Assembly: GCA_012862575.1 (NCBI GenBank)
Contig: BLSF01000048.1
Span: forward strand, 253,797 to 317,796
From: Parietichytrium sp. I65-24A
Lineage: Eukaryota > Sar > Bigyra > Thraustochytrida > Thraustochytriidae
DNA length: 64,000 bases
Direction of reading: 5' to 3'
In this document: positions 1-64,000 of the stretch, one piece after another
Numbering within the stretch: position 1 is the stretch's first letter
Layout of the letters: the number at the start of each line of letters is the position of its first letter
Notes under the pieces: generated by a model
What the model was told of the DNA's origin: nothing
Database searches by the model: none
What the model saw: only the letters and a program-made list of their open reading frames with translations
Position numbers and translations under genes: made by a program

Positions 1-3000
1 GTGCGCAGAACTTCTGTTCAGTTGTCCCCATCATCGTTGCAATGAACCTGATAAATTTTTGCTTTGTGTAGGGCCTGAAATTTGCACCGCGTGATAATCG
101 CCATCGAATTTGGTCCAAGCAACAGAGCACGAGTTCACTATCGCTTCATGGGACTCTTCAAGTTTCACTGACTGTTCTCCATAAGGGACAATTTTGACAA
201 ACTATTTTGAGTGTCATTCTCGTGAAATACCAGTACATGCCCATCTTTAAAACGAAACCGCCCGATAAATGTTTAGAGCCCTTCCTGTTCTCATATTGCT
301 GCCAGCCGCTCATTGAGTTCAATTTCATCTCTAAGTTTAGAGAGATATGCACCGGAACTGTTTGGGAGGCATTTTTTGAGTTCCAGAAACATAATTCATG
401 GGTGATTAACATAAATCAGACTCTTGTTCTCGTAAAAGAACAATGGTGTGCACATAGAATCCGAAGACATTTTTACTTTCTTGAACTGCTTTTTCAGATT
501 CTGACGACCTAGACGAAAACTCATAAAGGTGTTCACACGTTTATGGGCCATACATTCATTCACTTCTCGAGCACGGTACGTATCAAGTAATGAACATGGC
601 GTCGCTGAGGCCTCAGCTCGCTCCCAAGCATAATTTTGTGCTTCTTCACAACTCTCTGTAAATCTATGAGATCTTCGAAAGCCACTCTATTCAACAACGT
701 TGCTCACTTCGCCACGCCACAAAATTCAGTTCGTGATGGCCGAAGCGATAATCATCCATGCGCCTGATGAGCAAGTAAATTCGCGAGAGATTTTATCAGA
801 ATTCAAAAGACGTGTCTAGTGCGAGAATTGGCTGAGCTCTTTCTCATAGCGGCGTCTTTGAATTACCTTTACGTGACGATGCCCGTAAAAGTGAGTTTAC
901 TAAGGCGCGAGATTTGTGTACCACAGCTCGGACCTTCGCAACTATTTCTCCATCTCAAAAAATATTGGAAAGAGTGCGCGTTTCTGAACAAAAGCGTTAA
1001 TGGCAAGCGCAACGTCCCATATGTGAAGGCCAATGTTCCTGTTCTTGAGTTCACATCTTATGTGCAAACAGTGCGTATTCTCGAGACGACCCTTTGTTGC
1101 TAAGATTGAGGGATAAAATACAGAAACCATTGAGGTTCTTCTGCTCCTTGTCTTTCACTACCGGCGAAAAAAAGGTCCGACGGTTTCTCACAACAAATTC
1201 AAATTTTGCTTCACCAAATGGAAACTTTTTTTCTCCGCGTCTCCTCCTCTGAGATGCGGTTTGGCTTTGCTCCGCTGACGAGTCTCGTGTCTCGTAATGC
1301 CCCACTGCTCGTCGCTATGAGAACAAGTCCTTGCGCATAATTTCTTTCGGAGTCGGATTCTGACGTTCAAGAAGCGATGTCCGAGTCGCGCGAGAATGGG
1401 TGTGTTTTTGGATCGTGCGAATCCGGGACCATCGATGGCAAACATGAAGCTAGTCGCTCTCATTCAAAGCGCGTCTCCAAAATAAACGTGATCGTTGGCC
1501 GCACCCTGCTGACCAACCTTCCAACAACTACAGGTAGGACATCGATTCGAAGACTCTCCCCGGCGCACAGATTGTGGATCGCAGCTTCGCACAAGAAAGG
1601 GAGAATCAAAAGTTGTTGTGTAGAACGTGCTTCCGGAGGCACAAGACAAAGTTTTATTAGCCGATGGATGTCAATTTCTTGTAGGTCTTGACTGTAGAAC
1701 GAATTCCATCCGTTTCAGAGTGTCGAGGCTTGCTAAAATACAAGCTTCAACCGATCTCCCCAAAACCAACAGCAGCTTTCTCGAGCGGCCGCCGCTTTTG
1801 GATCAATTTGGACGCAGGAAAAAACACGAAAGAGTGGCGATTCGAGCGCAACATCGTGCAACTACAAGGACTACGCAGGAAACAGCCTTGGCGAGGTGGA
1901 GAGACTCCCGGGAACTTCAGCCGGTCTTTACCCTCGCCGGTTAGGATGCGGGTGTGCGAAGGCATTACCATTACTCTCTTTCTCTCTCTTCTCATTGGCC
2001 TGCTTCTCTTACCTCTCTTTCTCTTTTCCTCACTTACGAAGGACTGGCGGTAGGGTACCATTAAAGGCTCGGCATGATACTATACAACGAGAAAGTAACG
2101 GTTGCAAGAATTTTTTCGACTTGGTACCTTGCCTCTAAACTCCACCGCGTCGACAGTGACAGTCTCTGCCATTGCTGGCTCGCTTTTGCTGGATTCAGAA
2201 TTCTGATTGTCTTGCCAAAGAATGCGCAAGCTTTTAACAAGCTCTGCGCATGTAGATTTAACTCTACAATTGTACCTTTCCCAATTCTCGTTACTCAAGT
2301 TGAAATGGATCGGTAAAGGACGAACACGGTTTGCCAATTTCTTCGTCTGTCAGAGACAATGAACGCATAATCGCTGGTGAAGAGGCGAGCAGAGAAACGG
2401 GCTCCGCCGCTTGGTCCTCTGTTTACCCTGAAGCAATCAGATGCCTTTCACTGTCAATCAAGAGTTGCTCAGGCCTTCAGGGCTGCAGTAAGTCTCGGGT
2501 CCATACCTAGGTGTTTCCGGTGTTGGCGTATCTGGCGCGTCCCGTCCTCTAACCGAACTCATCAAAGGACGAATGGAAATAAACAAGATCGATGATATCC
2601 AAGGGCAAGGACAAGTTGATGGGCGACGTATCATCACTTGCAGATGGCCAATTCAGCTCCCTCTCTCTTTCTCTTTCCCACTTTCTCTTCCCTCCGTCTC
2701 AGTAATCGGAGGCATCTGAAACCTCGAGAATGTGGCCTCGTTCACGTTGGCCAGCGAGCCAGATAGATAGATCCATCTCCCAAAGGAGTGTTTGACCAAA
2801 GGAACTTCATTTGAAAATCAACAATTCCATTCGTTTCCTCGGCGCCTGCGATCTAACCTGAGTATCGTGGAACTGCGCTCCCTAATAGATAGCCAGCCAC
2901 GCATTCAAGAGTTGGGCATTGAACAACCCGAGCCTGAGCATGTGTCCGTTACCGGTAACAAAGACTTAAACTCAGACTTTAATCACTTACAGTTAGTCTG

Positions 3001-4207
3001 TTTTCATTTTATTTTGCAAGTTGATGTTTCCACACACACACACTGACATCATTGGCAATTCGCGCTCAGAGCCAGCTGAGCTATTGAGCTAATGAGGTAT
3101 TGAGCTGCTCGACTGGTGAGAGCACGACCCCCTACAGTCTGAAAGTGAGGATGCTGACGATGCAGAGAATGAATGAAGGAAGACACTACGCAATGTGCAA
3201 TGTGCAATATTCAGAATCAGAATTCACTTTGGCAGTGACCAAAAGGAGGAGGAGAAGGAGAAAAGGAGGAATAACAAGAAGAAGTCGTAGTAGTGGAATG
3301 GAGAAATCTCGGCACTCGAAGACTCTGTGAGGGACACTGCGGCTCGACCGTGGGGGAAAACGAGCAGCACTCAGAAGACGACGAGGTAGCGCAAGTGTTG
3401 AGAGCGCTAGAAGCACGCATCTGCGTTTTATTTTCGCATTCGTTCAATAAGCGAACACTCGCTCTCACAGCCATCGGAGAAGGTAGGAGACAAAACGATG
3501 ATGGTCAAGGGCTGTTTCCGTTGCTCTCTCACGGCACTAGTAGCCCATGCACCTGTGCAGAGAATCGAGTCTTCGCGAGACGACTGGTCTTTAGATCCCG
3601 TGCTCTACAAGAAGGGAGCGTGTTTGCGACGGCGAGCCCACCGAGAACGTAGGAGGAGGATAAAATTAAATGTTTCTTGCGATGTCCGAATCGCATGTCT
3701 TTGAATTCAACTTTCTTCCGCATGGTAAGCGCGGGCTGGTAAGCAAAACTGTCTCGCTCCAAAAACATTCTATATTTGACAAAGACAAGCAAGCCTTCGG
3801 TGGTATTGATTGGAGATAGTCGAGTGGCTTCGGAGATGTGTATGGCTTTAGCACTTCTAAACCTGTGATTAGAGGCAGCTCTGAACAAGACATGCTTTCC
3901 TTCTTCTTCCGAAGAATGAAAATCGGACTCAGAGCTTGAAAAAAAAAGTAACAGTTGTGTCTCCAACTTTCAAAGAAAAAGGTGTGACGAACGGCTTGGA
4001 TGAGTGAGTGAGTGAGCAAAGAATGCAAGGAAGGAAAGAGCCTACCAATGTCACTTCCTTTCATTGGCTTGCTCTCTAATATGCCAAATGAGCTTAGATA
4101 ATAGTTGCTTTGGAATAGTTGCAGGAGAAGTCGATTCGGGCTGCAGTTTCCTAATTTGCAAGTGGGGTGCTGCAAGGGTGTTTGTGCTTCGTTTGCGGGT
4201 GAAAAAG
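1..4207. other. Long gene-poor stretch
   Basis: No reading frame here is longer than about 190 codons, and none shows a recognisable domain or biased composition. The longer frames overlap one another on both strands, as random open frames do. Short pyrimidine-rich runs (about 1975-2035 and 2660-2690) and a purine-rich AGG/AGA tract (about 3238-3275) are visible. The last few hundred bases presumably hold the promoter and leader of the GPCR gene that starts at 4208. I see no RNA gene or mobile element. Confidence 0.6.
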
Positions 4208-7200
4208 ATGACGGGCAAGGCCGCCATCGCGATTGCATTAGCCTCGACGGCGATTCAAGCTCTTCCAGCGGACGCCAGCTGCCAATTCACTAGAATAGAA
4301 CCGGCGAGCTTTCCAAGCTCAGGCGAATGGACCGGAAAGTTGCATGGAGCTGGACTCGAAGTGTCGCCTGCAAGGCTAGTGTTTTTCCAGATTTCGAACG
4401 CATCCCTTGAGATCGACTTGAACGTGCTTAGTTTTGAGGACACGTCTCTGGAGTTCTCCCTTCCGAGCGGAGTCGACCTAATCGAGGATACCTTGTATGG
4501 CGTCAGACTCTACAATGAAAGCGACAGCCAAGTTCTCTGCGAACTGAAGAGCTTTCCAGGCTACGTTCATGAGACTGTATCGATTACGAGCTATAGCGGG
4601 GACTCTGATCGCACAAGCTTTGACGTTGCAGGCAAGGAGTCCATAACGATTCAAGGTGAAGGCTTCTTCCTCCCAGCAACTGCGAGCGAAGTTTATATAC
4701 GCATTCGTGAAACGGATGGCACCTCCATTGACCTTGACAGCTTAGAGGCGAGCGTGACTGCTGGTGCTGATGGGTCTCTCCAAATTACTGCTACAACGCC
4801 AGCTGTGCCAAAACCGCTTGATTGGTACTATGCCTGCGAGGACTCTGAAAATCCAGTCAAGAGCAGCGAGTGCGTCCCAGACATCAACTTGCTCATTAGC
4901 ATCTCGCTTGACAAAGGTCTTTCCTATTCCAACGAGCTCCCAATTGTCTTTGCCTACTTTCGCCCACTCAAAGTAGCTTTCATCTATGTTGGGCCAGTGA
5001 ATGATTTCGGATGGACGATGCGGATCAATGAGGCTCGAAATAATCTTGAGCTTACTTTCGGTTCCAGCGTGAACGCAAGCACATACTTTGAGAATGTCCC
5101 AGAGGGCGAGTACGAAGGTTATCAGAGCGACATCGGTGAGACCGTCAAGCTGGGCACCGAAGTTCCCGAGTACTTTGTAGACGGGAACTCTTCACACTAC
5201 AACAAGTATTACCTCGCGGTCAAGCTCTTCAAGCAAATGTGCGACGAAGACTACGACTTGGTGTTTGCCGCTAGTTTTGGATTCACGTCCCAGGCGTACG
5301 ATGTTTCCGAGCATTACTTGGGCTGCAAAACGGTGGGCGACGGCTCGACCTCTTCCGAAGAGTATAACACTTATTTTCTCGGATCAGCCGGGTACAGATT
5401 TGGCGAGCGTCTTTCCAATGCGTTTGGAAAAATTTACCAGATGCGGTATCTCGTTGGCATGGCAGCTGGCTATGAATTACTGAAGCGGCAATCTGAGAAG
5501 GAAGCCGCGGGGATTACAAACTCAACATTTTGCGTAGGGTACATTGGGGCATACCCGCTCCCCGAAGTACAGCGCGGGATGAACGCCTTTTTGGTAGGTT
5601 GCCAAGAGATGTTTCCAGAGTGCACTATCAAAGCGCTGTGGTCTGGAGTTTGGCACAACGATGAAGTGGAGACCAACGCGGCTGCATTTCTGTGGAACGA
5701 GGGGAACTGCGAGATAGTGACACAGCACAGTGACACAGCAGAGCCCCAAATTTACTACAAGAGCCGAGGAGGCGTCAGTGTGGGATACAATCAGGACGGG
5801 CGGGCGCTAGTTGGCGATTCTGTCTTGGTTTCCGCAATGTTGGATTGGCAGCCCGTGCTCAAATACTTTATCGATAAAGTGCGCAATGGACTTTGGCAAG
5901 CCGAAGAAGACGTGTGGCTTGGTGTTGACGACGGTGCGGTGAAGCTCTCGCCATACTTTAGCCCAATCGTGCCAACGGCCATCCAAGAAAAGATTCTTAG
6001 AAGGAAGACCGAGCTAGAAAATTTACACGGGGATGATGCGTTCACCACAATATTTTGCGGAAATCTCAAGAAACGTTGGACCTACAAGACTGTTGAAGGT
6101 GGCAACGTCCGCACTTCCGGGTGCGGGTTCCAGCCCGAGTGGGTTCGCTTGGACTCAGCAACTCCGCTGAACCCCAAGCATTTTCGGAGAGAGGACGGAA
6201 CGCAGCTTTCAGAATCCGATGTCCCCAGGGACACAGATTGCCTCTACGGCATGGACTATGCTGGGCAGGCTTTCTTGCAGAACGCTTACCCCAGCACACT
6301 CGAGGGCAACGACAGCTCTGTCGACGAAGACTACGTCTTTAACGATTTTCTCCTCGATGGCATTGAGTTGTTTGAACCGGTTGTAAGCTCCTATGGAACC
6401 GTTTTTGGCCCCGATAATCATGGCTGTGCCTCGGATTTCGGCACGCTCGGGGACAGATTCTATTTCCCCCCGACTGTGTATCCTGAGTGCGATGGCACGC
6501 AATGGACTATAAGCAGAGGTGAGTGTGACGCTTCCAGCCTCACTACCTCTGTGGTTTACAGCTGGTTAAAAAATGAGTCCACGGACGAGTATTTGTACTG
6601 CGGAAATGTAGAAGACGAGAGCGGCAAATTTACTACAGTCGCAGATTTACCGTACATGCCATCGGGTCCGCCGTGTGACTTTGTGGACAGAGGTTCGGCA
6701 TCAGGGAAGATTGCCACCGTTGTTGCCGTGTTTGGCGCCAGTGCGCAGCTTTGCATCATCATCCTCACGTTGAAATTTCGAAACGAAAAGCAGATTAAGG
6801 AAATGCAGCCACTATTGGTCATCTGCATGGCCGTTGGAGGAATTATATTGAATCTCAGCACAATTGCATTCATAGGAGAAAACACTGACGAGTCATGCCT
6901 TACGCGCATTTGGCTCTTCAACATCGCCTTCGACATGGTTTTTTCATTCCTTTGGGCGAGAATCTACCGAGTGTTTATTCTGTTCAGCTCGGTCAAGAAA
7001 ATGAGGAAGGTCGTCATTCGTAGCCGAGACGTGCTCAAGAACGCCTTATCCCTCGTTGGCCTCGACGTCATCATTCTTAGCTTGTGGTCCGCGCTCGACC
7101 CACCTGCCCCAACAGAGTCGCACACGGTTCTCGTGGATCTTGTTCAGCCTGCGCAAGGTCACATTTCATTTGTTACGTGCACGTCGTCTTCTGGAGTCTT

Positions 7201-7639
7201 TATGTCGGCGACACTCACCTACAAGGTTGCTCTCATACTCAGCGCTTGCTATCTCGTTTACGCAAGCAAGAAGATCCCATCTTCGTTCGTTGAGCATAAG
7301 TTTATCATTTTCGGCACTTATAACACCGCCGTGCTGAGCTTCATCGTGCTTCTGACGACCCTGGTCACCCAGGACTCCCCCGAGCTTGGACTGGTTATCC
7401 AGTCCATTGGAGTGGCCTTGGGTAACTTTATTGTCATCGGGTCCATCACTTTGCCGCGTTTCTTCGCAGCAATGAATATCATCAAAGTCCGCTCTGGCAT
7501 ATACAGCAGCAACGACGGAACCTCCCCTAGCGGCCAGGCTTCGTCCTTTCCCCTGACCAATGAAGCCAGCAGGCCACCAAGCATGGGTTCCACCAACCCC
7601 ACCAGCTCTCAAAACTCGTCCAGCGTCGTTCCATCCTAG
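4208..7639 (+). CDS. Class C (GABA-B-like) GPCR with IPT-like and Bmp/PnrA-like ectodomain
   Basis: A predicted 1143-residue plasma-membrane receptor. The start at 4208 (MTGKAAIAIALASTAIQA) gives a clean signal peptide. An earlier in-frame ATG at 4088 would bury it, so 4208 is preferred. After a Cys-containing N-terminal segment, residues about 123-197 resemble an IPT/TIG fold. Residues about 254-607 match the bacterial basic membrane protein (Bmp/PnrA) nucleoside-binding lipoprotein family, beginning VAFIYVGPVNDFGWT and including the Bmp-like stretch FCVGYIGAYPLPEVQRGMNA. A Cys-rich linker follows, then seven hydrophobic helices (about 833-1091) of the class C type, and a Ser/Pro-rich cytoplasmic tail. 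Bmp-type ectodomains are known in Dictyostelium Grl class C receptors. A nucleoside-like ligand is therefore plausible but inferred. The coding region is intronless. G-protein coupling is assumed from the family only. Confidence 0.85.
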   Translation: MTGKAAIAIALASTAIQALPADASCQFTRIEPASFPSSGEWTGKLHGAGLEVSPARLVFFQISNASLEIDLNVLSFEDTSLEFSLPSGVDLIEDTLYGVRLYNESDSQVLCELKSFPGYVHETVSITSYSGDSDRTSFDVAGKESITIQGEGFFLPATASEVYIRIRETDGTSIDLDSLEASVTAGADGSLQITATTPAVPKPLDWYYACEDSENPVKSSECVPDINLLISISLDKGLSYSNELPIVFAYFRPLKVAFIYVGPVNDFGWTMRINEARNNLELTFGSSVNASTYFENVPEGEYEGYQSDIGETVKLGTEVPEYFVDGNSSHYNKYYLAVKLFKQMCDEDYDLVFAASFGFTSQAYDVSEHYLGCKTVGDGSTSSEEYNTYFLGSAGYRFGERLSNAFGKIYQMRYLVGMAAGYELLKRQSEKEAAGITNSTFCVGYIGAYPLPEVQRGMNAFLVGCQEMFPECTIKALWSGVWHNDEVETNAAAFLWNEGNCEIVTQHSDTAEPQIYYKSRGGVSVGYNQDGRALVGDSVLVSAMLDWQPVLKYFIDKVRNGLWQAEEDVWLGVDDGAVKLSPYFSPIVPTAIQEKILRRKTELENLHGDDAFTTIFCGNLKKRWTYKTVEGGNVRTSGCGFQPEWVRLDSATPLNPKHFRREDGTQLSESDVPRDTDCLYGMDYAGQAFLQNAYPSTLEGNDSSVDEDYVFNDFLLDGIELFEPVVSSYGTVFGPDNHGCASDFGTLGDRFYFPPTVYPECDGTQWTISRGECDASSLTTSVVYSWLKNESTDEYLYCGNVEDESGKFTTVADLPYMPSGPPCDFVDRGSASGKIATVVAVFGASAQLCIIILTLKFRNEKQIKEMQPLLVICMAVGGIILNLSTIAFIGENTDESCLTRIWLFNIAFDMVFSFLWARIYRVFILFSSVKKMRKVVIRSRDVLKNALSLVGLDVIILSLWSALDPPAPTESHTVLVDLVQPAQGHISFVTCTSSSGVFMSATLTYKVALILSACYLVYASKKIPSSFVEHKFIIFGTYNTAVLSFIVLLTTLVTQDSPELGLVIQSIGVALGNFIVIGSITLPRFFAAMNIIKVRSGIYSSNDGTSPSGQASSFPLTNEASRPPSMGSTNPTSSQNSSSVVPS

Positions 7640-8709
7640 GCAAAGCACCTGTAGGCAGCTGTCAGCCGCTGGCACAGCGTTGCCGGCTGCCAAAATGCCA
7701 ATTGCCGCATAATCTGATTTGTATTGCACGCCATGATCGCCGACGGGCCCGCCTCTTGTGCACCCCATTTTGTACTGCACCACAACCCCGAGTCTACTTT
7801 CATTTCCACTCTTTCTTCTTCAGTTTCCAGTCGCCGACCATGCTTCCAGACACCTCGTCTCTCACTCTCACTCTCTTTCATCTCCCATCTCCCACCTTCC
7901 ATGTTCCATGCTACATCTCCCTTGTTCCATCTCCACGTTCCATGTACTGCCATGTATTTCCATCTTCCATCTTCCATGTGCTGCCATGTATTTCCATCTT
8001 CCATCTTCCATGTACTGCCATGTATTTCCATGTTCCATATTTCATGTTTCATGTTTCATGCACTTGCGCGCCTGTAACTCGGCAGCAGAGTCTCTTTCTA
8101 GAGACCTCGTAGAGGCTCCGAGTACGTCGGGAGTACGTGCGCGGAGAGAGGACAAGGGACAGAGGACAAAGGACAAAGGACAAGGAGGACTATTGTGGCA
8201 GGGACCGACCGTCTGTTTCTGCGAAGTAAGTCGCCATTGGGAGCGAGCGTCGGAGGTAGAGAGGGCGGGAGGGTGAGAGTGGCGCTGTGAGCTGACAACT
8301 TTGTTGTGTTGTTGGTTTTGGTTTATTTGGAAGGAAGGAAATTGGGTGCACTGAGTTCGCGAGTCGGATCACTCGCCGGCGCGCGGATAGAAGCGCGATA
8401 GGTTGTTACACAAGGCTCGGGTCTTGGAACTTGTAGGGTGAGCTCGTTTTGGAAGGCTTGGCGGTGGATGGTTCGATCGAATCGCACACAAAGGTCTCCA
8501 GGAGGTGTGGTTTGTTCTTTAAGTTTGTGGTGCAGCCGAGCATCGGCGTGGATTTGTACACTTTGACGGCCTTGCCGCGCCATAAAATCTGGCTGAAGGG
8601 TCGGCGACTGGGAATCAAGTTGGGCCTTGGCGGATCGTAAATCCTACGATCCACGTTGGCATTTCCATTCTTTTCGCGGGCTGGACAGGAAGTGAGCAGG
8701 TGCTGTTTG
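7640..8709. other. Intergenic: pyrimidine-rich 3' region and leader of next gene
   Basis: The first part is the 3' flank of the GPCR gene. From about 7800 to 8060 it becomes strongly C/T-rich with CCAT/TTCC repeats, including a 34-bp tandem repeat listed separately. Around 8145-8195 there are short GGACAAAG direct repeats. The rest is presumably promoter and 5' leader of the DUF6314 gene. Open frames across the repeats are open in several frames at once and are not believable genes. Confidence 0.6.
7938..8040. repeat. 34-bp minisatellite, about 3 copies
   Basis: The string CATGTACTGCCATGTATTT recurs at 7941, 7975 (one base different) and 8009, a regular 34-bp period. The copies are joined by CCATCTTCCATCTTC. 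CCATGTTCC-type degenerate units flank it on both sides. This is an ordinary tandem repeat with no unique spacers. Confidence 0.9.
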
Positions 8710-9331
8710 ATGATCGCTAGAATGCAGCTCTTAGAAGCGCTGCGCGGTCGATGGCAACTCAGTCGTAGTATCGTCGGCCGGGATGGATCGCCGATGGGCC
8801 AAGTTTCGGGCGCAATTGCGGAGTTCACACCACTTGTTGCTCCTGAGCTCGAGAAGATTCAAAGTGATTTTTCAAAAAGGCACGAAGAAGCAGCGACCGG
8901 GCAGCTCGTCAAGTATCACGAAGAAGGGGAGCTCGTGCTACCGAAAGGGCCGCGCATGGGATTTTCACGAGAGTATCTTTATGAGCTGGATGGCTCACGA
9001 GGAAAAGTCTACTTCCTTAAGACCGAACAAGCCGAAGATCATCTCAAGTTCTTCCACGGCATTGAGGTTGACAGTCAAGGTAAGCAGATTTTGTGACATG
9101 CACAATTGCAATTATCGCGTATCATGAAAGCGCTGAAGAAGCTGACTTTGTAATCAACCTTGTTTTTGGCAATCCTCAGGAATTTCTTCCGCTGAACACC
9201 TGTGCATAAACGATCTCTACAAGGTAAAGCTTGAGTTTAATGGTCCGACAGAATTTAGCATGCACTGGAGTGTTACTGGGCCTGCCAAAGACTATGAAAT
9301 ATTCTCCAACTTCAAGAAAGCTTCGAACTGA
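8710..9331 (+). CDS. DUF6314 family protein (one intron)
   Basis: A small predicted cytosolic protein of about 173 residues in two exons (8710-9079 and 9180-9331). The intron begins GTAAGC and ends CTCAG. The phase-1 junction makes a Gly codon and restores the frame. Without splicing the frame stops at 9096, and the essential C-terminal half would be lost. Recognised features are the opening LRGRWQLSRSI, a YHEEGEL segment, a YLYELD strand, the FFHGIEV strand, and in exon 2 EHLCINDLYKVKLEF and HWSVTGPAKDYEI. This order of short beta strands with the closing GPxKDY motif is characteristic of DUF6314, a barrel-like family found in bacteria, fungi and algae with no settled biochemical role. A second ATG at 8722 is an equally good start. 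Confidence 0.8.
9080..9179 (+). other. Spliceosomal intron of the DUF6314 gene
   Basis: A 100-bp GT-AG intron in phase 1. The donor is AAG|GTAAGC and the acceptor follows a pyrimidine-rich ATCCTCAG. It contains in-frame stops, and its removal joins two halves of one recognised family. Confidence 0.85.
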
Positions 9332-11121
9332 TTCATTGTACATGTCTTGCCCAGTATAGATCTGTTACTTCGTTTGCAGCTCTTAAAAGTAATATTTTCA
9401 AAGCCTTTCAACCACACACCTGTGAGTGTATAGCTGTTGTGGGGTAAAAACCCTCTTTGAGAATTCTTCCAGATCAGATTTTGCGCAACTATTCCGCCCA
9501 TTGGTTGCTATTAAGCTATGAAAAGAAAGGTTGCGTTTTACCCCCAGTTTGACGCGTCTGCGAGCCTCCTTTTAAAGTAGCATGTGAGCGTTGAGGTACA
9601 CCGAAAAGTTCGTAATCAATTGTCTACAAAACAGGCTTTTTAGACTAGGTATTTGGCAAACATCGATGGAAACGAGATGAAACCATCACACCAACTATTG
9701 AGTACTAATCCGCTCCCCAATGCACAAACCCCACCAAAGATGGCCATCTGTTCCTCCCTCGCGACACATTGCACTATCTCCATTGGGCAAGGTCAGCTTC
9801 CGCTCATCACCAGACAGATCGTTCAAAGCTGTTTCGAGTCATTCCTTTCCGATCGATCCGCAGCGTTGTTCCCATCGTCAGAGAAGACAAACAGGGCACG
9901 ACACTGATCGAGGTTTTACAAAGGAGATTGACTTTTTCAAGGGCTTGTTTTCAGTGTTAATCAATCAACAAGAAATTGTAATGAACGAATAAACACTCGA
10001 GCGATCGATAGAGGTAAATTATAAAGCTTTTTAGCTCCGGAGTTTCTCAATCAAGTGACTACTGTAACTTGGATAGTGCCCGTGACCGTGACCGTGACAT
10101 GTTGCCGTTGAACGGATAGTATTAACGAACTGCTTGACCAGCTTATAGGACCCGAGACTCGAAATTAAGACAGCGGAGACCGAAGAACAGAAAAAATAAT
10201 AAAATTTGGATTTGAAAATAATCGGATTCTAAATGATCCATTCTGAAAGCTGACTTGGGCTTGAGAATGAAGCGCTATTGGACGAGGTGCTCACTCCCGT
10301 TCATGATGCTCACAGCAGCGTTGGACGAACGCCAGGGCAAGTGCAACACAAGAAGAGTGCACGGAGGTGCCAGCTCTGCAGTGGCATATGAGATCGTTTG
10401 ATTCGTTACGAAACAGCCGAATGGTGCCAACCATTTCGAGTCAAATGATTGACGGGCTTGTGCACTCTGTTTTGGAGTCCAATGATTTCATGGGAACGTA
10501 TTTGTACAGCTACTTCAACGGCGGAGGAGTGAGCTCCGTTTCCATTGCTCGACGGTAATTGCGAACCGCTTTTTTATCTGTCCAAAGTACAAGTATTCAA
10601 TTCATACACTGTAGATGCTCTTGAAGATTGGCCAAGTTTAAGAAAGCACATGTTGCGGTTGACCATGTAGAATATTACGAATCAGGCGTCTAGAATCACT
10701 TTTGTTGCGAGCGAGATATGCGAGATAGCCGGTGGCTCGGATACGTTATAGCCGCACAAGTCACGGTCATGGTGCCGGTAAAGCGTAGGCTTGCTCAGCC
10801 AAAGCTCGATCCAAGGGTACTGCTGCCAAAGTTCTCAGCATCCAATACCAGCGTTTGTTTTAGCAAGCGTCGCAAAGCATTCAAGGGGAAGCTGACAGCG
10901 AGTTAAGAACAGTGAACGGCCAAATTCGCTGCACGCTACACTGCAGTCCTCCAAGTGTCCATCCAACGAGGTTGGCGTCGGGTTGTGGAAGAGGGCCTGG
11001 TTGCGCGAGTTCGCTCGTATTTTCAGGTCGGGCGGTCAGCCGCAGAGCAGTTGCTTGAGCGGAACAAGGCATTGAATCGTGGACGAAGAGCTTCTTCATT
11101 CAAGCGGCAGTGTTGTCCAGA
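9332..11121. other. Intergenic stretch without recognisable gene
   Basis: About 1.8 kb between two plus-strand genes. It has short frames below 95 codons and no family resemblance. A few CCGTGA direct repeats occur at about 10078-10100. An AATAAA-like signal lies near 9988. The final 300 bases are probably the promoter and leader of the EFHC gene. Confidence 0.6.
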
Positions 11122-14100
11122 ATGTCGGAAGAGCGAACAAGGCAACTTCAGAAGGCGATGAGCCTGGAAAGCATTCCGTCGATACCTGGCTTTCAGGCTC
11201 GTCCGGTGACCAGGGGAGGTGGTCACTTCAAGCCACAGAGGTTTACTCTGGGGCATAATGGCCGCTTCGAACGCGAGTTCCCGAGCACCCTGCAAGGCGC
11301 ATCGGAGCAAGTCATTCTGCAAAAGGATGAGCTCCTCAAGCAATGGCAAGAGATTGCAGAGCAGGAGAAGCTGCGCCAGTACGCAGAAGATCAGAAGGCA
11401 CGCATGATGGTGTCTCCAAAGTCGCTCTCGACGACCAAGTCTGTCGACGCGCTTCGTGTGCCACCCTCATGGCTGAAGCACAATCGTGACGTTCTTCGCT
11501 TCTTCATGTACTTTCAAGAGCCTGTCTTCGAGTCTTCCATCGAAACATATCGCGTCCGCAAATGTGTGGCGTTCTTTTATCTCGAGGACGGCAGCATCTC
11601 CATTAACGAGCCGAAGGAGAGTAACTCCGGACTTTCTCAAGGTTCCTTTCTCAAACGTGCCGTCGTTACGAACGACAGTGGCGAGAATCTGACCCCTGAA
11701 GACTTTTTGGTGGGCAAGGAGATCACCATCCATGGCAGGACATTCCGTGTGGTTGATGCCGATGTGAAGACGCGCAACTACTTTGTGCAGAATGGAGTGC
11801 TTGTGGACGACGCTGAGCCATACCCTGAGGATCCGCATAGACGCAAGATCCGCACAAGTGCCGAGGCTGCGCTCTTGAGGAAAAGCCCTAAAGCAAGTCC
11901 GAACGCACGCAAGGGCGGTCTCAACAGTCTGCTTAAAAACGACCAGACACTCAAGTTCATGGTCTTGTGGGATGACACCTCTAGGCTTTACGGCCAGAAG
12001 AATTTCTACAGTCTCCACTACTTTCTTGCCGATGACACTATGGAGATTCGGAAAGTCGCTTCTGGACATCAGGGCAACAACGACTTCCCTGTCCTTCTCA
12101 AGCGCTCCAAGCTTCCTCGCGATGTTGACGATACCGACGCTGGGTTCGTTACCTCCGAAGATCTTGTGTGCGGGCAGATGATCAACTGCTGGGGTCGCCA
12201 GCTTATGCTCCTAAAGTGCACCGACCCTTTCACAACGAGCTACTACGAGCGCGTGCACGGCTTCAAGCAGCCTGTTGTTCAAATTCGCGAGGAGCACAAG
12301 CCAATTATTAAGAAGGTCATTCCTCCTTACAATGGCTTCGGTTCCGAGGCAGATTCTCTTGCAAATTGCTTGAATCTCATCCCGAAACCAGTAAGTCAAG
12401 ACCTCCACAGATTTCTCAACAATCGAGGTAAAACTCTCCGCTTCAAGGCCATGTTTGTCAATCCAGGGCCGGAGGACAAGGACCGCCGCTTCCAGATCAC
12501 TTACTACATGGACGATGACACTTGTGCCGTGTACGAACCTCCTCGTCGCAACAGTGGCATCCTTGGGGGCAAGTTCTTGGAGCGTGGCAAGTACAAGAAA
12601 CCAGTTCGCGCAAAGGCTCGGTCTACCAGCGACCTCAAGCTTCTCAAGGATACCATCTTGGACAAGATCCAGTCTCGTATGGTCGGCGGTCCGTACGTCC
12701 TTTTGCGTGCATTCAGGAAATTCGGCTCTGATGAAAACGGATGTATTTCGTTCGAGAACTTCAAAATCGGGTTGCGTTCTATTGGAATTCTTCCGACTGC
12801 CTTCTCAGACGAGCAGCTTGAGCGCTTATTCAGACTTTATGATAAGAGCGGGGACATGAAGATTGACTACCAGGAGTTTGTGGATCACGTTATGCAGGAT
12901 AAGCCTATCGCTGCGAACGAAGCGCGCTTCACATTACGCTGGCTGCGAACCTCTGACTTTTACGTTGGGGCCGTCATTCAGTTCGTCTTTCAGCAAACTG
13001 GAGCAATGACCCAGGAGTTCGAGATTCTTTCTGCCGACCAGCCAACTCTGGACCTTATGCAGGATCATCCTAGTGATTTCCCGAAGTCAAATGTAGAGGC
13101 GATCGCGTCAATGCTTGCGGAAACGTTGAGCGAAAACCATGTAAACGTCAACGAAGCCTTCAGAGTCATCGATACGCAAGGGAAGGGTTGGATCCATCCC
13201 GGAGAGTTCGGTCAGCTCTTGCGTGCCTGGGCTCTCGACTTTGGCCTCATTGCCGATGACCTCACCGAGCACGAGATGCAAACTCTAGTTCGCCACTACG
13301 ACCGCGATAGCGACGGCCGTATTTATTATGATGAGTTCGCAAACGCGCTCAAGAAGAAGAAGCCTCTCGACAACAAGCCTCAGGAGCAGAGAATTAGCAT
13401 TGAAGCAGCTACCGAGGTCATCTTTGACAAACTCCAGAGCTTGAAGGATGTAGATATCATGGCCAAGTTCGTAGAGATCGATGAGGACAACAGTGGAAAG
13501 ATTTCTTGGGAGGAGTTCCAGCTCATGTTGCGCCGTTTCGATATCTACCTCAACAACGAGAAGGACAAAGCTTTTCTCATGCTCAGATTTGACGCTAACG
13601 GCGACGGTCTCATCGACTACAAGGAGTTTTGCGACAGCCTGTTCGTCATTGAAACCGTCAAGGAGAACGGCCAGCTAAGAAAGCGCCTTATTCCTCGAGA
13701 CCCCAAACAGCTCTTGGAGAGCAACACTCAAGACCAGGATGAAAAGGACACTGACAACATGTACGAGTACAAGTCTCTTCTCTCGAGTGCGCAAAATAAT
13801 CAGAGCGAGTTTGTGCAGCTTCGAGAGATGATGACTGGCTTCTCGGCCAAGTTTATCTCCCGCAGGAAGCTACTGCAGAAAGTCCTCGCATCTTACGACA
13901 TTGACGGTACAGGATTCGTGCTTCAGCGCGAGTTCGCCGAAGCTTTGCAGCGCGCAAACGCCGAATACACCCCTCGCGAGCGTATCAAGCTCATTTCCTA
14001 CATCTTCCCTGAACCTGACTACGAACTTGACTACCTCAAGTTCATGGATATCTTCTTTTCGCAAGATATCAGTGCGGCTCTTCAAACTTTCGGCCATCTC

Positions 14101-14133
14101 GTTTCCGAGCTTTCTGATCAGGCCGACGAATAG
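11122..14133 (+). CDS. EFHC/RIB72-type DM10 and EF-hand axonemal protein with nested EF-hand pair
   Basis: A 1003-residue protein of the EFHC1/EFHC2/RIB72 family, which are inner proteins of the axonemal doublet microtubule; it is therefore evidence for a flagellated stage. The ATG at 11122 is the first credible start. DM10 domains lie at about 120-235, 275-380 and 435-640. The third is split: after the strand ending LERGKYKKP (about 493) there is an insert of about 113 residues holding an EF-hand pair, and the domain then resumes with SDFYVGAVIQFVF. Three more EF-hand pairs follow, with canonical loops such as YDRDSDGRIYYDE, IDEDNSGKISWEE and FDANGDGLIDYKE; the final partner is degenerate. 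Typical EFHC proteins are about 640-750 residues with a single C-terminal EF-hand region, so this one is longer and more calcium-rich. No intron is needed. Confidence 0.88.
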   Translation: MSEERTRQLQKAMSLESIPSIPGFQARPVTRGGGHFKPQRFTLGHNGRFEREFPSTLQGASEQVILQKDELLKQWQEIAEQEKLRQYAEDQKARMMVSPKSLSTTKSVDALRVPPSWLKHNRDVLRFFMYFQEPVFESSIETYRVRKCVAFFYLEDGSISINEPKESNSGLSQGSFLKRAVVTNDSGENLTPEDFLVGKEITIHGRTFRVVDADVKTRNYFVQNGVLVDDAEPYPEDPHRRKIRTSAEAALLRKSPKASPNARKGGLNSLLKNDQTLKFMVLWDDTSRLYGQKNFYSLHYFLADDTMEIRKVASGHQGNNDFPVLLKRSKLPRDVDDTDAGFVTSEDLVCGQMINCWGRQLMLLKCTDPFTTSYYERVHGFKQPVVQIREEHKPIIKKVIPPYNGFGSEADSLANCLNLIPKPVSQDLHRFLNNRGKTLRFKAMFVNPGPEDKDRRFQITYYMDDDTCAVYEPPRRNSGILGGKFLERGKYKKPVRAKARSTSDLKLLKDTILDKIQSRMVGGPYVLLRAFRKFGSDENGCISFENFKIGLRSIGILPTAFSDEQLERLFRLYDKSGDMKIDYQEFVDHVMQDKPIAANEARFTLRWLRTSDFYVGAVIQFVFQQTGAMTQEFEILSADQPTLDLMQDHPSDFPKSNVEAIASMLAETLSENHVNVNEAFRVIDTQGKGWIHPGEFGQLLRAWALDFGLIADDLTEHEMQTLVRHYDRDSDGRIYYDEFANALKKKKPLDNKPQEQRISIEAATEVIFDKLQSLKDVDIMAKFVEIDEDNSGKISWEEFQLMLRRFDIYLNNEKDKAFLMLRFDANGDGLIDYKEFCDSLFVIETVKENGQLRKRLIPRDPKQLLESNTQDQDEKDTDNMYEYKSLLSSAQNNQSEFVQLREMMTGFSAKFISRRKLLQKVLASYDIDGTGFVLQREFAEALQRANAEYTPRERIKLISYIFPEPDYELDYLKFMDIFFSQDISAALQTFGHLVSELSDQADE

Positions 14134-15206
14134 GTCGCGCCGATTCCAGTCTTGACCGGCCCCCCAGCCCCAGCCCCAGCCAGCATCGCCATTGACTGAT
14201 GCGCGCACCTCTCTTTATCTGAATCTCCAATCTCACCCATCTCCCTTTAGCTCCTAGCTTTTACCAGATCCACACACCAGTTTCTTGTTCTCTCAACATC
14301 TCCATCTCCTTGTCCAATCGCACCTTTTCTCTCTCGTATAATTTGCTCGTATCTCCCATACATTGGCAGTGAACACTCATTGGTTCACGATTGCCTTCTT
14401 TGCCTACATAGTGCCTACATAGCAGTACCGGTACGATAAGGTTAGTTTCCAACGGTCGAAACCGTCGAAACGAGGCTGGGATACCCCACGGCTTACTTGC
14501 ATTTGTCGCCTTGGCGCCATGGTTGCCATGGTCATGACAGTCATGACCTGACATAACCTGACATAAGCCTATCACACATCACATATGACACGAGTGAGTG
14601 TGTGAGCGAGCGTGTATGAAGAATATGAAGAATATGAAGAATATGAAGAATATGAAGAAGAGAGTCGAAGAGCCTTTGCACAATTGTGCAAGGTACAGAC
14701 GCTTGCTTAGTCAAATCCATGAAAACGTTGGTTGGCCCAAGAAGCTTAAGTTAGTTTCAGTTGCGTCCATCGATGTCCATCGTTTCGGATGTCCGTCAGT
14801 CCGAGTCTCTGCACCAAGTAAGGCTCCCGAGGATCATCCGCTGTTTTCTCTCTCCTCTTGGGAGCGGCCAACTCTGTTCCAAAGTAGTCGCTTCTTTATG
14901 CCACCGCGTTCTGCCTGAGGCTTCCATAAAAAAGTAGCGAAACGCACCGGACTTTTGAGTTCTGGTCTCAACTTGCTTTTGCTCTTGCCCTTGCTCTTGC
15001 TTGTGCTTTCTCAGGACGCGAGACAGGAAGGAAGGAAGCAAGGAAGGAAGGCAGGGAAGGACGGAGGCGGCCAAGTCGGCCGCGAATGGGAGGTGACGGG
15101 GCACAGGGCATTTGAGGCAGGTTTGGAACAGGCTCTGCGGGCTGTTTGACTCCGTCGGGGTGATTGGCTCGTCACGAGCGTTGGATGGTGGAGCGCTGGA
15201 GGAGAG
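14134..15206. other. Intergenic: EFHC 3' flank and nicotinamidase-channel promoter region
   Basis: About 1.07 kb between two genes on the same strand. It contains a CCCCAGCCCCAGCC run just after the EFHC stop, a 9-bp tandem repeat (listed separately), a GTACCGGTAC palindrome near 14426, and GGAAGGAAG-type purine repeats at about 15025-15060. No recognisable gene is present. Confidence 0.6.
14615..14659. repeat. 9-bp tandem repeat TATGAAGAA, 5 copies
   Basis: Five exact head-to-tail copies of TATGAAGAA, a simple microsatellite upstream of the nicotinamidase-channel gene. Confidence 0.95.
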
Positions 15207-18200
15207 ATGGCCGCTGATCCCGTGAGAGCGCTGCTGATAATTGATGTGCAGAACGACTTTATCGACGGGAGTCTGGCCGTCCCGGGTGCGAAGGATATAC
15301 TGGACGTGGTGAATGGGCTGCGGAGAAAGCAGTTTGATTATGTGTATTTGTGCCTGGACTGGCACCCTGTAAACCACTGCTCTTTTCGGACGAACAACCC
15401 CGGGGCGGAACTGTTTCAAGTGCTCTACCTGCCTAACACGGGGGATGCGCAGCGGATGTGGCCGGATCACTGCGTGGAAGGGTCGCGAGGAGCGCAGCCG
15501 CACGAGGATCTCTTGATCGAGCCCAGTGACATCTGGTCCTTTGCAGGGACCAACCCGCGACGAGACAGCTACTCGGTGTTCAAAGACAATGGCAGCAAGC
15601 ACTTCACGGACATGGTCAACTCGCTTCGTGAAAACAACGTGTCCGAGATTTATGTGACGGGTCTGGCAACTGATTACTGTGTGCAGTACACGGTGCTGGA
15701 CGCGAAGGTGTACCTAACAAATGCAGAAGTGTTTGTGATAGAGGACGCCTGTCGCGGTCTGAGTGAGGAAGGGGTGGAACGGGCGTATAAATCTTTCGAG
15801 CTTGAAAAGGTGAAGGTGATCAAGTCGACCGGAAAGGAGATCGGCTTTATACCGAATCGCAAAACAAGGTTTGATGGAAAGCTTGAGCTGTTGCGGCCCA
15901 ATCTATTTCGTGGTCAGAAAATTCCGGACTTGGACGAAGCGTACGAGGCTATTGTTTGCGGGGCATCTTTGAGCAGAAAAAAGTTGAAGGCGCTCGTAAA
16001 AGCTGGAGCTATTAATCACGAATGCTCTTGGAGCGCAGCAACTCTGCTGCACGCGTCCAGCGAAAGAGGTAGCTTGAATGATATTGCCCTCATATTTGAA
16101 GTAGGCGGCTCGCAGCTTGACAGCACAAAATTAAATTGTCGCGGAGAGAATGCTCTTATGCTTGCTATTAGACACTTGGTCGGCCATCACAGGGTCAAAA
16201 CGATAAAAGCAATTCTGCGTCACTCCAGCGAAAGCCAACGCAAGCTCCTTTTGCACGCAAAAACGCTTGAACAAGAGCAAACAGTACTGATGATGGCTTG
16301 TCAGCAAGGCGACTTAGAAATTGTGGAGTTATTACTAGAGACAGATCACAGCGTGGAGCACCTCTCCCAAAAGTCGAAGTTTAAGAAAACGGCCCTTATG
16401 TACGCAAGCATGAAAGACACCCCAGAAGCCGGCGCAATAGTGGAGCTTTTGTTGCGTTCGAGGCAGCCCGGGACGGAGCGTCTAAAACTAATATCTGCAG
16501 TGGATTCTGAAGGTTGGAACGCCCTTCACTTTGGCGCAAAGTCGGGTTGCCTTGCAAAGGTGGACTGGGGCCGGGCGCTGGGTACCGCGGATCTTGTCGC
16601 CTGCCTTCCTTTTAATAACCGCACCTCCGATGGGCTGGGATTCTCCGTGCTGCAGCTGGCAGCCTGCAATGGACACGATGAGGTGATCCGTACTATATTA
16701 GAACTGTGCGAGGTTGATTCTGAAAGAAATTCGGAGAAATCATCACTTGCTCTTGCGGTGAACAATACAATTCGAGGCACAGGGGACACGGAGCTGGACT
16801 TGTCATTGAAGAGGGGTCACCTGGAATGCTCGCGGCTTTTGCTGCGGCTTTCTGCGCATGCTTCCACCGAATCAGACAAAATGCAAGAACTTTTGCACCG
16901 ACTCGTGTTGATGGGCGACGTCGAGGCGTGTGAAAGTATTCTCGACTTTGCGGACGAGAACGAAATAGTCATCGACGAAGCTCTCGTAGTACTCACTCAA
17001 AGAATGGAATCCCCGGAAACGTGCACATTCTCCTTCGCCAATTACACGCATCCTGTGCAACAATATCTACACTTTTGCGAATTCTGCTCCGCTTGGGTGT
17101 GCTTGGTGTGCAAGGACCGATGCCATGGCCGTGACACCTGCCGTAGTAAGCTTCGCAATCTCGACTTGGAGCACTCTCCAAGCAAGGGGTGGAGACGTAG
17201 GGATATTCAAGTATGCTACTGTGAATGCCCTCGGGAATCTTGCTGTGCCAGCTCGGACTTGGATTTACGAGAAAAAGAAGCAAGAACCTTTAGTCCAGCC
17301 CCGATTCACACTGGTCACATTTGCTTGGATGGCCCGCTCATCCACCTGTCCAAAATGCTTGCAAGAAACATTCACAACGTTTGGGCGCAAGAGAAGCATG
17401 ACGACGGATGGGCGTACAGCAAAAGCAGAGACGACTCCAAAAAGTTGCATCCTTTACTTCTCCCATTCGATACGTTGACCGAAGAGGCTGCAAAGTATAA
17501 TACGGATATCTCAATCGAGACGATAAAGGTAATCAAAGCTCTTGGGTACGAATTGATTCCTCCAGCGAGTAAACAAAACACCGAGAAGGCACTCGAGGAA
17601 GCTCTTCATCTCCCAGACAAAGTCTCACCCAAATCACATAGAGCGAGCACTGTGGAAGATAAGTTTGCTGATATTGCTTGGCGGCCGACCGACCCGAAAT
17701 GCAGTCCCATGGACACAAACAAAATTACTCTTCCGCAAGAGCTTAAGGAGCTGGTGGAATGCGTTGCCAAGAATTCTCATGAGGTTTGGGCCTCGGAAAA
17801 AGTTCGGAAGGGCTGGAGATACGCTCCGGCTAGAAACATCAAGGTTGGTTTAAAGCTGAACAAGTCGCTAGTTCCTTTCGCAGCCCTCGACGAAAGTGAG
17901 AAAAAGCATCTTCTCCACGGTTCCACGGAAATGATAAAGGCAATATGTTTGCTGGGATACAGGGTAGTAAAGGAAAGCGACGACAGATCTGCACCGTCCC
18001 GATTACGACGGACCATGGAGAGGTTTCTTCCGCCGTCTCAGATATCTGCAGAGTCGTGCCACAATCTGATCGAAACCCGGAGGGAGCTCTTCAATCAGTA
18101 CCTTTTTGCCGCCACACGCCGCGGCCAATTCAACTCGATAGACATACTGATCGCCACCCAACAAAGTATGCACGTGGGAGCAAATCTAAATGCGCAGGAC

Positions 18201-21200
18201 AAGTTTGGGCACACTGCATTGTACATCGCAGTAAAGCGCGGCCACGCGCAGACAGTCAGGCGGCTCTTACAGCTGCACGTTCGTATTGATTTGAAAGATA
18301 ACAATGGTGTCTCCTCGCTTGCACTGGCAGCTTACCTTGGCAACCTAGACCTCTGCCAAGAACTTGTCCGCCACGATGCTGACATCCTTTCGGTTGATAC
18401 AATGGGCTTCACGCCCTTGCATCATGCAGCGTACCGTGGAAATCTTGAGGTATGTGGGTATCTGGTTGAGTGTCTTCAACTGCGTTATCAAACCACCTCT
18501 GTTGTCAACCTAAATTCTAGTTCAGTCCTTCACGTAAAGGGTCTCCCTCAAGGGAGTGGGTCTTTTAATGGCGCGGAAAGCCCGAGGTTGGACGGTGCCA
18601 AGAAGAGTATGATGAAAAGACTGAGCTTCAAAACTGGACAGCATCTCAAGCTAGATCGCAGCTCAACCAAGATTTCGCCGCTCCCAATGAAAGCGCATTC
18701 CCCCAAGGTGAACAACTTTTTGGACGGAAGTTCAATGCAGCGAGGTAGTCCTCGCTCTCCTTCACGATCCGAGAGTGGGTTGGAGGACGACGCTCTTTCG
18801 GCACAGTATTCGCTGACTTCTTTTTCCCCGTTGTCGCTTGCCATTTTCATGAACCAGATCAACATTGTGGAGCTTTTGATCAAGAGCGGTGCGGATCCAA
18901 TGCTTTCCGACGATTCTAGCAACAATGCCGACAAGTCATTTCCGCCATATATTCGAGCGCTGCTGCACCATATTTTCACTGCAAGTGAAGTGGATGGACT
19001 GCGAGAAGAAATCTCGCTCCGGGCTGTTCAGGAAGAATCGTTTTCCATGAAATCGTCGCCATTGGGGCAATTTATGACCGGCTACCAGCAGGGCCAAGTG
19101 TCCAACATGAACGACGGCGGGTTCAGCAAGCTAGCAGAGCAGACAATGGGAATTCAATCCGCTTGGGCTGCTGCTTCTCATTTCGCTCGCCGGCCGTCAT
19201 TTTCGCGAGGCGATTCTCACCTTGAGCTCCAAAATCAGACCACGCGAGAGCTCAACCATGCTCTTGACCAAGCCCAGGAGCGACTGCAAGGAGCTGCCAA
19301 GATGATCCAGGCGCTCAATAGTTCCGAGCGCGTCACTCGCTGGCGAAAGGTTAACGCTTTAAAGCAGTTTTACAGGGAGACGGTGCTCAAGGCAATCATG
19401 ATCCTTGCATTTGCATTTAACGTTCAATTGGCGCCAGACTATGATGTGGCATCCGAGCAGCAGTGGAAGTCGAGGATACATGAGCATTTGGCGAGAATCC
19501 TGGAGGAGATTGAGACGGTGGAAGACTTTCAGCAATCGTTCTTGTCGCGAGTCATTCGATTGGACAACACATCGAACGCTGCCACGTTTTTGAACTTTAA
19601 TTATCTTATTGGCGCGATTCGCTACGTTCAAAAGGAGCACACTTCCTCCGGATACTTTGATTATGACGAGTTCGTGGATTACGATCTTGGACGTGAGCCT
19701 GTGGCAACTTCGCTTGACATTGTTCCTCAAAGTGCAGAAAACATGACCACTTTTCTTTTGCAAAGTGGACCATCAACGAATCCACTGACTTTGCAAAGCT
19801 TGAATTTCGAGATTAACTTGTACAACCCGTTCTACGACATATTTGGAATTGTAGATGTCGAGTTGTCGAGCTCGTTCTTCGACGTTCCCGAGTTAACTGC
19901 TACAGTCCGGGAGTTCCGACTCAATTACAAGCGATTTCCTCCATCCAGGGAGTTTCAGGTGCTCCTAATCACATTGGCCATCCTGTTTATAGGGCATGGA
20001 ATTCGGCATTGGTACTTGAAACGAGGCAAGCGGAAAGACTTGCGCACCCAAATTCTTGCGGTGATCCTCCTGGTAATCATTCTCGTTGTGGACATTTTTG
20101 TGTATGAATGGAGTCGCCATATACACGCCGACTCAAAGCTTGAAGAATTTCAGGATCTTCGGTCTATCCAGCGGCTCTTGGAAATGGAGCGCAGGGCTTT
20201 CGGGTTTTTCTTGTTCCTTAGCACGGTTCCGTTGCTGAACGCAGCTAGAACGATTCCAAGTGTTGGCCCAGTCATTGTGGCTCTTTTGAACACAATTACG
20301 AATATGGCCGTGATCATTTACCTTGCAGTTGTCGCAAGCGCATGCATGCTCATTTCCTTGAGTTTTCACGTCAGCTTTGGCACGGAGGTTTTTGAATGGA
20401 GCACCCTTTGGAAGACCTTCGAGAATCTGTTTCACAATCCCTTCATTCAGGTATGGGATACCATGAGATCAATTTTTGCGGAATCTACTTCTGGAATGGT
20501 CCTTTCGGTAGCCTACATATTGTTCGGGACCATCACAATCAATTTGCTGATTGCCGTCGTGTCGGACGTCTATCCTAGAGAAAGAAAAGCAAGCGATAGC
20601 CTGTGGGAGACAATTGTAACCCAGGGAATCGAGAATGACCTATGGTACGCTCGGCTCAGCAGCTCAAAGCGCAATAAATGGTGTTGCTCCAAAAGTACAG
20701 TGTCTGAAGCCGAATCTTTTCGAAAATTGGAGGGCGACCTGAGCATCGAATATTGGCAAGAAGAGGACATACTGAAAGGCAAAGAGGGCATCCGATACAG
20801 CGCAAATACGAAAGCGGCTCAACCCGCAGACTCTGAAACTGAGATGCGAGTGAGAAAGTTGGAAGAGGACGTGAGGACGTTTTTGACGAAAGGTAGTATC
20901 CAGCGATCTGAGTACGCTGGTGGCCATCCCGTTAGTGCAAGAAGCGGTGAATTAACTGGTCGCAGTTACTATGGCGAATTCACGGGTGACGGTGAACAAA
21001 AGCCCTCCTCTTCTTTCGAAGCAAAATCTCAAGGAGTCGAAAACAGGCTTAGGGACTTGGAGTCCAAACTGGACCTACTTCTTGGAAAACTTGACCACTT
21101 GATTCCCGCTCAGAAAAACAGCAGCACTGTTTCAGACCCATGGAGAGCTCGTGCAGCAGCAAATGAGACTATGATGGCCGAGGGCGGTGATGCGGGCATT

Positions 21201-21476
21201 GCCTCCGAAAGCGAAATCGAAGCAGCCAAGCAGCTCATTTCTAGACTTCTCCAGCGTGGGCCGTGCCCACTAAATCGTATAAAAGAAGCTTGTGAGAAGT
21301 TTGTACCTCCTATTAGCTGGGGCGCCGCCAAACAAGCACGGAGAATCATGGGAGTCGTTCAGTGCAAAGATAACGTGAAAATTGATGGAGCTGTTCAGAT
21401 CGTGCGCTTCTGGCGCCAAGGCTCGCCGGACGAAATTGCATACCTGGCCCGCAAAGCAGAAGATAGTGGGTTGTGA
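15207..21476 (+). CDS. Nicotinamidase - ankyrin - UBR finger - RyR x2 - ankyrin - polycystin/TRP channel fusion
   Basis: A single 2089-residue open frame with ATG in a GGAGAG leader. Residues 1-215 are a nicotinamidase/isochorismatase-type hydrolase with the full known active-site set: D13, K126 and C158 (catalytic, in GLATDYCV) and metal ligands D51, H53, H57 and H88. Ankyrin-like repeats follow (about 270-560). Next comes a UBR-type zinc finger (C606, C624, C627, C632, C635, H640 and the 670-674 CYCEC cluster). Two RyR domains lie at about 711-783 and 842-921, each with an IHxVWAxEK...GW core, and then more ankyrin repeats (about 962-1090 and 1206-1230). The membrane part is polycystin-like: S1 near 1390, a TOP-type extracellular domain to about 1580, S2-S6 to about 1790, with INLLIAVVSDVYPRER closing S6. 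A coiled coil (about 1945-1975) and a small unknown C-terminal domain end the protein. Inferred role: a cation channel gated by, or coupled to, nicotinamide/NAD+ chemistry. Confidence 0.85.
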   Translation: MAADPVRALLIIDVQNDFIDGSLAVPGAKDILDVVNGLRRKQFDYVYLCLDWHPVNHCSFRTNNPGAELFQVLYLPNTGDAQRMWPDHCVEGSRGAQPHEDLLIEPSDIWSFAGTNPRRDSYSVFKDNGSKHFTDMVNSLRENNVSEIYVTGLATDYCVQYTVLDAKVYLTNAEVFVIEDACRGLSEEGVERAYKSFELEKVKVIKSTGKEIGFIPNRKTRFDGKLELLRPNLFRGQKIPDLDEAYEAIVCGASLSRKKLKALVKAGAINHECSWSAATLLHASSERGSLNDIALIFEVGGSQLDSTKLNCRGENALMLAIRHLVGHHRVKTIKAILRHSSESQRKLLLHAKTLEQEQTVLMMACQQGDLEIVELLLETDHSVEHLSQKSKFKKTALMYASMKDTPEAGAIVELLLRSRQPGTERLKLISAVDSEGWNALHFGAKSGCLAKVDWGRALGTADLVACLPFNNRTSDGLGFSVLQLAACNGHDEVIRTILELCEVDSERNSEKSSLALAVNNTIRGTGDTELDLSLKRGHLECSRLLLRLSAHASTESDKMQELLHRLVLMGDVEACESILDFADENEIVIDEALVVLTQRMESPETCTFSFANYTHPVQQYLHFCEFCSAWVCLVCKDRCHGRDTCRSKLRNLDLEHSPSKGWRRRDIQVCYCECPRESCCASSDLDLREKEARTFSPAPIHTGHICLDGPLIHLSKMLARNIHNVWAQEKHDDGWAYSKSRDDSKKLHPLLLPFDTLTEEAAKYNTDISIETIKVIKALGYELIPPASKQNTEKALEEALHLPDKVSPKSHRASTVEDKFADIAWRPTDPKCSPMDTNKITLPQELKELVECVAKNSHEVWASEKVRKGWRYAPARNIKVGLKLNKSLVPFAALDESEKKHLLHGSTEMIKAICLLGYRVVKESDDRSAPSRLRRTMERFLPPSQISAESCHNLIETRRELFNQYLFAATRRGQFNSIDILIATQQSMHVGANLNAQDKFGHTALYIAVKRGHAQTVRRLLQLHVRIDLKDNNGVSSLALAAYLGNLDLCQELVRHDADILSVDTMGFTPLHHAAYRGNLEVCGYLVECLQLRYQTTSVVNLNSSSVLHVKGLPQGSGSFNGAESPRLDGAKKSMMKRLSFKTGQHLKLDRSSTKISPLPMKAHSPKVNNFLDGSSMQRGSPRSPSRSESGLEDDALSAQYSLTSFSPLSLAIFMNQINIVELLIKSGADPMLSDDSSNNADKSFPPYIRALLHHIFTASEVDGLREEISLRAVQEESFSMKSSPLGQFMTGYQQGQVSNMNDGGFSKLAEQTMGIQSAWAAASHFARRPSFSRGDSHLELQNQTTRELNHALDQAQERLQGAAKMIQALNSSERVTRWRKVNALKQFYRETVLKAIMILAFAFNVQLAPDYDVASEQQWKSRIHEHLARILEEIETVEDFQQSFLSRVIRLDNTSNAATFLNFNYLIGAIRYVQKEHTSSGYFDYDEFVDYDLGREPVATSLDIVPQSAENMTTFLLQSGPSTNPLTLQSLNFEINLYNPFYDIFGIVDVELSSSFFDVPELTATVREFRLNYKRFPPSREFQVLLITLAILFIGHGIRHWYLKRGKRKDLRTQILAVILLVIILVVDIFVYEWSRHIHADSKLEEFQDLRSIQRLLEMERRAFGFFLFLSTVPLLNAARTIPSVGPVIVALLNTITNMAVIIYLAVVASACMLISLSFHVSFGTEVFEWSTLWKTFENLFHNPFIQVWDTMRSIFAESTSGMVLSVAYILFGTITINLLIAVVSDVYPRERKASDSLWETIVTQGIENDLWYARLSSSKRNKWCCSKSTVSEAESFRKLEGDLSIEYWQEEDILKGKEGIRYSANTKAAQPADSETEMRVRKLEEDVRTFLTKGSIQRSEYAGGHPVSARSGELTGRSYYGEFTGDGEQKPSSSFEAKSQGVENRLRDLESKLDLLLGKLDHLIPAQKNSSTVSDPWRARAAANETMMAEGGDAGIASESEIEAAKQLISRLLQRGPCPLNRIKEACEKFVPPISWGAAKQARRIMGVVQCKDNVKIDGAVQIVRFWRQGSPDEIAYLARKAEDSGL

Positions 21477-21674
21477 AATGTTGAAAGACTTCTTTTTTAA
21501 CGACAAATTCCAGTCAGAAACATTAACAAGTACAACAATTCTCACTGTCATCTAAATCAGCTAACTATTGTGTCCCACTTAAAAAGAAATTGTTCTGTAC
21601 ATTTTTGATGAACTTCTTGTCAAGCCTTTCCTCGAATCGGAGTACAGATGTGGGCGTTTATACAAGCTAGCATT

Positions 21675-24600
21675 TCAAAACGGCACGGCCTCAGCAATTC
21701 CCTCGAAGCGAGGGCGGTCACCGTATCTTTGGCGCGTGCGACTTTGCTTCGCGAAGGTCTCTTTGGTAATCATAGGTAGTGGCCCCAGGTCTGCAATGTG
21801 GACGTAGTTCCTGTTGCCCTGGTCTTTTAACAAGTGTTTCAAGCGAAGGTAACCATCGGCCTGTAAATTCAAATACACCGACGGCGAGGAGACAGGCAAT
21901 ATTACAGGTACCTGATCGGGAGGCGTCTGAAGACGAGATGCTCCCCTTACTACCTGGGCCGGGAAAGAAGTCAATGATGGCTCTGGAACAGGTGCAGATT
22001 GAAAATACTCTGCGGGTGTTTCAGTCTCTCGATCGGTCATTGCAGGAGCTCTCGGAGATGTAGAGGACTCCACGGTTGTCCGAGCTAAAATATTACTAGG
22101 AGCCATACTCTCCTTGGGAGAAGGAAGTGGCGCGAGCGTATGGGATCCAGCGACGTCTGAAGGTGCCGCGAACGAAGTGTTTGTTGACTTGGAACGATGT
22201 TCAGGATGCTCGACTTGAATCTCAACGCTGGCACGATCAGGAGGCGTTACCTGCGCCCCTGCATCTGTCTTCGCCACCTTCGGAACTCGCGCTACGTGGT
22301 GAAATTGCGCAGTGTACTGCGCTGAAGGCTGTAGCTCTAGCAACCGAGGTTTCGTCGAAAGAGAAGGCGGTTTGTGAAAATGGTCATCAGTGTGGTCACG
22401 GAGTAGTTGGACTTTGCTCGCCGCTTTTCTCTTCGTTCGAAGTTCCGTTTCCGTGTACTTTGTTGATCTAGGTCGAGAGAGGACCTCCTCAGATTGCCTC
22501 CGCATCTGCAAATGCGACTTGTCCCGAGAGCTGTGTCGGAGGAACATTTTCACGGCACCACGATTAAATACGACGCTGTCTCCGGATGAGGTGGAAACAT
22601 CTGACATACTATCGTTCTGCTCCCCTGTTTCGCCATCATCAGAAGAGCCTGATGAAGCCAAACTCTTCTCCATTGCGCCATCATTTCTTAAAGGACCAAG
22701 TCTCTCAACGAGCATGTCCACGAGCTCCGTGCTCCACGCTGCTCCTTGGGGTAGCTCGTCCCGTTGCTCTTGGAAGGCGCGATCAATCTTTTTCTCTATT
22801 TTGTCGATGGCTATAGCCATCTGCTGCTCGATTCGTTCATATTTTCGACTCATCTCGACTCTCAAAGTGGATAGAAAAGGCTCAAGCTCAGTGTTTGGCT
22901 TACTGTAGCTCCACATGGGCCTGCCACTCAGATTGGTCGCATGGCCTTGTGGGAATCGCTCCGTAAAGATCCACGGCGAAGGACGACTTCCATCGGACTT
23001 TTCTCCAGTTGAGGAGGTTTCTGAACCGGCAGAGGAAATGGCGTCAGATTCTTCAAACGTTTGCTCCGCTGAAGACTCTTCACCTCGCCAAAACCTCTCT
23101 CCTCCGTCTTTGTTCGTACATGGGCTCGAAGAGGAAGAATGGTCCTCCTCTGACTGGGATAAATCGTCTACGATCCACTCGCTAGAAGAAGACGAACAGC
23201 TCCACTGATCACTGGTGTCTGAAGACGATTTGCTACTCTGCGTTAGATCGGTGAGAAGTGGGGACTCCGTTGGGCTGGGAGACGTGGAACTAACACCTTC
23301 TTCTGAATCGGTCGTTAGTTCCTCGGTTTCCCCGGGCCTGGGCATTTGAACCTCTTCTGGCTTGACACCCTGAGGTGGCTTCAAATGATTAAGTACGACA
23401 TCGACCGCCTCCTTGTCAACTTTGAGAACAACATCCGTAATACTGTTCAGAACATCATTTGAAGCGTGTCGTTCAAACAGGCCAGAAATTGCAATATGGT
23501 CATCCAGATTCGCGCCCTTCGACATTGCAAAGCGGAGCAGCAGCGCTTCAGAGACCGGTTTGCGTGACGGCGGGAATGCACAGTTCCAGAGTGTTAAAAT
23601 AAGAGCTTGCGCGATGGGAATCCAGTCAGAGAGCCTGCCGCGATTTTTCAAGTGAGGCTTCCAGTCTGCACTGCAATCCGAGGTCCAGAAGAGCTCGAGA
23701 ATCATAACCCCAAGTTGCATGAGCTGACCAGGTGTGTCGGCGTCTCCGCCAATCGTTGCACGAAGAACTTGCGCAAAGCTTTGCACGTCATAAATATTTT
23801 TTCGCTGTAGGTGGACAATCTGAACCCAGGTCACGGCTTGTACAACAGATTCGCTCGTCTCATGCCGCGTGATCTGCTCCGACAGAGACGTCGCTTCTTC
23901 TACCAGGTTGGTGTGCAACAGCAGCGCGAATGCGCGAGAGCTTACTTTGGCTCGGATGCTGGCAACGATGTGCTCTCGATACGGTGGAAAAGACTGCAGC
24001 AGAGCGAGGCTTGCTGAGTCAAAAGACTCGACGAGCACCCTCTCTGCAAGGGCCACGCGAGTGTCGGCAAGAAGGAACTTGACTGCGTATTCGATACTCC
24101 AGTCCTCAATCTTGGCCGCAAGAGAGGCCAAGCGAAGAAGATTTAACTTACGAACAGTTCGGCTCGTCGGGTTCGCGCAAGGGCTTGGAACTGAAGTTAG
24201 AGTGGCATCGTTCAGAAGTACGCTCGCCAAGACCTGCCCAACAAGAGCGACGGCCGAATCTCGAGAAGGGTCCACGTCTTGCACCCAGGCCTTCGCGAGA
24301 TGAATTGCCTCGGCGACTTTGTAACGCCTGAGGAGTAGGCAAACAAGTGAATACGTCCCGGAAGGACTGTCTTTGTAGGCTTGTTGCGCATCGTCATACT
24401 TGCCCTTGAGGTAGAGATCATGGCCTTCCCAGACGGCGGCTACGGCGGACGGAAAGCCCAACTGATGATCCTCTCTTGAAAGACGGAGATGAGAATCTGA
24501 GTACCGATCGTTTGCGCGACCCCTGGCATCAGCCCAGACGCCAGCTCTCTGTTGCGAATACGCGAGAACAGCATCTCCAAGAAGTCTTTCCGAAGGGTCA

Positions 24601-26330
24601 GAGCTCTGGCGGGCCTTAGCGCCAAGGGCGAGCCATTGGCGGTCAAATGTGACACCTTGGCAAACTGAGATGTGCACTGGGGGCCTTGCACGTGAGGCGC
24701 GAAGTCCAGAGTCCACTTGTTCAACCACCTCACCAGCTTCCAATTCGTTTCTGTGAAAATGGTCCTCCGCTAGTCTGAGCACGTATACAGCGGCTGTGAA
24801 CTTGCCGGCAGCAACTAAGCCCACGCATACCGCGCGAGCAAGATAGCAAACCTCCACAAAGGCGTTCGCGCTTGAGCTGGCCAGAGCCAAAGATTGGGCA
24901 AAGATGTTTGTGGCAATAGCAGAATCTTCGCTCACAGCGCACCGCGCCAGGTACTCTGCGCACCGCGACGCCAGTCCATGCTGGGCCGCCGGCCCATGCA
25001 CAGCCTGGGCCCATGACAGAACCGCCTGTTGAGAGCGATCCATCCCCGGTCCAGGCGCGCAGTCCGCGTAAGTCTCGTGATTCGATCCAACCAACGCCTT
25101 GATCACACCACTCTGCAACGTCGCGGGCAGGTGCAGGCGCGCGGAGTGCATCCGTCCGTCAAACCACATAAACCCTGCCTCGTTCGCGATCGGCGCAACC
25201 ACAGTCCGGTTCCCGGGTTCCATTGTCCTGACGCGCAGCTTGCTCCTCGGCTGCGCGCTCCCTTTGAGCAGCACCCTCAGCGGCGCCCCGCAGGCGAGCA
25301 TCATCGACACCGCGCCGTCCGACCACGCCAGCGCCAGCACACTCCCGTCCGCGGCCCACGCCAGGCTCGTCACCGCCGCCATCTTCTTGTCCGCCATGCC
25401 CGTGACGTTGTCCCTGCGGCGCCCAGCTTCGCTCCGCACGCACCACCCGCTCCCCGTCGGCTCCCACAGCAGCAGCTCCCCGCCCACCGCGGCGGCCACC
25501 GTTCTCCCACCCCATATTGCCACCGCGCCCACAGTCCCCGCATTCCCCACAGTCCCCGCATTATTGACATTCTCCACGGTCCCAACGTTTGCGCCGGGCA
25601 GCCACGCGCTGCGATGGGCATCCAGCTCCCTTTTGCTGTCTTGCTTCTCCGCCGGTCCTCCCACCAGAATCCGCGCAAACGACAGCGCCACGCGCGCACC
25701 CTTCTTCCCCTTCTTCCCCTGTTTCCCCTCTGCGCCCCTGTCCCCGTCCCCGTCCCCGTCCCCGGGCGTCCCAGGTAGTACGAAAAGGCGGCAGAGGTCC
25801 AGCGCGCCGGCGTGGGGGTGGAAGTGCGCGGCCGCGGCGGTTCGGGGGTGCGCGTCGCGTACGAGCAGGCGCCAGGTGTGGGGTTGGTCGCGCGCCGTTA
25901 GGGGACTGGCGCGGCGCCAGAGCCACGCGGTGCCGTCCTCGCGCCACACCACGGCGTACGCGCCGCCGTCCGCGAGCGCCAGCGAGGACCCCTCGGCCGC
26001 GACCCACGGAAGAGCGGCGGAGACGAGCGCGGACACAGCGGGGTGGAGCGCGTACACCTGCAGGAGGTCGCGGGTGAGAACGGCCGCGTGCGTACCTGAG
26101 GGACTCAGCGCCAGTGTCCGCGCTCGCCGCAGTCCCCGTCCCACGCGGGAGACGCCGTGGTCCGCCGCGCGCAGCTGCACCACGCGGCCGCTGGCGCCCA
26201 CACCGGCAGCGGCAGCCCCCGCGGACACCCCCGAGGACACCCCCGCGGAGGCCACGGCGACGGACAGCAGGTCGCGAGGAACCTTCCGGGAACGGTGCGC
26301 GGACACCTCCAGCGAGGCGCGCACGTCCAT
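21675..26330 (-). CDS. Large WD40 / helical-repeat protein with disordered Ser-rich tail
   Basis: A 1551-residue predicted scaffold protein. The N-terminal part (about 60-410) has beta-propeller-like repeats such as LALSPSGTHAAVLTRDLLQV and LAWAADGSVLALAWSDGAVS. About 430-950 is helical and TPR/solenoid-like. About 1000-1130 is acidic and Ser-rich. A coiled coil lies near 1153-1183, and the last 70 residues again look ordered. The order propeller, solenoid, low complexity is seen in ciliary and trafficking scaffolds. CPLANE1/C5orf42 is one possibility but I cannot confirm it. The 5' third (about 25200-26330) is far more GC-rich than the rest, with internal duplications encoding NAGTVG and GDGDGD. 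It converges on the nicotinamidase-channel gene with only 198 bp between stops. No intron is evident. Confidence 0.6.
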   Translation of the reverse strand: MDVRASLEVSAHRSRKVPRDLLSVAVASAGVSSGVSAGAAAAGVGASGRVVQLRAADHGVSRVGRGLRRARTLALSPSGTHAAVLTRDLLQVYALHPAVSALVSAALPWVAAEGSSLALADGGAYAVVWREDGTAWLWRRASPLTARDQPHTWRLLVRDAHPRTAAAAHFHPHAGALDLCRLFVLPGTPGDGDGDGDRGAEGKQGKKGKKGARVALSFARILVGGPAEKQDSKRELDAHRSAWLPGANVGTVENVNNAGTVGNAGTVGAVAIWGGRTVAAAVGGELLLWEPTGSGWCVRSEAGRRRDNVTGMADKKMAAVTSLAWAADGSVLALAWSDGAVSMMLACGAPLRVLLKGSAQPRSKLRVRTMEPGNRTVVAPIANEAGFMWFDGRMHSARLHLPATLQSGVIKALVGSNHETYADCAPGPGMDRSQQAVLSWAQAVHGPAAQHGLASRCAEYLARCAVSEDSAIATNIFAQSLALASSSANAFVEVCYLARAVCVGLVAAGKFTAAVYVLRLAEDHFHRNELEAGEVVEQVDSGLRASRARPPVHISVCQGVTFDRQWLALGAKARQSSDPSERLLGDAVLAYSQQRAGVWADARGRANDRYSDSHLRLSREDHQLGFPSAVAAVWEGHDLYLKGKYDDAQQAYKDSPSGTYSLVCLLLRRYKVAEAIHLAKAWVQDVDPSRDSAVALVGQVLASVLLNDATLTSVPSPCANPTSRTVRKLNLLRLASLAAKIEDWSIEYAVKFLLADTRVALAERVLVESFDSASLALLQSFPPYREHIVASIRAKVSSRAFALLLHTNLVEEATSLSEQITRHETSESVVQAVTWVQIVHLQRKNIYDVQSFAQVLRATIGGDADTPGQLMQLGVMILELFWTSDCSADWKPHLKNRGRLSDWIPIAQALILTLWNCAFPPSRKPVSEALLLRFAMSKGANLDDHIAISGLFERHASNDVLNSITDVVLKVDKEAVDVVLNHLKPPQGVKPEEVQMPRPGETEELTTDSEEGVSSTSPSPTESPLLTDLTQSSKSSSDTSDQWSCSSSSSEWIVDDLSQSEEDHSSSSSPCTNKDGGERFWRGEESSAEQTFEESDAISSAGSETSSTGEKSDGSRPSPWIFTERFPQGHATNLSGRPMWSYSKPNTELEPFLSTLRVEMSRKYERIEQQMAIAIDKIEKKIDRAFQEQRDELPQGAAWSTELVDMLVERLGPLRNDGAMEKSLASSGSSDDGETGEQNDSMSDVSTSSGDSVVFNRGAVKMFLRHSSRDKSHLQMRRQSEEVLSRPRSTKYTETELRTKRKAASKVQLLRDHTDDHFHKPPSLSTKPRLLELQPSAQYTAQFHHVARVPKVAKTDAGAQVTPPDRASVEIQVEHPEHRSKSTNTSFAAPSDVAGSHTLAPLPSPKESMAPSNILARTTVESSTSPRAPAMTDRETETPAEYFQSAPVPEPSLTSFPAQVVRGASRLQTPPDQVPVILPVSSPSVYLNLQADGYLRLKHLLKDQGNRNYVHIADLGPLPMITKETFAKQSRTRQRYGDRPRFEGIAEAVPF

Positions 26331-27052
26331 CCTGCCTGCCTGCCTGCCTGCTTTACTGTCCCTCCCGCAGCCGAACGTACGGTTGTCTTAGCGGGCAGCT
26401 AGAAACAAGCGTACAGTTCGGCGGAGGGTACCCGAGGACCGGTAGGGCCCGTAACAGTACGCGCTGGTTCTTCGGTTCTTCTCCCACTCAGAGAGAGCAA
26501 GGCAAGAAAGCACACGGCGGTTGGGCGATTCGGTTCTAGCTAGCTAGCTAGAGTACTGAGTACTCTAGAGCACCTACAGTGAGCACCGTAGGAGATCGTA
26601 GGAGGCGCTCCTTGCGGGGAAGGGTTGGGGAACGCTTTGGGTCGGTTCAAACATGAGGAGGGATCAGAAATGAACAAAAATGAACAAGGTTGAGCAGAAG
26701 GACGGCGAGATAGAGTGTGCAGTGGAGAGCTGCGGAACCCTTTTTGCCGTGTATGGTTTGGCGGTCGCGTTGTGTGTATTTGGGTGTTGGGTTTCTCTCT
26801 CAGAGATCTCTGAGATGCGTGAACGCGTTGGCGACCGGTGACCGTGAGTGGGGAGGAAGTGGAGGCGGAATGGGAGCGAATAGAGTGACACATGAAAGAT
26901 ATTATCTATATTCGAACAACTAACAACGATTGGGCGAGCCAGACACAGACCCGGAATAAAAGGACAATATGGTCGAGGATCTCGAAAGTGAGAGGAACGG
27001 ATAAGTGTGCATTCTGGGCTCGCGATGAACGGAGGTGAAGTGGAGCGGAGAT
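26331..27052. other. Intergenic: promoter region of WD40 gene and 3' flank of upstream gene
   Basis: A 722-bp gap between two minus-strand genes. It contains a CTGC microsatellite at about 26334-26351 abutting the WD40 start codon, a CTAG repeat at about 26535-26550 and a perfect inverted repeat at 26548-26568. No credible coding region is seen. Confidence 0.65.
26548..26568. repeat. Perfect inverted repeat, 10-bp arms, 1-base centre
   Basis: CTAGAGTACT and AGTACTCTAG surround a single G. The core GTACTGAGTAC recurs exactly at two other intergenic places in this window. It lies about 220 bp upstream of the WD40 gene start, so it could be a protein-binding site. That function is inferred. Confidence 0.85.
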
Positions 27053-28147
27053 TTAGCGGTTTTTCTGGCGCACCACCTTGGTGAAATTGGAACGGGAGAT
27101 GTGGTAGCCCTGGATGAAGAGAGTGGCCTCCTTGTGGGCGACGCCTTCCACAAACTCTTCAATCTTGATTCCGGGAATCCCGCTCCTCTTGAGATGATAT
27201 GCGACGCGATAAAACAGCGCCGAGTAGATGCAGGACTTTGCGGCAGCGTGCTCAAGGCTCAGCGCGTACGCGGCAAGAACTTGCCTAATGGCCTCGTGCA
27301 AGAAGAACACCCTGTGATCACCGCAATTGCTTGCTTTGAACGCAGTCTCATCGAAACTAACGCGCACCGGGCTCTGGAACAAGAAGGAGTAGTCGTCGTT
27401 GAAAAGAACCGCAGCACGGTGCTTGGCCTTGGAACGTAGGTGGGAACTCTCCAAGGTCTGTGCTTCCTCTGCGGAGAGGCGACCGCGATGATACTCCTCC
27501 ATGACATCGAGAAACCAGACAGCTTCTTTGCTACTAATCCCGTCTGGTTCCACCATGCCAACGTCTTGCGTGCTCAGCGGCAATGGAAAGTGCGAAAAGG
27601 ACGGCTCATAAGTAGCCGAGAGGGAGTGTGTTTCCTGAATCTGCACATCCATCGAGTCCGCATAACTGCCCGGATGAAGCAGGCTCCCGGTGGTGTCGCA
27701 CTGGCTATCTTCGTTGTTGTTACTAGCACCAACAACGCTGGCACTGTCCTGTGCCATGGCACCTGCATCGCTAACACTAATATGTGAGCTGCTGCTCGAG
27801 CTACTCGTGCCGCCAACTGCACCGAGAAATGGTACCGGGTGGTGACTTTGATGATAGTCATGGAAGCCTTCGTCAGCTCTGTTGTTGCCTCGAGACTCGT
27901 GGGGGGTGAAGGAGACGAGCTGATTTCTGGTTTCGGTGTCTAAGTCTTGGCCGCTGTACTGTTTTGCGTCATATGGAAAATCTATGAGCAAATCACAGTC
28001 AAGATCTTCGTCGTCTTCGTTATCCAGGACTGCGCGCGACTCCGTGTCTCTGCGTCGCCTTGGCGCGCGTTCAGGTTTCTCAGCTGGCTTGGACGACTGC
28101 GAAGTAAAGAGCTCGTGGTTGGTATTATCGCGATGCATGAGAATCAT
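27053..28147 (-). CDS. Unknown acidic protein with helical C-terminal domain
   Basis: A 364-residue open frame from the first ATG at 28147. I do not recognise the family. The N-terminal two thirds are polar, acidic and low in complexity (DNEDDEDLDCDLLIDFPYD near the start, Ser and Asn runs near 100-140). The last 85 residues are ordered and probably helical, with FFLHEAIRQVLAAYALSLEH and later FTKVVRQKNR before the stop. A coding origin is supported by length, composition and the contrast between disordered and ordered parts. A missed upstream exon is possible. It could be a nuclear or regulatory factor, but nothing seen proves that. Confidence 0.5.
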   Translation of the reverse strand: MILMHRDNTNHELFTSQSSKPAEKPERAPRRRRDTESRAVLDNEDDEDLDCDLLIDFPYDAKQYSGQDLDTETRNQLVSFTPHESRGNNRADEGFHDYHQSHHPVPFLGAVGGTSSSSSSSHISVSDAGAMAQDSASVVGASNNNEDSQCDTTGSLLHPGSYADSMDVQIQETHSLSATYEPSFSHFPLPLSTQDVGMVEPDGISSKEAVWFLDVMEEYHRGRLSAEEAQTLESSHLRSKAKHRAAVLFNDDYSFLFQSPVRVSFDETAFKASNCGDHRVFFLHEAIRQVLAAYALSLEHAAAKSCIYSALFYRVAYHLKRSGIPGIKIEEFVEGVAHKEATLFIQGYHISRSNFTKVVRQKNR

Positions 28148-30520
28148 CCCTGTGCGATGAGGCACGCCAAACCGTCAAGCTTGAGCGCACGGACTTGAGA
28201 AAAAAGTGGGAAAGCCGTCTCCGAATGTAGAATATTGGTTTTGCAGATCTTTGCCTCGTTGGCTGACCAGGTCCCGATCGAGCTTTCGAGCTTTGGTATC
28301 TGAAGAAGCAAGATCGGTAAGCCTCTGATGGCGCTTTTGCACGGATCCAGAAAATCCGCCGATTGGCTTAGATTCGGGTTTGTATTGCCTGCTACTCGAC
28401 GAATTATCGCAATTTGGTTTTCAGTTCAGGTGTTTCGATGCTCATATTCTCAAAATAGGAAAAGTGTTCTTCATGAGCATGATGAGAAGTCCTTGGTTTG
28501 CAAGCCCGGATTTTGTGCTCTGGTCCTTAGAGCCGTTCTACAAAAAGTCCAATGCTGTGGGAAATTCGCGCAATTTTGCACTCCGAACTGCCTTGATTGG
28601 ACCCAGCCGCTACTAAGGACTACACTCCGGTCAACGAGCATTTCTTTCCGAAGCCCAGGCAAGTATGTAGGTCAAGGGAGGAGAAAACAGACACGAAAAA
28701 GAGACACTTCACTATGCAATCAAGCATGGAAAAGCCCAGCAATCGGTTGTTAAAAAGTGCGGACCCGGGACAATCCTGTATTTCTCAACATTCGAATTCA
28801 ACGACTTCGCCAATTAAATTCTACAAACGAGACGAATGCAGTTATGGGGCTTATGGGGCAGTCAATTTATGAGCCTTAGTGACAACTAAATAAATTGCGT
28901 ATTATCAATTTTTGCGCTGTGGATACAGACCTTATTTGAAAAAAAGCCTTCTTTAGGGCTAAGATTACCTCCTACGAAAGACTCTAAATCCATGCGTAAG
29001 TCCTCAGGGTGAATCGCAGTGCACCAAGAGCACCAAGGTTTGTTTCTCTCCCCAGTCAAGGTGGCAGACCAACGTATCGCCATGCTTGAATTACGGGACG
29101 AAAAATCCCATTTGTCTGCTTGGCTCATTTGGCCGTCTCTCGCAATGGCTGCATTCTAAGGACTATTCGCTGTGCAAACCATTCTGTAATTCTCCACCTG
29201 TCGTGAAATGTCCAACACAAAATTGGCCTACCCTGCGGAACGCATTCATCCATGAGAATGTTGAAGTGTGCACTAACAAATCTTAATAGGAGGTGCTATA
29301 GTCGGGTCCATTTTCTGAATTCCTAGTGTTTTGAGTGTGTACAGCGAATAAGGCGAGCCTTCGAAATCTTCCAAATTCTGAACTTTTTCTTTTGCAATAC
29401 CATTGCGAACATTCGCAATGAATGGCAAGTGGAGACGGCGGAAAAGACCATAAAGCAGAATGGCAAACTTTTGAATGAATGAATGCGCAGAACTGGCCAA
29501 GTAATTCAATGGAGGAAATCGAGGGTTGGTGCTCGCGGACAAAACCCATCTCGGTGAGAACAAGTCAATCTCTTTCGAATAAGGTTAACTATGCGTGACA
29601 ATTTTTTCCACGGCTTCGAACGCAGATTATTCATCAAAATCTCCTTTTATTGCATGCAAAAGTCCCATCGCGACATCTCCTCCTCGGCATACGTTAAAGT
29701 CGAGTGAGGCTTGCAAAACTGCGTCGCTACGGTGGAGACGGGGATCGAATGCTCCGCTGGTTTTCCTTCGCTCTCATGGCATGATTTCCAAGGATCCACT
29801 TTGGCCCAAGCCTTCTGTGGTTAAGGGTTGGTGTCTCCAAATTGGACGCAGATTGTCGTATCGGAGCTGCAGCTTTCCTGTGAAACCCCGCACCTTCCTT
29901 CAGGCAATGTCCCTTCGTTTGTCGTAGTGGCGGCCTATTCTATGTATGGAGCAGAGTGCGTCCAATTGTGCAGATTCCTTCGCGCTATGCGACACCTACA
30001 CAAAGTGTTGAAAATGGACCGTCATCGTGGTTTGTCTTGCTCTGGTCCGACATGCGAGCTTACCTTTTACTAGCGGACCAACTTGCTCGACTCTTTCGCA
30101 GTTTCTGCATTTCTCGCATGAAGTCCCGCCAACTTAGCTACCATGAGCTAGCCCGGCTTGCCCCTCATGTTCGCCCAAATCATCGCCTCCGATCTGCGGA
30201 ACTCCGAGGGGCTCTGCCTCGCCACGACATGTCACGACAAGCGAATTCCGATGCCTAAATTCCCACGACAAAGTGTGCAAACGAGCTATATCAACCCCAA
30301 GCTAGGTTCTTGCAGTCTTTCTCGTTGATCGTTAGGTTTTTGTTTTCAGATAGATCCAGTCAAGTCCAGGTCGCCTCGGCTCTCCCGCCTTGCCTCTATT
30401 CGCGCGCTGCCCAGCTCCTCCACTCGCAGCCTTGACTGTGGATCACTTTGAGACCCTCCCCCCCCTCCGCCCCGTTGTCAACATCAATGAAGTGGGATGA
30501 AAAGTAGCTTCCGTTCAAGA

Positions 30521-30557
30521 TTCACAATTCACAATTACACAATTCACAATTAACAAT
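30521..30557. repeat. TTCACAA heptamer repeat
   Basis: Imperfect tandem copies of TTCACAA. The same heptamer, in reverse orientation (TTGTGAA), is tandemly repeated three times at 48628-48650, and single or paired copies occur near 54975 and 61830. Confidence 0.8.
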
Positions 30558-30805
30558 GTCGAAGTCTTTCGCGCCGTGAGATCCTTAGCGGCTGGCCGAG
30601 CTCCTCGCTGGTGCAAAGCCTGTGGCGATGGGCTCCTGCATCATCAACGCCATCAAGATCACCAAGATCATCAACATCAGACGTCGCAGAGATGACATTG
30701 CTTTTCTTTTCAAAGCACTCACTCACGAGTACGTTTAATTAAATAAAAAGTGCAGCAACTTGAAAACTTCCCGCGCGCACAAAACCGTCGTCGCCCGCAT
30801 TAGCA

Positions 30806-30837
30806 GCCATCACCATCACCATCACCACCACCACCAC
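30806..30837. repeat. CATCAC/CAC microsatellite
   Basis: A run of CATCAC followed by CAC triplets about 190 bp upstream of the UDP-sugar pyrophosphorylase start. It would read as poly-His in one frame, but no gene surrounds it. Confidence 0.9.
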
Positions 30838-31023
30838 AGAGCCTTCCTTCATATGTCGATCGACGTTCTACATTCTACATTTGCCGCAAGAACCGGTTCT
30901 TCTGTCCGTCGAATCCCGGTTCTCGAGCACACTCATTGCGCACCGAATTCGGGTTCTCAAGCCACACGCTAACCCTCTCCTACCCTCTTCCCTAACCAGC
31001 AGCTCCCTTCCAAGATCCATACA

Positions 31024-33348
31024 ATGCATTCACTGTCAATGCATCCACTCTCCGCAGCCGCGACCCCGGGCGCGACGTCTCGGCGTGAAAATAGGAGAAT
31101 GTCTCTCCCCGAGGACGCTGCGCACACCCTCCTCTCGCGGCTGGGTCCGCGCGCGCTGAACCTGTGCGCGGACCTAAGCGCGGACGGCCAGGCTCACCTC
31201 TTCGCGCCCTGCGCCAAGCGTGCGCGCACGGACGGTGAGGTACGCGAGGACAGCGGCGTACGCGAGGACGGCGTGGCGCGGCTGGGCGCGCAGCTGGTGG
31301 CGCTGGACGATGCGTACCCCGGGGGACTGGCGCAGTACGTGGCGCGCGCGAGGGACCTGCTGCAGCGCAGTGCGCGAGGGGAGAACCCCTTGGCGGGGAT
31401 GCGCGCGGAGGCCCCGCAGCTAGTGTTTAGAGTGACGGGCGCGATAGGACGTAGGAGCGGCCAGACACTGACAAACGACGAGATTGATGATCAGAAGCTA
31501 AGAGGGCAGTCAATGTCGCAGCCAATGTCGCCGTCAATGTCGCCGTCGGTGTCGCAACCAATGTTGGAGTCAATGTCACAGCCAATGTCGCAGTCAATGT
31601 CGCAACCAATGTCGCAACCAATGTCGCAGCCAATGTCGCAGTCAATGTCGCAGCCAATGTCGCAACCAATATCGCAGCCAATGTCGGAGTCAATGTCGCC
31701 GTCGGTGTCGCAACCAATGTCGCAGCCAATGTCGCAGCCAATGTCGCAACCAATGTCGCCGTTGCAGTGGGAACGGTGGGAGGGGATAGGGCGGCAGGCT
31801 CTGCGGCGTGCATGCTTCGTGCTGGTGGCTGGGGGCCTTGGTGAGCGGCTAGGGTTCTCTGGGATCAAGGTGGCGCTGCCGAGCGATGTGAGCAGCGGAC
31901 GGTCGTTCCTGCGAGGATACTGCGAGGCAGTGCGTGCGTTGCAGGACGACTCGCTACCGTCGCCGCTAGTTATTATGACGTCCGACGACACGCACGCGGA
32001 GACCGTGCGTGTGCTGGAGAGCGAACGGCACTTCGGGCTGAGTGCGGATCAGGTGGTGCTCGTGAAGCAGGACAAAGTTGCCAGCGTGCTCGACGCAGCA
32101 GGAACGCTGGCGCTGGACGCGGCGGACAGGTACCAGGTGGCCAGCAAGCCGCACGGGCACGGGGACGTGCATACTCTGCTACACCGCGCGGGGCTGCCGG
32201 ACAAGTGGTTGGCCCAGGGTTTCAAATGGGTGGTGTTTTTCCAGGACACGAATCCGATGTGCTTCCGCACGATCCCTGCGGCCGCCGGTGTCAGCGAGGA
32301 GCACGGTCTGGCGGTGAATTCGGTGGCGGTACCACGCAAGGCCAAGGCGGCGGCGGGAGCGATCATGCGGCTGGTATCGGAGGAAGACGGGAGCGAGGCC
32401 ACGGTGAACGTAGAGTACAACTTGGTGGACGACCTCCTGCGCAGCGCAGGCAGCGGCGATGTGAACGGGCCCGATGGCTTCTCGGCGTTCCCGGGGAACA
32501 CAAATCAGCTCATCTTCGAGCTTGGCCGGTACTGCGAGACGCTGAAGGAGACTGGGGGCGCCGTACCAGAATTTGTAAACCCAAAGTATGTGGACGAGGC
32601 CAGAACTGCCTTCAAAAGTGCCGCGCGGCTGGAATGCATGATGCAAGATCTACCGCTCGCGTTCAGAGGCAAGGCAGGCATCAAGGTTGGGGTGACTATT
32701 TTCGAAGACTCTGACTATGAGATCAAGCACGGTTTTGAGCCAGCACTCACACATCGCCTATACGCTCCAGCGAAAAACAATCTTGCGGACGCCGTGAAAA
32801 AGGCCCGTGATGGCATACCGGACGCCAGCGCAACATCTTCCGAGCTTGCTGTGTACGCGTGCAACGCGCTCATACTAGACAACATTGGGTGCAAGATTGG
32901 GCCACCAACGCCGTGTGATTACGGTGGAATCAAGCAGCTCGAGTGGGCTCGCATTGTTTTCTGCCCGAGGTTTCTTCCTGTGTTTTCGGAAGCCAAGGAG
33001 AGATTTCGGAAACCAGAAAACGTAGAAATATCTAGCACTTCGACTCTTGTGATAGTCGGGGATTTCACGTTCGAGGACAGCTTCTTTCTTGACGGTGCGT
33101 TGTATCTCTACGCTCCAGAAGGAGTGAAGGTGCGCATTGGGAAAGTCGACGTCCGAAATCGCGGAATCAAGCTACTCAAGGTTGATCCAAACGACGAAAC
33201 CGAGGCTGAGGTACACAGAATTCGAGGGTTCAAGCCAGATCAGGAAATACCCACAACGACGAACGACTGCGCTTGCGTGAAAAACTTTACAGTTAATGAT
33301 TCGACACCTGATGATGTCTTGGTGATAGAACACCATGCCGTGTTTTAA
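31024..33348 (+). CDS. USP: UDP-sugar pyrophosphorylase with in-frame minisatellite
   Basis: A 774-residue cytosolic nucleotidyltransferase that would make UDP-sugars from UTP and sugar-1-phosphates (broad-specificity USP type, EC 2.7.7.64). The catalytic Gly-rich loop is LVAGGLGERLGFSGIKVALP (about 267-286). Other USP-like segments are FFQDTNPMCFRTIPAA, VEYNLVDDLL, FPGNTNQL and VFCPRFLP, followed by a C-terminal left-handed beta-helix-like part. Plant USPs are about 610-620 residues. The excess comes from a disordered N-terminus and a tandem repeat (164-247) immediately before the catalytic loop. Start choice: ATG at 31024; an internal ATG at 31099 (MSLPEDAAHTLL) fits the family start better and may be the true one. 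The 5' part is strongly GC-rich. It converges with the second GPCR gene, with 198 bp between stops. Confidence 0.88.
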   Translation: MHSLSMHPLSAAATPGATSRRENRRMSLPEDAAHTLLSRLGPRALNLCADLSADGQAHLFAPCAKRARTDGEVREDSGVREDGVARLGAQLVALDDAYPGGLAQYVARARDLLQRSARGENPLAGMRAEAPQLVFRVTGAIGRRSGQTLTNDEIDDQKLRGQSMSQPMSPSMSPSVSQPMLESMSQPMSQSMSQPMSQPMSQPMSQSMSQPMSQPISQPMSESMSPSVSQPMSQPMSQPMSQPMSPLQWERWEGIGRQALRRACFVLVAGGLGERLGFSGIKVALPSDVSSGRSFLRGYCEAVRALQDDSLPSPLVIMTSDDTHAETVRVLESERHFGLSADQVVLVKQDKVASVLDAAGTLALDAADRYQVASKPHGHGDVHTLLHRAGLPDKWLAQGFKWVVFFQDTNPMCFRTIPAAAGVSEEHGLAVNSVAVPRKAKAAAGAIMRLVSEEDGSEATVNVEYNLVDDLLRSAGSGDVNGPDGFSAFPGNTNQLIFELGRYCETLKETGGAVPEFVNPKYVDEARTAFKSAARLECMMQDLPLAFRGKAGIKVGVTIFEDSDYEIKHGFEPALTHRLYAPAKNNLADAVKKARDGIPDASATSSELAVYACNALILDNIGCKIGPPTPCDYGGIKQLEWARIVFCPRFLPVFSEAKERFRKPENVEISSTSTLVIVGDFTFEDSFFLDGALYLYAPEGVKVRIGKVDVRNRGIKLLKVDPNDETEAEVHRIRGFKPDQEIPTTTNDCACVKNFTVNDSTPDDVLVIEHHAVF
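31513..31764 (+). repeat. 12-bp coding minisatellite, 21 units (MSQP)
   Basis: Twenty-one in-frame 12-bp units, consensus ATGTCGCAGCCA, encode MSQP with variants MSQS, MSPS, VSQP, ISQP and MSES. Mismatches are mostly single-base. Blocks of identical neighbouring units, and a repeated order of variants (MSPS-VSQP near both ends), suggest unequal exchange or slippage. The unit length keeps the frame whatever the copy number. Confidence 0.95.
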
Positions 33349-33546
33349 AAAATCTTCGAATTTGTGAGATTGAATTACTGAGTTATTTAAAAAATAGTAC
33401 TATATAGAACAGAAGTTGCCAACACAAGAAAAGTGAACAACTCGACACGTCGAGCCTTGGCAATACAAACTTTAGAGCCCAACGGAATCAGAGCGCAGGT
33501 GAAATGACGCCCGAGTCATGCCGCGCGGAGAACCGAAATCTTTGTC

Positions 33547-36500
33547 TTACACCCCGCTCTCTTCCAAAACACCCCCGTCGGTGGTTGTTACATTGGTGTA
33601 GATGTCCATACGCGTCGTCAGTCCTGAACCCGCAGTCGCCTTGACGGTTCTTGGAGCGACGGTGCTCTTATCTTCAGAAGTAGTTCCGCTCGCCCCATGG
33701 TTTGTTGCAGTAGATTGCTGGTTGATGATGTCTACCTTGTACATCTTTGGAACGAAAAGAAATACTAGCATCATGGTATTACACAGCCAAATCGGGGGAC
33801 CTGTCGCAAAATATCTCGCGACCGGGTCAGATATCGCGAATGACACCCCAAAGCTGATGGAACCCAGGACAAGGATGTTGTAAATTGACATGCCGATCTC
33901 CTTGGAATCGTTCATCTCCGGGATAGAGACCTTGCGTGTCATGTACGCCAGGTATGCACCACGAATGATCATAGACCCAATTGCCAGTGCGAGAACCAAA
34001 AGGAGAATGTTATGGTTCTCACTTGAGCAGTACTCGGTCACATAGACGACTTTTTGGCCATCCACGAATTCTGGACTTGCGAGATCGACGTAGAAGTGAT
34101 GTGGACTGATAGCCTCAAAGATAAACAAGATGAGGACCACGATGAAGACGTACCCAGCGACCAGCTTGAAGAGCCGTTGCGCAGGAAACTTTACCTTCTT
34201 CATCTTCTTGTTGTTGAAAAGTAGGTGCACTCTTTCCGCCTTCACGAACAATGTCGCAATGGAGAGCGTTATTCCGATCGAGAGCATCCAGATCCGTGGA
34301 ACACATGAGCTGGTCACAATGGAGCCGCAATATTCGAGTCCTTTTACCGGCACGGATCCCGAATAATTTGCCTCAAAGGCAACCTGACACTCTGATGAGC
34401 TCTCAGCGCCGGGCCCCATAAGCCAAAGTGATAAGTACACGAGTACGCTGCCAAGTGTGACGCACAGGTTGGCGTAACCAGACATCAAGCGCACAGTTCG
34501 AGTATTTCGGCGTGCGATGAGCCAGACAGTAGAGAGGACTGCCAAGATCAATCCTGTTATTACGAGCAGACCAGCAATTGGAGCTGTGCTAGACATATCC
34601 TCCCATTGGAAATAGATCGGCAGAGAACCGCAACTGACGTAGACCGGATACTCTTTGCTGATAGTTTGGGAATCCGCTTTATCGTTGATGGTCACCGTAA
34701 TGGTTCCCGACTCAAGTAGGAGCGAGGTGCACGTCAAGGCGGTGACGTCCAGTTCCAACAACACCTCAGTTTCAGATTCACTTTGTAGAGCGTTGCTGTT
34801 AATGGTTGACGGGACGGCGGAACCGTTAATCTGGAGCTGCAGGTTCGACGAGGCCACGACGGAGACTTCATGCTGATCTGAAATTCCATCAACATCGACA
34901 ATGTGAATGACAAGACGAGCTTCCTCGCTCGGAACGAGATCCACCTCGGTCGTCCAAGATACCGGCACGGGGGCGTCGTAAACTGCTTGAATGTTGACGT
35001 CAACAGTGCCATGACGAGAATCTGGCCCAGTCAGTCTCCGGCTTTTTTCATAGTATGGGCAGTCAGACACACTGTACTTGATGCCATCCACTCCATTACT
35101 GTCACCATTTGGTTTGTACCAAATGGCGTTTCGCATCCCACTAAGACTTGAGCTATCAAGAAGAAGATTGCCAGAAGGTGTTACGGCTCCATCTAGTAGG
35201 ACGGCGTCCAGGGCCGGCCAGCGAGCGTCGCTTTCCATTTCAAACCAAATCCTCAATTTCTTCGTGGGAAATGGTTTCGGGCAGATATTGTACTGTACGA
35301 TAGCAGCACACTGTGCATTCTCAGGAAGATTGGTACAGTAAGAAGACTGCGAAGTACTTCCTTCCCAAGCTGTGGACCACTCTCCTGGGCGCCAGGCGTT
35401 CTCCATCTCGATTTTGTAAGCACCACCAGGGCTCCAAACCTCAAACAGACTGACAGTCTTTGCAAATACCGCAGTCTCATAATTGACCAGAACCCACATC
35501 TCTGAGGCTATGTTCTCGGGCTGCCACGTGGGATGGTCGTCGCCAGGATAAGGATACTGATCAGGTTCGCCAGCTGCGGCATTTACGCAAAAGTCTTCGT
35601 CCCAGCACTGGCTTGCTGTATTCTCGTCCGACTCCATGACCCACTGCGAGATTAAACCTGCTTCAGAAGTATCTATTAGTTGAATTGAACTGGAGCTCCA
35701 ATCCCCACCATCGTAGCGATAGAGAGTGCCGAGCTCGGGAAAACCGCTGATTTCCACTGTGAAGTTGTCACCTTCGCGATCGTAAATGAGGGAGTCCAAG
35801 TCAATCAACACAGCTGCGCTGTCTTCCTCCATTTCTTTTGTCAACGTCTGTGCAGTTGGTGGCGAATTTTCCAATGGAACGTCCACAAAAACAAATGCTT
35901 CGTTGCTATACTCCAGTCCATCCCAAGCCCGGTATCGGATGCGAAAGACGTTCTCACCGCCCAGATTAGAAGTCTCATCGTGCTTGAGAATGACTCTTCG
36001 CTCGGAAGGAAAAACACTGTATGTTGTGCCTGGATCAAGCTTGTTTTCCCATATGACCCCCAAACCAGCCGTGCTGGTGTACTCGTCAGTAGCTCCCTCT
36101 CCGCTTTCACTTTCGTCTTCCCCTGAGGAGTACTCGGGAGCAAAGGTCGTCGCACATTCCGGGCAGTAGAATACTCCGACAATATCCGTGTTTCCTTCCA
36201 GTGAAAGGATCTCGTAGACGAGGTTCGTTCCGTCCAGCTCGTCAGTCACGACAACTTGGGTATCTGGAAAAAACAGGATTCTCGTCTGTCCTTCTTTCAG
36301 GGTGACTGTCGTGTTAAGCAGCACAGCAGGTGAGTTCGTGGTTACTTTAACTTGCATAGAGGCGATACCATCCGAGTTACCAAAACTGAGCTCAAAGGAA
36401 TCCTTGCTTCCTGGTTGAGTATTAACAGAAGGAGCATAGCCAATCACGATGGTAGCATTGGAGTCTTCTCGCTCAACTGTAACGTTTGAGCTCAGAGACA

Positions 36501-37590
36501 GTGCGTGCCATTGCTGAGAGCCAATGGCACAGTTGGCGTCTTCGTTTGGATCGGAGTCCAGAGATTCAACGCAAAGAGTTCCCTCCGTTGGGAGGCTCGA
36601 AATGGTATAGTAGTTGGCGTTCTCGGTCTCGAGCTCGATGAAAGTCATCTCGCCACTCGCAGATGCTGAGCGAATCATATGGGATGTACTCCCTGACATC
36701 GGCGCAGTGCTTGCGACAGAGTACGGCCCTATTGAACCCCCAGAGCAGGTTGGGAAGCTGAATTCATCCCCACTTGTAGCCTCCACATTCGCGCCCAAGA
36801 GCCCAGAGTACCGACCCAACACGGAGTCATAAAGCGGGCTTGAGTTCCCGTCGCGAATATCGAAAGAGTAGTGCAATTCAATGGATGAAGCGTCTTCAAC
36901 GGCTGCATTGCAGCCTCGTCTGCCGATATCAGCTGCGACTTGAAGGCTCACGGAGGAACTAAGAACGCAAAACTCATCTAGTAAGCCATTGAGATCATAG
37001 TCATTTGGGGCGCCAGACCCAATCAAAAAATAGGATGCCTCCTTTCGCTGAAGGGTTTTGAGGGCCTCAATATCAAAAATTTCTGGGTTGACGACCTTTT
37101 CCGTAGCGAGTCCTGCATCGGATACCATCAAGAGCTCCCCAGTCGAGGCATTCCAAGAGATAAGATTGTGAATCCAACGCGGCACTCCTTCCGGAATGCT
37201 GTGAAATGCGGTGCCATTCAAATCGCTTTTGTACTGAAGACCGAACTGAATTGCTCCGGCGTCGTAGTCAGCGGCGTAAGCCCAAGCCGAAACCGTTTCG
37301 TCGCCTTCCGCCACGGGCCAATGAGAAAAGTATGATCCAGAAGACCCTATAACACTCGTGGTGGTCGAGTACTCTGTGTTGGGGGCCTCGGCTTTGTACC
37401 AAAAACTCACGGTGAAGCCTTCCAAGAAGGTGTTCTCAGGAAACACCCGTGTCCGAATGGTCTGAGTGTAGGCTGTGGTTGTTCCAACGAACCTCAGAGC
37501 GTCACCCGCGCCGTTCACCAAGGGCGTGGCCCCATGCGCCATTGCCAAGGCGTGCGCCATTAGCGCGATGGCGGCCGCTGAGCAGCGCAT
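33547..37590 (-). CDS. Class C GPCR with LamG-like and cadherin-like ectodomain
   Basis: A 1347-residue membrane receptor. The signal peptide is MRCSAAAIALMAHALAMAHG. Residues about 28-230 resemble a LamG/concanavalin-type lectin fold (FTVSFWYKAEAPN core). About 400-640 contains cadherin-like/tandem-repeat beta domains, including LKEGQTRILFFPD and ENSPPTAQTLTKEMEEDSAA followed by LDSLIYDREGDNF. A further beta-rich ectodomain with several Cys pairs follows. Seven helices span about 1002-1285. Class C features include the long Cys-containing loop before TM3 and the TM7 end FLFVPKMYKV. The cytoplasmic tail is short and Thr/Ser-rich. The ligand is unknown; the ectodomain suggests carbohydrate or matrix contact rather than the Venus-flytrap binding of standard GABA-B receptors. 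No intron is needed. Confidence 0.83.
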   Translation of the reverse strand: MRCSAAAIALMAHALAMAHGATPLVNGAGDALRFVGTTTAYTQTIRTRVFPENTFLEGFTVSFWYKAEAPNTEYSTTTSVIGSSGSYFSHWPVAEGDETVSAWAYAADYDAGAIQFGLQYKSDLNGTAFHSIPEGVPRWIHNLISWNASTGELLMVSDAGLATEKVVNPEIFDIEALKTLQRKEASYFLIGSGAPNDYDLNGLLDEFCVLSSSVSLQVAADIGRRGCNAAVEDASSIELHYSFDIRDGNSSPLYDSVLGRYSGLLGANVEATSGDEFSFPTCSGGSIGPYSVASTAPMSGSTSHMIRSASASGEMTFIELETENANYYTISSLPTEGTLCVESLDSDPNEDANCAIGSQQWHALSLSSNVTVEREDSNATIVIGYAPSVNTQPGSKDSFELSFGNSDGIASMQVKVTTNSPAVLLNTTVTLKEGQTRILFFPDTQVVVTDELDGTNLVYEILSLEGNTDIVGVFYCPECATTFAPEYSSGEDESESGEGATDEYTSTAGLGVIWENKLDPGTTYSVFPSERRVILKHDETSNLGGENVFRIRYRAWDGLEYSNEAFVFVDVPLENSPPTAQTLTKEMEEDSAAVLIDLDSLIYDREGDNFTVEISGFPELGTLYRYDGGDWSSSSIQLIDTSEAGLISQWVMESDENTASQCWDEDFCVNAAAGEPDQYPYPGDDHPTWQPENIASEMWVLVNYETAVFAKTVSLFEVWSPGGAYKIEMENAWRPGEWSTAWEGSTSQSSYCTNLPENAQCAAIVQYNICPKPFPTKKLRIWFEMESDARWPALDAVLLDGAVTPSGNLLLDSSSLSGMRNAIWYKPNGDSNGVDGIKYSVSDCPYYEKSRRLTGPDSRHGTVDVNIQAVYDAPVPVSWTTEVDLVPSEEARLVIHIVDVDGISDQHEVSVVASSNLQLQINGSAVPSTINSNALQSESETEVLLELDVTALTCTSLLLESGTITVTINDKADSQTISKEYPVYVSCGSLPIYFQWEDMSSTAPIAGLLVITGLILAVLSTVWLIARRNTRTVRLMSGYANLCVTLGSVLVYLSLWLMGPGAESSSECQVAFEANYSGSVPVKGLEYCGSIVTSSCVPRIWMLSIGITLSIATLFVKAERVHLLFNNKKMKKVKFPAQRLFKLVAGYVFIVVLILFIFEAISPHHFYVDLASPEFVDGQKVVYVTEYCSSENHNILLLVLALAIGSMIIRGAYLAYMTRKVSIPEMNDSKEIGMSIYNILVLGSISFGVSFAISDPVARYFATGPPIWLCNTMMLVFLFVPKMYKVDIINQQSTATNHGASGTTSEDKSTVAPRTVKATAGSGLTTRMDIYTNVTTTDGGVLEESGV

Positions 37591-38167
37591 ATTTTCGAGT
37601 CAACAACTTGCAGCAGACAAAGAGCCTCTCGCCTCGCTTGGTCAAGAGCGTTTGAGATGAATTGTTCAACCTCCCGCCCGCAGCTCTCTCTTCCCAGCGC
37701 GCATTCGAATGCCGCCGACGGATCAGCTCGCAAGTTGCAACGTGCCGGACGCAATCCAATGCAGTGGTTTCGATTCCGGATTGGCGCGCAATTCCAGCCG
37801 AGTGGACAGCGCTGTACAGACAACAGACAACAGACAAGGCAGTTTGCAACAAAAATGTGCGATGAGATTATGCAGGTTGACGACGCGGACTTGAATATGA
37901 CCGAGACACAGGGAGAATGAGAGAATGAGAGAAAGAGACCGACTGGCTAGTCACTGTGAGTGTGATTCCAGTTGCACTTGTGCACGCTCCACTCCTCCAG
38001 ACAGACGGCACTATTCACTTGTACTGCACCCTCTCCTTGCTGGCTCGCTTCCTCTTTTCCTTCCATACCTTCCGCATTACAGCATTGTACCAGGGTAACT
38101 TACCCTTTACAATTTCTTTTTCTTTTCTTGCACAGGTTCACAACTGCGGACTCTGTAGACCTACGAT

Positions 38168-38195
38168 GAAAGAAAGAAAGAAAGAAAGAAAGAAA
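38168..38195. repeat. GAAA microsatellite
   Basis: About seven GAAA units in a row in an intergenic region. Confidence 0.95.
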
Positions 38196-39489
38196 AAGAG
38201 AGCGCGACTAACGAGTCGCTCACCAAGATCACGGTTAGCCACAGTATTATTTCAAACATAATCGTACTTGTACACTCTAACATAACAAGTGTAAAAAAGG
38301 AGAAATGTGAAGTTGGAAGACGCGGAGGAGGTACTCACTGTCAGTCCTGTTCCTAGTTCCTGTAGCAGGGCCTCTTCTCGCACTCCGCCTTCTCCTGCCA
38401 ATTCTAGTCCATTCTCTCTCGTCCACTTCCCCCCTCTCCTCTCCTCTTCCCCAAAATTTAGTTATTCGTCTCCCTCTCCCGTCCGCCTCTTCCTCCTCCC
38501 ACCAAATCTCGTTCTGACATGTTCTGACTGTGAATACCCCGAAAGCCCTTTCGGAGAATCTCCCTGAAGGGGGAGGCAGGGGAGTGGGCAACGGCGCGTT
38601 GCGTTTCGCTTCTGCTTTCAGTTTCATGTTCATTCACATGTCAATGCTCTCTACGGCTGGGTGTGCGTGAGACTTATGAGACCAACGCGGGGGCAGAGAG
38701 AGCAGAGATAGAGCAAATAGAGAGAGGAGAGAGTAAGGGAAGGAGGGAGGGAGATGCAATTGCAATTGATTGTTGCCTCACAGGTCACGAATTGGCTATT
38801 TGCCGAGTGGGACTGACTGACTTACTGACTGACTGGCGGGATGCATCTCCAAACTCTCTCAGCATCAGTGCGTTTCACGCCGAGAGAACGTCTTCCAGCT
38901 CCTGTTCCGGGGTCGACGCATTGAGACAAGACATTTCACAACTTAGAGATCTCTGTTTCACTCTCGCTCGGAAGAACATACCATTTTATCATATGACAGC
39001 GGCGTTCACAGTCAAGATTCCTTCATATCGTTACCCCCCCCTTCTCCTCCTTCCCTCCTTCCCAACTCCGTCGCCTGACTTCTTTCCCACAGTGCCTCTC
39101 ACACTGGTCAACGCAACCACGGACGGATATCAACCGCACTATTTCTTCTAAGAGGGACTTGGAAGGCGGGTAGCCACCGTCTCTCCAATTTCGTATTCGC
39201 TCGGGTACTGGCAGTAGTTGCTTCTGGATTGTGAGTTCTGATCTGCGTTCCCATCTCCGTCTCCGTCTCCGTCATTTCGTTTATGTGCTCTTTCGCGAAT
39301 TACTACGCATAGGCCGCGCCGTCTCGTCGACTGGCGCACTGAGAAGGAGTTATTAGCTGCCCAATCACTGCAATCCTTTAAATTTTCAACGTTATTATCA
39401 AATAAAAACAGATGAACATCGGAGGTCGAGGATCCCGACTCTAATCCGATACAAGCCCTTGTCTGCTGGCGCTGTAAGAGAAGCGACAC

Positions 39490-40086
39490 ATGTGTCAACG
39501 CAGTTTAGCGCAGACTCCTGACCTTGAGAACCACAATTGTGATGTGCAATTCTACAAATTTTCTCGTCGTAGAACTCGTGTATTGCTCGCCCATCTCTTT
39601 CACTGTAAATTGAGAGATTTTTCGAGTGTATTGATTGAGACTTTCAAGTGTTGTGTTGAAGCTTTTCCGTTTGAAGAGCCAAGCGTCATACTCTACTATT
39701 TTTTTCAAAGTCCTACTGATGTTCACCTTGTGGCGGCGAGCTGCGCGATTTACTCATTTTGTAAATGTCAGTTGGAATTCATCACTACTACATTCTTTCC
39801 AGCTGCGGAATTAATCTCGCAAGATGTACGCGTTGGGGTAACAGTCGATCTCAAACGACGACCCCGGAAGATTTCTTCTATTAACTTTGCTCGCTGCAAG
39901 GTATCAAGGTATCGGCGAGATATCATCTTCAGGTCGGTAATTCCCTCGTGGTTCGAGAACTTGGAGATCATGGGCAATTTGTACGAAACCCTCTCTCCCA
40001 ATGCCATCGGTTGGCCTCAAATTCCGGCAGTTTCCCAGAAAAGACTTACAACCGAAACACTGCACCCATCCCCGCGGAGGCTTTAG
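39490..40086 (+). CDS. Doubtful 198-codon open frame, faintly BTB-like
   Basis: This frame starts with ATG. Residues about 20-100 read RVLLAHLFHCKLRDFSSVL and FEEPSVILYYFFQSPTD, followed by VHLVAASCAIYSF. The spacing is reminiscent of a BTB/POZ fold (AH...LxxxSxxF; E-x-S...L-x-YF). The remainder has no domain character. It could be an exon of an unannotated gene, a decayed gene or chance. I would not annotate it as functional without expression or homology. Confidence 0.2.
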   Translation: MCQRSLAQTPDLENHNCDVQFYKFSRRRTRVLLAHLFHCKLRDFSSVLIETFKCCVEAFPFEEPSVILYYFFQSPTDVHLVAASCAIYSFCKCQLEFITTTFFPAAELISQDVRVGVTVDLKRRPRKISSINFARCKVSRYRRDIIFRSVIPSWFENLEIMGNLYETLSPNAIGWPQIPAVSQKRLTTETLHPSPRRL

Positions 40087-43000
40087 ACTAGAGTCGAGTC
40101 TGAGCATCCGAGCCTCGCTGTTGAGCTCCAAGACAACTCGGCAATCATCATCATCAATCAATTTTAAACAATCCATCAGTGTCCATCTCAACCGTAGTAC
40201 TAGTAAAACAACTATGCAACGGACAAATTGTTGAACACGACTAAGAGTTTGCACTGTGTCGGGATTCTTTTCTTTCTTAGCTACTATAGCGGTAAGCTTA
40301 TGAGCTTATTCTTGTTCTTGTTGGTCAAGACTCGTCGGAAAAAAAAGGTTTAACAGTAAATTCGAAAATTTCTTTTCGGGCTTCGAACACCCTGTAGCAG
40401 CGTGCGGCTGAACGGAGTATGCCCCGGTGTTGAGTTCGCTGTCCTTGATTCATGAAAGACCGCAAGGCTTTCGAACACAGGAGGAACTGACCTCGCCGGC
40501 GTACACATGCAAGTGGTGCTCCCGGAAGGTGTCAATCAAGAGAGAAGCAGCTTTAATGGAATTGCCAAATCATGACTCTTGACTGGCTGACTGAATGAAT
40601 GGATGAATGCAAAGGAGTGGCACCGCACATTTTTTCGACGAATGTCCTTGACAAAGAGGGTACTGAAAAAGAGAAGACGAGTTTGCACGAGTAAGCTTCC
40701 ACGGGACGAGTCAATTGAAGCGTTTTGTATTTTGGGTGGTTTTTGCGCTCGCAAATTCCAGACCCGTTCCAGAAAGTCGCAGCGCTTCAGGTTTCTCCGA
40801 GACTTCATTCATCTAAAGGAGCTGAAAAGATTGCACTGCGGTGCAAAGGCTCCGTGTGGGCTACTCCCGTTGGTGGCTATACCCGCGAGATGGATGTTTT
40901 CACTGACATCTACAATTTGCCTACGGGCTTGCACATGTCGGCTGCGCCAGTTGTGTTTGTTTGAAGGCTTCGTAGAACAGTCTCACTATAGATAAATTTT
41001 GAAGCAAATTTTCAAGCCAAAAGAGATCCGAGATCTCAAATCCCGACAGCCATGCACTCTTTGGGAAGCCTCGCAAGGTGATTGACGAGTCAAGAGCCTA
41101 GGCCACAGACAGTTGTCTATTAACGCAGAACAGCGACGCGCCGGGTGGTGTCGCGATCATTGTCGTGTAGTTGGTGATGCTTGTTCTGCAACCCCTCCGC
41201 GACGAACGAGCTGGTCTGCGGAGTGCAAGGTGGAAAGAAAGACTTGGTAATGCAACCTTCCCATGCTGACAATGGCGACGGAAAAGATTTCATCAGCGCG
41301 GGCCGGCATGGCTTCTTATGGCACCGTGCACACACTGCATCTGACGGGAAAGAGTTTGGGGATTCCACGATGACGACCCCGATACAGACGGGTCATTTCG
41401 GCCCGGCTTTTTCACCACCACCGATCCATAAGGTCACGGTGCCAGCGGGCACAGAGAATGTGACGGAAATTCGAGTCAGCGCAAGCGCTAAAAGGTCAAA
41501 GAGTGTGCAAGGGCATACTTCGCAGCTACACCAAGCTATTGAAATTCTGTTTCCGCCTTCTTTTCAAAACATGGTCCACACAGATTGCCGTTTCCTTGGC
41601 CCGACGCCAGAGCATTTTCCACGTCGCCATATTTTTCCTCGCACACCGCGCCGATTCGCCCACGATAATATATACTATAGTAAAGAGTAAATAAAATAAA
41701 CTTCCAAAATCTCATCGCCTAGATCTACTTTTAGGTTGAGCATACATTTCTCGCTATTCATAAGGAGCTATCTATGAATAAAAGCTAGCTCTCTTCTTCA
41801 CTAATAGTATGTCATATGAGTTACGGTCAAGATAGTCAAGACGGAGAAATCGGGATAACTCGATAGAATGAATAAGTAATTTCTACTGCACACATTTCAA
41901 TCTTATCTCCAGCGCAGCAAATTCCCTAGGATCGCGAACCTACTTAGAAATCCATACAAGGTTTCAACTAATATAATTCAGATAGTTTTCAGGGTAGAAC
42001 TCAGTGCTATGCCATTATGTAATTATTATTACCGGTATTACCAGTCGATTATATCCGAGTGGTAGAGACATTTAAGCATCGATTAGACATGCTTAGACCA
42101 CTTGATCACATTCAAGTTCAAGTTTTAACAGAATTCAGAAAGTTCAAGTTCAAGTTATAGAGTCGCTCAACGGCTCTGTCAGTGAACCAATACTTTATAC
42201 TTTTTTTTAAATTGACTGTGAATCTATCTCAAAAATCAAATTTTCGCAATGAATGATCACTTGCATTTTGAGGTCGGTAGAGGTGGCTACGCAAGCAATA
42301 CAAGCAGTGCGGGCACCAGCGCGAAGCAAGGGGTCTTGCGATGGAAGGTGGAGCTCAGATTCATATGAGCAGAAGCAGATTTGAGAAGCGCATGGAATGT
42401 AGCTTCTGCAAGTTACGCTGTGGTATTTGTCCGCTTCATGCTAGTAGACTTGCTTTGCCGACCCAGCGTGAAGCGAAGTGTCGTCCGGTTACTTCCATTA
42501 GGACGCGTTTGCGGAAAGAGCGTTGAGAAGAGGGCAACCCTTAGATTTAGATGCCAGCCTCTCGCCTGCCAGTTGCACAAGTGCTGACCACGTGAATCAG
42601 AAAGGTTGCAACGCATTTCAAACGAATTGTCACGCAAGTGCCTGTGGGTTGGCTTGCGGTTTGCTCGCTTTTGGCAACTAGTCATAGCCAGTCTCGACCA
42701 CGAGAAGTTGAAGAGCTCACTGTCAGCCGGATAGGAGTTAGCTTGAGGCAGGAAGCGAGTGTAAGGGGAAATGAGTAAAACGATGCTGGGAATAATATTT
42801 GGCGGAAGGTAAGTACAATTAGCAGAAGGGGCGGTTGGCTGGAGACGTGCTCTTTCGCAGTTGCCCTCGACTAAGGTCACGCGTGAGGGAGATAGGTGAT
42901 TCTAGTACGCATACCTTGACAAGCGCGTTTCAATCTCGAGAAGACTTCAATGGTAACGGTACTTGTGACGACAACCCTTCGCGTATTTTAATTAGCCTGA

Positions 43001-43129
43001 TTGGGTTGCTCTCATCTGGATGTTAAAGTGGCTCAGCAATCAGCCGCAACTCGACACCCCGTTCACTCCGAGCTCTTGGCGGAGTCACGCGAGCTCGCGG
43101 GCGTCTAGCGGCGCTCCGCGATCGGAGGA

Positions 43130-44587
43130 ATGCCCTCGTTCCACGAAGCCTGGGGCGGGCCCATTGTGACCTGCGACGGGCCGAAAGATTGTCTGACCGG
43201 GAACCTGAGCTTATGGAGTATTGAGTGCCATCTTCTTGGCGACAAGAAAGTGTGTCAGTGCAACACATTATTTGGGGTGCAGGGTTCTGAGTGCCGAGAT
43301 GCCGTCCTCCAGAGCTTCGCATTTTACGCAGCCACAGCAATTGTCATCATCTATCTGCTCGTCTCGTTGATGACTCGACTCGTGCTATTGCGATTGACCA
43401 GGAAGAAATTCAATCTCCGTTTCAAGGCCTCGCTAAACACAGTAATGATCGCACTGTCTCTGCTGAGCAATCTTGTGTCGGCCGTGGCCTTCTTGTGTCA
43501 ATTGACACTTGCTGCGAGATGGGCCTTACCGCACATGACGATGTGGTTTGGCGTCAGTGAAACAATCATGGTTGTTTTCCCCGTATTGAACTTGTTGACT
43601 GTCGTGATTGACTGGCAAATGAAGAAGTCCGCAGCCAAAACATCAACAAGGATAAACCAAAAGCAGGTCACCGTCATTGTTGTGATGGGATATCTACTGT
43701 TTTGTTTTGCTGCCGTGTGTTTGGAATGCAATGGATATAAGATCTTCTTCGTGTGTACTTGTTTGGCCATTGAAATCGCTGCCTTGCTTGCATTTGTGGC
43801 TACAAAATCCTCGCTGATCAGCGAGGTGGAAGGGTTTTTTCTCACGAAGGAGCATTCTTCTTCCAAAATACTTCGTGATATGAGAACTATGGTGTCTCAA
43901 ACAAAATTTGGGTCAGCTCTCTATATCGTTGGTGTCGGCGTCAAGCTCGCGGCAATCATAACAGCAGTTACGAGTGAGCGAACGAGTAAACTATATTTCA
44001 GCGGAAACGTGTTACTCGCGATTGGGGCAAACCTTGTCAATGACTCGATATTGTCATTCAGCGTTCGAAAAATCAGGGCTTACCTGCATAGGTTGAAAAA
44101 GCTCAACAAAGTCAACCCTGCGATATCGTTTATCCTCAAGCTTGAGTCGAGCAACTTTGCCAGCGCTTCGGAAAGGTCATCGTTGAAACTTTTTAGGAAC
44201 AGAAGTATGCCACTGCTACAAATTAAGCCCAATCCGAAATTGGAAGACGAGGGGGATGGATCCTCAAAACTGGATTCCTTAAAGCGTCAAGAACGCGGTT
44301 CCACTCCCTTATCGCGGTCGGGAGGAAGCCGAATGAAATTATTTCGAAATCAATCGACCATAGGCTTTCTTCAATCTCGAAGGTCTTTCGAGAGTTTAAA
44401 ATTGGACGACGGAGGTCACCTCTCTATGTCAAAACATCTCCAAAATATCGATGAGGAGCGCTCAAGCACGAATACGAATCGCTCCACCACGAGACAGACG
44501 ACCAAGACCACAAAATCAACAAAGTCCGCGAAAGGGCAAGTCATCCCCGAAGATTTTATTTCTGTCGCTTTACATGCGCAGGAGTAA
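43130..44587 (+). CDS. Orphan seven-transmembrane protein with Cys-rich N-terminus
   Basis: A 485-residue membrane protein of no family I recognise. The N-terminal 60 residues contain six cysteines (C15, C21, C33, C42 and C44 in VCQCNTLF, and C55) in an EGF-like small extracellular domain, without an obvious cleavable signal peptide. Seven hydrophobic segments follow at about 62-88, 100-128, 138-163, 182-204, 206-229, 262-284 and 288-312. The C-terminal 170 residues are basic, Ser/Thr-rich and hydrophilic, with repeated LKLFRNRS/MKLFRNQS motifs that look like phosphorylation or docking sites. The layout is receptor-like, with seven helices, an outside Cys-rich head and a long cytoplasmic tail. 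Sequence motifs of GPCR classes A or C are not visible. It converges on the kinase-reductase fusion gene. Confidence 0.65.
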   Translation: MPSFHEAWGGPIVTCDGPKDCLTGNLSLWSIECHLLGDKKVCQCNTLFGVQGSECRDAVLQSFAFYAATAIVIIYLLVSLMTRLVLLRLTRKKFNLRFKASLNTVMIALSLLSNLVSAVAFLCQLTLAARWALPHMTMWFGVSETIMVVFPVLNLLTVVIDWQMKKSAAKTSTRINQKQVTVIVVMGYLLFCFAAVCLECNGYKIFFVCTCLAIEIAALLAFVATKSSLISEVEGFFLTKEHSSSKILRDMRTMVSQTKFGSALYIVGVGVKLAAIITAVTSERTSKLYFSGNVLLAIGANLVNDSILSFSVRKIRAYLHRLKKLNKVNPAISFILKLESSNFASASERSSLKLFRNRSMPLLQIKPNPKLEDEGDGSSKLDSLKRQERGSTPLSRSGGSRMKLFRNQSTIGFLQSRRSFESLKLDDGGHLSMSKHLQNIDEERSSTNTNRSTTRQTTKTTKSTKSAKGQVIPEDFISVALHAQE

Positions 44588-45003
44588 ACTCAGTATTATC
44601 TTTTGAAATTGCGCCATGGACATCCAAGCTTCATCCGATGCTTCGTTGAATTTGCACCAAATTTTGAACACTATACTAATCGAAAATTATTTTTGAACTC
44701 TCTCCATGGACAGGTACATATAATTGAAGATCTGCAATTAATTTGCACGTTCGTTCGCCAGAGCCAAAACTGGAAGAGCTCCAATGCTGGCGCGTTCGAA
44801 CACCAGCTTCCCCGTCCACCAATCATGGCTCAACGCAATGAAATGTAAACTGACAGTGAGTGCGGGCGGACACTGCAGAACCAATATGTCAGAAGCTCAC
44901 GTTTCATTGAAAACGCCGTACCCCTTTTTTTTCCCTTTCAAAACGACTCCAAAATGAAAGACCAAAGGATGAGATAGAGAATGAAATTGTGCTTAAAATT
45001 CTT
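44588..45003. other. Convergent 3' intergenic region
   Basis: 416 bp between the stops of a plus-strand and a minus-strand gene. It presumably holds both 3' untranslated regions. A GACAGTGAG string lies near 44853. Nothing else is recognised. Confidence 0.6.
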
Positions 45004-47760
45004 CTAACGACTATACGAAGGGCAGCTTGGACGGGTGATTTCCCAGGCATTGTCAAGGGCGTCCAAAATATCGTTAGAAAGAGGGCCCCCCGAACAAGCC
45101 TGCAGGTTCTCTTCGAGTTGGTCCAATTTACTAGCGCCAACGATCAATCCATCATTCAAACCGCCTTGCAGACGGGAATGATGCATGAGCCAGCGCAACG
45201 AAGCTGCAGTAACAGTGATATTCTCCTTTCGGCACGCTATTTCGATAAGATCGAGCGCCTCGAAATATTGTGGTTTCCAGAACCGATCACGGTACTTGAT
45301 TCCCCATTCGTGCTGACCGAATCGCCCTTTCCCTGGGACATCAACGATTGAGCGGTGCTTGCCGGTCAAAAACCCACCAGCAAGTGGGTTGTACGCGTAG
45401 AACCGAATCCCGAGGGCTTTCAAAGCTGGTAGTAGATCCCTTTCCACATCTCGAGTAATTGCATTGTACATGCCCTGATAAAGCGTGGGAAGCACCCAGC
45501 CACGCTCTTTACAGATGTAATAAATTTGGACAACTTGCCATGCGGCGTAGTTGCTAAGACCGAGCTCTCGGAACTTTCCTGCGAGGTACAAAGTGTGGCA
45601 AGCTTCGAGGGTCGCCTCAATATTGGTGCTGTGATCAGGAGCGTGCAAATAGAATACGTCCACCGACGGTACACCCATATCAGTCAACGATTCAGACATT
45701 TGAGCGATGACGCTCTCAGGGCGAAGCGTGTCTCCGTAGCCTTTGAAAGGATTGGCTTTCGTAGCGATAAAAACGTGCTCCCTGAGGTCAGGGCGTTTCT
45801 CCAAGATGGTGCCGATAAATTCCTCAGTTCTGCCATGCTGATACATCCTCGCAGTATCAACTTCCATCCGTCCTCCGGAGAGATGGTCAAGGACACATTT
45901 TGCTTGCGCAAAAGCATCAAACATGCTCTCACTCACAGACAAGTCAACTTGCCCTGCCATCGTCATGGTCCCAAGAATCACGCGCAGGGGCTTTTTTGAC
46001 GCCACACTTGCAGCCTTGTAGAAGGAGGATGAAGAGGAAGTCGACGCGGCTGTTCCGTTCGAAGGAATGACTTCTTTGCTTCGAGTCTCCCCATTGACTT
46101 GCGGTGGGGCCGAAGAGTTGCTTGCAGCTTGGGCAGGAGCAACAGCAGGAGCAGGTTCTTCTGCCGATGGTGATTGGGCAGTCTCCTCTGCTTCTTCATT
46201 TTCACTCTTAGGGGCTGGGGCGTCGTCCGAGTTACCCTCGGCGCGTTTCAAGGCGATAGACGCCGAGGGAGGCTGGATATTTGGGATAACACTTGAGACC
46301 ACGAGCTGAAGGTCTTTGAAGATGTGTTCGATTGGCCTATTCGTATCGACTTTATGCACCATCCCTTGACGGGCAAAGTGCTCTACGATCGGCATTCTGA
46401 TATGCGCGTGGCAGAAAGATTGTCAGAACATGCAAAGTCGTTGGCGCATCGTCCAGCAAGCCGTCAAAAGTCAGGAAAAAACTTACGTGTCTGAGTGGTA
46501 GGTCTGCAAGCGCTTTTTGATACTCTCCATGTTGTCGTCGCTCCTGCCGCTCGACTGGCCGCGCTCCAATAACCTCTCAACGATGACCTCTTCGGGGCAT
46601 TCAAAGAACAAAACCCCTGCGACGTTGACATTCCCGGCGGTCTCCCGGATCCACCCATCTAGGTTGTCTTGATTGCGAGGAAATCCATCGATGAGGTAGC
46701 ACGACGCTTGCTTTCCTTTCATGGCATTCATCAGGAGCTTCACAGTGATCTCAATCGGCACAATCTTGCCGTCTCGAATGTACGCCTCTATCAGCGCACC
46801 GTCTTTGGAATCTTGGTTGCTGCGCTCCGCTCGCAGCAGATCTCCGGCAGAGAGGTGCGTGAACCCATATTCGTCCGACAGCAGCGCGCACTGTGTGCCT
46901 TTCCCGCTTCCCGGCGCGCCTAACACGAAGAGCACCGTCGGCCGCTCCTCGCTAGCTTTGGCGTTGCCTTCTCCCCCATCGGCATGTTCGGAACCCGCCG
47001 CGTCCACGCGTGCGATTGAATCCGCCACCGCCGGCGATGCGGGTTGGCTTTTTGACGGGGACAGTGAGATCGAGTACGTGAGTTCCTTGTTGGTGAGCCA
47101 CGAGTAGCTGTTGTCCCATTGCAGCCACAGCCGACCGGCCTGCTCCATCACCACGGAGCCCTGAATGGACACCTCGTGCGATTCTACGCGCTCGTCGTCG
47201 ACGATGGTGAGAATGTCGCCGTCATCTTTCTCCAGCAGCACGGCGAACCCGATGTCGCCATTTTCGGTCTTGAAACCCCACTCAACAAAATTACCCGGCG
47301 CAACTTCCAGCGGCACCTGCTTCATCGAACCGGCCTGCACCACCACCTGCGTCGTCTTCCATCGCACTTTTTCGTCCAACATCTCGGTTCCCGCGTCTTT
47401 TGCGTCTCCCGTTTCCACTTCTGGTTCCAACCTCGCCTCTGTAGCAGAACCCACCTGCGCCTTGTCTGATACTGAGGCTACTGAGGATGCTGAGAACCCT
47501 GCGTCCTCTTCTTCTCTCTCCGGTTCCGACGGGTCCGACGGTTCCGACGGGTCCGACTGCCCTGCCGCGGCCGGTTCTGCGCCGTGGCCGGTTCCTGCGC
47601 TCGATTCGCGCCGAGACTTCTCCCCGCGGTCGCCCAGCTTGCGCTGCAGCAGCTCCTCTCTTTTCGCGCGCAGCGTCTCCTCCTCCAACGCCAGCTGCGA
47701 CTCCACCTCGCGGCGCGCCTGCGCTTCTTTTCGCAGCTCGCGAATGTACCTCCTCGGCAT
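45004..47760 (-). CDS. GOLD domain - UMP/CMP kinase - AKR7 aldo-keto reductase fusion
   Basis: Two exons (47760-46487 and 46396-45004) give 888 residues. A coiled coil (about 5-45) and acidic linker lead to a GOLD-type beta domain (about 130-240; ends WDNSYSWLTNKELTYSI). Next is a UMP-CMP kinase (about 280-465) with P-loop LGAPGSGKGTQC, NMP site HLSAGDLLRAE, LIDGFPRNQDN and LID RGQSSGRSDDN; the splice falls in its last helix region (TYHSDT-MPIVEHF). A 95-residue Ala/Ser/Pro linker follows, then a complete AKR7 aflatoxin-aldehyde-reductase-type domain (about 560-888) with the AKR tetrad visible as D and Y in VDTARMY, K in IATKANPF and H in YLHAPDH. Both enzyme domains keep their active-site residues. 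Joint function is unknown: nucleotide salvage/phosphorylation plus NADPH-dependent aldehyde reduction, perhaps targeted by GOLD to membranes or partners. Confidence 0.87.
46397..46486 (-). other. Spliceosomal intron inside the kinase domain
   Basis: A 90-bp intron on the minus strand. The donor is AC|GTAAGT and the acceptor ATATCAG|A. The junction rebuilds a Thr codon and restores the continuous UMP-CMP kinase C-terminus. Unspliced, the frame stops two bases into the donor. This links what would look like two genes. Confidence 0.9.
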
Positions 47761-49044
47761 GTCCTACGCGCCAAACGCGCCAAACGTGCCAGAGCAAGCA
47801 CACGCTACAAGGGTGTGCGCGCGAGGGCTAATATATCAGTAAGCAAGACTACCAGGGGGTGCGCGAGGACGGAGGGAAAGTGCGGGTTGTGCGGGTGCGC
47901 GGGAGAAGGAAAGGGTCGGGCTGACTGGAAGTCGGGCTAGGGAATAAGGTAATGAGCTGGATGGGAAGGAAAAAGAAGGAAAAGATATTCTTCTGGAGGG
48001 ATTCGAGCTGGGAGATGGACGGTGGGTCAGTAATTGAGACTTGGAACTAGCTCCTATCTATCTATAGAGCTATAGCTAGCCCCTAGTCTCTACTCTACCC
48101 CAAGCTGGGGAGTAAGCCATGGTGAGGCATGACTTGGAGTGTGGGATGATGGGACATGGGACATGGGACATGTGACCTCGATCTCCCTACTTCACTTTTT
48201 CTATCTGCAATTCTTTCTTCTTTCTCTTCTTTATTTTAAAGAAAAAGGAACTCGCACACACAATGGAAGCATAATACAAGTCCAACATTGCACCAGCAAA
48301 ACGGAACGGAGTTGCTCTTTTGATCATTGATCACATCGATAGATTTTCATGAACATAGTTCGGAGATACCTTACATCCCTACCATTTTGCCTATCAAGAC
48401 TGACCAAACGAACAACTAGCTAGGGGATACTCACAGCAAACACCTCCAAGGGTGCCTGCCCATCTTTGAGTCCTTGATGCGCGTTGTTCGACCAGCGCTC
48501 AGCTGTCCAGGCCCACCCAGCACGAAACCGGCGCGGTTGCAAACTCGAGGGGAAATTGGTGAGAGCATTGCAGAAGCGAATACAGGCAAAGGTGTGCAAC
48601 GGGACTGTGGAGTCTCTTCCTCAAGTTTTGTGAATTGTGAATTGTGAATTTCTAAACTCTGATCGAGGCAAGTAACAGTACCGAGTAAGAAACTCTCCGA
48701 GAAATTCCTTTGACTTTGTCAAAGTGTCGGGAACCAGGAAGGAGAGCACAGAAAAATGAAAGTGAAAACAAGTTTTTTGGAGCTATTTCTACAAACAGAT
48801 GAGGAGCGGGACCCCGGTTTGACCTAGGACGTCGCTCTGGAGGAGCGCGCGTATACGAGGTAGGCCGTCGGGGCTGCTCCCGGAAGAAATAAGCAGCTTG
48901 GGCGAATATGTTCTTTGCAAGAGATCGATCGTGCCTTGCATGTATTATTGTTCAGAGTAAAAAAGAGATGGATTCTAGATCCGCACACAAAAGATGACGG
49001 GTGTGCTTCGGAGCGAGGGTGTCGGAAAAAGGAACTGTGTGTGC
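47761..49044. other. Intergenic between fusion gene and myosin
   Basis: About 1.3 kb between two minus-strand genes. It contains GGGACATGGGACATGTGAC repeats near 48150, short TATC/CTAG-rich sequence at about 48055-48080 and the TTGTGAA heptamer triplicate at 48628-48650. No gene is recognised. Confidence 0.6.
48628..48650. repeat. TTGTGAA heptamer, three tandem copies
   Basis: Three exact TTGTGAA units, the reverse complement of the TTCACAA repeat at 30521-30557. Confidence 0.9.
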
Positions 49045-52000
49045 TCACTTTCTCTTTCGCACCTTCTCAGACATCGATTTGAAGGTGGCTTGCAGTTTTT
49101 CCTGAACACGCTCCTTGCGGGACTGGTTGACCTCAACAACAGAGCCGCTGCGGTTGTTGCGCGCGCTGACTCTCGCTTGGGTTTGCTCCAACGCAGTACG
49201 AAAGGGGTTCGAAATGTTACTAGACATCCTGTTGAGCGACTGCTTCAAGCGGTACGCCGCCGCAACTGCCTTGTGGTCCGTTGAAGTTGGCTGCGCCCGC
49301 ATAGCGGTTGCCTCTCCGCTGGTTGGAAAGCCCTTGAGCTCTGAGACGGTGTACGTCTCTGGAAGGATAAGATCTCGGGATTTGAGGTACTGCGCATTTT
49401 TTAGCCAAGGGTCATCCTCCCACGGCAGCCTAGACGAGAATCGGTTTCCTTGTTCGTATTTTTTAAAGCGGTCTCTGAGAGCCTGAAGAGCGCTCTCTGC
49501 CTTCTGGTCCTCAAAATCTCGCGCGACGTCAGGCGAAGAAGACTCCCCTTCCTTATCCACTGTCTTCAAGTCAAGGCTCATCATCTCCTTGAGCTTGTCA
49601 ATGACAGTCTTGTGCTTTCTTTTCTTGGGGATCCGATTCTCGTGAATCGCGGAGAGGATCGTCTTGTAGAAGGATTGCGGCAGATGCAGCTTGATCCAGA
49701 CAGTCAAGTAGTTCTCCATGGCTTCGTCCGAAGGAAGGAACGTAGTTAAAACCAGGCAAAGAAGGTCGACGCCAGCTTCGATACTGGATCGATTCGGGTT
49801 GCGCGTGAGCTGCATAACAAGCTGCGCCTGGATTTCATCGCGAATGTACTCGTTGCTGAGACCGCTGAAGATTACCTTCCAGCCAGCAGCGTTTCGCATG
49901 GCGTTGGTGGAGTTCTTTTTAGAGTCGCCCATGTAAATCTTGATATTCTCAAAGACATGGAGCGCTTCCTTGATCTGGTCGCGGCTCTTGAGCTCCAGGA
50001 CGGAGGTGCTGAGCTTGAGTGTGAATCCAATGTCCGATGAGGTTGGAGTCCGGGGAGACGGGCATGGGGTGAGGGACATGGCAGCTGGCTGATGTTCCGA
50101 ATCCTCCTTTACAGCGACAGACTTTTCGTTCTGGCTGTTCATGCTCTTCTGCGACTCCACAAGCTCTTGAAGGGTTTGGGGAGACTGCTGAGTGCGGGGC
50201 TTGGCGCACACTCCTGGGAGGAGGATTGAGCACTGCGACGAAGATGTCCTGCCTCGCACTCTGTCGAAGCTGAAAAAGTCTGCGTAGTTGGGGAACACTT
50301 TGGCAAAGTTGAGCTCGCGGAAGCGCATGTATCGGTGAAGAAACCTTTTCTTATCATTTGCGCGCTTCGCAGCCTCCATCTCCAACTCGACGAATTTGAT
50401 TTCTTCGAGTTGCAGCAGCGAGTGGACCTTTTCGATAGCAGCATCGGTGTACTCAAGTTCTTCTGCCTCTTTCGCGACTTTTTCAAGAAGTGGGCGCTGA
50501 ACTGTTTCAATGGCTGCCTTGGCGTCGTCATCCAGTCGCCTGTACCTCGAGGCAGTCTCTTTGACTTTGTCAAGGGCTTCGTTCGACCGGGCGTACTCCT
50601 GGGCCTCCTTGCTGACTTCTTCCAACTTTTCGCGATCTCGGGTCTCAAGAGCTTCTTCGACCTTTGGCTCGAGATCCTCCACGGTGCCGCCATCCAAAAG
50701 CTCCTTGATGTGGTCGTACAGCTCCTTCTGGCGTTCGGTCATCGGGTACCCTTCGTCGCGAAGACGGTCAGCATCATCGATCACGGCCTCTGCTTTGTCC
50801 ACGTCAAGGTCAGCCTTAGTCTCCACGTCCTCAAACTCCTCCATGTCTTCCTCCACGGTTTCCCATTGTTCAAGCCCAGCGTGCATCTTCTTGGCTGCCT
50901 TGAGACTTGGTGGGTTGATCTTGAAGAGAGTACCGATGCTTCCGAGAATGTGCGGAACGTCGTCGATGGCGCCTTCAAGAGTGGACACGTCCGGCTCATC
51001 TTCGGACATGGCTTTCTTGAGCGAACGCTCTGCGTTCTCCAATGCTTTACGTAGCTTGAGAGCCAAACCACGACGCCATGCAGACTGAATCTTGGGGACC
51101 TCGGTAGCAAGCGCAAGGTCGCGAAGGAGCTCAAGCATTTTGTGGTCATCCACGCGATAGAGAACGCGAGCTTCTCCGATCTGTACACCAGCAAATTTTT
51201 GCGGGGATGCATCCAGAATCTCTTGGCAAAAGTTCTTGAGATCGTGGTCGGAGTCGGCTTTGCTATGGTACGTGTAACCGACGTTGATGCACCGGTAGCG
51301 GCGCACGAATTCGTCGTGCAAGAGGCGGAACGGGTACCCGGTTTTGCGGATCTCGACAGCCTCAAAGACACCAGAAGCGCGAAGCTGCTCGAGGCATTTA
51401 CGGCCATCAAAGTGATTTGGCTCTTGCTCTGCGTTTGGCTTTATACATCGGATATAACGGGACTGCGTCTTGTTGAGAATTCGCATCAAATCGTTGAGCT
51501 GATTGCGGAATTTGCCGCTCTGACTGATCACTTTTACGCGGTCGTTTTCGTCCAGCACTGGGAAAAGGTCTTGGGTTAGATCATCTTCCGATTTTGCGCA
51601 AATGTCATACAAGTCCTGGAAGAGGGTGTCGGAGTTTTTGGTGATGAATCCGCGACAGTCGTACGTCACGACTCCGGCAAAGTGTTTGACTGAAAAGTTC
51701 AAAGGCTCATCGTTGCCACGAGCGACACCCTTCTTGCCGCCTGATCCAGCACTCTTGAAAGCCGGATGGCCCTTTTGCACAGCTTCTACGCGGCCCATGA
51801 GGCGGGCATCTGTACCGCCGGGCACCACGCACTCATCGTCCAAGAGATTAAGAATTCCATCAGGTTTCTTATCAATCAGATCCAGGACAGGCTGATTGTC
51901 CTGAAAGCTAATGTGCTTGTATTGAATGCGCTCGAGCTCATACAAGTCTTCTTCGTCGCCGAAGGTGTGCTGGTTGAAGAGTTGTTGCAGGCGCTCGTTC

Positions 52001-53949
52001 GCGTAGTTGATACATAGCTGCTCAAAGGAGTTGTGTTCGAAAATTTCGAAGCCAAAAATGTCGAGAATCCCAATGAATTTGCCAGTGGCATCTCCAAAAG
52101 AGCTGTTAACGCGGTTCACCAACCAGTCAAAGAGGCGGCTGTACACCGCCTTGGCCAGAGAATCACGAGCCTGAGAGGCTTGGTTTGCTTTCAAGGGGAT
52201 GGTCGACTTCTCCCCTCGCACCACAATGGTGCGCTGAGTAAGTACCTTCTCCAGTTGGTCAACTTGGATATCGAGGAGTTCGGATGCGTTGTTGAGAGCC
52301 ATCCGAGCGCGCGAGATGTTACTGTTGTCGTCGTCGTCGTCGCCGCCGCCCGCTTCGCCATCTTGTTCCTCACCTTCTTCGCCTTGCTGACCGCCGTCTT
52401 GCTGATTGGCGCCACGTGAGCCAGCCTCCACCTCGTCATTGACAGCACACCCCTTCTGATTATTTGACAATTTTATTTCGACAAATTCCATGTTTCCGAG
52501 GTGCAAAACCGCGGCGGTGGTCCGCAAAAGCCACTCCTTTTCTTCGTCCTCAAACCCAAGCTGCTCAAGAGCGTTCATGACCTTTTCGAACTCGCGGCCA
52601 TCGTCAACTCCTTTGACGGTAACACATCCGCTTTGGTTAAGGTAGTTGAAGTTCTCTGCCCCCCCGGTGAGCATGTAGCGGTCACACAAACCTTCATCGC
52701 TCATGATCTGGTAGAAGATGTGGTAGTTTCGCTCAGTTTTCGCTTGCAAGGTGACGCGGGAGCTCTCCAGCAGAAAGCTTGTGATTTGTGCACCGTTGAT
52801 CTGCTTGGAGCGGCGGTCGATATAGACGGCAATCCACTTACCGAAACGACTCGAGTTGTTGTTACGAACGGTTTTGGCGTTGCCAAAGGCCTCCAAGACT
52901 GGGTTGGCAACCAGAACCTTGTGTTCAACCTTTTGGTCTGTGTCGGTGCCGCCGCCAGCGACCATGGTCATTTCGAAACGGCGGCTGCTCCGCTCGCCAT
53001 CTTTGCGGCTTGCGGCAACTTTGGCGAGGAAGTCAAGGCACTGCTTGGTCGCATGTGTCTTCCCGGCTCCGGACTCCCCGCTGACAAGAATTGACTGTGA
53101 CTTGTTCTCGTTCAGGAGGTAGTCCAAGGAGTCGTTTGCAATGCCGAATACGTGCGGCGGAAGGCTCTTGCCAAGTGACTGTGCATCGGCGCCCATGCGC
53201 TGCAGCTCAATGTTGGCCTGATTGTACAGCGGGAGGTCCTGAAACGGATTGACGGAAATAAGAACGGTCCTGCCAGATCCAACCCACGTGTAGATGTCAT
53301 TGCCTTCGTACCGCAGTCGCAGGTTGTGTAGAATCATGCCCTCATCCAGGGCCGGGAGCGCCACGAGGTCTTCCTCGATGCGATCCAGGGCCGCCCTTTT
53401 GAGCGGCCACAGAGGGACCTTTTGGGACACTCCGCCAGTGAGCTTGCCCTTCATGATGCCGATGTGGGGTATCTTTACGCTCTTGTTGTCCATCGTGCGC
53501 ACCTGTACCTCGCCATTCTTCTCTCTCACCTTGACCACGCCCGGCTGCCACACATTGGTCGGGTGCGGCACCCACACCCACTCCGCCTTGTCATCTTCCA
53601 GCTCCTGCTCGCTCTTGAGCACCTCCGGTTTCTCCCACTGCACCTTGCCCGTGTCCAGATCAAAGTAATATACGTCCCCGTTCAACGTGCGCCGCGTGTC
53701 CCACCCGGTCTGCACCATCGCCTCCGCGTCTTCCTCGTCCAGCTCAAAGTCGCGCTGGCTCGACACCGGCCGCGACCTGCCCAGGATCTGCAGGAACCGC
53801 GACTTCCACTTGGAGCTCCTCCGCTCGCTCGCTGTCTTGCGCTCCGCGCGCGCGAACACGCTCGTGCGCCTCTTACGCTCTTCCGCCGGGAACTCGGCCC
53901 AGTAGCTCGACCTACGGATTTCCGCCCTCTTGTTCCTTGACATGAGCAT
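49045..53949 (-). CDS. Unconventional myosin with N-terminal WW and C-terminal MyTH4 domain
   Basis: A 1634-residue actin-based motor in one exon. A basic N-terminus is followed by a WW domain (about 80-112; GWDTRRTLNGDVYYFDLDTG, then VQWEKPE) and an SH3-like segment. The motor spans about 190-960: P-loop GESGAGKTHATKQC, switch I NNNSSRFGKW, switch II DIFGFEIFEHNSFEQLCINY, actin-binding region near SRYIRCIKPNAEQEPNHFDG. A Gln/Glu/Asp-rich insertion lies in the middle of the motor at about 505-545. One IQ-like motif (IQSAWRRGLALKLRKAL) suggests a short lever arm. An acidic helical tail follows, then a MyTH4-like domain (about 1320-1460, GLSNEYIRDEIQAQLVMQLT) and a basic C-terminus. No FERM domain is seen after MyTH4, which is unusual, although several protist myosins differ from the animal layout. 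Likely role: cytoskeletal transport or membrane tethering. Confidence 0.9.
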   Translation of the reverse strand: MLMSRNKRAEIRRSSYWAEFPAEERKRRTSVFARAERKTASERRSSKWKSRFLQILGRSRPVSSQRDFELDEEDAEAMVQTGWDTRRTLNGDVYYFDLDTGKVQWEKPEVLKSEQELEDDKAEWVWVPHPTNVWQPGVVKVREKNGEVQVRTMDNKSVKIPHIGIMKGKLTGGVSQKVPLWPLKRAALDRIEEDLVALPALDEGMILHNLRLRYEGNDIYTWVGSGRTVLISVNPFQDLPLYNQANIELQRMGADAQSLGKSLPPHVFGIANDSLDYLLNENKSQSILVSGESGAGKTHATKQCLDFLAKVAASRKDGERSSRRFEMTMVAGGGTDTDQKVEHKVLVANPVLEAFGNAKTVRNNNSSRFGKWIAVYIDRRSKQINGAQITSFLLESSRVTLQAKTERNYHIFYQIMSDEGLCDRYMLTGGAENFNYLNQSGCVTVKGVDDGREFEKVMNALEQLGFEDEEKEWLLRTTAAVLHLGNMEFVEIKLSNNQKGCAVNDEVEAGSRGANQQDGGQQGEEGEEQDGEAGGGDDDDDNSNISRARMALNNASELLDIQVDQLEKVLTQRTIVVRGEKSTIPLKANQASQARDSLAKAVYSRLFDWLVNRVNSSFGDATGKFIGILDIFGFEIFEHNSFEQLCINYANERLQQLFNQHTFGDEEDLYELERIQYKHISFQDNQPVLDLIDKKPDGILNLLDDECVVPGGTDARLMGRVEAVQKGHPAFKSAGSGGKKGVARGNDEPLNFSVKHFAGVVTYDCRGFITKNSDTLFQDLYDICAKSEDDLTQDLFPVLDENDRVKVISQSGKFRNQLNDLMRILNKTQSRYIRCIKPNAEQEPNHFDGRKCLEQLRASGVFEAVEIRKTGYPFRLLHDEFVRRYRCINVGYTYHSKADSDHDLKNFCQEILDASPQKFAGVQIGEARVLYRVDDHKMLELLRDLALATEVPKIQSAWRRGLALKLRKALENAERSLKKAMSEDEPDVSTLEGAIDDVPHILGSIGTLFKINPPSLKAAKKMHAGLEQWETVEEDMEEFEDVETKADLDVDKAEAVIDDADRLRDEGYPMTERQKELYDHIKELLDGGTVEDLEPKVEEALETRDREKLEEVSKEAQEYARSNEALDKVKETASRYRRLDDDAKAAIETVQRPLLEKVAKEAEELEYTDAAIEKVHSLLQLEEIKFVELEMEAAKRANDKKRFLHRYMRFRELNFAKVFPNYADFFSFDRVRGRTSSSQCSILLPGVCAKPRTQQSPQTLQELVESQKSMNSQNEKSVAVKEDSEHQPAAMSLTPCPSPRTPTSSDIGFTLKLSTSVLELKSRDQIKEALHVFENIKIYMGDSKKNSTNAMRNAAGWKVIFSGLSNEYIRDEIQAQLVMQLTRNPNRSSIEAGVDLLCLVLTTFLPSDEAMENYLTVWIKLHLPQSFYKTILSAIHENRIPKKRKHKTVIDKLKEMMSLDLKTVDKEGESSSPDVARDFEDQKAESALQALRDRFKKYEQGNRFSSRLPWEDDPWLKNAQYLKSRDLILPETYTVSELKGFPTSGEATAMRAQPTSTDHKAVAAAYRLKQSLNRMSSNISNPFRTALEQTQARVSARNNRSGSVVEVNQSRKERVQEKLQATFKSMSEKVRKRK

Positions 53950-53996
53950 GCTTTCCCCGCATCCGGTGCCCGCTCAAGCACCGCTCTCTTCTTTCT

Positions 53997-54027
<31 letters not shown>

Positions 54028-57000
54028 TGTCTATCTCCTCCTGCCGCTCTTGCAAGAGCACGACTGTTCCGCGACGGTTCCGCGCCTGCTTTTTCAGACC
54101 CCGCGCGCACGTCCGCGCTGCTTGCTAGAGTTCAAGTTAGCGATCTGCCACTACCCTGTGTAGTGTCTCCTCTCTTCTCTCTCATCCTCTCTCATTCTCT
54201 CTCTCTTTACTCTCTCACTTGCTCTCGCTCTCTCGCTCTCTCACTTCCGTTCTATGCTATGGCGTAGAGCAGCCTTAGCCTGCAAGCACACGCCGCAGAG
54301 GCAGGAGGGAGAAGGAGGAGGGGGAGGGGCGGGGAGGGTGCCGAGGGTAGCGGCGGCGGTAGCGGCATGCTAGTGCGATGCGCTGAGGTGGGAGGGGGGT
54401 AAGGGATGCTACGGGAGGCTAGGGAATCAGGACTTGTTGGAAGGAGTGGTATGAGAGAGAGAGATAGAGAGAGGAGTGGGTGCGTGACTCTTGTGGAGGA
54501 CTAACGTGTTGAGTAGTGTGGCCTCCTTGTTCGAACTTACTGTTAATAAAAATACTTGGCAATCTAAAGCACGATTGTGAGGCAGGGCTAGAACATCCCT
54601 GTGTGCGCACGTGTGTGTGACTGGGTATTTTTGGGCCATATGAGGATATTAGAGAGAATGGTATGGACTCGATAGTCTGCTCGGAGAGTTTGTGTGCTAA
54701 TTGTCCCCATAGTTAAAAGCTTAGGTGAGTCACGTTGGTATATTGAATCGCTAATGAGGTGCTAATACTTTTATAAATATTTGCACTATGCGATGCGTGT
54801 AGGGAGGTCACGGGTGTTAAGGAATAGGCTATTGAACCATCGCGCCATTCTTAGCATTCCTCCGCGGGAGATGGCCACACTAAGGCGAATGCTACCCAAT
54901 CCCCTGACCGCCAGAATCACGTTCTGCTAGTGATAGACGCTATGCAAACATAGCCCGTCCTAATCCACGCGTGTGAGTGTGCGATTCACAATTCATTACA
55001 ACGCCTACAGCCCGTCTACCCCATTCACCTATCCCCTGAACATCCTTGAGGATCCTACATTATGGATCCTCTAGGTTTGTGCTATTGGTAGTAAGGAAGT
55101 TACAGGTGCGCACGTGGGTGTGTTCCTGCCGAAGGTATTCGCTACGCGCCAGTTCTGTCGGGGGAAATTGGAAGAAATTGGCTGTTCGCGGGCGTGAATG
55201 AGTGAGAGCAGCGAGCAGATGTGGAATAAGTGTGGAATTGACATAATGACAAAAAGCAATTTTTATTAAAAAGTGGCGGAGAATGAAAAGCATGTGATTT
55301 TCTAAGGATTGTGATATTGTTCTCCGTGCTTTGGAGTCTTTGTTTGAGCGGGCATCTGGGCATCTCAGAAGGATGGGTCGCTTCAAACTGTTTTGTTTTC
55401 AAGTGTGGCACCAGTGGCACCGATGGCACGAACAGGCAGGTCTACCGTCACGGTTGTCACGGTGCCACAGCGAACGGGCATTGAGGATGATGATGCAGAA
55501 CCTATCGATGGATTTTGGGAGCCTGGGATTCCTTGGGTCGTTTCTCGACTTTTATCATTATTTCATCCATCTTTACAGTTAGTTTAGTTACCGAAAAGTT
55601 AGTGTTAGTTTACTTTACTTCTAAAAGGAGTTTCGGCCCGAAGTGCCTGTTCAGTAACTTGCCTGCAGTGGAGCCTCAGAGAGCTGAGGACAACAAGACA
55701 ACAGGACCAATCAGAGCTGTGTAGCCTGAGCCTCTTGTACTCACTTCGGTACTCTAGCTGGTAACTCTGTGCGGAAGTTGAGAAGCAAATCACAGTCAAA
55801 GAAAGTAACAGGCCGTGACTTGAACGTTTTCGGCGTTCTCCCGCCACAAAATAAAATCGCCTTCGGCTGTACTTGGAGCGTTACCAGCATCAGTAAAGCA
55901 AAAGCGCACACCACACACGCACACTCTCCTCTCACACCTCTTTGAGTCAAGGTAACTCTCTGCGCCACCTCGACTCGACGCAGCCATCGTGAACCAAGCT
56001 ACCAGACGTTCGAGCTTGTGCACCCCACTATTCGATTCTCGATGCCGCATGCTCGATCGGCGATGCTACTTTCGCAGTCGATGTCGCTCTGAGGTTTCGC
56101 ACGAGTTCTCGACGACAAGTTAAGGAAAGAAAGAGTTGGCGAGAGGTTGTCCTTGCAGAATCACGGCACGCTGGTCTTATGCGCGAGCTAGCCATCGCAA
56201 ACTTGCAAGATCTTTCGAGTTGTTTCGCCATCCTTGCAGTGATTCGGCATGCTCAGAGCGTTGGCTCTGGTCGAGAACGCAAAAGACGGTGTAAAATATC
56301 GAAGTTTGCAGCGACCTGCACAGTGAGCAGTACGGCACCAGGACTAGTACAGTAATCGATGATCACTCGACAGCGAACGGAATGATCCTCTCTCTCAAGA
56401 TTGATTCTGCTGTCGACAACAAGATCGGCTGATGCGTTACATTCATAACAACCTCACCCTGAGCTCATCAAAGCCTGCCTCGCACCGGTTTAGTACTAGT
56501 ACCACAACTGGTAGCGCACTCAACAACAACAATAACAATAACAACAAACACAAGGTTGGTACTGAGGACCAGTAGGTAAATAACAGTACCTTCTGCCGAG
56601 CAAGTCGGAGCTGCCTGTGGAGAACAACTAAATATAAAGTGCCGCGAAAGAACGCACACAAGTCTAGGGCGACTCGAAAGCAGCGCATTATTCTTAATTG
56701 GGCATTCACCGCATGCGATGGCATGCGTTTCATGCGCGGTGCCCGGATGGCCCGGACCCAAAACTCCACGGCACATTCGCACCGACAGTAGGCAACAGAG
56801 CCAGAGCCAAAGCCAGAACCAGTATCACAGCCGCGACATGAGGTCCTAGTCGCAGTGCCGTTGCGAACCCGATTCGCCGTCACGCCAGAGGCGTGTGCGA
56901 CTCGCCAATGACCAAAACACAAGAAAAAACGGGAATTGCTGCGCGTCGCGCCAATCTGGCCTAGTTCGCCTTCAATCCTTTCGCTTTGAAGAAAGCGACA

Positions 57001-57438
57001 CGGCAATCAAACGACTGTGAATTAATTTGGTCGCTTTTGCGTGGCCTGAGAGTCGCCGGATCCTCCATGCCAGAACAATATCCCAGCCAAGCGGTGTCTT
57101 ACATTTTTAGATAGATAGCGATAGTGCGGGATTCGGAACGATTTGCCTGCTCTGAATCCAGAATTCTGAATTCACTGACTGTGGATTCATTCACAGACAG
57201 GAAAAAGTGCGAGTACTCTAGTCCCGGCAGGTACATACATGGAGGTGAGCAGGGCGGACAAGGTCGACTAGGCTGTGGGAAGACTGTGAGCGTCCCCGGG
57301 TGCTGGCGTCGGTGCTCGAGTACCCGCTTTCGGCGCTTGTGGGATAGTCAAGCCACGAGCGCGGTCGACGGGCGAATATATCCTTACGGAGTAGAGAATA
57401 GTGGTCAACGTGAGCTTTCGGCTGCGCGGTGAGAGAGA
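53950..57438. other. Divergent intergenic region (3.5 kb)
   Basis: It begins with long CT-rich runs (53985-54035 with CTCTCTGT repeats, and 54175-54250), plausibly promoter and leader of the myosin gene. An AAC/AAT repeat lies at about 56520-56550. Near the phytochelatin-synthase-like gene there is a TGACTGTGGAT / ATTCACAGACA inverted pair at 57176-57199. No RNA gene or coding region was recognised. Frames up to 187 codons in this stretch look like chance. Confidence 0.55.
53985..54035. repeat. CT-rich simple repeat (CTCTCTGT units)
   Basis: Repeated TCTCTCTGTCTC units just upstream of the myosin start codon, so purine-rich in the transcript's leader. It may be a promoter or leader feature. 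Confidence 0.8.
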
Positions 57439-58608
57439 ATGGAGAGCGTGTTCCGCAAGCAGGAGAATCCCCGGGGATGCGGACTTGCGTCACTGGCGAT
57501 AATAGTTGACGATCTGCGCCGGGCCAGGTTCGACCAAGTTCCTGATGTGTTCATCAAGGAGGAGGATGTAATAAATATGCAGAGCGGCAAGGGAGTACTG
57601 GACATGGAGCAGGTCGGGCAGCGTGGAATGACGCTGCCGCAGCTTTCTCGGTTGGCATGGGACATTGGGCTGTCCAATTTTTACGTTCACGCGAGTGACT
57701 TTCAGAGTTTGACCGACTTTAAAAGATCCGTCCAACGCTTGCTCTCCCTTGGACGGCGCATTATTCTCAACTATCACATGACAATTGCTGGGCAACCACC
57801 TTTCCAAGGCCACTTTAGCCCGCTAGTCGCGCTAGACGTTGCGGTCGACGAAGAGCGCAAAGCCTTTGCCGTCCTCGACTGTTGGATGCAGACGAAGGAA
57901 AACAAGGTCTTTCTTGAGGAAGACAAGGTTTGGGCCGCCATGCAAGACATCGACCTTGACTCTGGAAGGAGCCGCGGCATCCTCGTGGTCTGTAGTAGCC
58001 GCTTGCCAACCACTCTTGAAGAGCCGATTCCTTCACAGCTTGATCTTCGCGGCAAAGCACGTTTTGCTGATCCCAGGATCTTTCTCGACAAAGAAATGGA
58101 GGCTCTGTATGCTTTTATAAACGCAGAGTATGCCTCTAAGCCATTTGTGAAGGAGTCAGTGCGAGACACCATTCTCCGGGTCACCAAAGAGGAGCTTTCC
58201 GCCATGTTAGACAAAGGCAGCCTCGCGGTTCTCGTGTCTGCGGACGGAGAGGTTCACAATGCTACGGATGTCAAAGAAATACTTGGTGTCGTCCAATTCG
58301 AGCAACTCTCAGAAGGTGAGGCGGAGTGGGGTATGTTGTGCACTAAAAGCGCGTACCGCGGCCATAGTATTGGAAGCTTGCTCATGGACTGGGCTGAGAT
58401 GAAGTGCATACAGAGTGGTGCAAAAACCCTGAAGCTGTGCTATTTTGATTACGAACGAGATGTTGGCGTGTATGGGAAAAACTACAGACAGAAAGGCTAC
58501 GTGGAATTCAGCGAGAGTCCGCTTCCTCCAAATGTGCAGGGCAACTGCAAAGAGGAGTATGAGAACTGTGTATTCATTCATGCCAAGCTATCTCTGGACT
58601 CCGAGTAG
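57439..58608 (+). CDS. Phytochelatin-synthase-like protease domain fused to GNAT acetyltransferase
   Basis: A 389-residue, single-exon gene with ATG in a GAGAGAGA leader. Residues 1-190 match the phytochelatin synthase (papain-like, C83) fold: C14 in NPRGCGLASLAIIVDDL, H125 in GHFSPLVALD and D147 in AVLDCW form the expected Cys-His-Asp triad with near-family spacing, followed by RGILVVCS. About 200-385 is a GNAT N-acyltransferase domain with acetyl-CoA-loop-like SAYRGHSIGSLLMDWAE, in which the usual Gly at the fourth position is Ser, and a C-terminal Y/F-rich strand region. Phytochelatin synthases transfer gamma-Glu-Cys from glutathione to make metal-binding peptides; related short proteins only hydrolyse glutathione. 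The family's Cys-rich C-terminal sensor domain is absent, replaced by GNAT. A role in thiol/metal or glutathione-conjugate metabolism is inferred. Confidence 0.8.
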   Translation: MESVFRKQENPRGCGLASLAIIVDDLRRARFDQVPDVFIKEEDVINMQSGKGVLDMEQVGQRGMTLPQLSRLAWDIGLSNFYVHASDFQSLTDFKRSVQRLLSLGRRIILNYHMTIAGQPPFQGHFSPLVALDVAVDEERKAFAVLDCWMQTKENKVFLEEDKVWAAMQDIDLDSGRSRGILVVCSSRLPTTLEEPIPSQLDLRGKARFADPRIFLDKEMEALYAFINAEYASKPFVKESVRDTILRVTKEELSAMLDKGSLAVLVSADGEVHNATDVKEILGVVQFEQLSEGEAEWGMLCTKSAYRGHSIGSLLMDWAEMKCIQSGAKTLKLCYFDYERDVGVYGKNYRQKGYVEFSESPLPPNVQGNCKEEYENCVFIHAKLSLDSE

Positions 58609-59695
58609 AAGAAAAGAACAGTTTCCAACTTTGCGAGCGCTATGCCAGACTCAGTCGTCCCTCGGGCCTTTGGCTGTTGTGGGTTGCCCAACCGTATGAT
58701 AACGACTTGACCTTGGCGAGTTCAACCTGCGCTATTCAGGGATATTCAGAGCCAGGCTTGGGCAGTACTGAGTACGGATCGCTTAGAATTTCTCCTCTCG
58801 CAGTGTCTCGTATACTCTAATACCATAGATCGTCTAAGTTATTACATGTAGATAAAAAGGCAATACTCGAGTACGTACCGAGAGACGTGTGCGAACCCAC
58901 TTCCTTTTCACAGACAGTGAGCGCTACTCACGTCAGTACAGACTGACCTTTGCTCATCTTCGGTAGTCTGGTACTAGTAGTGCTAATGCGGTACGTGGTA
59001 ACACGTGCCGCTGCGCAATTTTCAACCTCAGCCACTGAGCATCACTGAGCCACCCCGCCCACTTGGCACAACATAGCTGTGCAACGAAACGACACCATCG
59101 TACTCACATGTCATGTCAGTCCAATCGCGACCTTTACCCTTTGTTTTGAAAATCAGTTTTGATTTATTTTCTTTCGTGTCATGTTTCACGTGTGCACAAA
59201 CTCGGGCAAGCTCCCTAGCTCACCAGCCTAGAGAGGCTTAAATTAGGCTCTCTGTTTCGTGTAGTCAGGCAACCCGCTCGAAGGTAGCTTGGCGCGTAAG
59301 AGCAAGCTACTCGAGCAGCGGCAACTCAGCGTTGTTGTTTGTGCACACGCTGTAGTTTGTCGTAGTTGCTGTTGGTGCCGTCTACGTCGTCTACGTACCA
59401 CTCATGGTCAATCCATCAACCAAATCAAACTAATCGAACTAATCAAACAACGCGTTTGTGAAGAACAATCACAGACCACAAGCAGACCGCGTACCGCCAG
59501 TGCGTATACGTACACGTATGCGCAAAGACAGAGACAGAGACAGAATCGCAGGAATCGCAGGAAACGCAGGGAGGGGTGCGGTGACGAAGAGACACGGTAC
59601 GAGAGCGCTCTGCACAGGGAGGACTTGGCCAAGAGGTTGGGAGGTGGTGTGAGGGTGCAATCTGGTTCGAAAGAGAGAGAAGAAGAGTCGGAGAG
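58609..59695. other. Intergenic region rich in GTAC palindromes
   Basis: About 1.1 kb without a recognisable gene. It includes an exact GTACTGAGTAC palindrome at 58765-58775, CGAGTACGTACCGAG near 58870, GGTACTAGTAGTGC near 58970, and GACAGAGACAGAGACAG and AATCGCAGG short repeats just before the first Nudix gene. A frame running into the Nudix start is not supported. Confidence 0.6.
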
Positions 59696-60385
59696 ATGCT
59701 TCGAAGATTGAGCGAGTCGCTGAAGCGCAACTCGAAGGGGTTGAGCAGTGCGCCACTGCCGCCCAAGCCGCCAACGGCAAACCCTGCGATCACCAAGTCG
59801 GAGCCGGGGACCACAGACGGGTTCAGGTGGATTAGGCTGCGCAAGCTTTGGTACAAGGACGAGGCTGGCGTGGAGAGGCAGTGGGAGGCCGCAGAGAGGA
59901 CAACACGGAAAGGCACCACCGATGCGGTGTTCATCTTTGCAACCTTAGAGAAGCGCGGGGCGGAGCCTGTGGTGCTCTTGATTTCGCAATACCGCCCCCC
60001 GGTGGACGCATACGTCGTTGAATTCCCGGCGGGGTTGATTGACGAAGGAGAGACTCCAGAGCACGCGGCACTGCGAGAGCTCAAGGAAGAGACCGGGTAT
60101 GAGGGAGTCGCTGTCGCGGTGTCCCCCATTATTGTCGCGGATCCTGGAATGACGAACGCCAACCTGTGCTTTGTTCACGTCAAGGTCGACCTGGATAAGC
60201 CAGAGAACAAGAACCCTATCTCCAAACTGGAGGATGGGGAACATATCACCTCACATATCGTTCCTAAGAGCAAACTTTTTGAAACGTGCAAGAATGCGGC
60301 CAAGGCGCTCAACTTGGAGCACCGTCCAAACGTAATTGTTGATAGCCGTGTGTTTTGCGTTGCTCTTGGCCTCGCCACTAAGTAG
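59696..60385 (+). CDS. NUDT5-like Nudix hydrolase (ADP-sugar pyrophosphatase type), intronless copy
   Basis: A 229-residue predicted cytosolic enzyme that would cleave ADP-ribose or related nucleoside diphosphate sugars to AMP and a sugar phosphate. The Nudix box GLIDEGETPEHAALRELKEE followed by TGY fits G-x5-E-x7-REUxEExGU completely. Upstream, LLISQYRPPVDAYVVEFPAG, and downstream SPIIVADPGMTNANLCFVHV, are typical of the NUDT5/ADPRase subgroup. The first 40 residues are basic and Ser/Pro-rich and may be a disordered extension or targeting peptide. It is a tail-to-tail paralogue of the minus-strand gene at 60642-61402, with 256 bp between stops. Confidence 0.88.
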   Translation: MLRRLSESLKRNSKGLSSAPLPPKPPTANPAITKSEPGTTDGFRWIRLRKLWYKDEAGVERQWEAAERTTRKGTTDAVFIFATLEKRGAEPVVLLISQYRPPVDAYVVEFPAGLIDEGETPEHAALRELKEETGYEGVAVAVSPIIVADPGMTNANLCFVHVKVDLDKPENKNPISKLEDGEHITSHIVPKSKLFETCKNAAKALNLEHRPNVIVDSRVFCVALGLATK

Positions 60386-60641
60386 GAGAATGCAACGTCA
60401 GATGTTCTCCAATTATATGTTATTACAGGTCTCACTCATAAATGTTTTAAAAATTGAAAGTGTCCTAAAATCCTTCTTTCACTTTTGGACAATCGTAAAC
60501 TGAGTGTAGCACAAGTGAGTTGAATTGTAATTTTATTTTAATAGGGAAAGGAGTGACTCGAAAAAGGAAAGGGTACGTACCCCATCATCGTCCACATCCA
60601 CATCTACATGCTCGTGTTTATAGCCGGCGATGACCCTCGGG
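60386..60641. other. Shared 3' region between convergent Nudix genes
   Basis: 256 bp of AT-rich sequence between the two stops. It presumably contains both polyadenylation regions. No other feature is seen. Confidence 0.6.
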
Positions 60642-61402
60642 TTACTTGGATTCACCTCCAAAAAGGATGAGTCCGAGCGCGAAGGCGTAGAGGAGGCCAC
60701 TCACAACAACTTTTTTCCCCTCATCCAACTCGTCAACAATCATGCCGTCAATCTCTTCAGGGTTCTTGAGCATGTGCACAAATTTGCTTTTAGGTACAAG
60801 GTGCGATCGGATGTTCTCATCTTTGTCCAAATACTTTATTGGACGTTGATTCAGCTCTTTGTCCAGGTCGATGTCGACCATGACGAACTTGAGATTTGCA
60901 TTAGACATTCCGGGGTCAACGAATAAGACCGGAGACACGGATCGAACCTCTCCAAAGTACCCCGTCTCCTCTCGGAGCTCTCGGAGTGCTGCGATTTCTG
61001 CCGTCTCGCCTTCGTCCACCAGGCCGGCAGGAAATTCGACGCAATAAGCTGCATGTCAACACCATTTGTGAGCTGTGTCTTCGGCTAATCTTTCCTCAAA
61101 GTCTTGTTGCATGCCAAGCCAAGGCGTCACTTACCTTCCGTGGGGGGTCTGAACTGCGACACCAGCAAAATTTCGGGCTCCTTTCCCTCCTTGATCATGT
61201 TTGCCACAATAAACACAGCATCCACGTCACTCTTGCGAGTTGTCCTCATCGCTGCCTCCCATGGTTTGTGATCGCCAAACTCATCTTCGTACCGTATTGC
61301 CTTGAGCGTGATCCATCGGAACGTCTCTGTCTCCAAGATATCTTGGCTCAAGATCTTGGCTTGCTGTGTGTGCTTCCTCTCTGCTCCGTCGCTTTCCGCC
61401 AT
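60642..61402 (-). CDS. NUDT5-like Nudix hydrolase, intron-containing copy
   Basis: Two exons (61402-61135 and 61048-60642) encode 224 residues. The join PPTE-A-YCVEFPAGLVDEGE restores the same strand order as in the plus-strand paralogue. The complete Nudix box is GLVDEGETAEIAALRELREE then TGY. Shared paralogue motifs include SPVLFVDPGMSNANLKFVMV and HLVPKSKF. Predicted substrate class: ADP-ribose and related nucleoside diphosphate sugars. The N-terminus is shorter than in the paralogue and lacks the basic extension; the C-terminus ends in a hydrophobic Leu/Ala-rich segment. Without splicing, exon 1 stops at 61127 before the Nudix box. Confidence 0.86.
61049..61134 (-). other. Spliceosomal intron just upstream of the Nudix box
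   Basis: An 86-bp intron, phase 1, on the minus strand. The donor is G|GTAAGT and the acceptor ACATGCAG|CT. The paralogous plus-strand gene has no intron at this position. Confidence 0.88.
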
Positions 61403-64000
61403 CTCTGCTCTCTCTTCCGACGGCCTCCTAGCCCAAAGCTGTTCCCCACTTGCGTTGCCGCGGCTGCTCGCTCAGCTCAGAACTCGAAAACTACTGCAAC
61501 CACTGTCCGCGCCCGCACCTGAAACGCCCGCGTACGATTCATACGTGTACTACCTTTACGACTCACAGTGACAAGGATCCGAGATGATCCGAGGCTCGTC
61601 TTCTACGAAAGCGTCTAACCTGTCTAACTTGCAAGTTATCACTTTTTTGCTATAGTCAGACTTCTCAGACACACACAGTTGTGGCAACACGAAACGTTGA
61701 CGAGGCGTAGTGTGAGCTCCACAAGCATCACGCTAGTCGTGGAGTACCACGGTAGCTGGACCTACCTTCGCAATGAACAATCGATTGATTGATTGATTGA
61801 TTGATTGATCTGTGAACACGTTCACACACAATTCACAATTTTTCTTTCTTTTGCAGATTTCAATCAAAAGGCATGTAAAGCACGTGTATTGTGTCCATTT
61901 GGTCATTCATTTACGTTTGTTTTTCTTCTCTTGCTCATTCTATCTGTTCTAACCCAACGTAGCAAAGTTTTTTTCTGTTACCAAGTTTGCGCTCTGACCT
62001 TCATTCACAGTCATTCCATTGACAGTGAGTTGCTTGCTTCGTCCAGCTCGTTCGGCTGCTCAAGCACGAAGTACGTACTGAGTACAGCGGCGCGGAGTGT
62101 TTTATTCTCTTTGCAAACTTTTGGCACCGCTGCCCTCAGCACTGAGTAGGCGCTCGGTCTCGCTCTTCAAGCTCTTGTGTGCGGAGGAATAGCCACGCCG
62201 TCATGCACGAAAGAAAGGCGCCATAAGACTAGCCTGCCAACACGAACGGGCACTAGGTTGTCCATGGGGCGTACAGCAAAACTGCGGCTCGTCCGTTTAG
62301 AGCCAGCCTTGCAAAGGGATTTTGGACGGAAGAGCTGCTTCTTTCCCAGGGTCGCTTAGCAGCACATTGTACTGGCACTCAGTACCAGTTCTGGTTTCCT
62401 TGTTGCTTGCCATAACACGATCAATCTCGCGGGTTTCAGCTCTCCTCGCCCTGACGCCCCCGTGCCTTTATCACCCTCGCCCACCTCGGGTCGCAATCCC
62501 TTCCTTCCTTCCTTCCTTCCTCTGCGTCGCGCTTTTGTTTCGTTGTTTTTCAGCATTTCATTTGCTTTGATGGATTGAGCGATTCCAAATATTGCAATCG
62601 TGTCCTCGCATTCTGAACTGTATGTGTACGTGAGTATAAGTGAGTACAGTGCTAGACTCTTTCCCTTCTACCAGGCTGTCTCACCTTTGAGTCTTTTGAG
62701 AGACAAGTCGCCTGGAGCGTTGCACAACTTGAAGCCAGTCGTAGCATCTTTCTGTTCTGACATTCTGACATATTCTGACACTCTGACATTCTGACACTCT
62801 GACAGAGGCGGCTTTGAGTTTGAGGCTATGTTTTGGTGCTGACCTGACCTGACTCTCACTGAAGAAGAGTGTTTTGCACTCTCTCCAACCAAATCCACCC
62901 CACTATGGCACGATGGCACTAAGTATGGCAGGGGCTACAGATGGCTACAGCTGCTCACTGCCTTTCGCCTCCACTGCTCCAAATCTGGTTCTGACTTCGA
63001 AACTAACTCTGAAAAAAGAGATTGGAACCACGTGATTGGAACTAGAGCTAGATAAATCTCAATCCACATTGTAGTGTACCAGTCATTACACACTTGCGCC
63101 AGCTCTATCAACCTATCTATCTATCTATCTCTATCAGAGTAGTACCTCATCCTAATCTAGGTTCAAGGAATACATAGCTAACTATTGGTAGCATGTAGTA
63201 ACGTAGCTAGACTATAGCTGGATCAAATTGCGCTGGAAAAGAGTGTGCGCTGTAATTTGCATGCACCACCATACACAGCCAGGATAGATAAGACATAAGA
63301 CCCAGAAGAGAGAGCAACGGAAGTGCAGATAGAGCGAAGACACAGAGAGAGAAAGAAGGCAAAAAGGAGAAGATGAAGATCAGGTACTGAGCACTAGTGC
63401 ACAACTTACTCTGACTCAAATCGATTCGCGCGAGAGGAGATGAGGAGATGGAACATGTCAGAACGCGCGAGAGAATGCTGTCAACTATGTCGACCCAAGC
63501 AACGCTAAAGATAAAAAGATCGAAGCTTGTTAGCTTATTGCCACAGTCAAGGGAGGCAGAAAAGCTCCTGCGTGCGCGCGCGTGTGTGCAGCTGAGGCGG
63601 AACCTGACTGTGAATCCTGATCAATCAACCGCTCACTCACTCTCAGTCCATCAATCGTCAGTCATCAAACACTAAGTACTTGGTGCACATCTACTGAGCA
63701 CTCTGAGTACACGAAAACAAATTAAAACAAAACGAAACGAAATAACTTTGCCTCCCTCCTTTTCTTCCATTTCTATCCTTTTCTTTCTGCGTCTTGTTGT
63801 GGACCACAGGTGTGCTAGGCGATGGCGTTAAGCGCGGATAGGACGAGATCGAGAGACAGGGAGAGAGAGACAGAGAGAGAGAGCTGTGCAAATATGTGCA
63901 AATGTGAAGGACGTGTTCACAGTGAAAGAGGGATAAGCAAAGCAAAGCAAAGACAGAGAGAGCAACAAAGCAAGAGACAAACACGAAAGCAGACGCACAT
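61403..64000. other. Gene-poor, simple-sequence-rich end of the window
   Basis: No recognisable gene. It contains a TTGA microsatellite (61783-61810), CTTC repeats near 62497-62520, TGACATTCTGACACTC repeats near 62757-62803, TATC repeats near 63113-63132, and a purine-rich GAGA/CAAAG stretch near 63840-63975. Palindromic GTACTGAGTAC (62075-62085) and near matches (62375-62385, 63384-63394), and TGACTGTGAAT motifs (62003-62013 reverse, 63605-63615), lie here. Confidence 0.6.
61783..61810. repeat. TTGA microsatellite
   Basis: About seven TTGA/GATT units in a row, about 380 bp upstream of the intron-containing Nudix gene's start. Confidence 0.95.

What the first reader, a model, noticed from the sequence alone, without database searches (positions are those of the whole stretch)
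15207..21476. Nicotinamidase fused to a polycystin/TRP-type channel: a candidate new chanzyme
One uninterrupted frame carries a nicotinamidase with every known catalytic and metal residue (D13, D51, H53, H57, H88, K126, C158) and, 1,200 residues later, a polycystin-like channel with S1, a TOP-type domain, S2-S6 and the conserved post-S6 motif. TRPM2 (Nudix domain on a TRP channel) is the known precedent for an NAD-metabolite-linked channel. I know of no nicotinamidase on a polycystin channel. It suggests channel activity coupled to nicotinamide level or local NAD+ salvage.
Basis: partly seen in the sequence, partly recalled or inferred. Interest (0 to 1): 0.93.

Follow-up and report, generated by a model that had tools for sequence, protein, structure and literature searches.

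The report
Channel with nicotinamidase-like sensor domain
A protist (probably a thraustochytrid) and its relatives make a polycystin-type ion channel that carries a nicotinamidase-like domain and a ryanodine-receptor nucleotide-binding module; the nicotinamidase part has lost one of its three catalytic residues, so it may sense nicotinamide rather than destroy it, much as human TRPM2 turned an enzyme into a sensor.

Summary

One key claim is wrong: K126 is not the catalytic lysine. That lysine aligns with A113. It is Lys in 5 of 5 solved nicotinamidases printed and in 18 of 22 prokaryotic relatives that are nicotinamidase-type (3 others gapped), but Ala in 9 of 10 fusions and Ser in the tenth. 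The metal site is kept in 9 of 10. The domain is nevertheless the best-conserved part of the protein.

Best reading: an NAD-metabolite-sensing polycystin channel whose nicotinamidase domain became a nicotinamide sensor or a very slow enzyme, beside an adenine-nucleotide/ADPR-type site in the RyR module. It works like TRPM2 but from other parts. Anatomy near certain; gating inferred.

The parts
15207..21476 (+). whole gene, one 2089-codon frame plus stop, no intron seen
   Evidence: colinear paralogue P0009 and homologues
15222..15836 (+). nicotinamidase-fold domain, residues 6-210: Asp13, metal ligands D51 H53 H57 H88 and Cys158 kept, triad lysine missing
15543..15545 (+). codon of A113, where nicotinamidases have the catalytic lysine
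   Evidence: Lys in 5 of 5 printed solved structures and 17 of 22 prokaryote rows plus L041 by eye; Ala in 9 of 10 fusions, Ser in P0011
15837..17006 (+). N-terminal helical repeat region, residues 211-600, ankyrin-like at least in part
   Evidence: Pfam ankyrin families with several stretches; helical pairs in the model
17022..17243 (+). Cys/His cluster, residues 606-679, probably zinc-binding, family unknown
   Evidence: C606 C624 C627 C632 C635 C639 C672 C674 invariant in 10 of 10; no Pfam match
17289..17555 (+). RyR domain 1, residues 695-783; H723 W726 H748 N765 at the spacing of the RyR3 first repeat
17703..17969 (+). RyR domain 2, residues 833-921; H858 and W861 kept
18099..18491 (+). 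C-terminal ankyrin repeats, residues 965-1095
   Evidence: best Ank_2 stretch 967-1062
19326..20669 (+). polycystin-type channel, residues about 1374-1821: S1, TOP-type beta domain (about 1450-1570), S2-S6, pore helix
21192..21458 (+). C-terminal segment, residues 1996-2084, also found next to another PKD-type channel of the genome
   Evidence: 44% identity to C28:174135-174404; PKD_channel match at C28:175287

Best explanation
It is a polycystin-family (TRP superfamily) channel with a large N-terminus made of metabolite-binding modules on an ankyrin scaffold. Shown by sequence or model: a nicotinamidase-fold domain with metal site, Asp and Cys but without the triad lysine; a tandem RyR module like ryanodine-receptor Repeat12 with its His-Trp-His ligand residues in the first repeat; a PKD2-like channel with a TOP-type domain. 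Inferred: the nicotinamidase domain binds nicotinamide through its metal and cannot hydrolyse it, or does so very slowly, and so acts as a nicotinamide sensor or timer; the RyR module binds an adenine nucleotide or ADP-ribose-type signal; both states pass through the ankyrin repeats to the pore. NAD+ cleavage yields nicotinamide plus ADPR or cADPR, so the channel could read both products of one NAD+-cleavage event. It would work like TRPM2 (a former metabolic enzyme as ligand domain) and along the nicotinamidase / nicotinamide / TRPV axis of worms and flies, in one chain.
For: Lysine column. Metal ligands kept in 9 of 10 fusions, C158 in 8 of 10. Domain is the most conserved segment in 7 of 7 homologues compared (52-70%), dN 0.25 and dS 2.28 between the two copies: selection keeps it without the lysine. 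Further decay in P0006 (Cys to Thr) and P0011 (triad and D51 lost) while the domain stays attached to a channel. Separate nicotinamidase-like frames with the full residue set in the genome. RyR module; RyR-domain relatives bind 2'/3'cADPR (PMC13232231). Channel. Nicotinamide opens TRPV channels, nicotinic acid does not (PMC5064019 passages). Genome has 38 TIR_2 matches.
Against: No binding, gating or enzyme data. D13 and C158 are still kept in most members, which a pure sensor may not need. K104A of OiNIC lost activity (1.45% left) but was refolded from inclusion bodies and the authors blame refolding (PMC3581539 passages), so the effect of losing the lysine is not cleanly known. The nicotinamide-gated precedents are TRPV, not polycystin. 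RyDEP's catalytic Asp is Asn here. P0007 and P0011 lack RyR, so the RyR site is not essential to the family. Only 1 of 4 TIR loci inspected fitted my recalled catalytic-Glu pattern. The NAD+-cleavage step is not shown.
Confidence: 0.48

Rival explanations
1. True chanzyme: the domain is a working nicotinamidase in spite of the missing lysine (K126 or a neighbour compensates), lowering nicotinamide beside the channel or feeding NAD+ salvage.
For: Asp, metal site and Cys kept in 8 of 10 fusions; K126 kept in 7 of 10; NAPRT present to use nicotinic acid; no NAMPT match. In the choanoflagellate TRPM2 chanzyme a slow enzyme module closes the channel (PMC11479946 passages).
Against: Lysine present in all true nicotinamidases that could be aligned and absent in the fusions; column 126 varies in true enzymes; K126 is R, N or S in 3 of 10 fusions; separate complete enzyme-like frames exist.
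Confidence: 0.22
2. Structural relic: the domain and the RyR pair serve only assembly or tethering of the tetramer, with no ligand.
For: RyR domains are described as sites of protein-protein contact in RyR1 (passage of PMC4820453); no ligand data.
Against: Metal ligands and pocket motifs are the invariant residues, and H-W-H of RyR domain 1 is kept in 8 of 8 RyR-bearing fusions (P0006 by eye with a three-residue shorter loop).
Confidence: 0.15
3. The pocket handles another small amide or acid, not nicotinamide; lysine loss marks a new substrate or ligand.
For: The superfamily includes biuret, maleamate and carbamoylsarcosine amidases, which appear in the structural list.
Against: Sequence and structure are nearest to nicotinamidases and the nicotinamidase metal site is kept.
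Confidence: 0.13
4. Artefact: two genes joined by assembly or an unseen intron.
For: None found; no RNA of this organism was available.
Against: Second intronless copy on another contig, seven fusions and a divergent transcript.
Confidence: 0.01

Closest known systems
Oomycete PKDRR proteins (PMC7399828 parts 1-2 of 7; PMC4820453 passages)
   Same: PKD-type channel and two RyR domains in one chain, in stramenopiles
   Different: There the RyR domains follow the channel near the C-terminus; here they precede it, with ankyrin repeats and a nicotinamidase-like domain added. Those papers call PKDRR oomycete-only; the main text of PMC7399828 has no 'nicotinamid' or 'thraustochytr'.
TRPM2 with NUDT9-H (PMC11479946 passages; PMC6461439 abstract)
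   Same: TRP-superfamily channel fused to a relative of an NAD-metabolite enzyme, which in human TRPM2 is inactive
   Different: Another enzyme fold (nicotinamidase against Nudix), at the other end of the chain, on a polycystin-type rather than TRPM-type channel
Nicotinamidase PNC-1/Naam and TRPV channels (PMC5064019 passages; PMC11766345 passages)
   Same: Links nicotinamidase, nicotinamide level and a TRP-superfamily channel
   Different: Separate proteins, active enzyme, TRPV rather than polycystin channel
Repeat12 of ryanodine receptors and phage RyDEP (PMC13232231 parts 1-2 of 6)
   Different: No RyR/IP3R channel attached; RyDEP's catalytic Asp117 is Asn here, as in RyR3
Polycystin-2 (PKD2)
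   Different: About 10% identity; different filter region; PKD2 has no such N-terminal modules (recalled)

Membership tests
Nicotinamidase (PncA/Pnc1) | nicotinamidase fold and sequence similarity | tested here: met
   NCBIfam equivalog cut-off not reached (142 of 174 bits)
Nicotinamidase (PncA/Pnc1) | metal site D-x-H ... H | tested here: met
   D51, H53, H57, H88 aligned
Nicotinamidase (PncA/Pnc1) | Asp-Lys-Cys catalytic triad | tested here: not met
   Asp13 and Cys158 present, lysine is A113
Nicotinamidase (PncA/Pnc1) | hydrolyses nicotinamide | not testable with these tools
   needs assay
Polycystin (TRPP/PKD) channel | S1-S6 with TOP/polycystin domain between S1 and S2 | tested here: met
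   Pfam polycystin domain in homologue P0011 aligned by profile
Polycystin (TRPP/PKD) channel | Pfam PKD_channel or Ion_trans over cut-off | tested here: inconclusive
   not in the window protein; one or both over cut-off in 4 of 8 fusions scanned (P0003, P0008, P0009, P0011), no channel match at all in P0006
Polycystin (TRPP/PKD) channel | cation conduction | not testable with these tools
   needs electrophysiology
RyR domain (PF02026) | Pfam match over cut-off, Repeat12 fold | tested here: met
RyR domain (PF02026) | ligand residues H, W, H and D of RyDEP | tested here: inconclusive
   H, W, H in domain 1 of 8 of 8 RyR-bearing fusions, Asn at the Asp, as in RyR3; domain 2 keeps H and W
Oomycete PKDRR | PKD channel followed by two RyR domains | tested here: not met
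   both parts present, order reversed; common ancestry not tested
TRPM2-type chanzyme | C-terminal Nudix (NUDT9-H) domain | tested here: not met
   no Nudix match at E up to 1 in the window protein; homologue P0007 has a weak Sa_NUDIX match near its N-terminus
Chanzyme (channel with enzyme activity) | enzyme activity in the channel polypeptide | not testable with these tools
   lysine loss argues against ordinary activity

The most novel reading that the evidence does not exclude
A new class of eukaryotic NAD+-cleavage receptor: a polycystin channel that reads both products of NAD+ hydrolysis, nicotinamide in a pseudo-nicotinamidase pocket and an ADPR/cADPR-type nucleotide in a Repeat12 module, and turns TIR-type NADase activity into a cation signal. 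It would be a second, independent case of TRPM2-style capture of an NAD-metabolite enzyme by a TRP-superfamily channel.
Probability: 0.25. Interest if true: 0.95.

Novelty: new variant of a known kind. Interest (0 to 1): 0.82.

Why it matters
Channels that captured a metabolic enzyme are few, and TRPM2 is the model case for how catalysis is traded for gating. This family would be a second case with another enzyme, with members at different stages of active-site loss (Lys lost in all 10, Cys lost in P0006, nearly everything lost in P0011) and separate complete enzyme-like genes in the same genome. It bears on why nicotinamide gates TRPV channels in animals, and on whether RyR Repeat12 domains sense cADPR-type signals, because here that module sits beside a nicotinamide-type pocket on a smaller channel. 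It also shows channels with PKD-type pores and RyR pairs outside the oomycetes, to which the papers read confine them.

Tried and rejected
Rejected: K126 as catalytic lysine. Rejected: the fused domain as the cell's only nicotinamidase. My note said so from the searches; the frames at C10 (two) and C61 then proved to carry the full residue set. Their substrate is untested and they score only 50.7, 39.7 and 36.1 bits to the NCBIfam nicotinamidase model, cut-off 174.

Rejected or inconclusive: a UBR-box reading of the Cys cluster (no Pfam match in the window segment; two chance-level PDB matches; low confidence in the model). CD38-type cyclase: no match, but the control rang nowhere, so uninformative. 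The search with the RyR region listed only two proteins, both known fusions, of 1128 candidates; it missed other RyR-bearing fusions, so it says nothing about RyR channels without nicotinamidase. phmmer with the channel region found no channel in the PDB. The channel tree has long branches and weak support. Rows left out before the nicotinamidase tree: L059-L062 and P0010. In one search, L041 was read in a wrong frame; one search printed the right one, judged by eye. L059-L061 have a gap at the lysine column; L062 has K but not the D-x-H motif. No oomycete PKDRR sequence was at hand, so common descent with PKDRR was not tested. dS could not be computed outside the nicotinamidase domain. P0004 and P0005 were not scanned against Pfam by me. 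Structural lists show at most 50 rows.

Not found in print in these searches of an open-licence library: 'nicotinamidase' with 'TRP channel' (9 papers), with 'ankyrin' (10 papers, 8 listed), with 'ion channel', 'fusion', 'domain architecture' (none); 'thraustochytrid' with 'ryanodine receptor' (1 paper) or 'TRP channel' (2 papers); 'RyR domain', 'ankyrin', 'nicotinamide' (none); 'PKDRR' (3 papers). Judged from listings, abstracts' beginnings and the passages named in the report; most subscription journals are not held.
Full report
WHAT IS THERE. Window 15207-21476 (+) is one uninterrupted frame of 2089 codons. Pfam finds an isochorismatase/nicotinamidase domain (8-205), ankyrin repeats, two RyR domains (best 695-783; second at 833-921), more ankyrin repeats (best stretch 967-1062) and weak Ion_trans and PKD_channel matches ending at 1794 and 1789.

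IT IS NOT AN ARTEFACT. Searching the window's own genome (42.5 Mb, 172 contigs) with the whole protein gives one other full-length match, on contig C19: an intronless 2031-aa frame with the same order of domains, 53% and 42% identical over two stretches. A search of a 5.8-billion-protein database with residues 1-215 found seven proteins with the domain at 1959-3051 aa, and all seven align with the channel region. One is from Hondaea fermentalgiana, a thraustochytrid, named there an ankyrin repeat protein; one (P0002) is an MMETSP transcript labelled complete. A second search found an eighth, very divergent one, the transcript P0011, also labelled complete. So ten fusions were compared: two from this genome, seven, one. 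P0006 and P0008 are more distant; P0007 and P0011 have no RyR match. The species of this genome is not given; 'thraustochytrid' is inferred from these relatives, only one of which bears a name.

THE NICOTINAMIDASE DOMAIN HAS LOST ITS LYSINE. Nicotinamidases use an Asp-Lys-Cys triad and a metal; in a computed SpNic complex the metal holds the pyridine nitrogen of nicotinamide and the lysine is thought to stabilise the cysteine thiolate (PMC6271260, passages). In the alignments to five solved nicotinamidases printed the residue opposite A113 is Lys each time. Of 22 prokaryotic relatives fetched, 18 of nicotinamidase type have Lys there (17 tabulated; L041 by eye in the frame); L062 also has Lys but lacks the D-x-H motif; L059-L061 have a gap. 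One of the six patterns used to fetch them contained the Ala motif, which if anything favoured Ala. In the fusions it is Ala in 9 of 10 and Ser in P0011. D13 and the four metal ligands are all kept in 9 of 10, C158 in 8 of 10: P0006 has Thr; P0011 has Glu and has also lost D13 and D51. How much activity the lysine is worth is not cleanly known: K104A of OiNIC kept 1.45% but was refolded, which the authors think the cause (PMC3581539, passages).

YET IT IS THE BEST-KEPT PART. Identity of the window protein to seven homologues is 52-70% in this domain, the highest of 12 segments in each of the seven, against 19-38% in S1-TOP, 22-45% in S2-S4 and 27-57% in S5-S6 (P0007 and P0011 were not in that comparison). 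Between the two copies dN is 0.25 and dS 2.28, near saturation. In a tree with 18 prokaryotic nicotinamidases the ten fused domains fall on one side of one branch (support 90/88; P0011 on a very long branch, so its place is unsure). One fusion with early loss of the lysine is the simplest history.

OTHER NAD GENES. The genome has one NAPRT match, no NAMPT match (the control rang in 2 of 14 genomes), and three separate frames, two on C10 and one on C61, that carry Asp, D-x-H, His, Lys and Cys of a nicotinamidase-like enzyme, judged by eye. Two further isochorismatase-family frames (C25, C19:540880) show no D-x-H motif by eye. So the fused domain need not be the salvage enzyme. The genome has 38 TIR_2 matches, 37 over cut-off, and 4 matches to the other TIR model; TIR-domain proteins can turn NAD+ into cADPR isomers (PMC13232231). 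That these do was not established: of 4 loci inspected 1 fitted my recalled catalytic-Glu pattern.

HOW IT MOST LIKELY WORKS. Shown: parts, order, conservation, lost lysine. Inferred: nicotinamide binds the metal pocket and is not, or only slowly, consumed; a nucleotide binds the RyR pair; both act on the pore through the ankyrin repeats. The precedents are separate: nicotinamide opens TRPV channels of worm and fly (K1/2 63 and 14 uM) while nicotinic acid does not (PMC5064019, passages); a flonicamid metabolite inhibits fly nicotinamidase and nicotinamide builds up (PMC11766345, passages; that paper doubts it as flonicamid's main target); a choanoflagellate TRPM2 couples slow ligand hydrolysis to closure (PMC11479946, passages), and human TRPM2 is catalytically inactive (PMC6461439, start of abstract in listing).

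COMPARISON WITH WHAT IS KNOWN. PKD channels with two RyR domains (PKDRR) were described from oomycetes as found nowhere else, with the RyR domains near the C-terminus (PMC7399828 parts 1-2 of 7; PMC4820453 passages). The present protein has the reverse order and adds ankyrin repeats and a nicotinamidase-like domain. Whether the two descend from one ancestor was not tested. The searches listed under Tried and rejected found no paper on this fusion.

VERDICT. Real, conserved, not found in print by these searches, and more unusual than claimed, but 'intact nicotinamidase' must be dropped. I file it as a new variant of the TRP-superfamily channel fused to a metabolite-enzyme relative.

Noticed in passing
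P0007 residues 190-397 (database protein, 3051 aa): A Sa_NUDIX match (26.8 bits, cut-off 25) upstream of the nicotinamidase-ankyrin-channel parts: possibly a second NAD-metabolite domain on the same kind of channel, in a relative without RyR domains.
   Followed up: no
window 21192-21458 (residues 1996-2084) and G000:C28:174135-174404: The last 90 residues are 44% identical to a stretch beside another PKD_channel match on C28; a similar tail is seen in P0002 but not in P0009, by eye.
   Followed up: no
own genome, PF13676: 38 TIR_2 matches, 37 over cut-off, in a 42.5 Mb protist genome.
   Followed up: partly
window 17022-17243 (residues 606-679): Cluster with eight Cys invariant in all ten fusions, no Pfam match; perhaps a zinc-binding module between ankyrin and RyR parts.
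   Followed up: partly
G000:C5:639089-639313: A separate small RyR-domain frame (158 aa, 104.5 bits), apparently continued after an intron.
   Followed up: no
window 4088-7639 (+) and 33547-37590 (-): Two family-3 GPCR-type frames (7tm_3), the first with a Bmp/PnrA-like ligand-binding domain.
   Followed up: no
window 11122-14133 (+): DM10 domains plus EF-hands, just upstream of the channel gene on the same strand; DM10 proteins are ciliary (recalled).
   Followed up: no
window 57439-58608 (+): Phytochelatin synthase match followed by a GNAT acetyltransferase match in one 389-aa frame.
   Followed up: no
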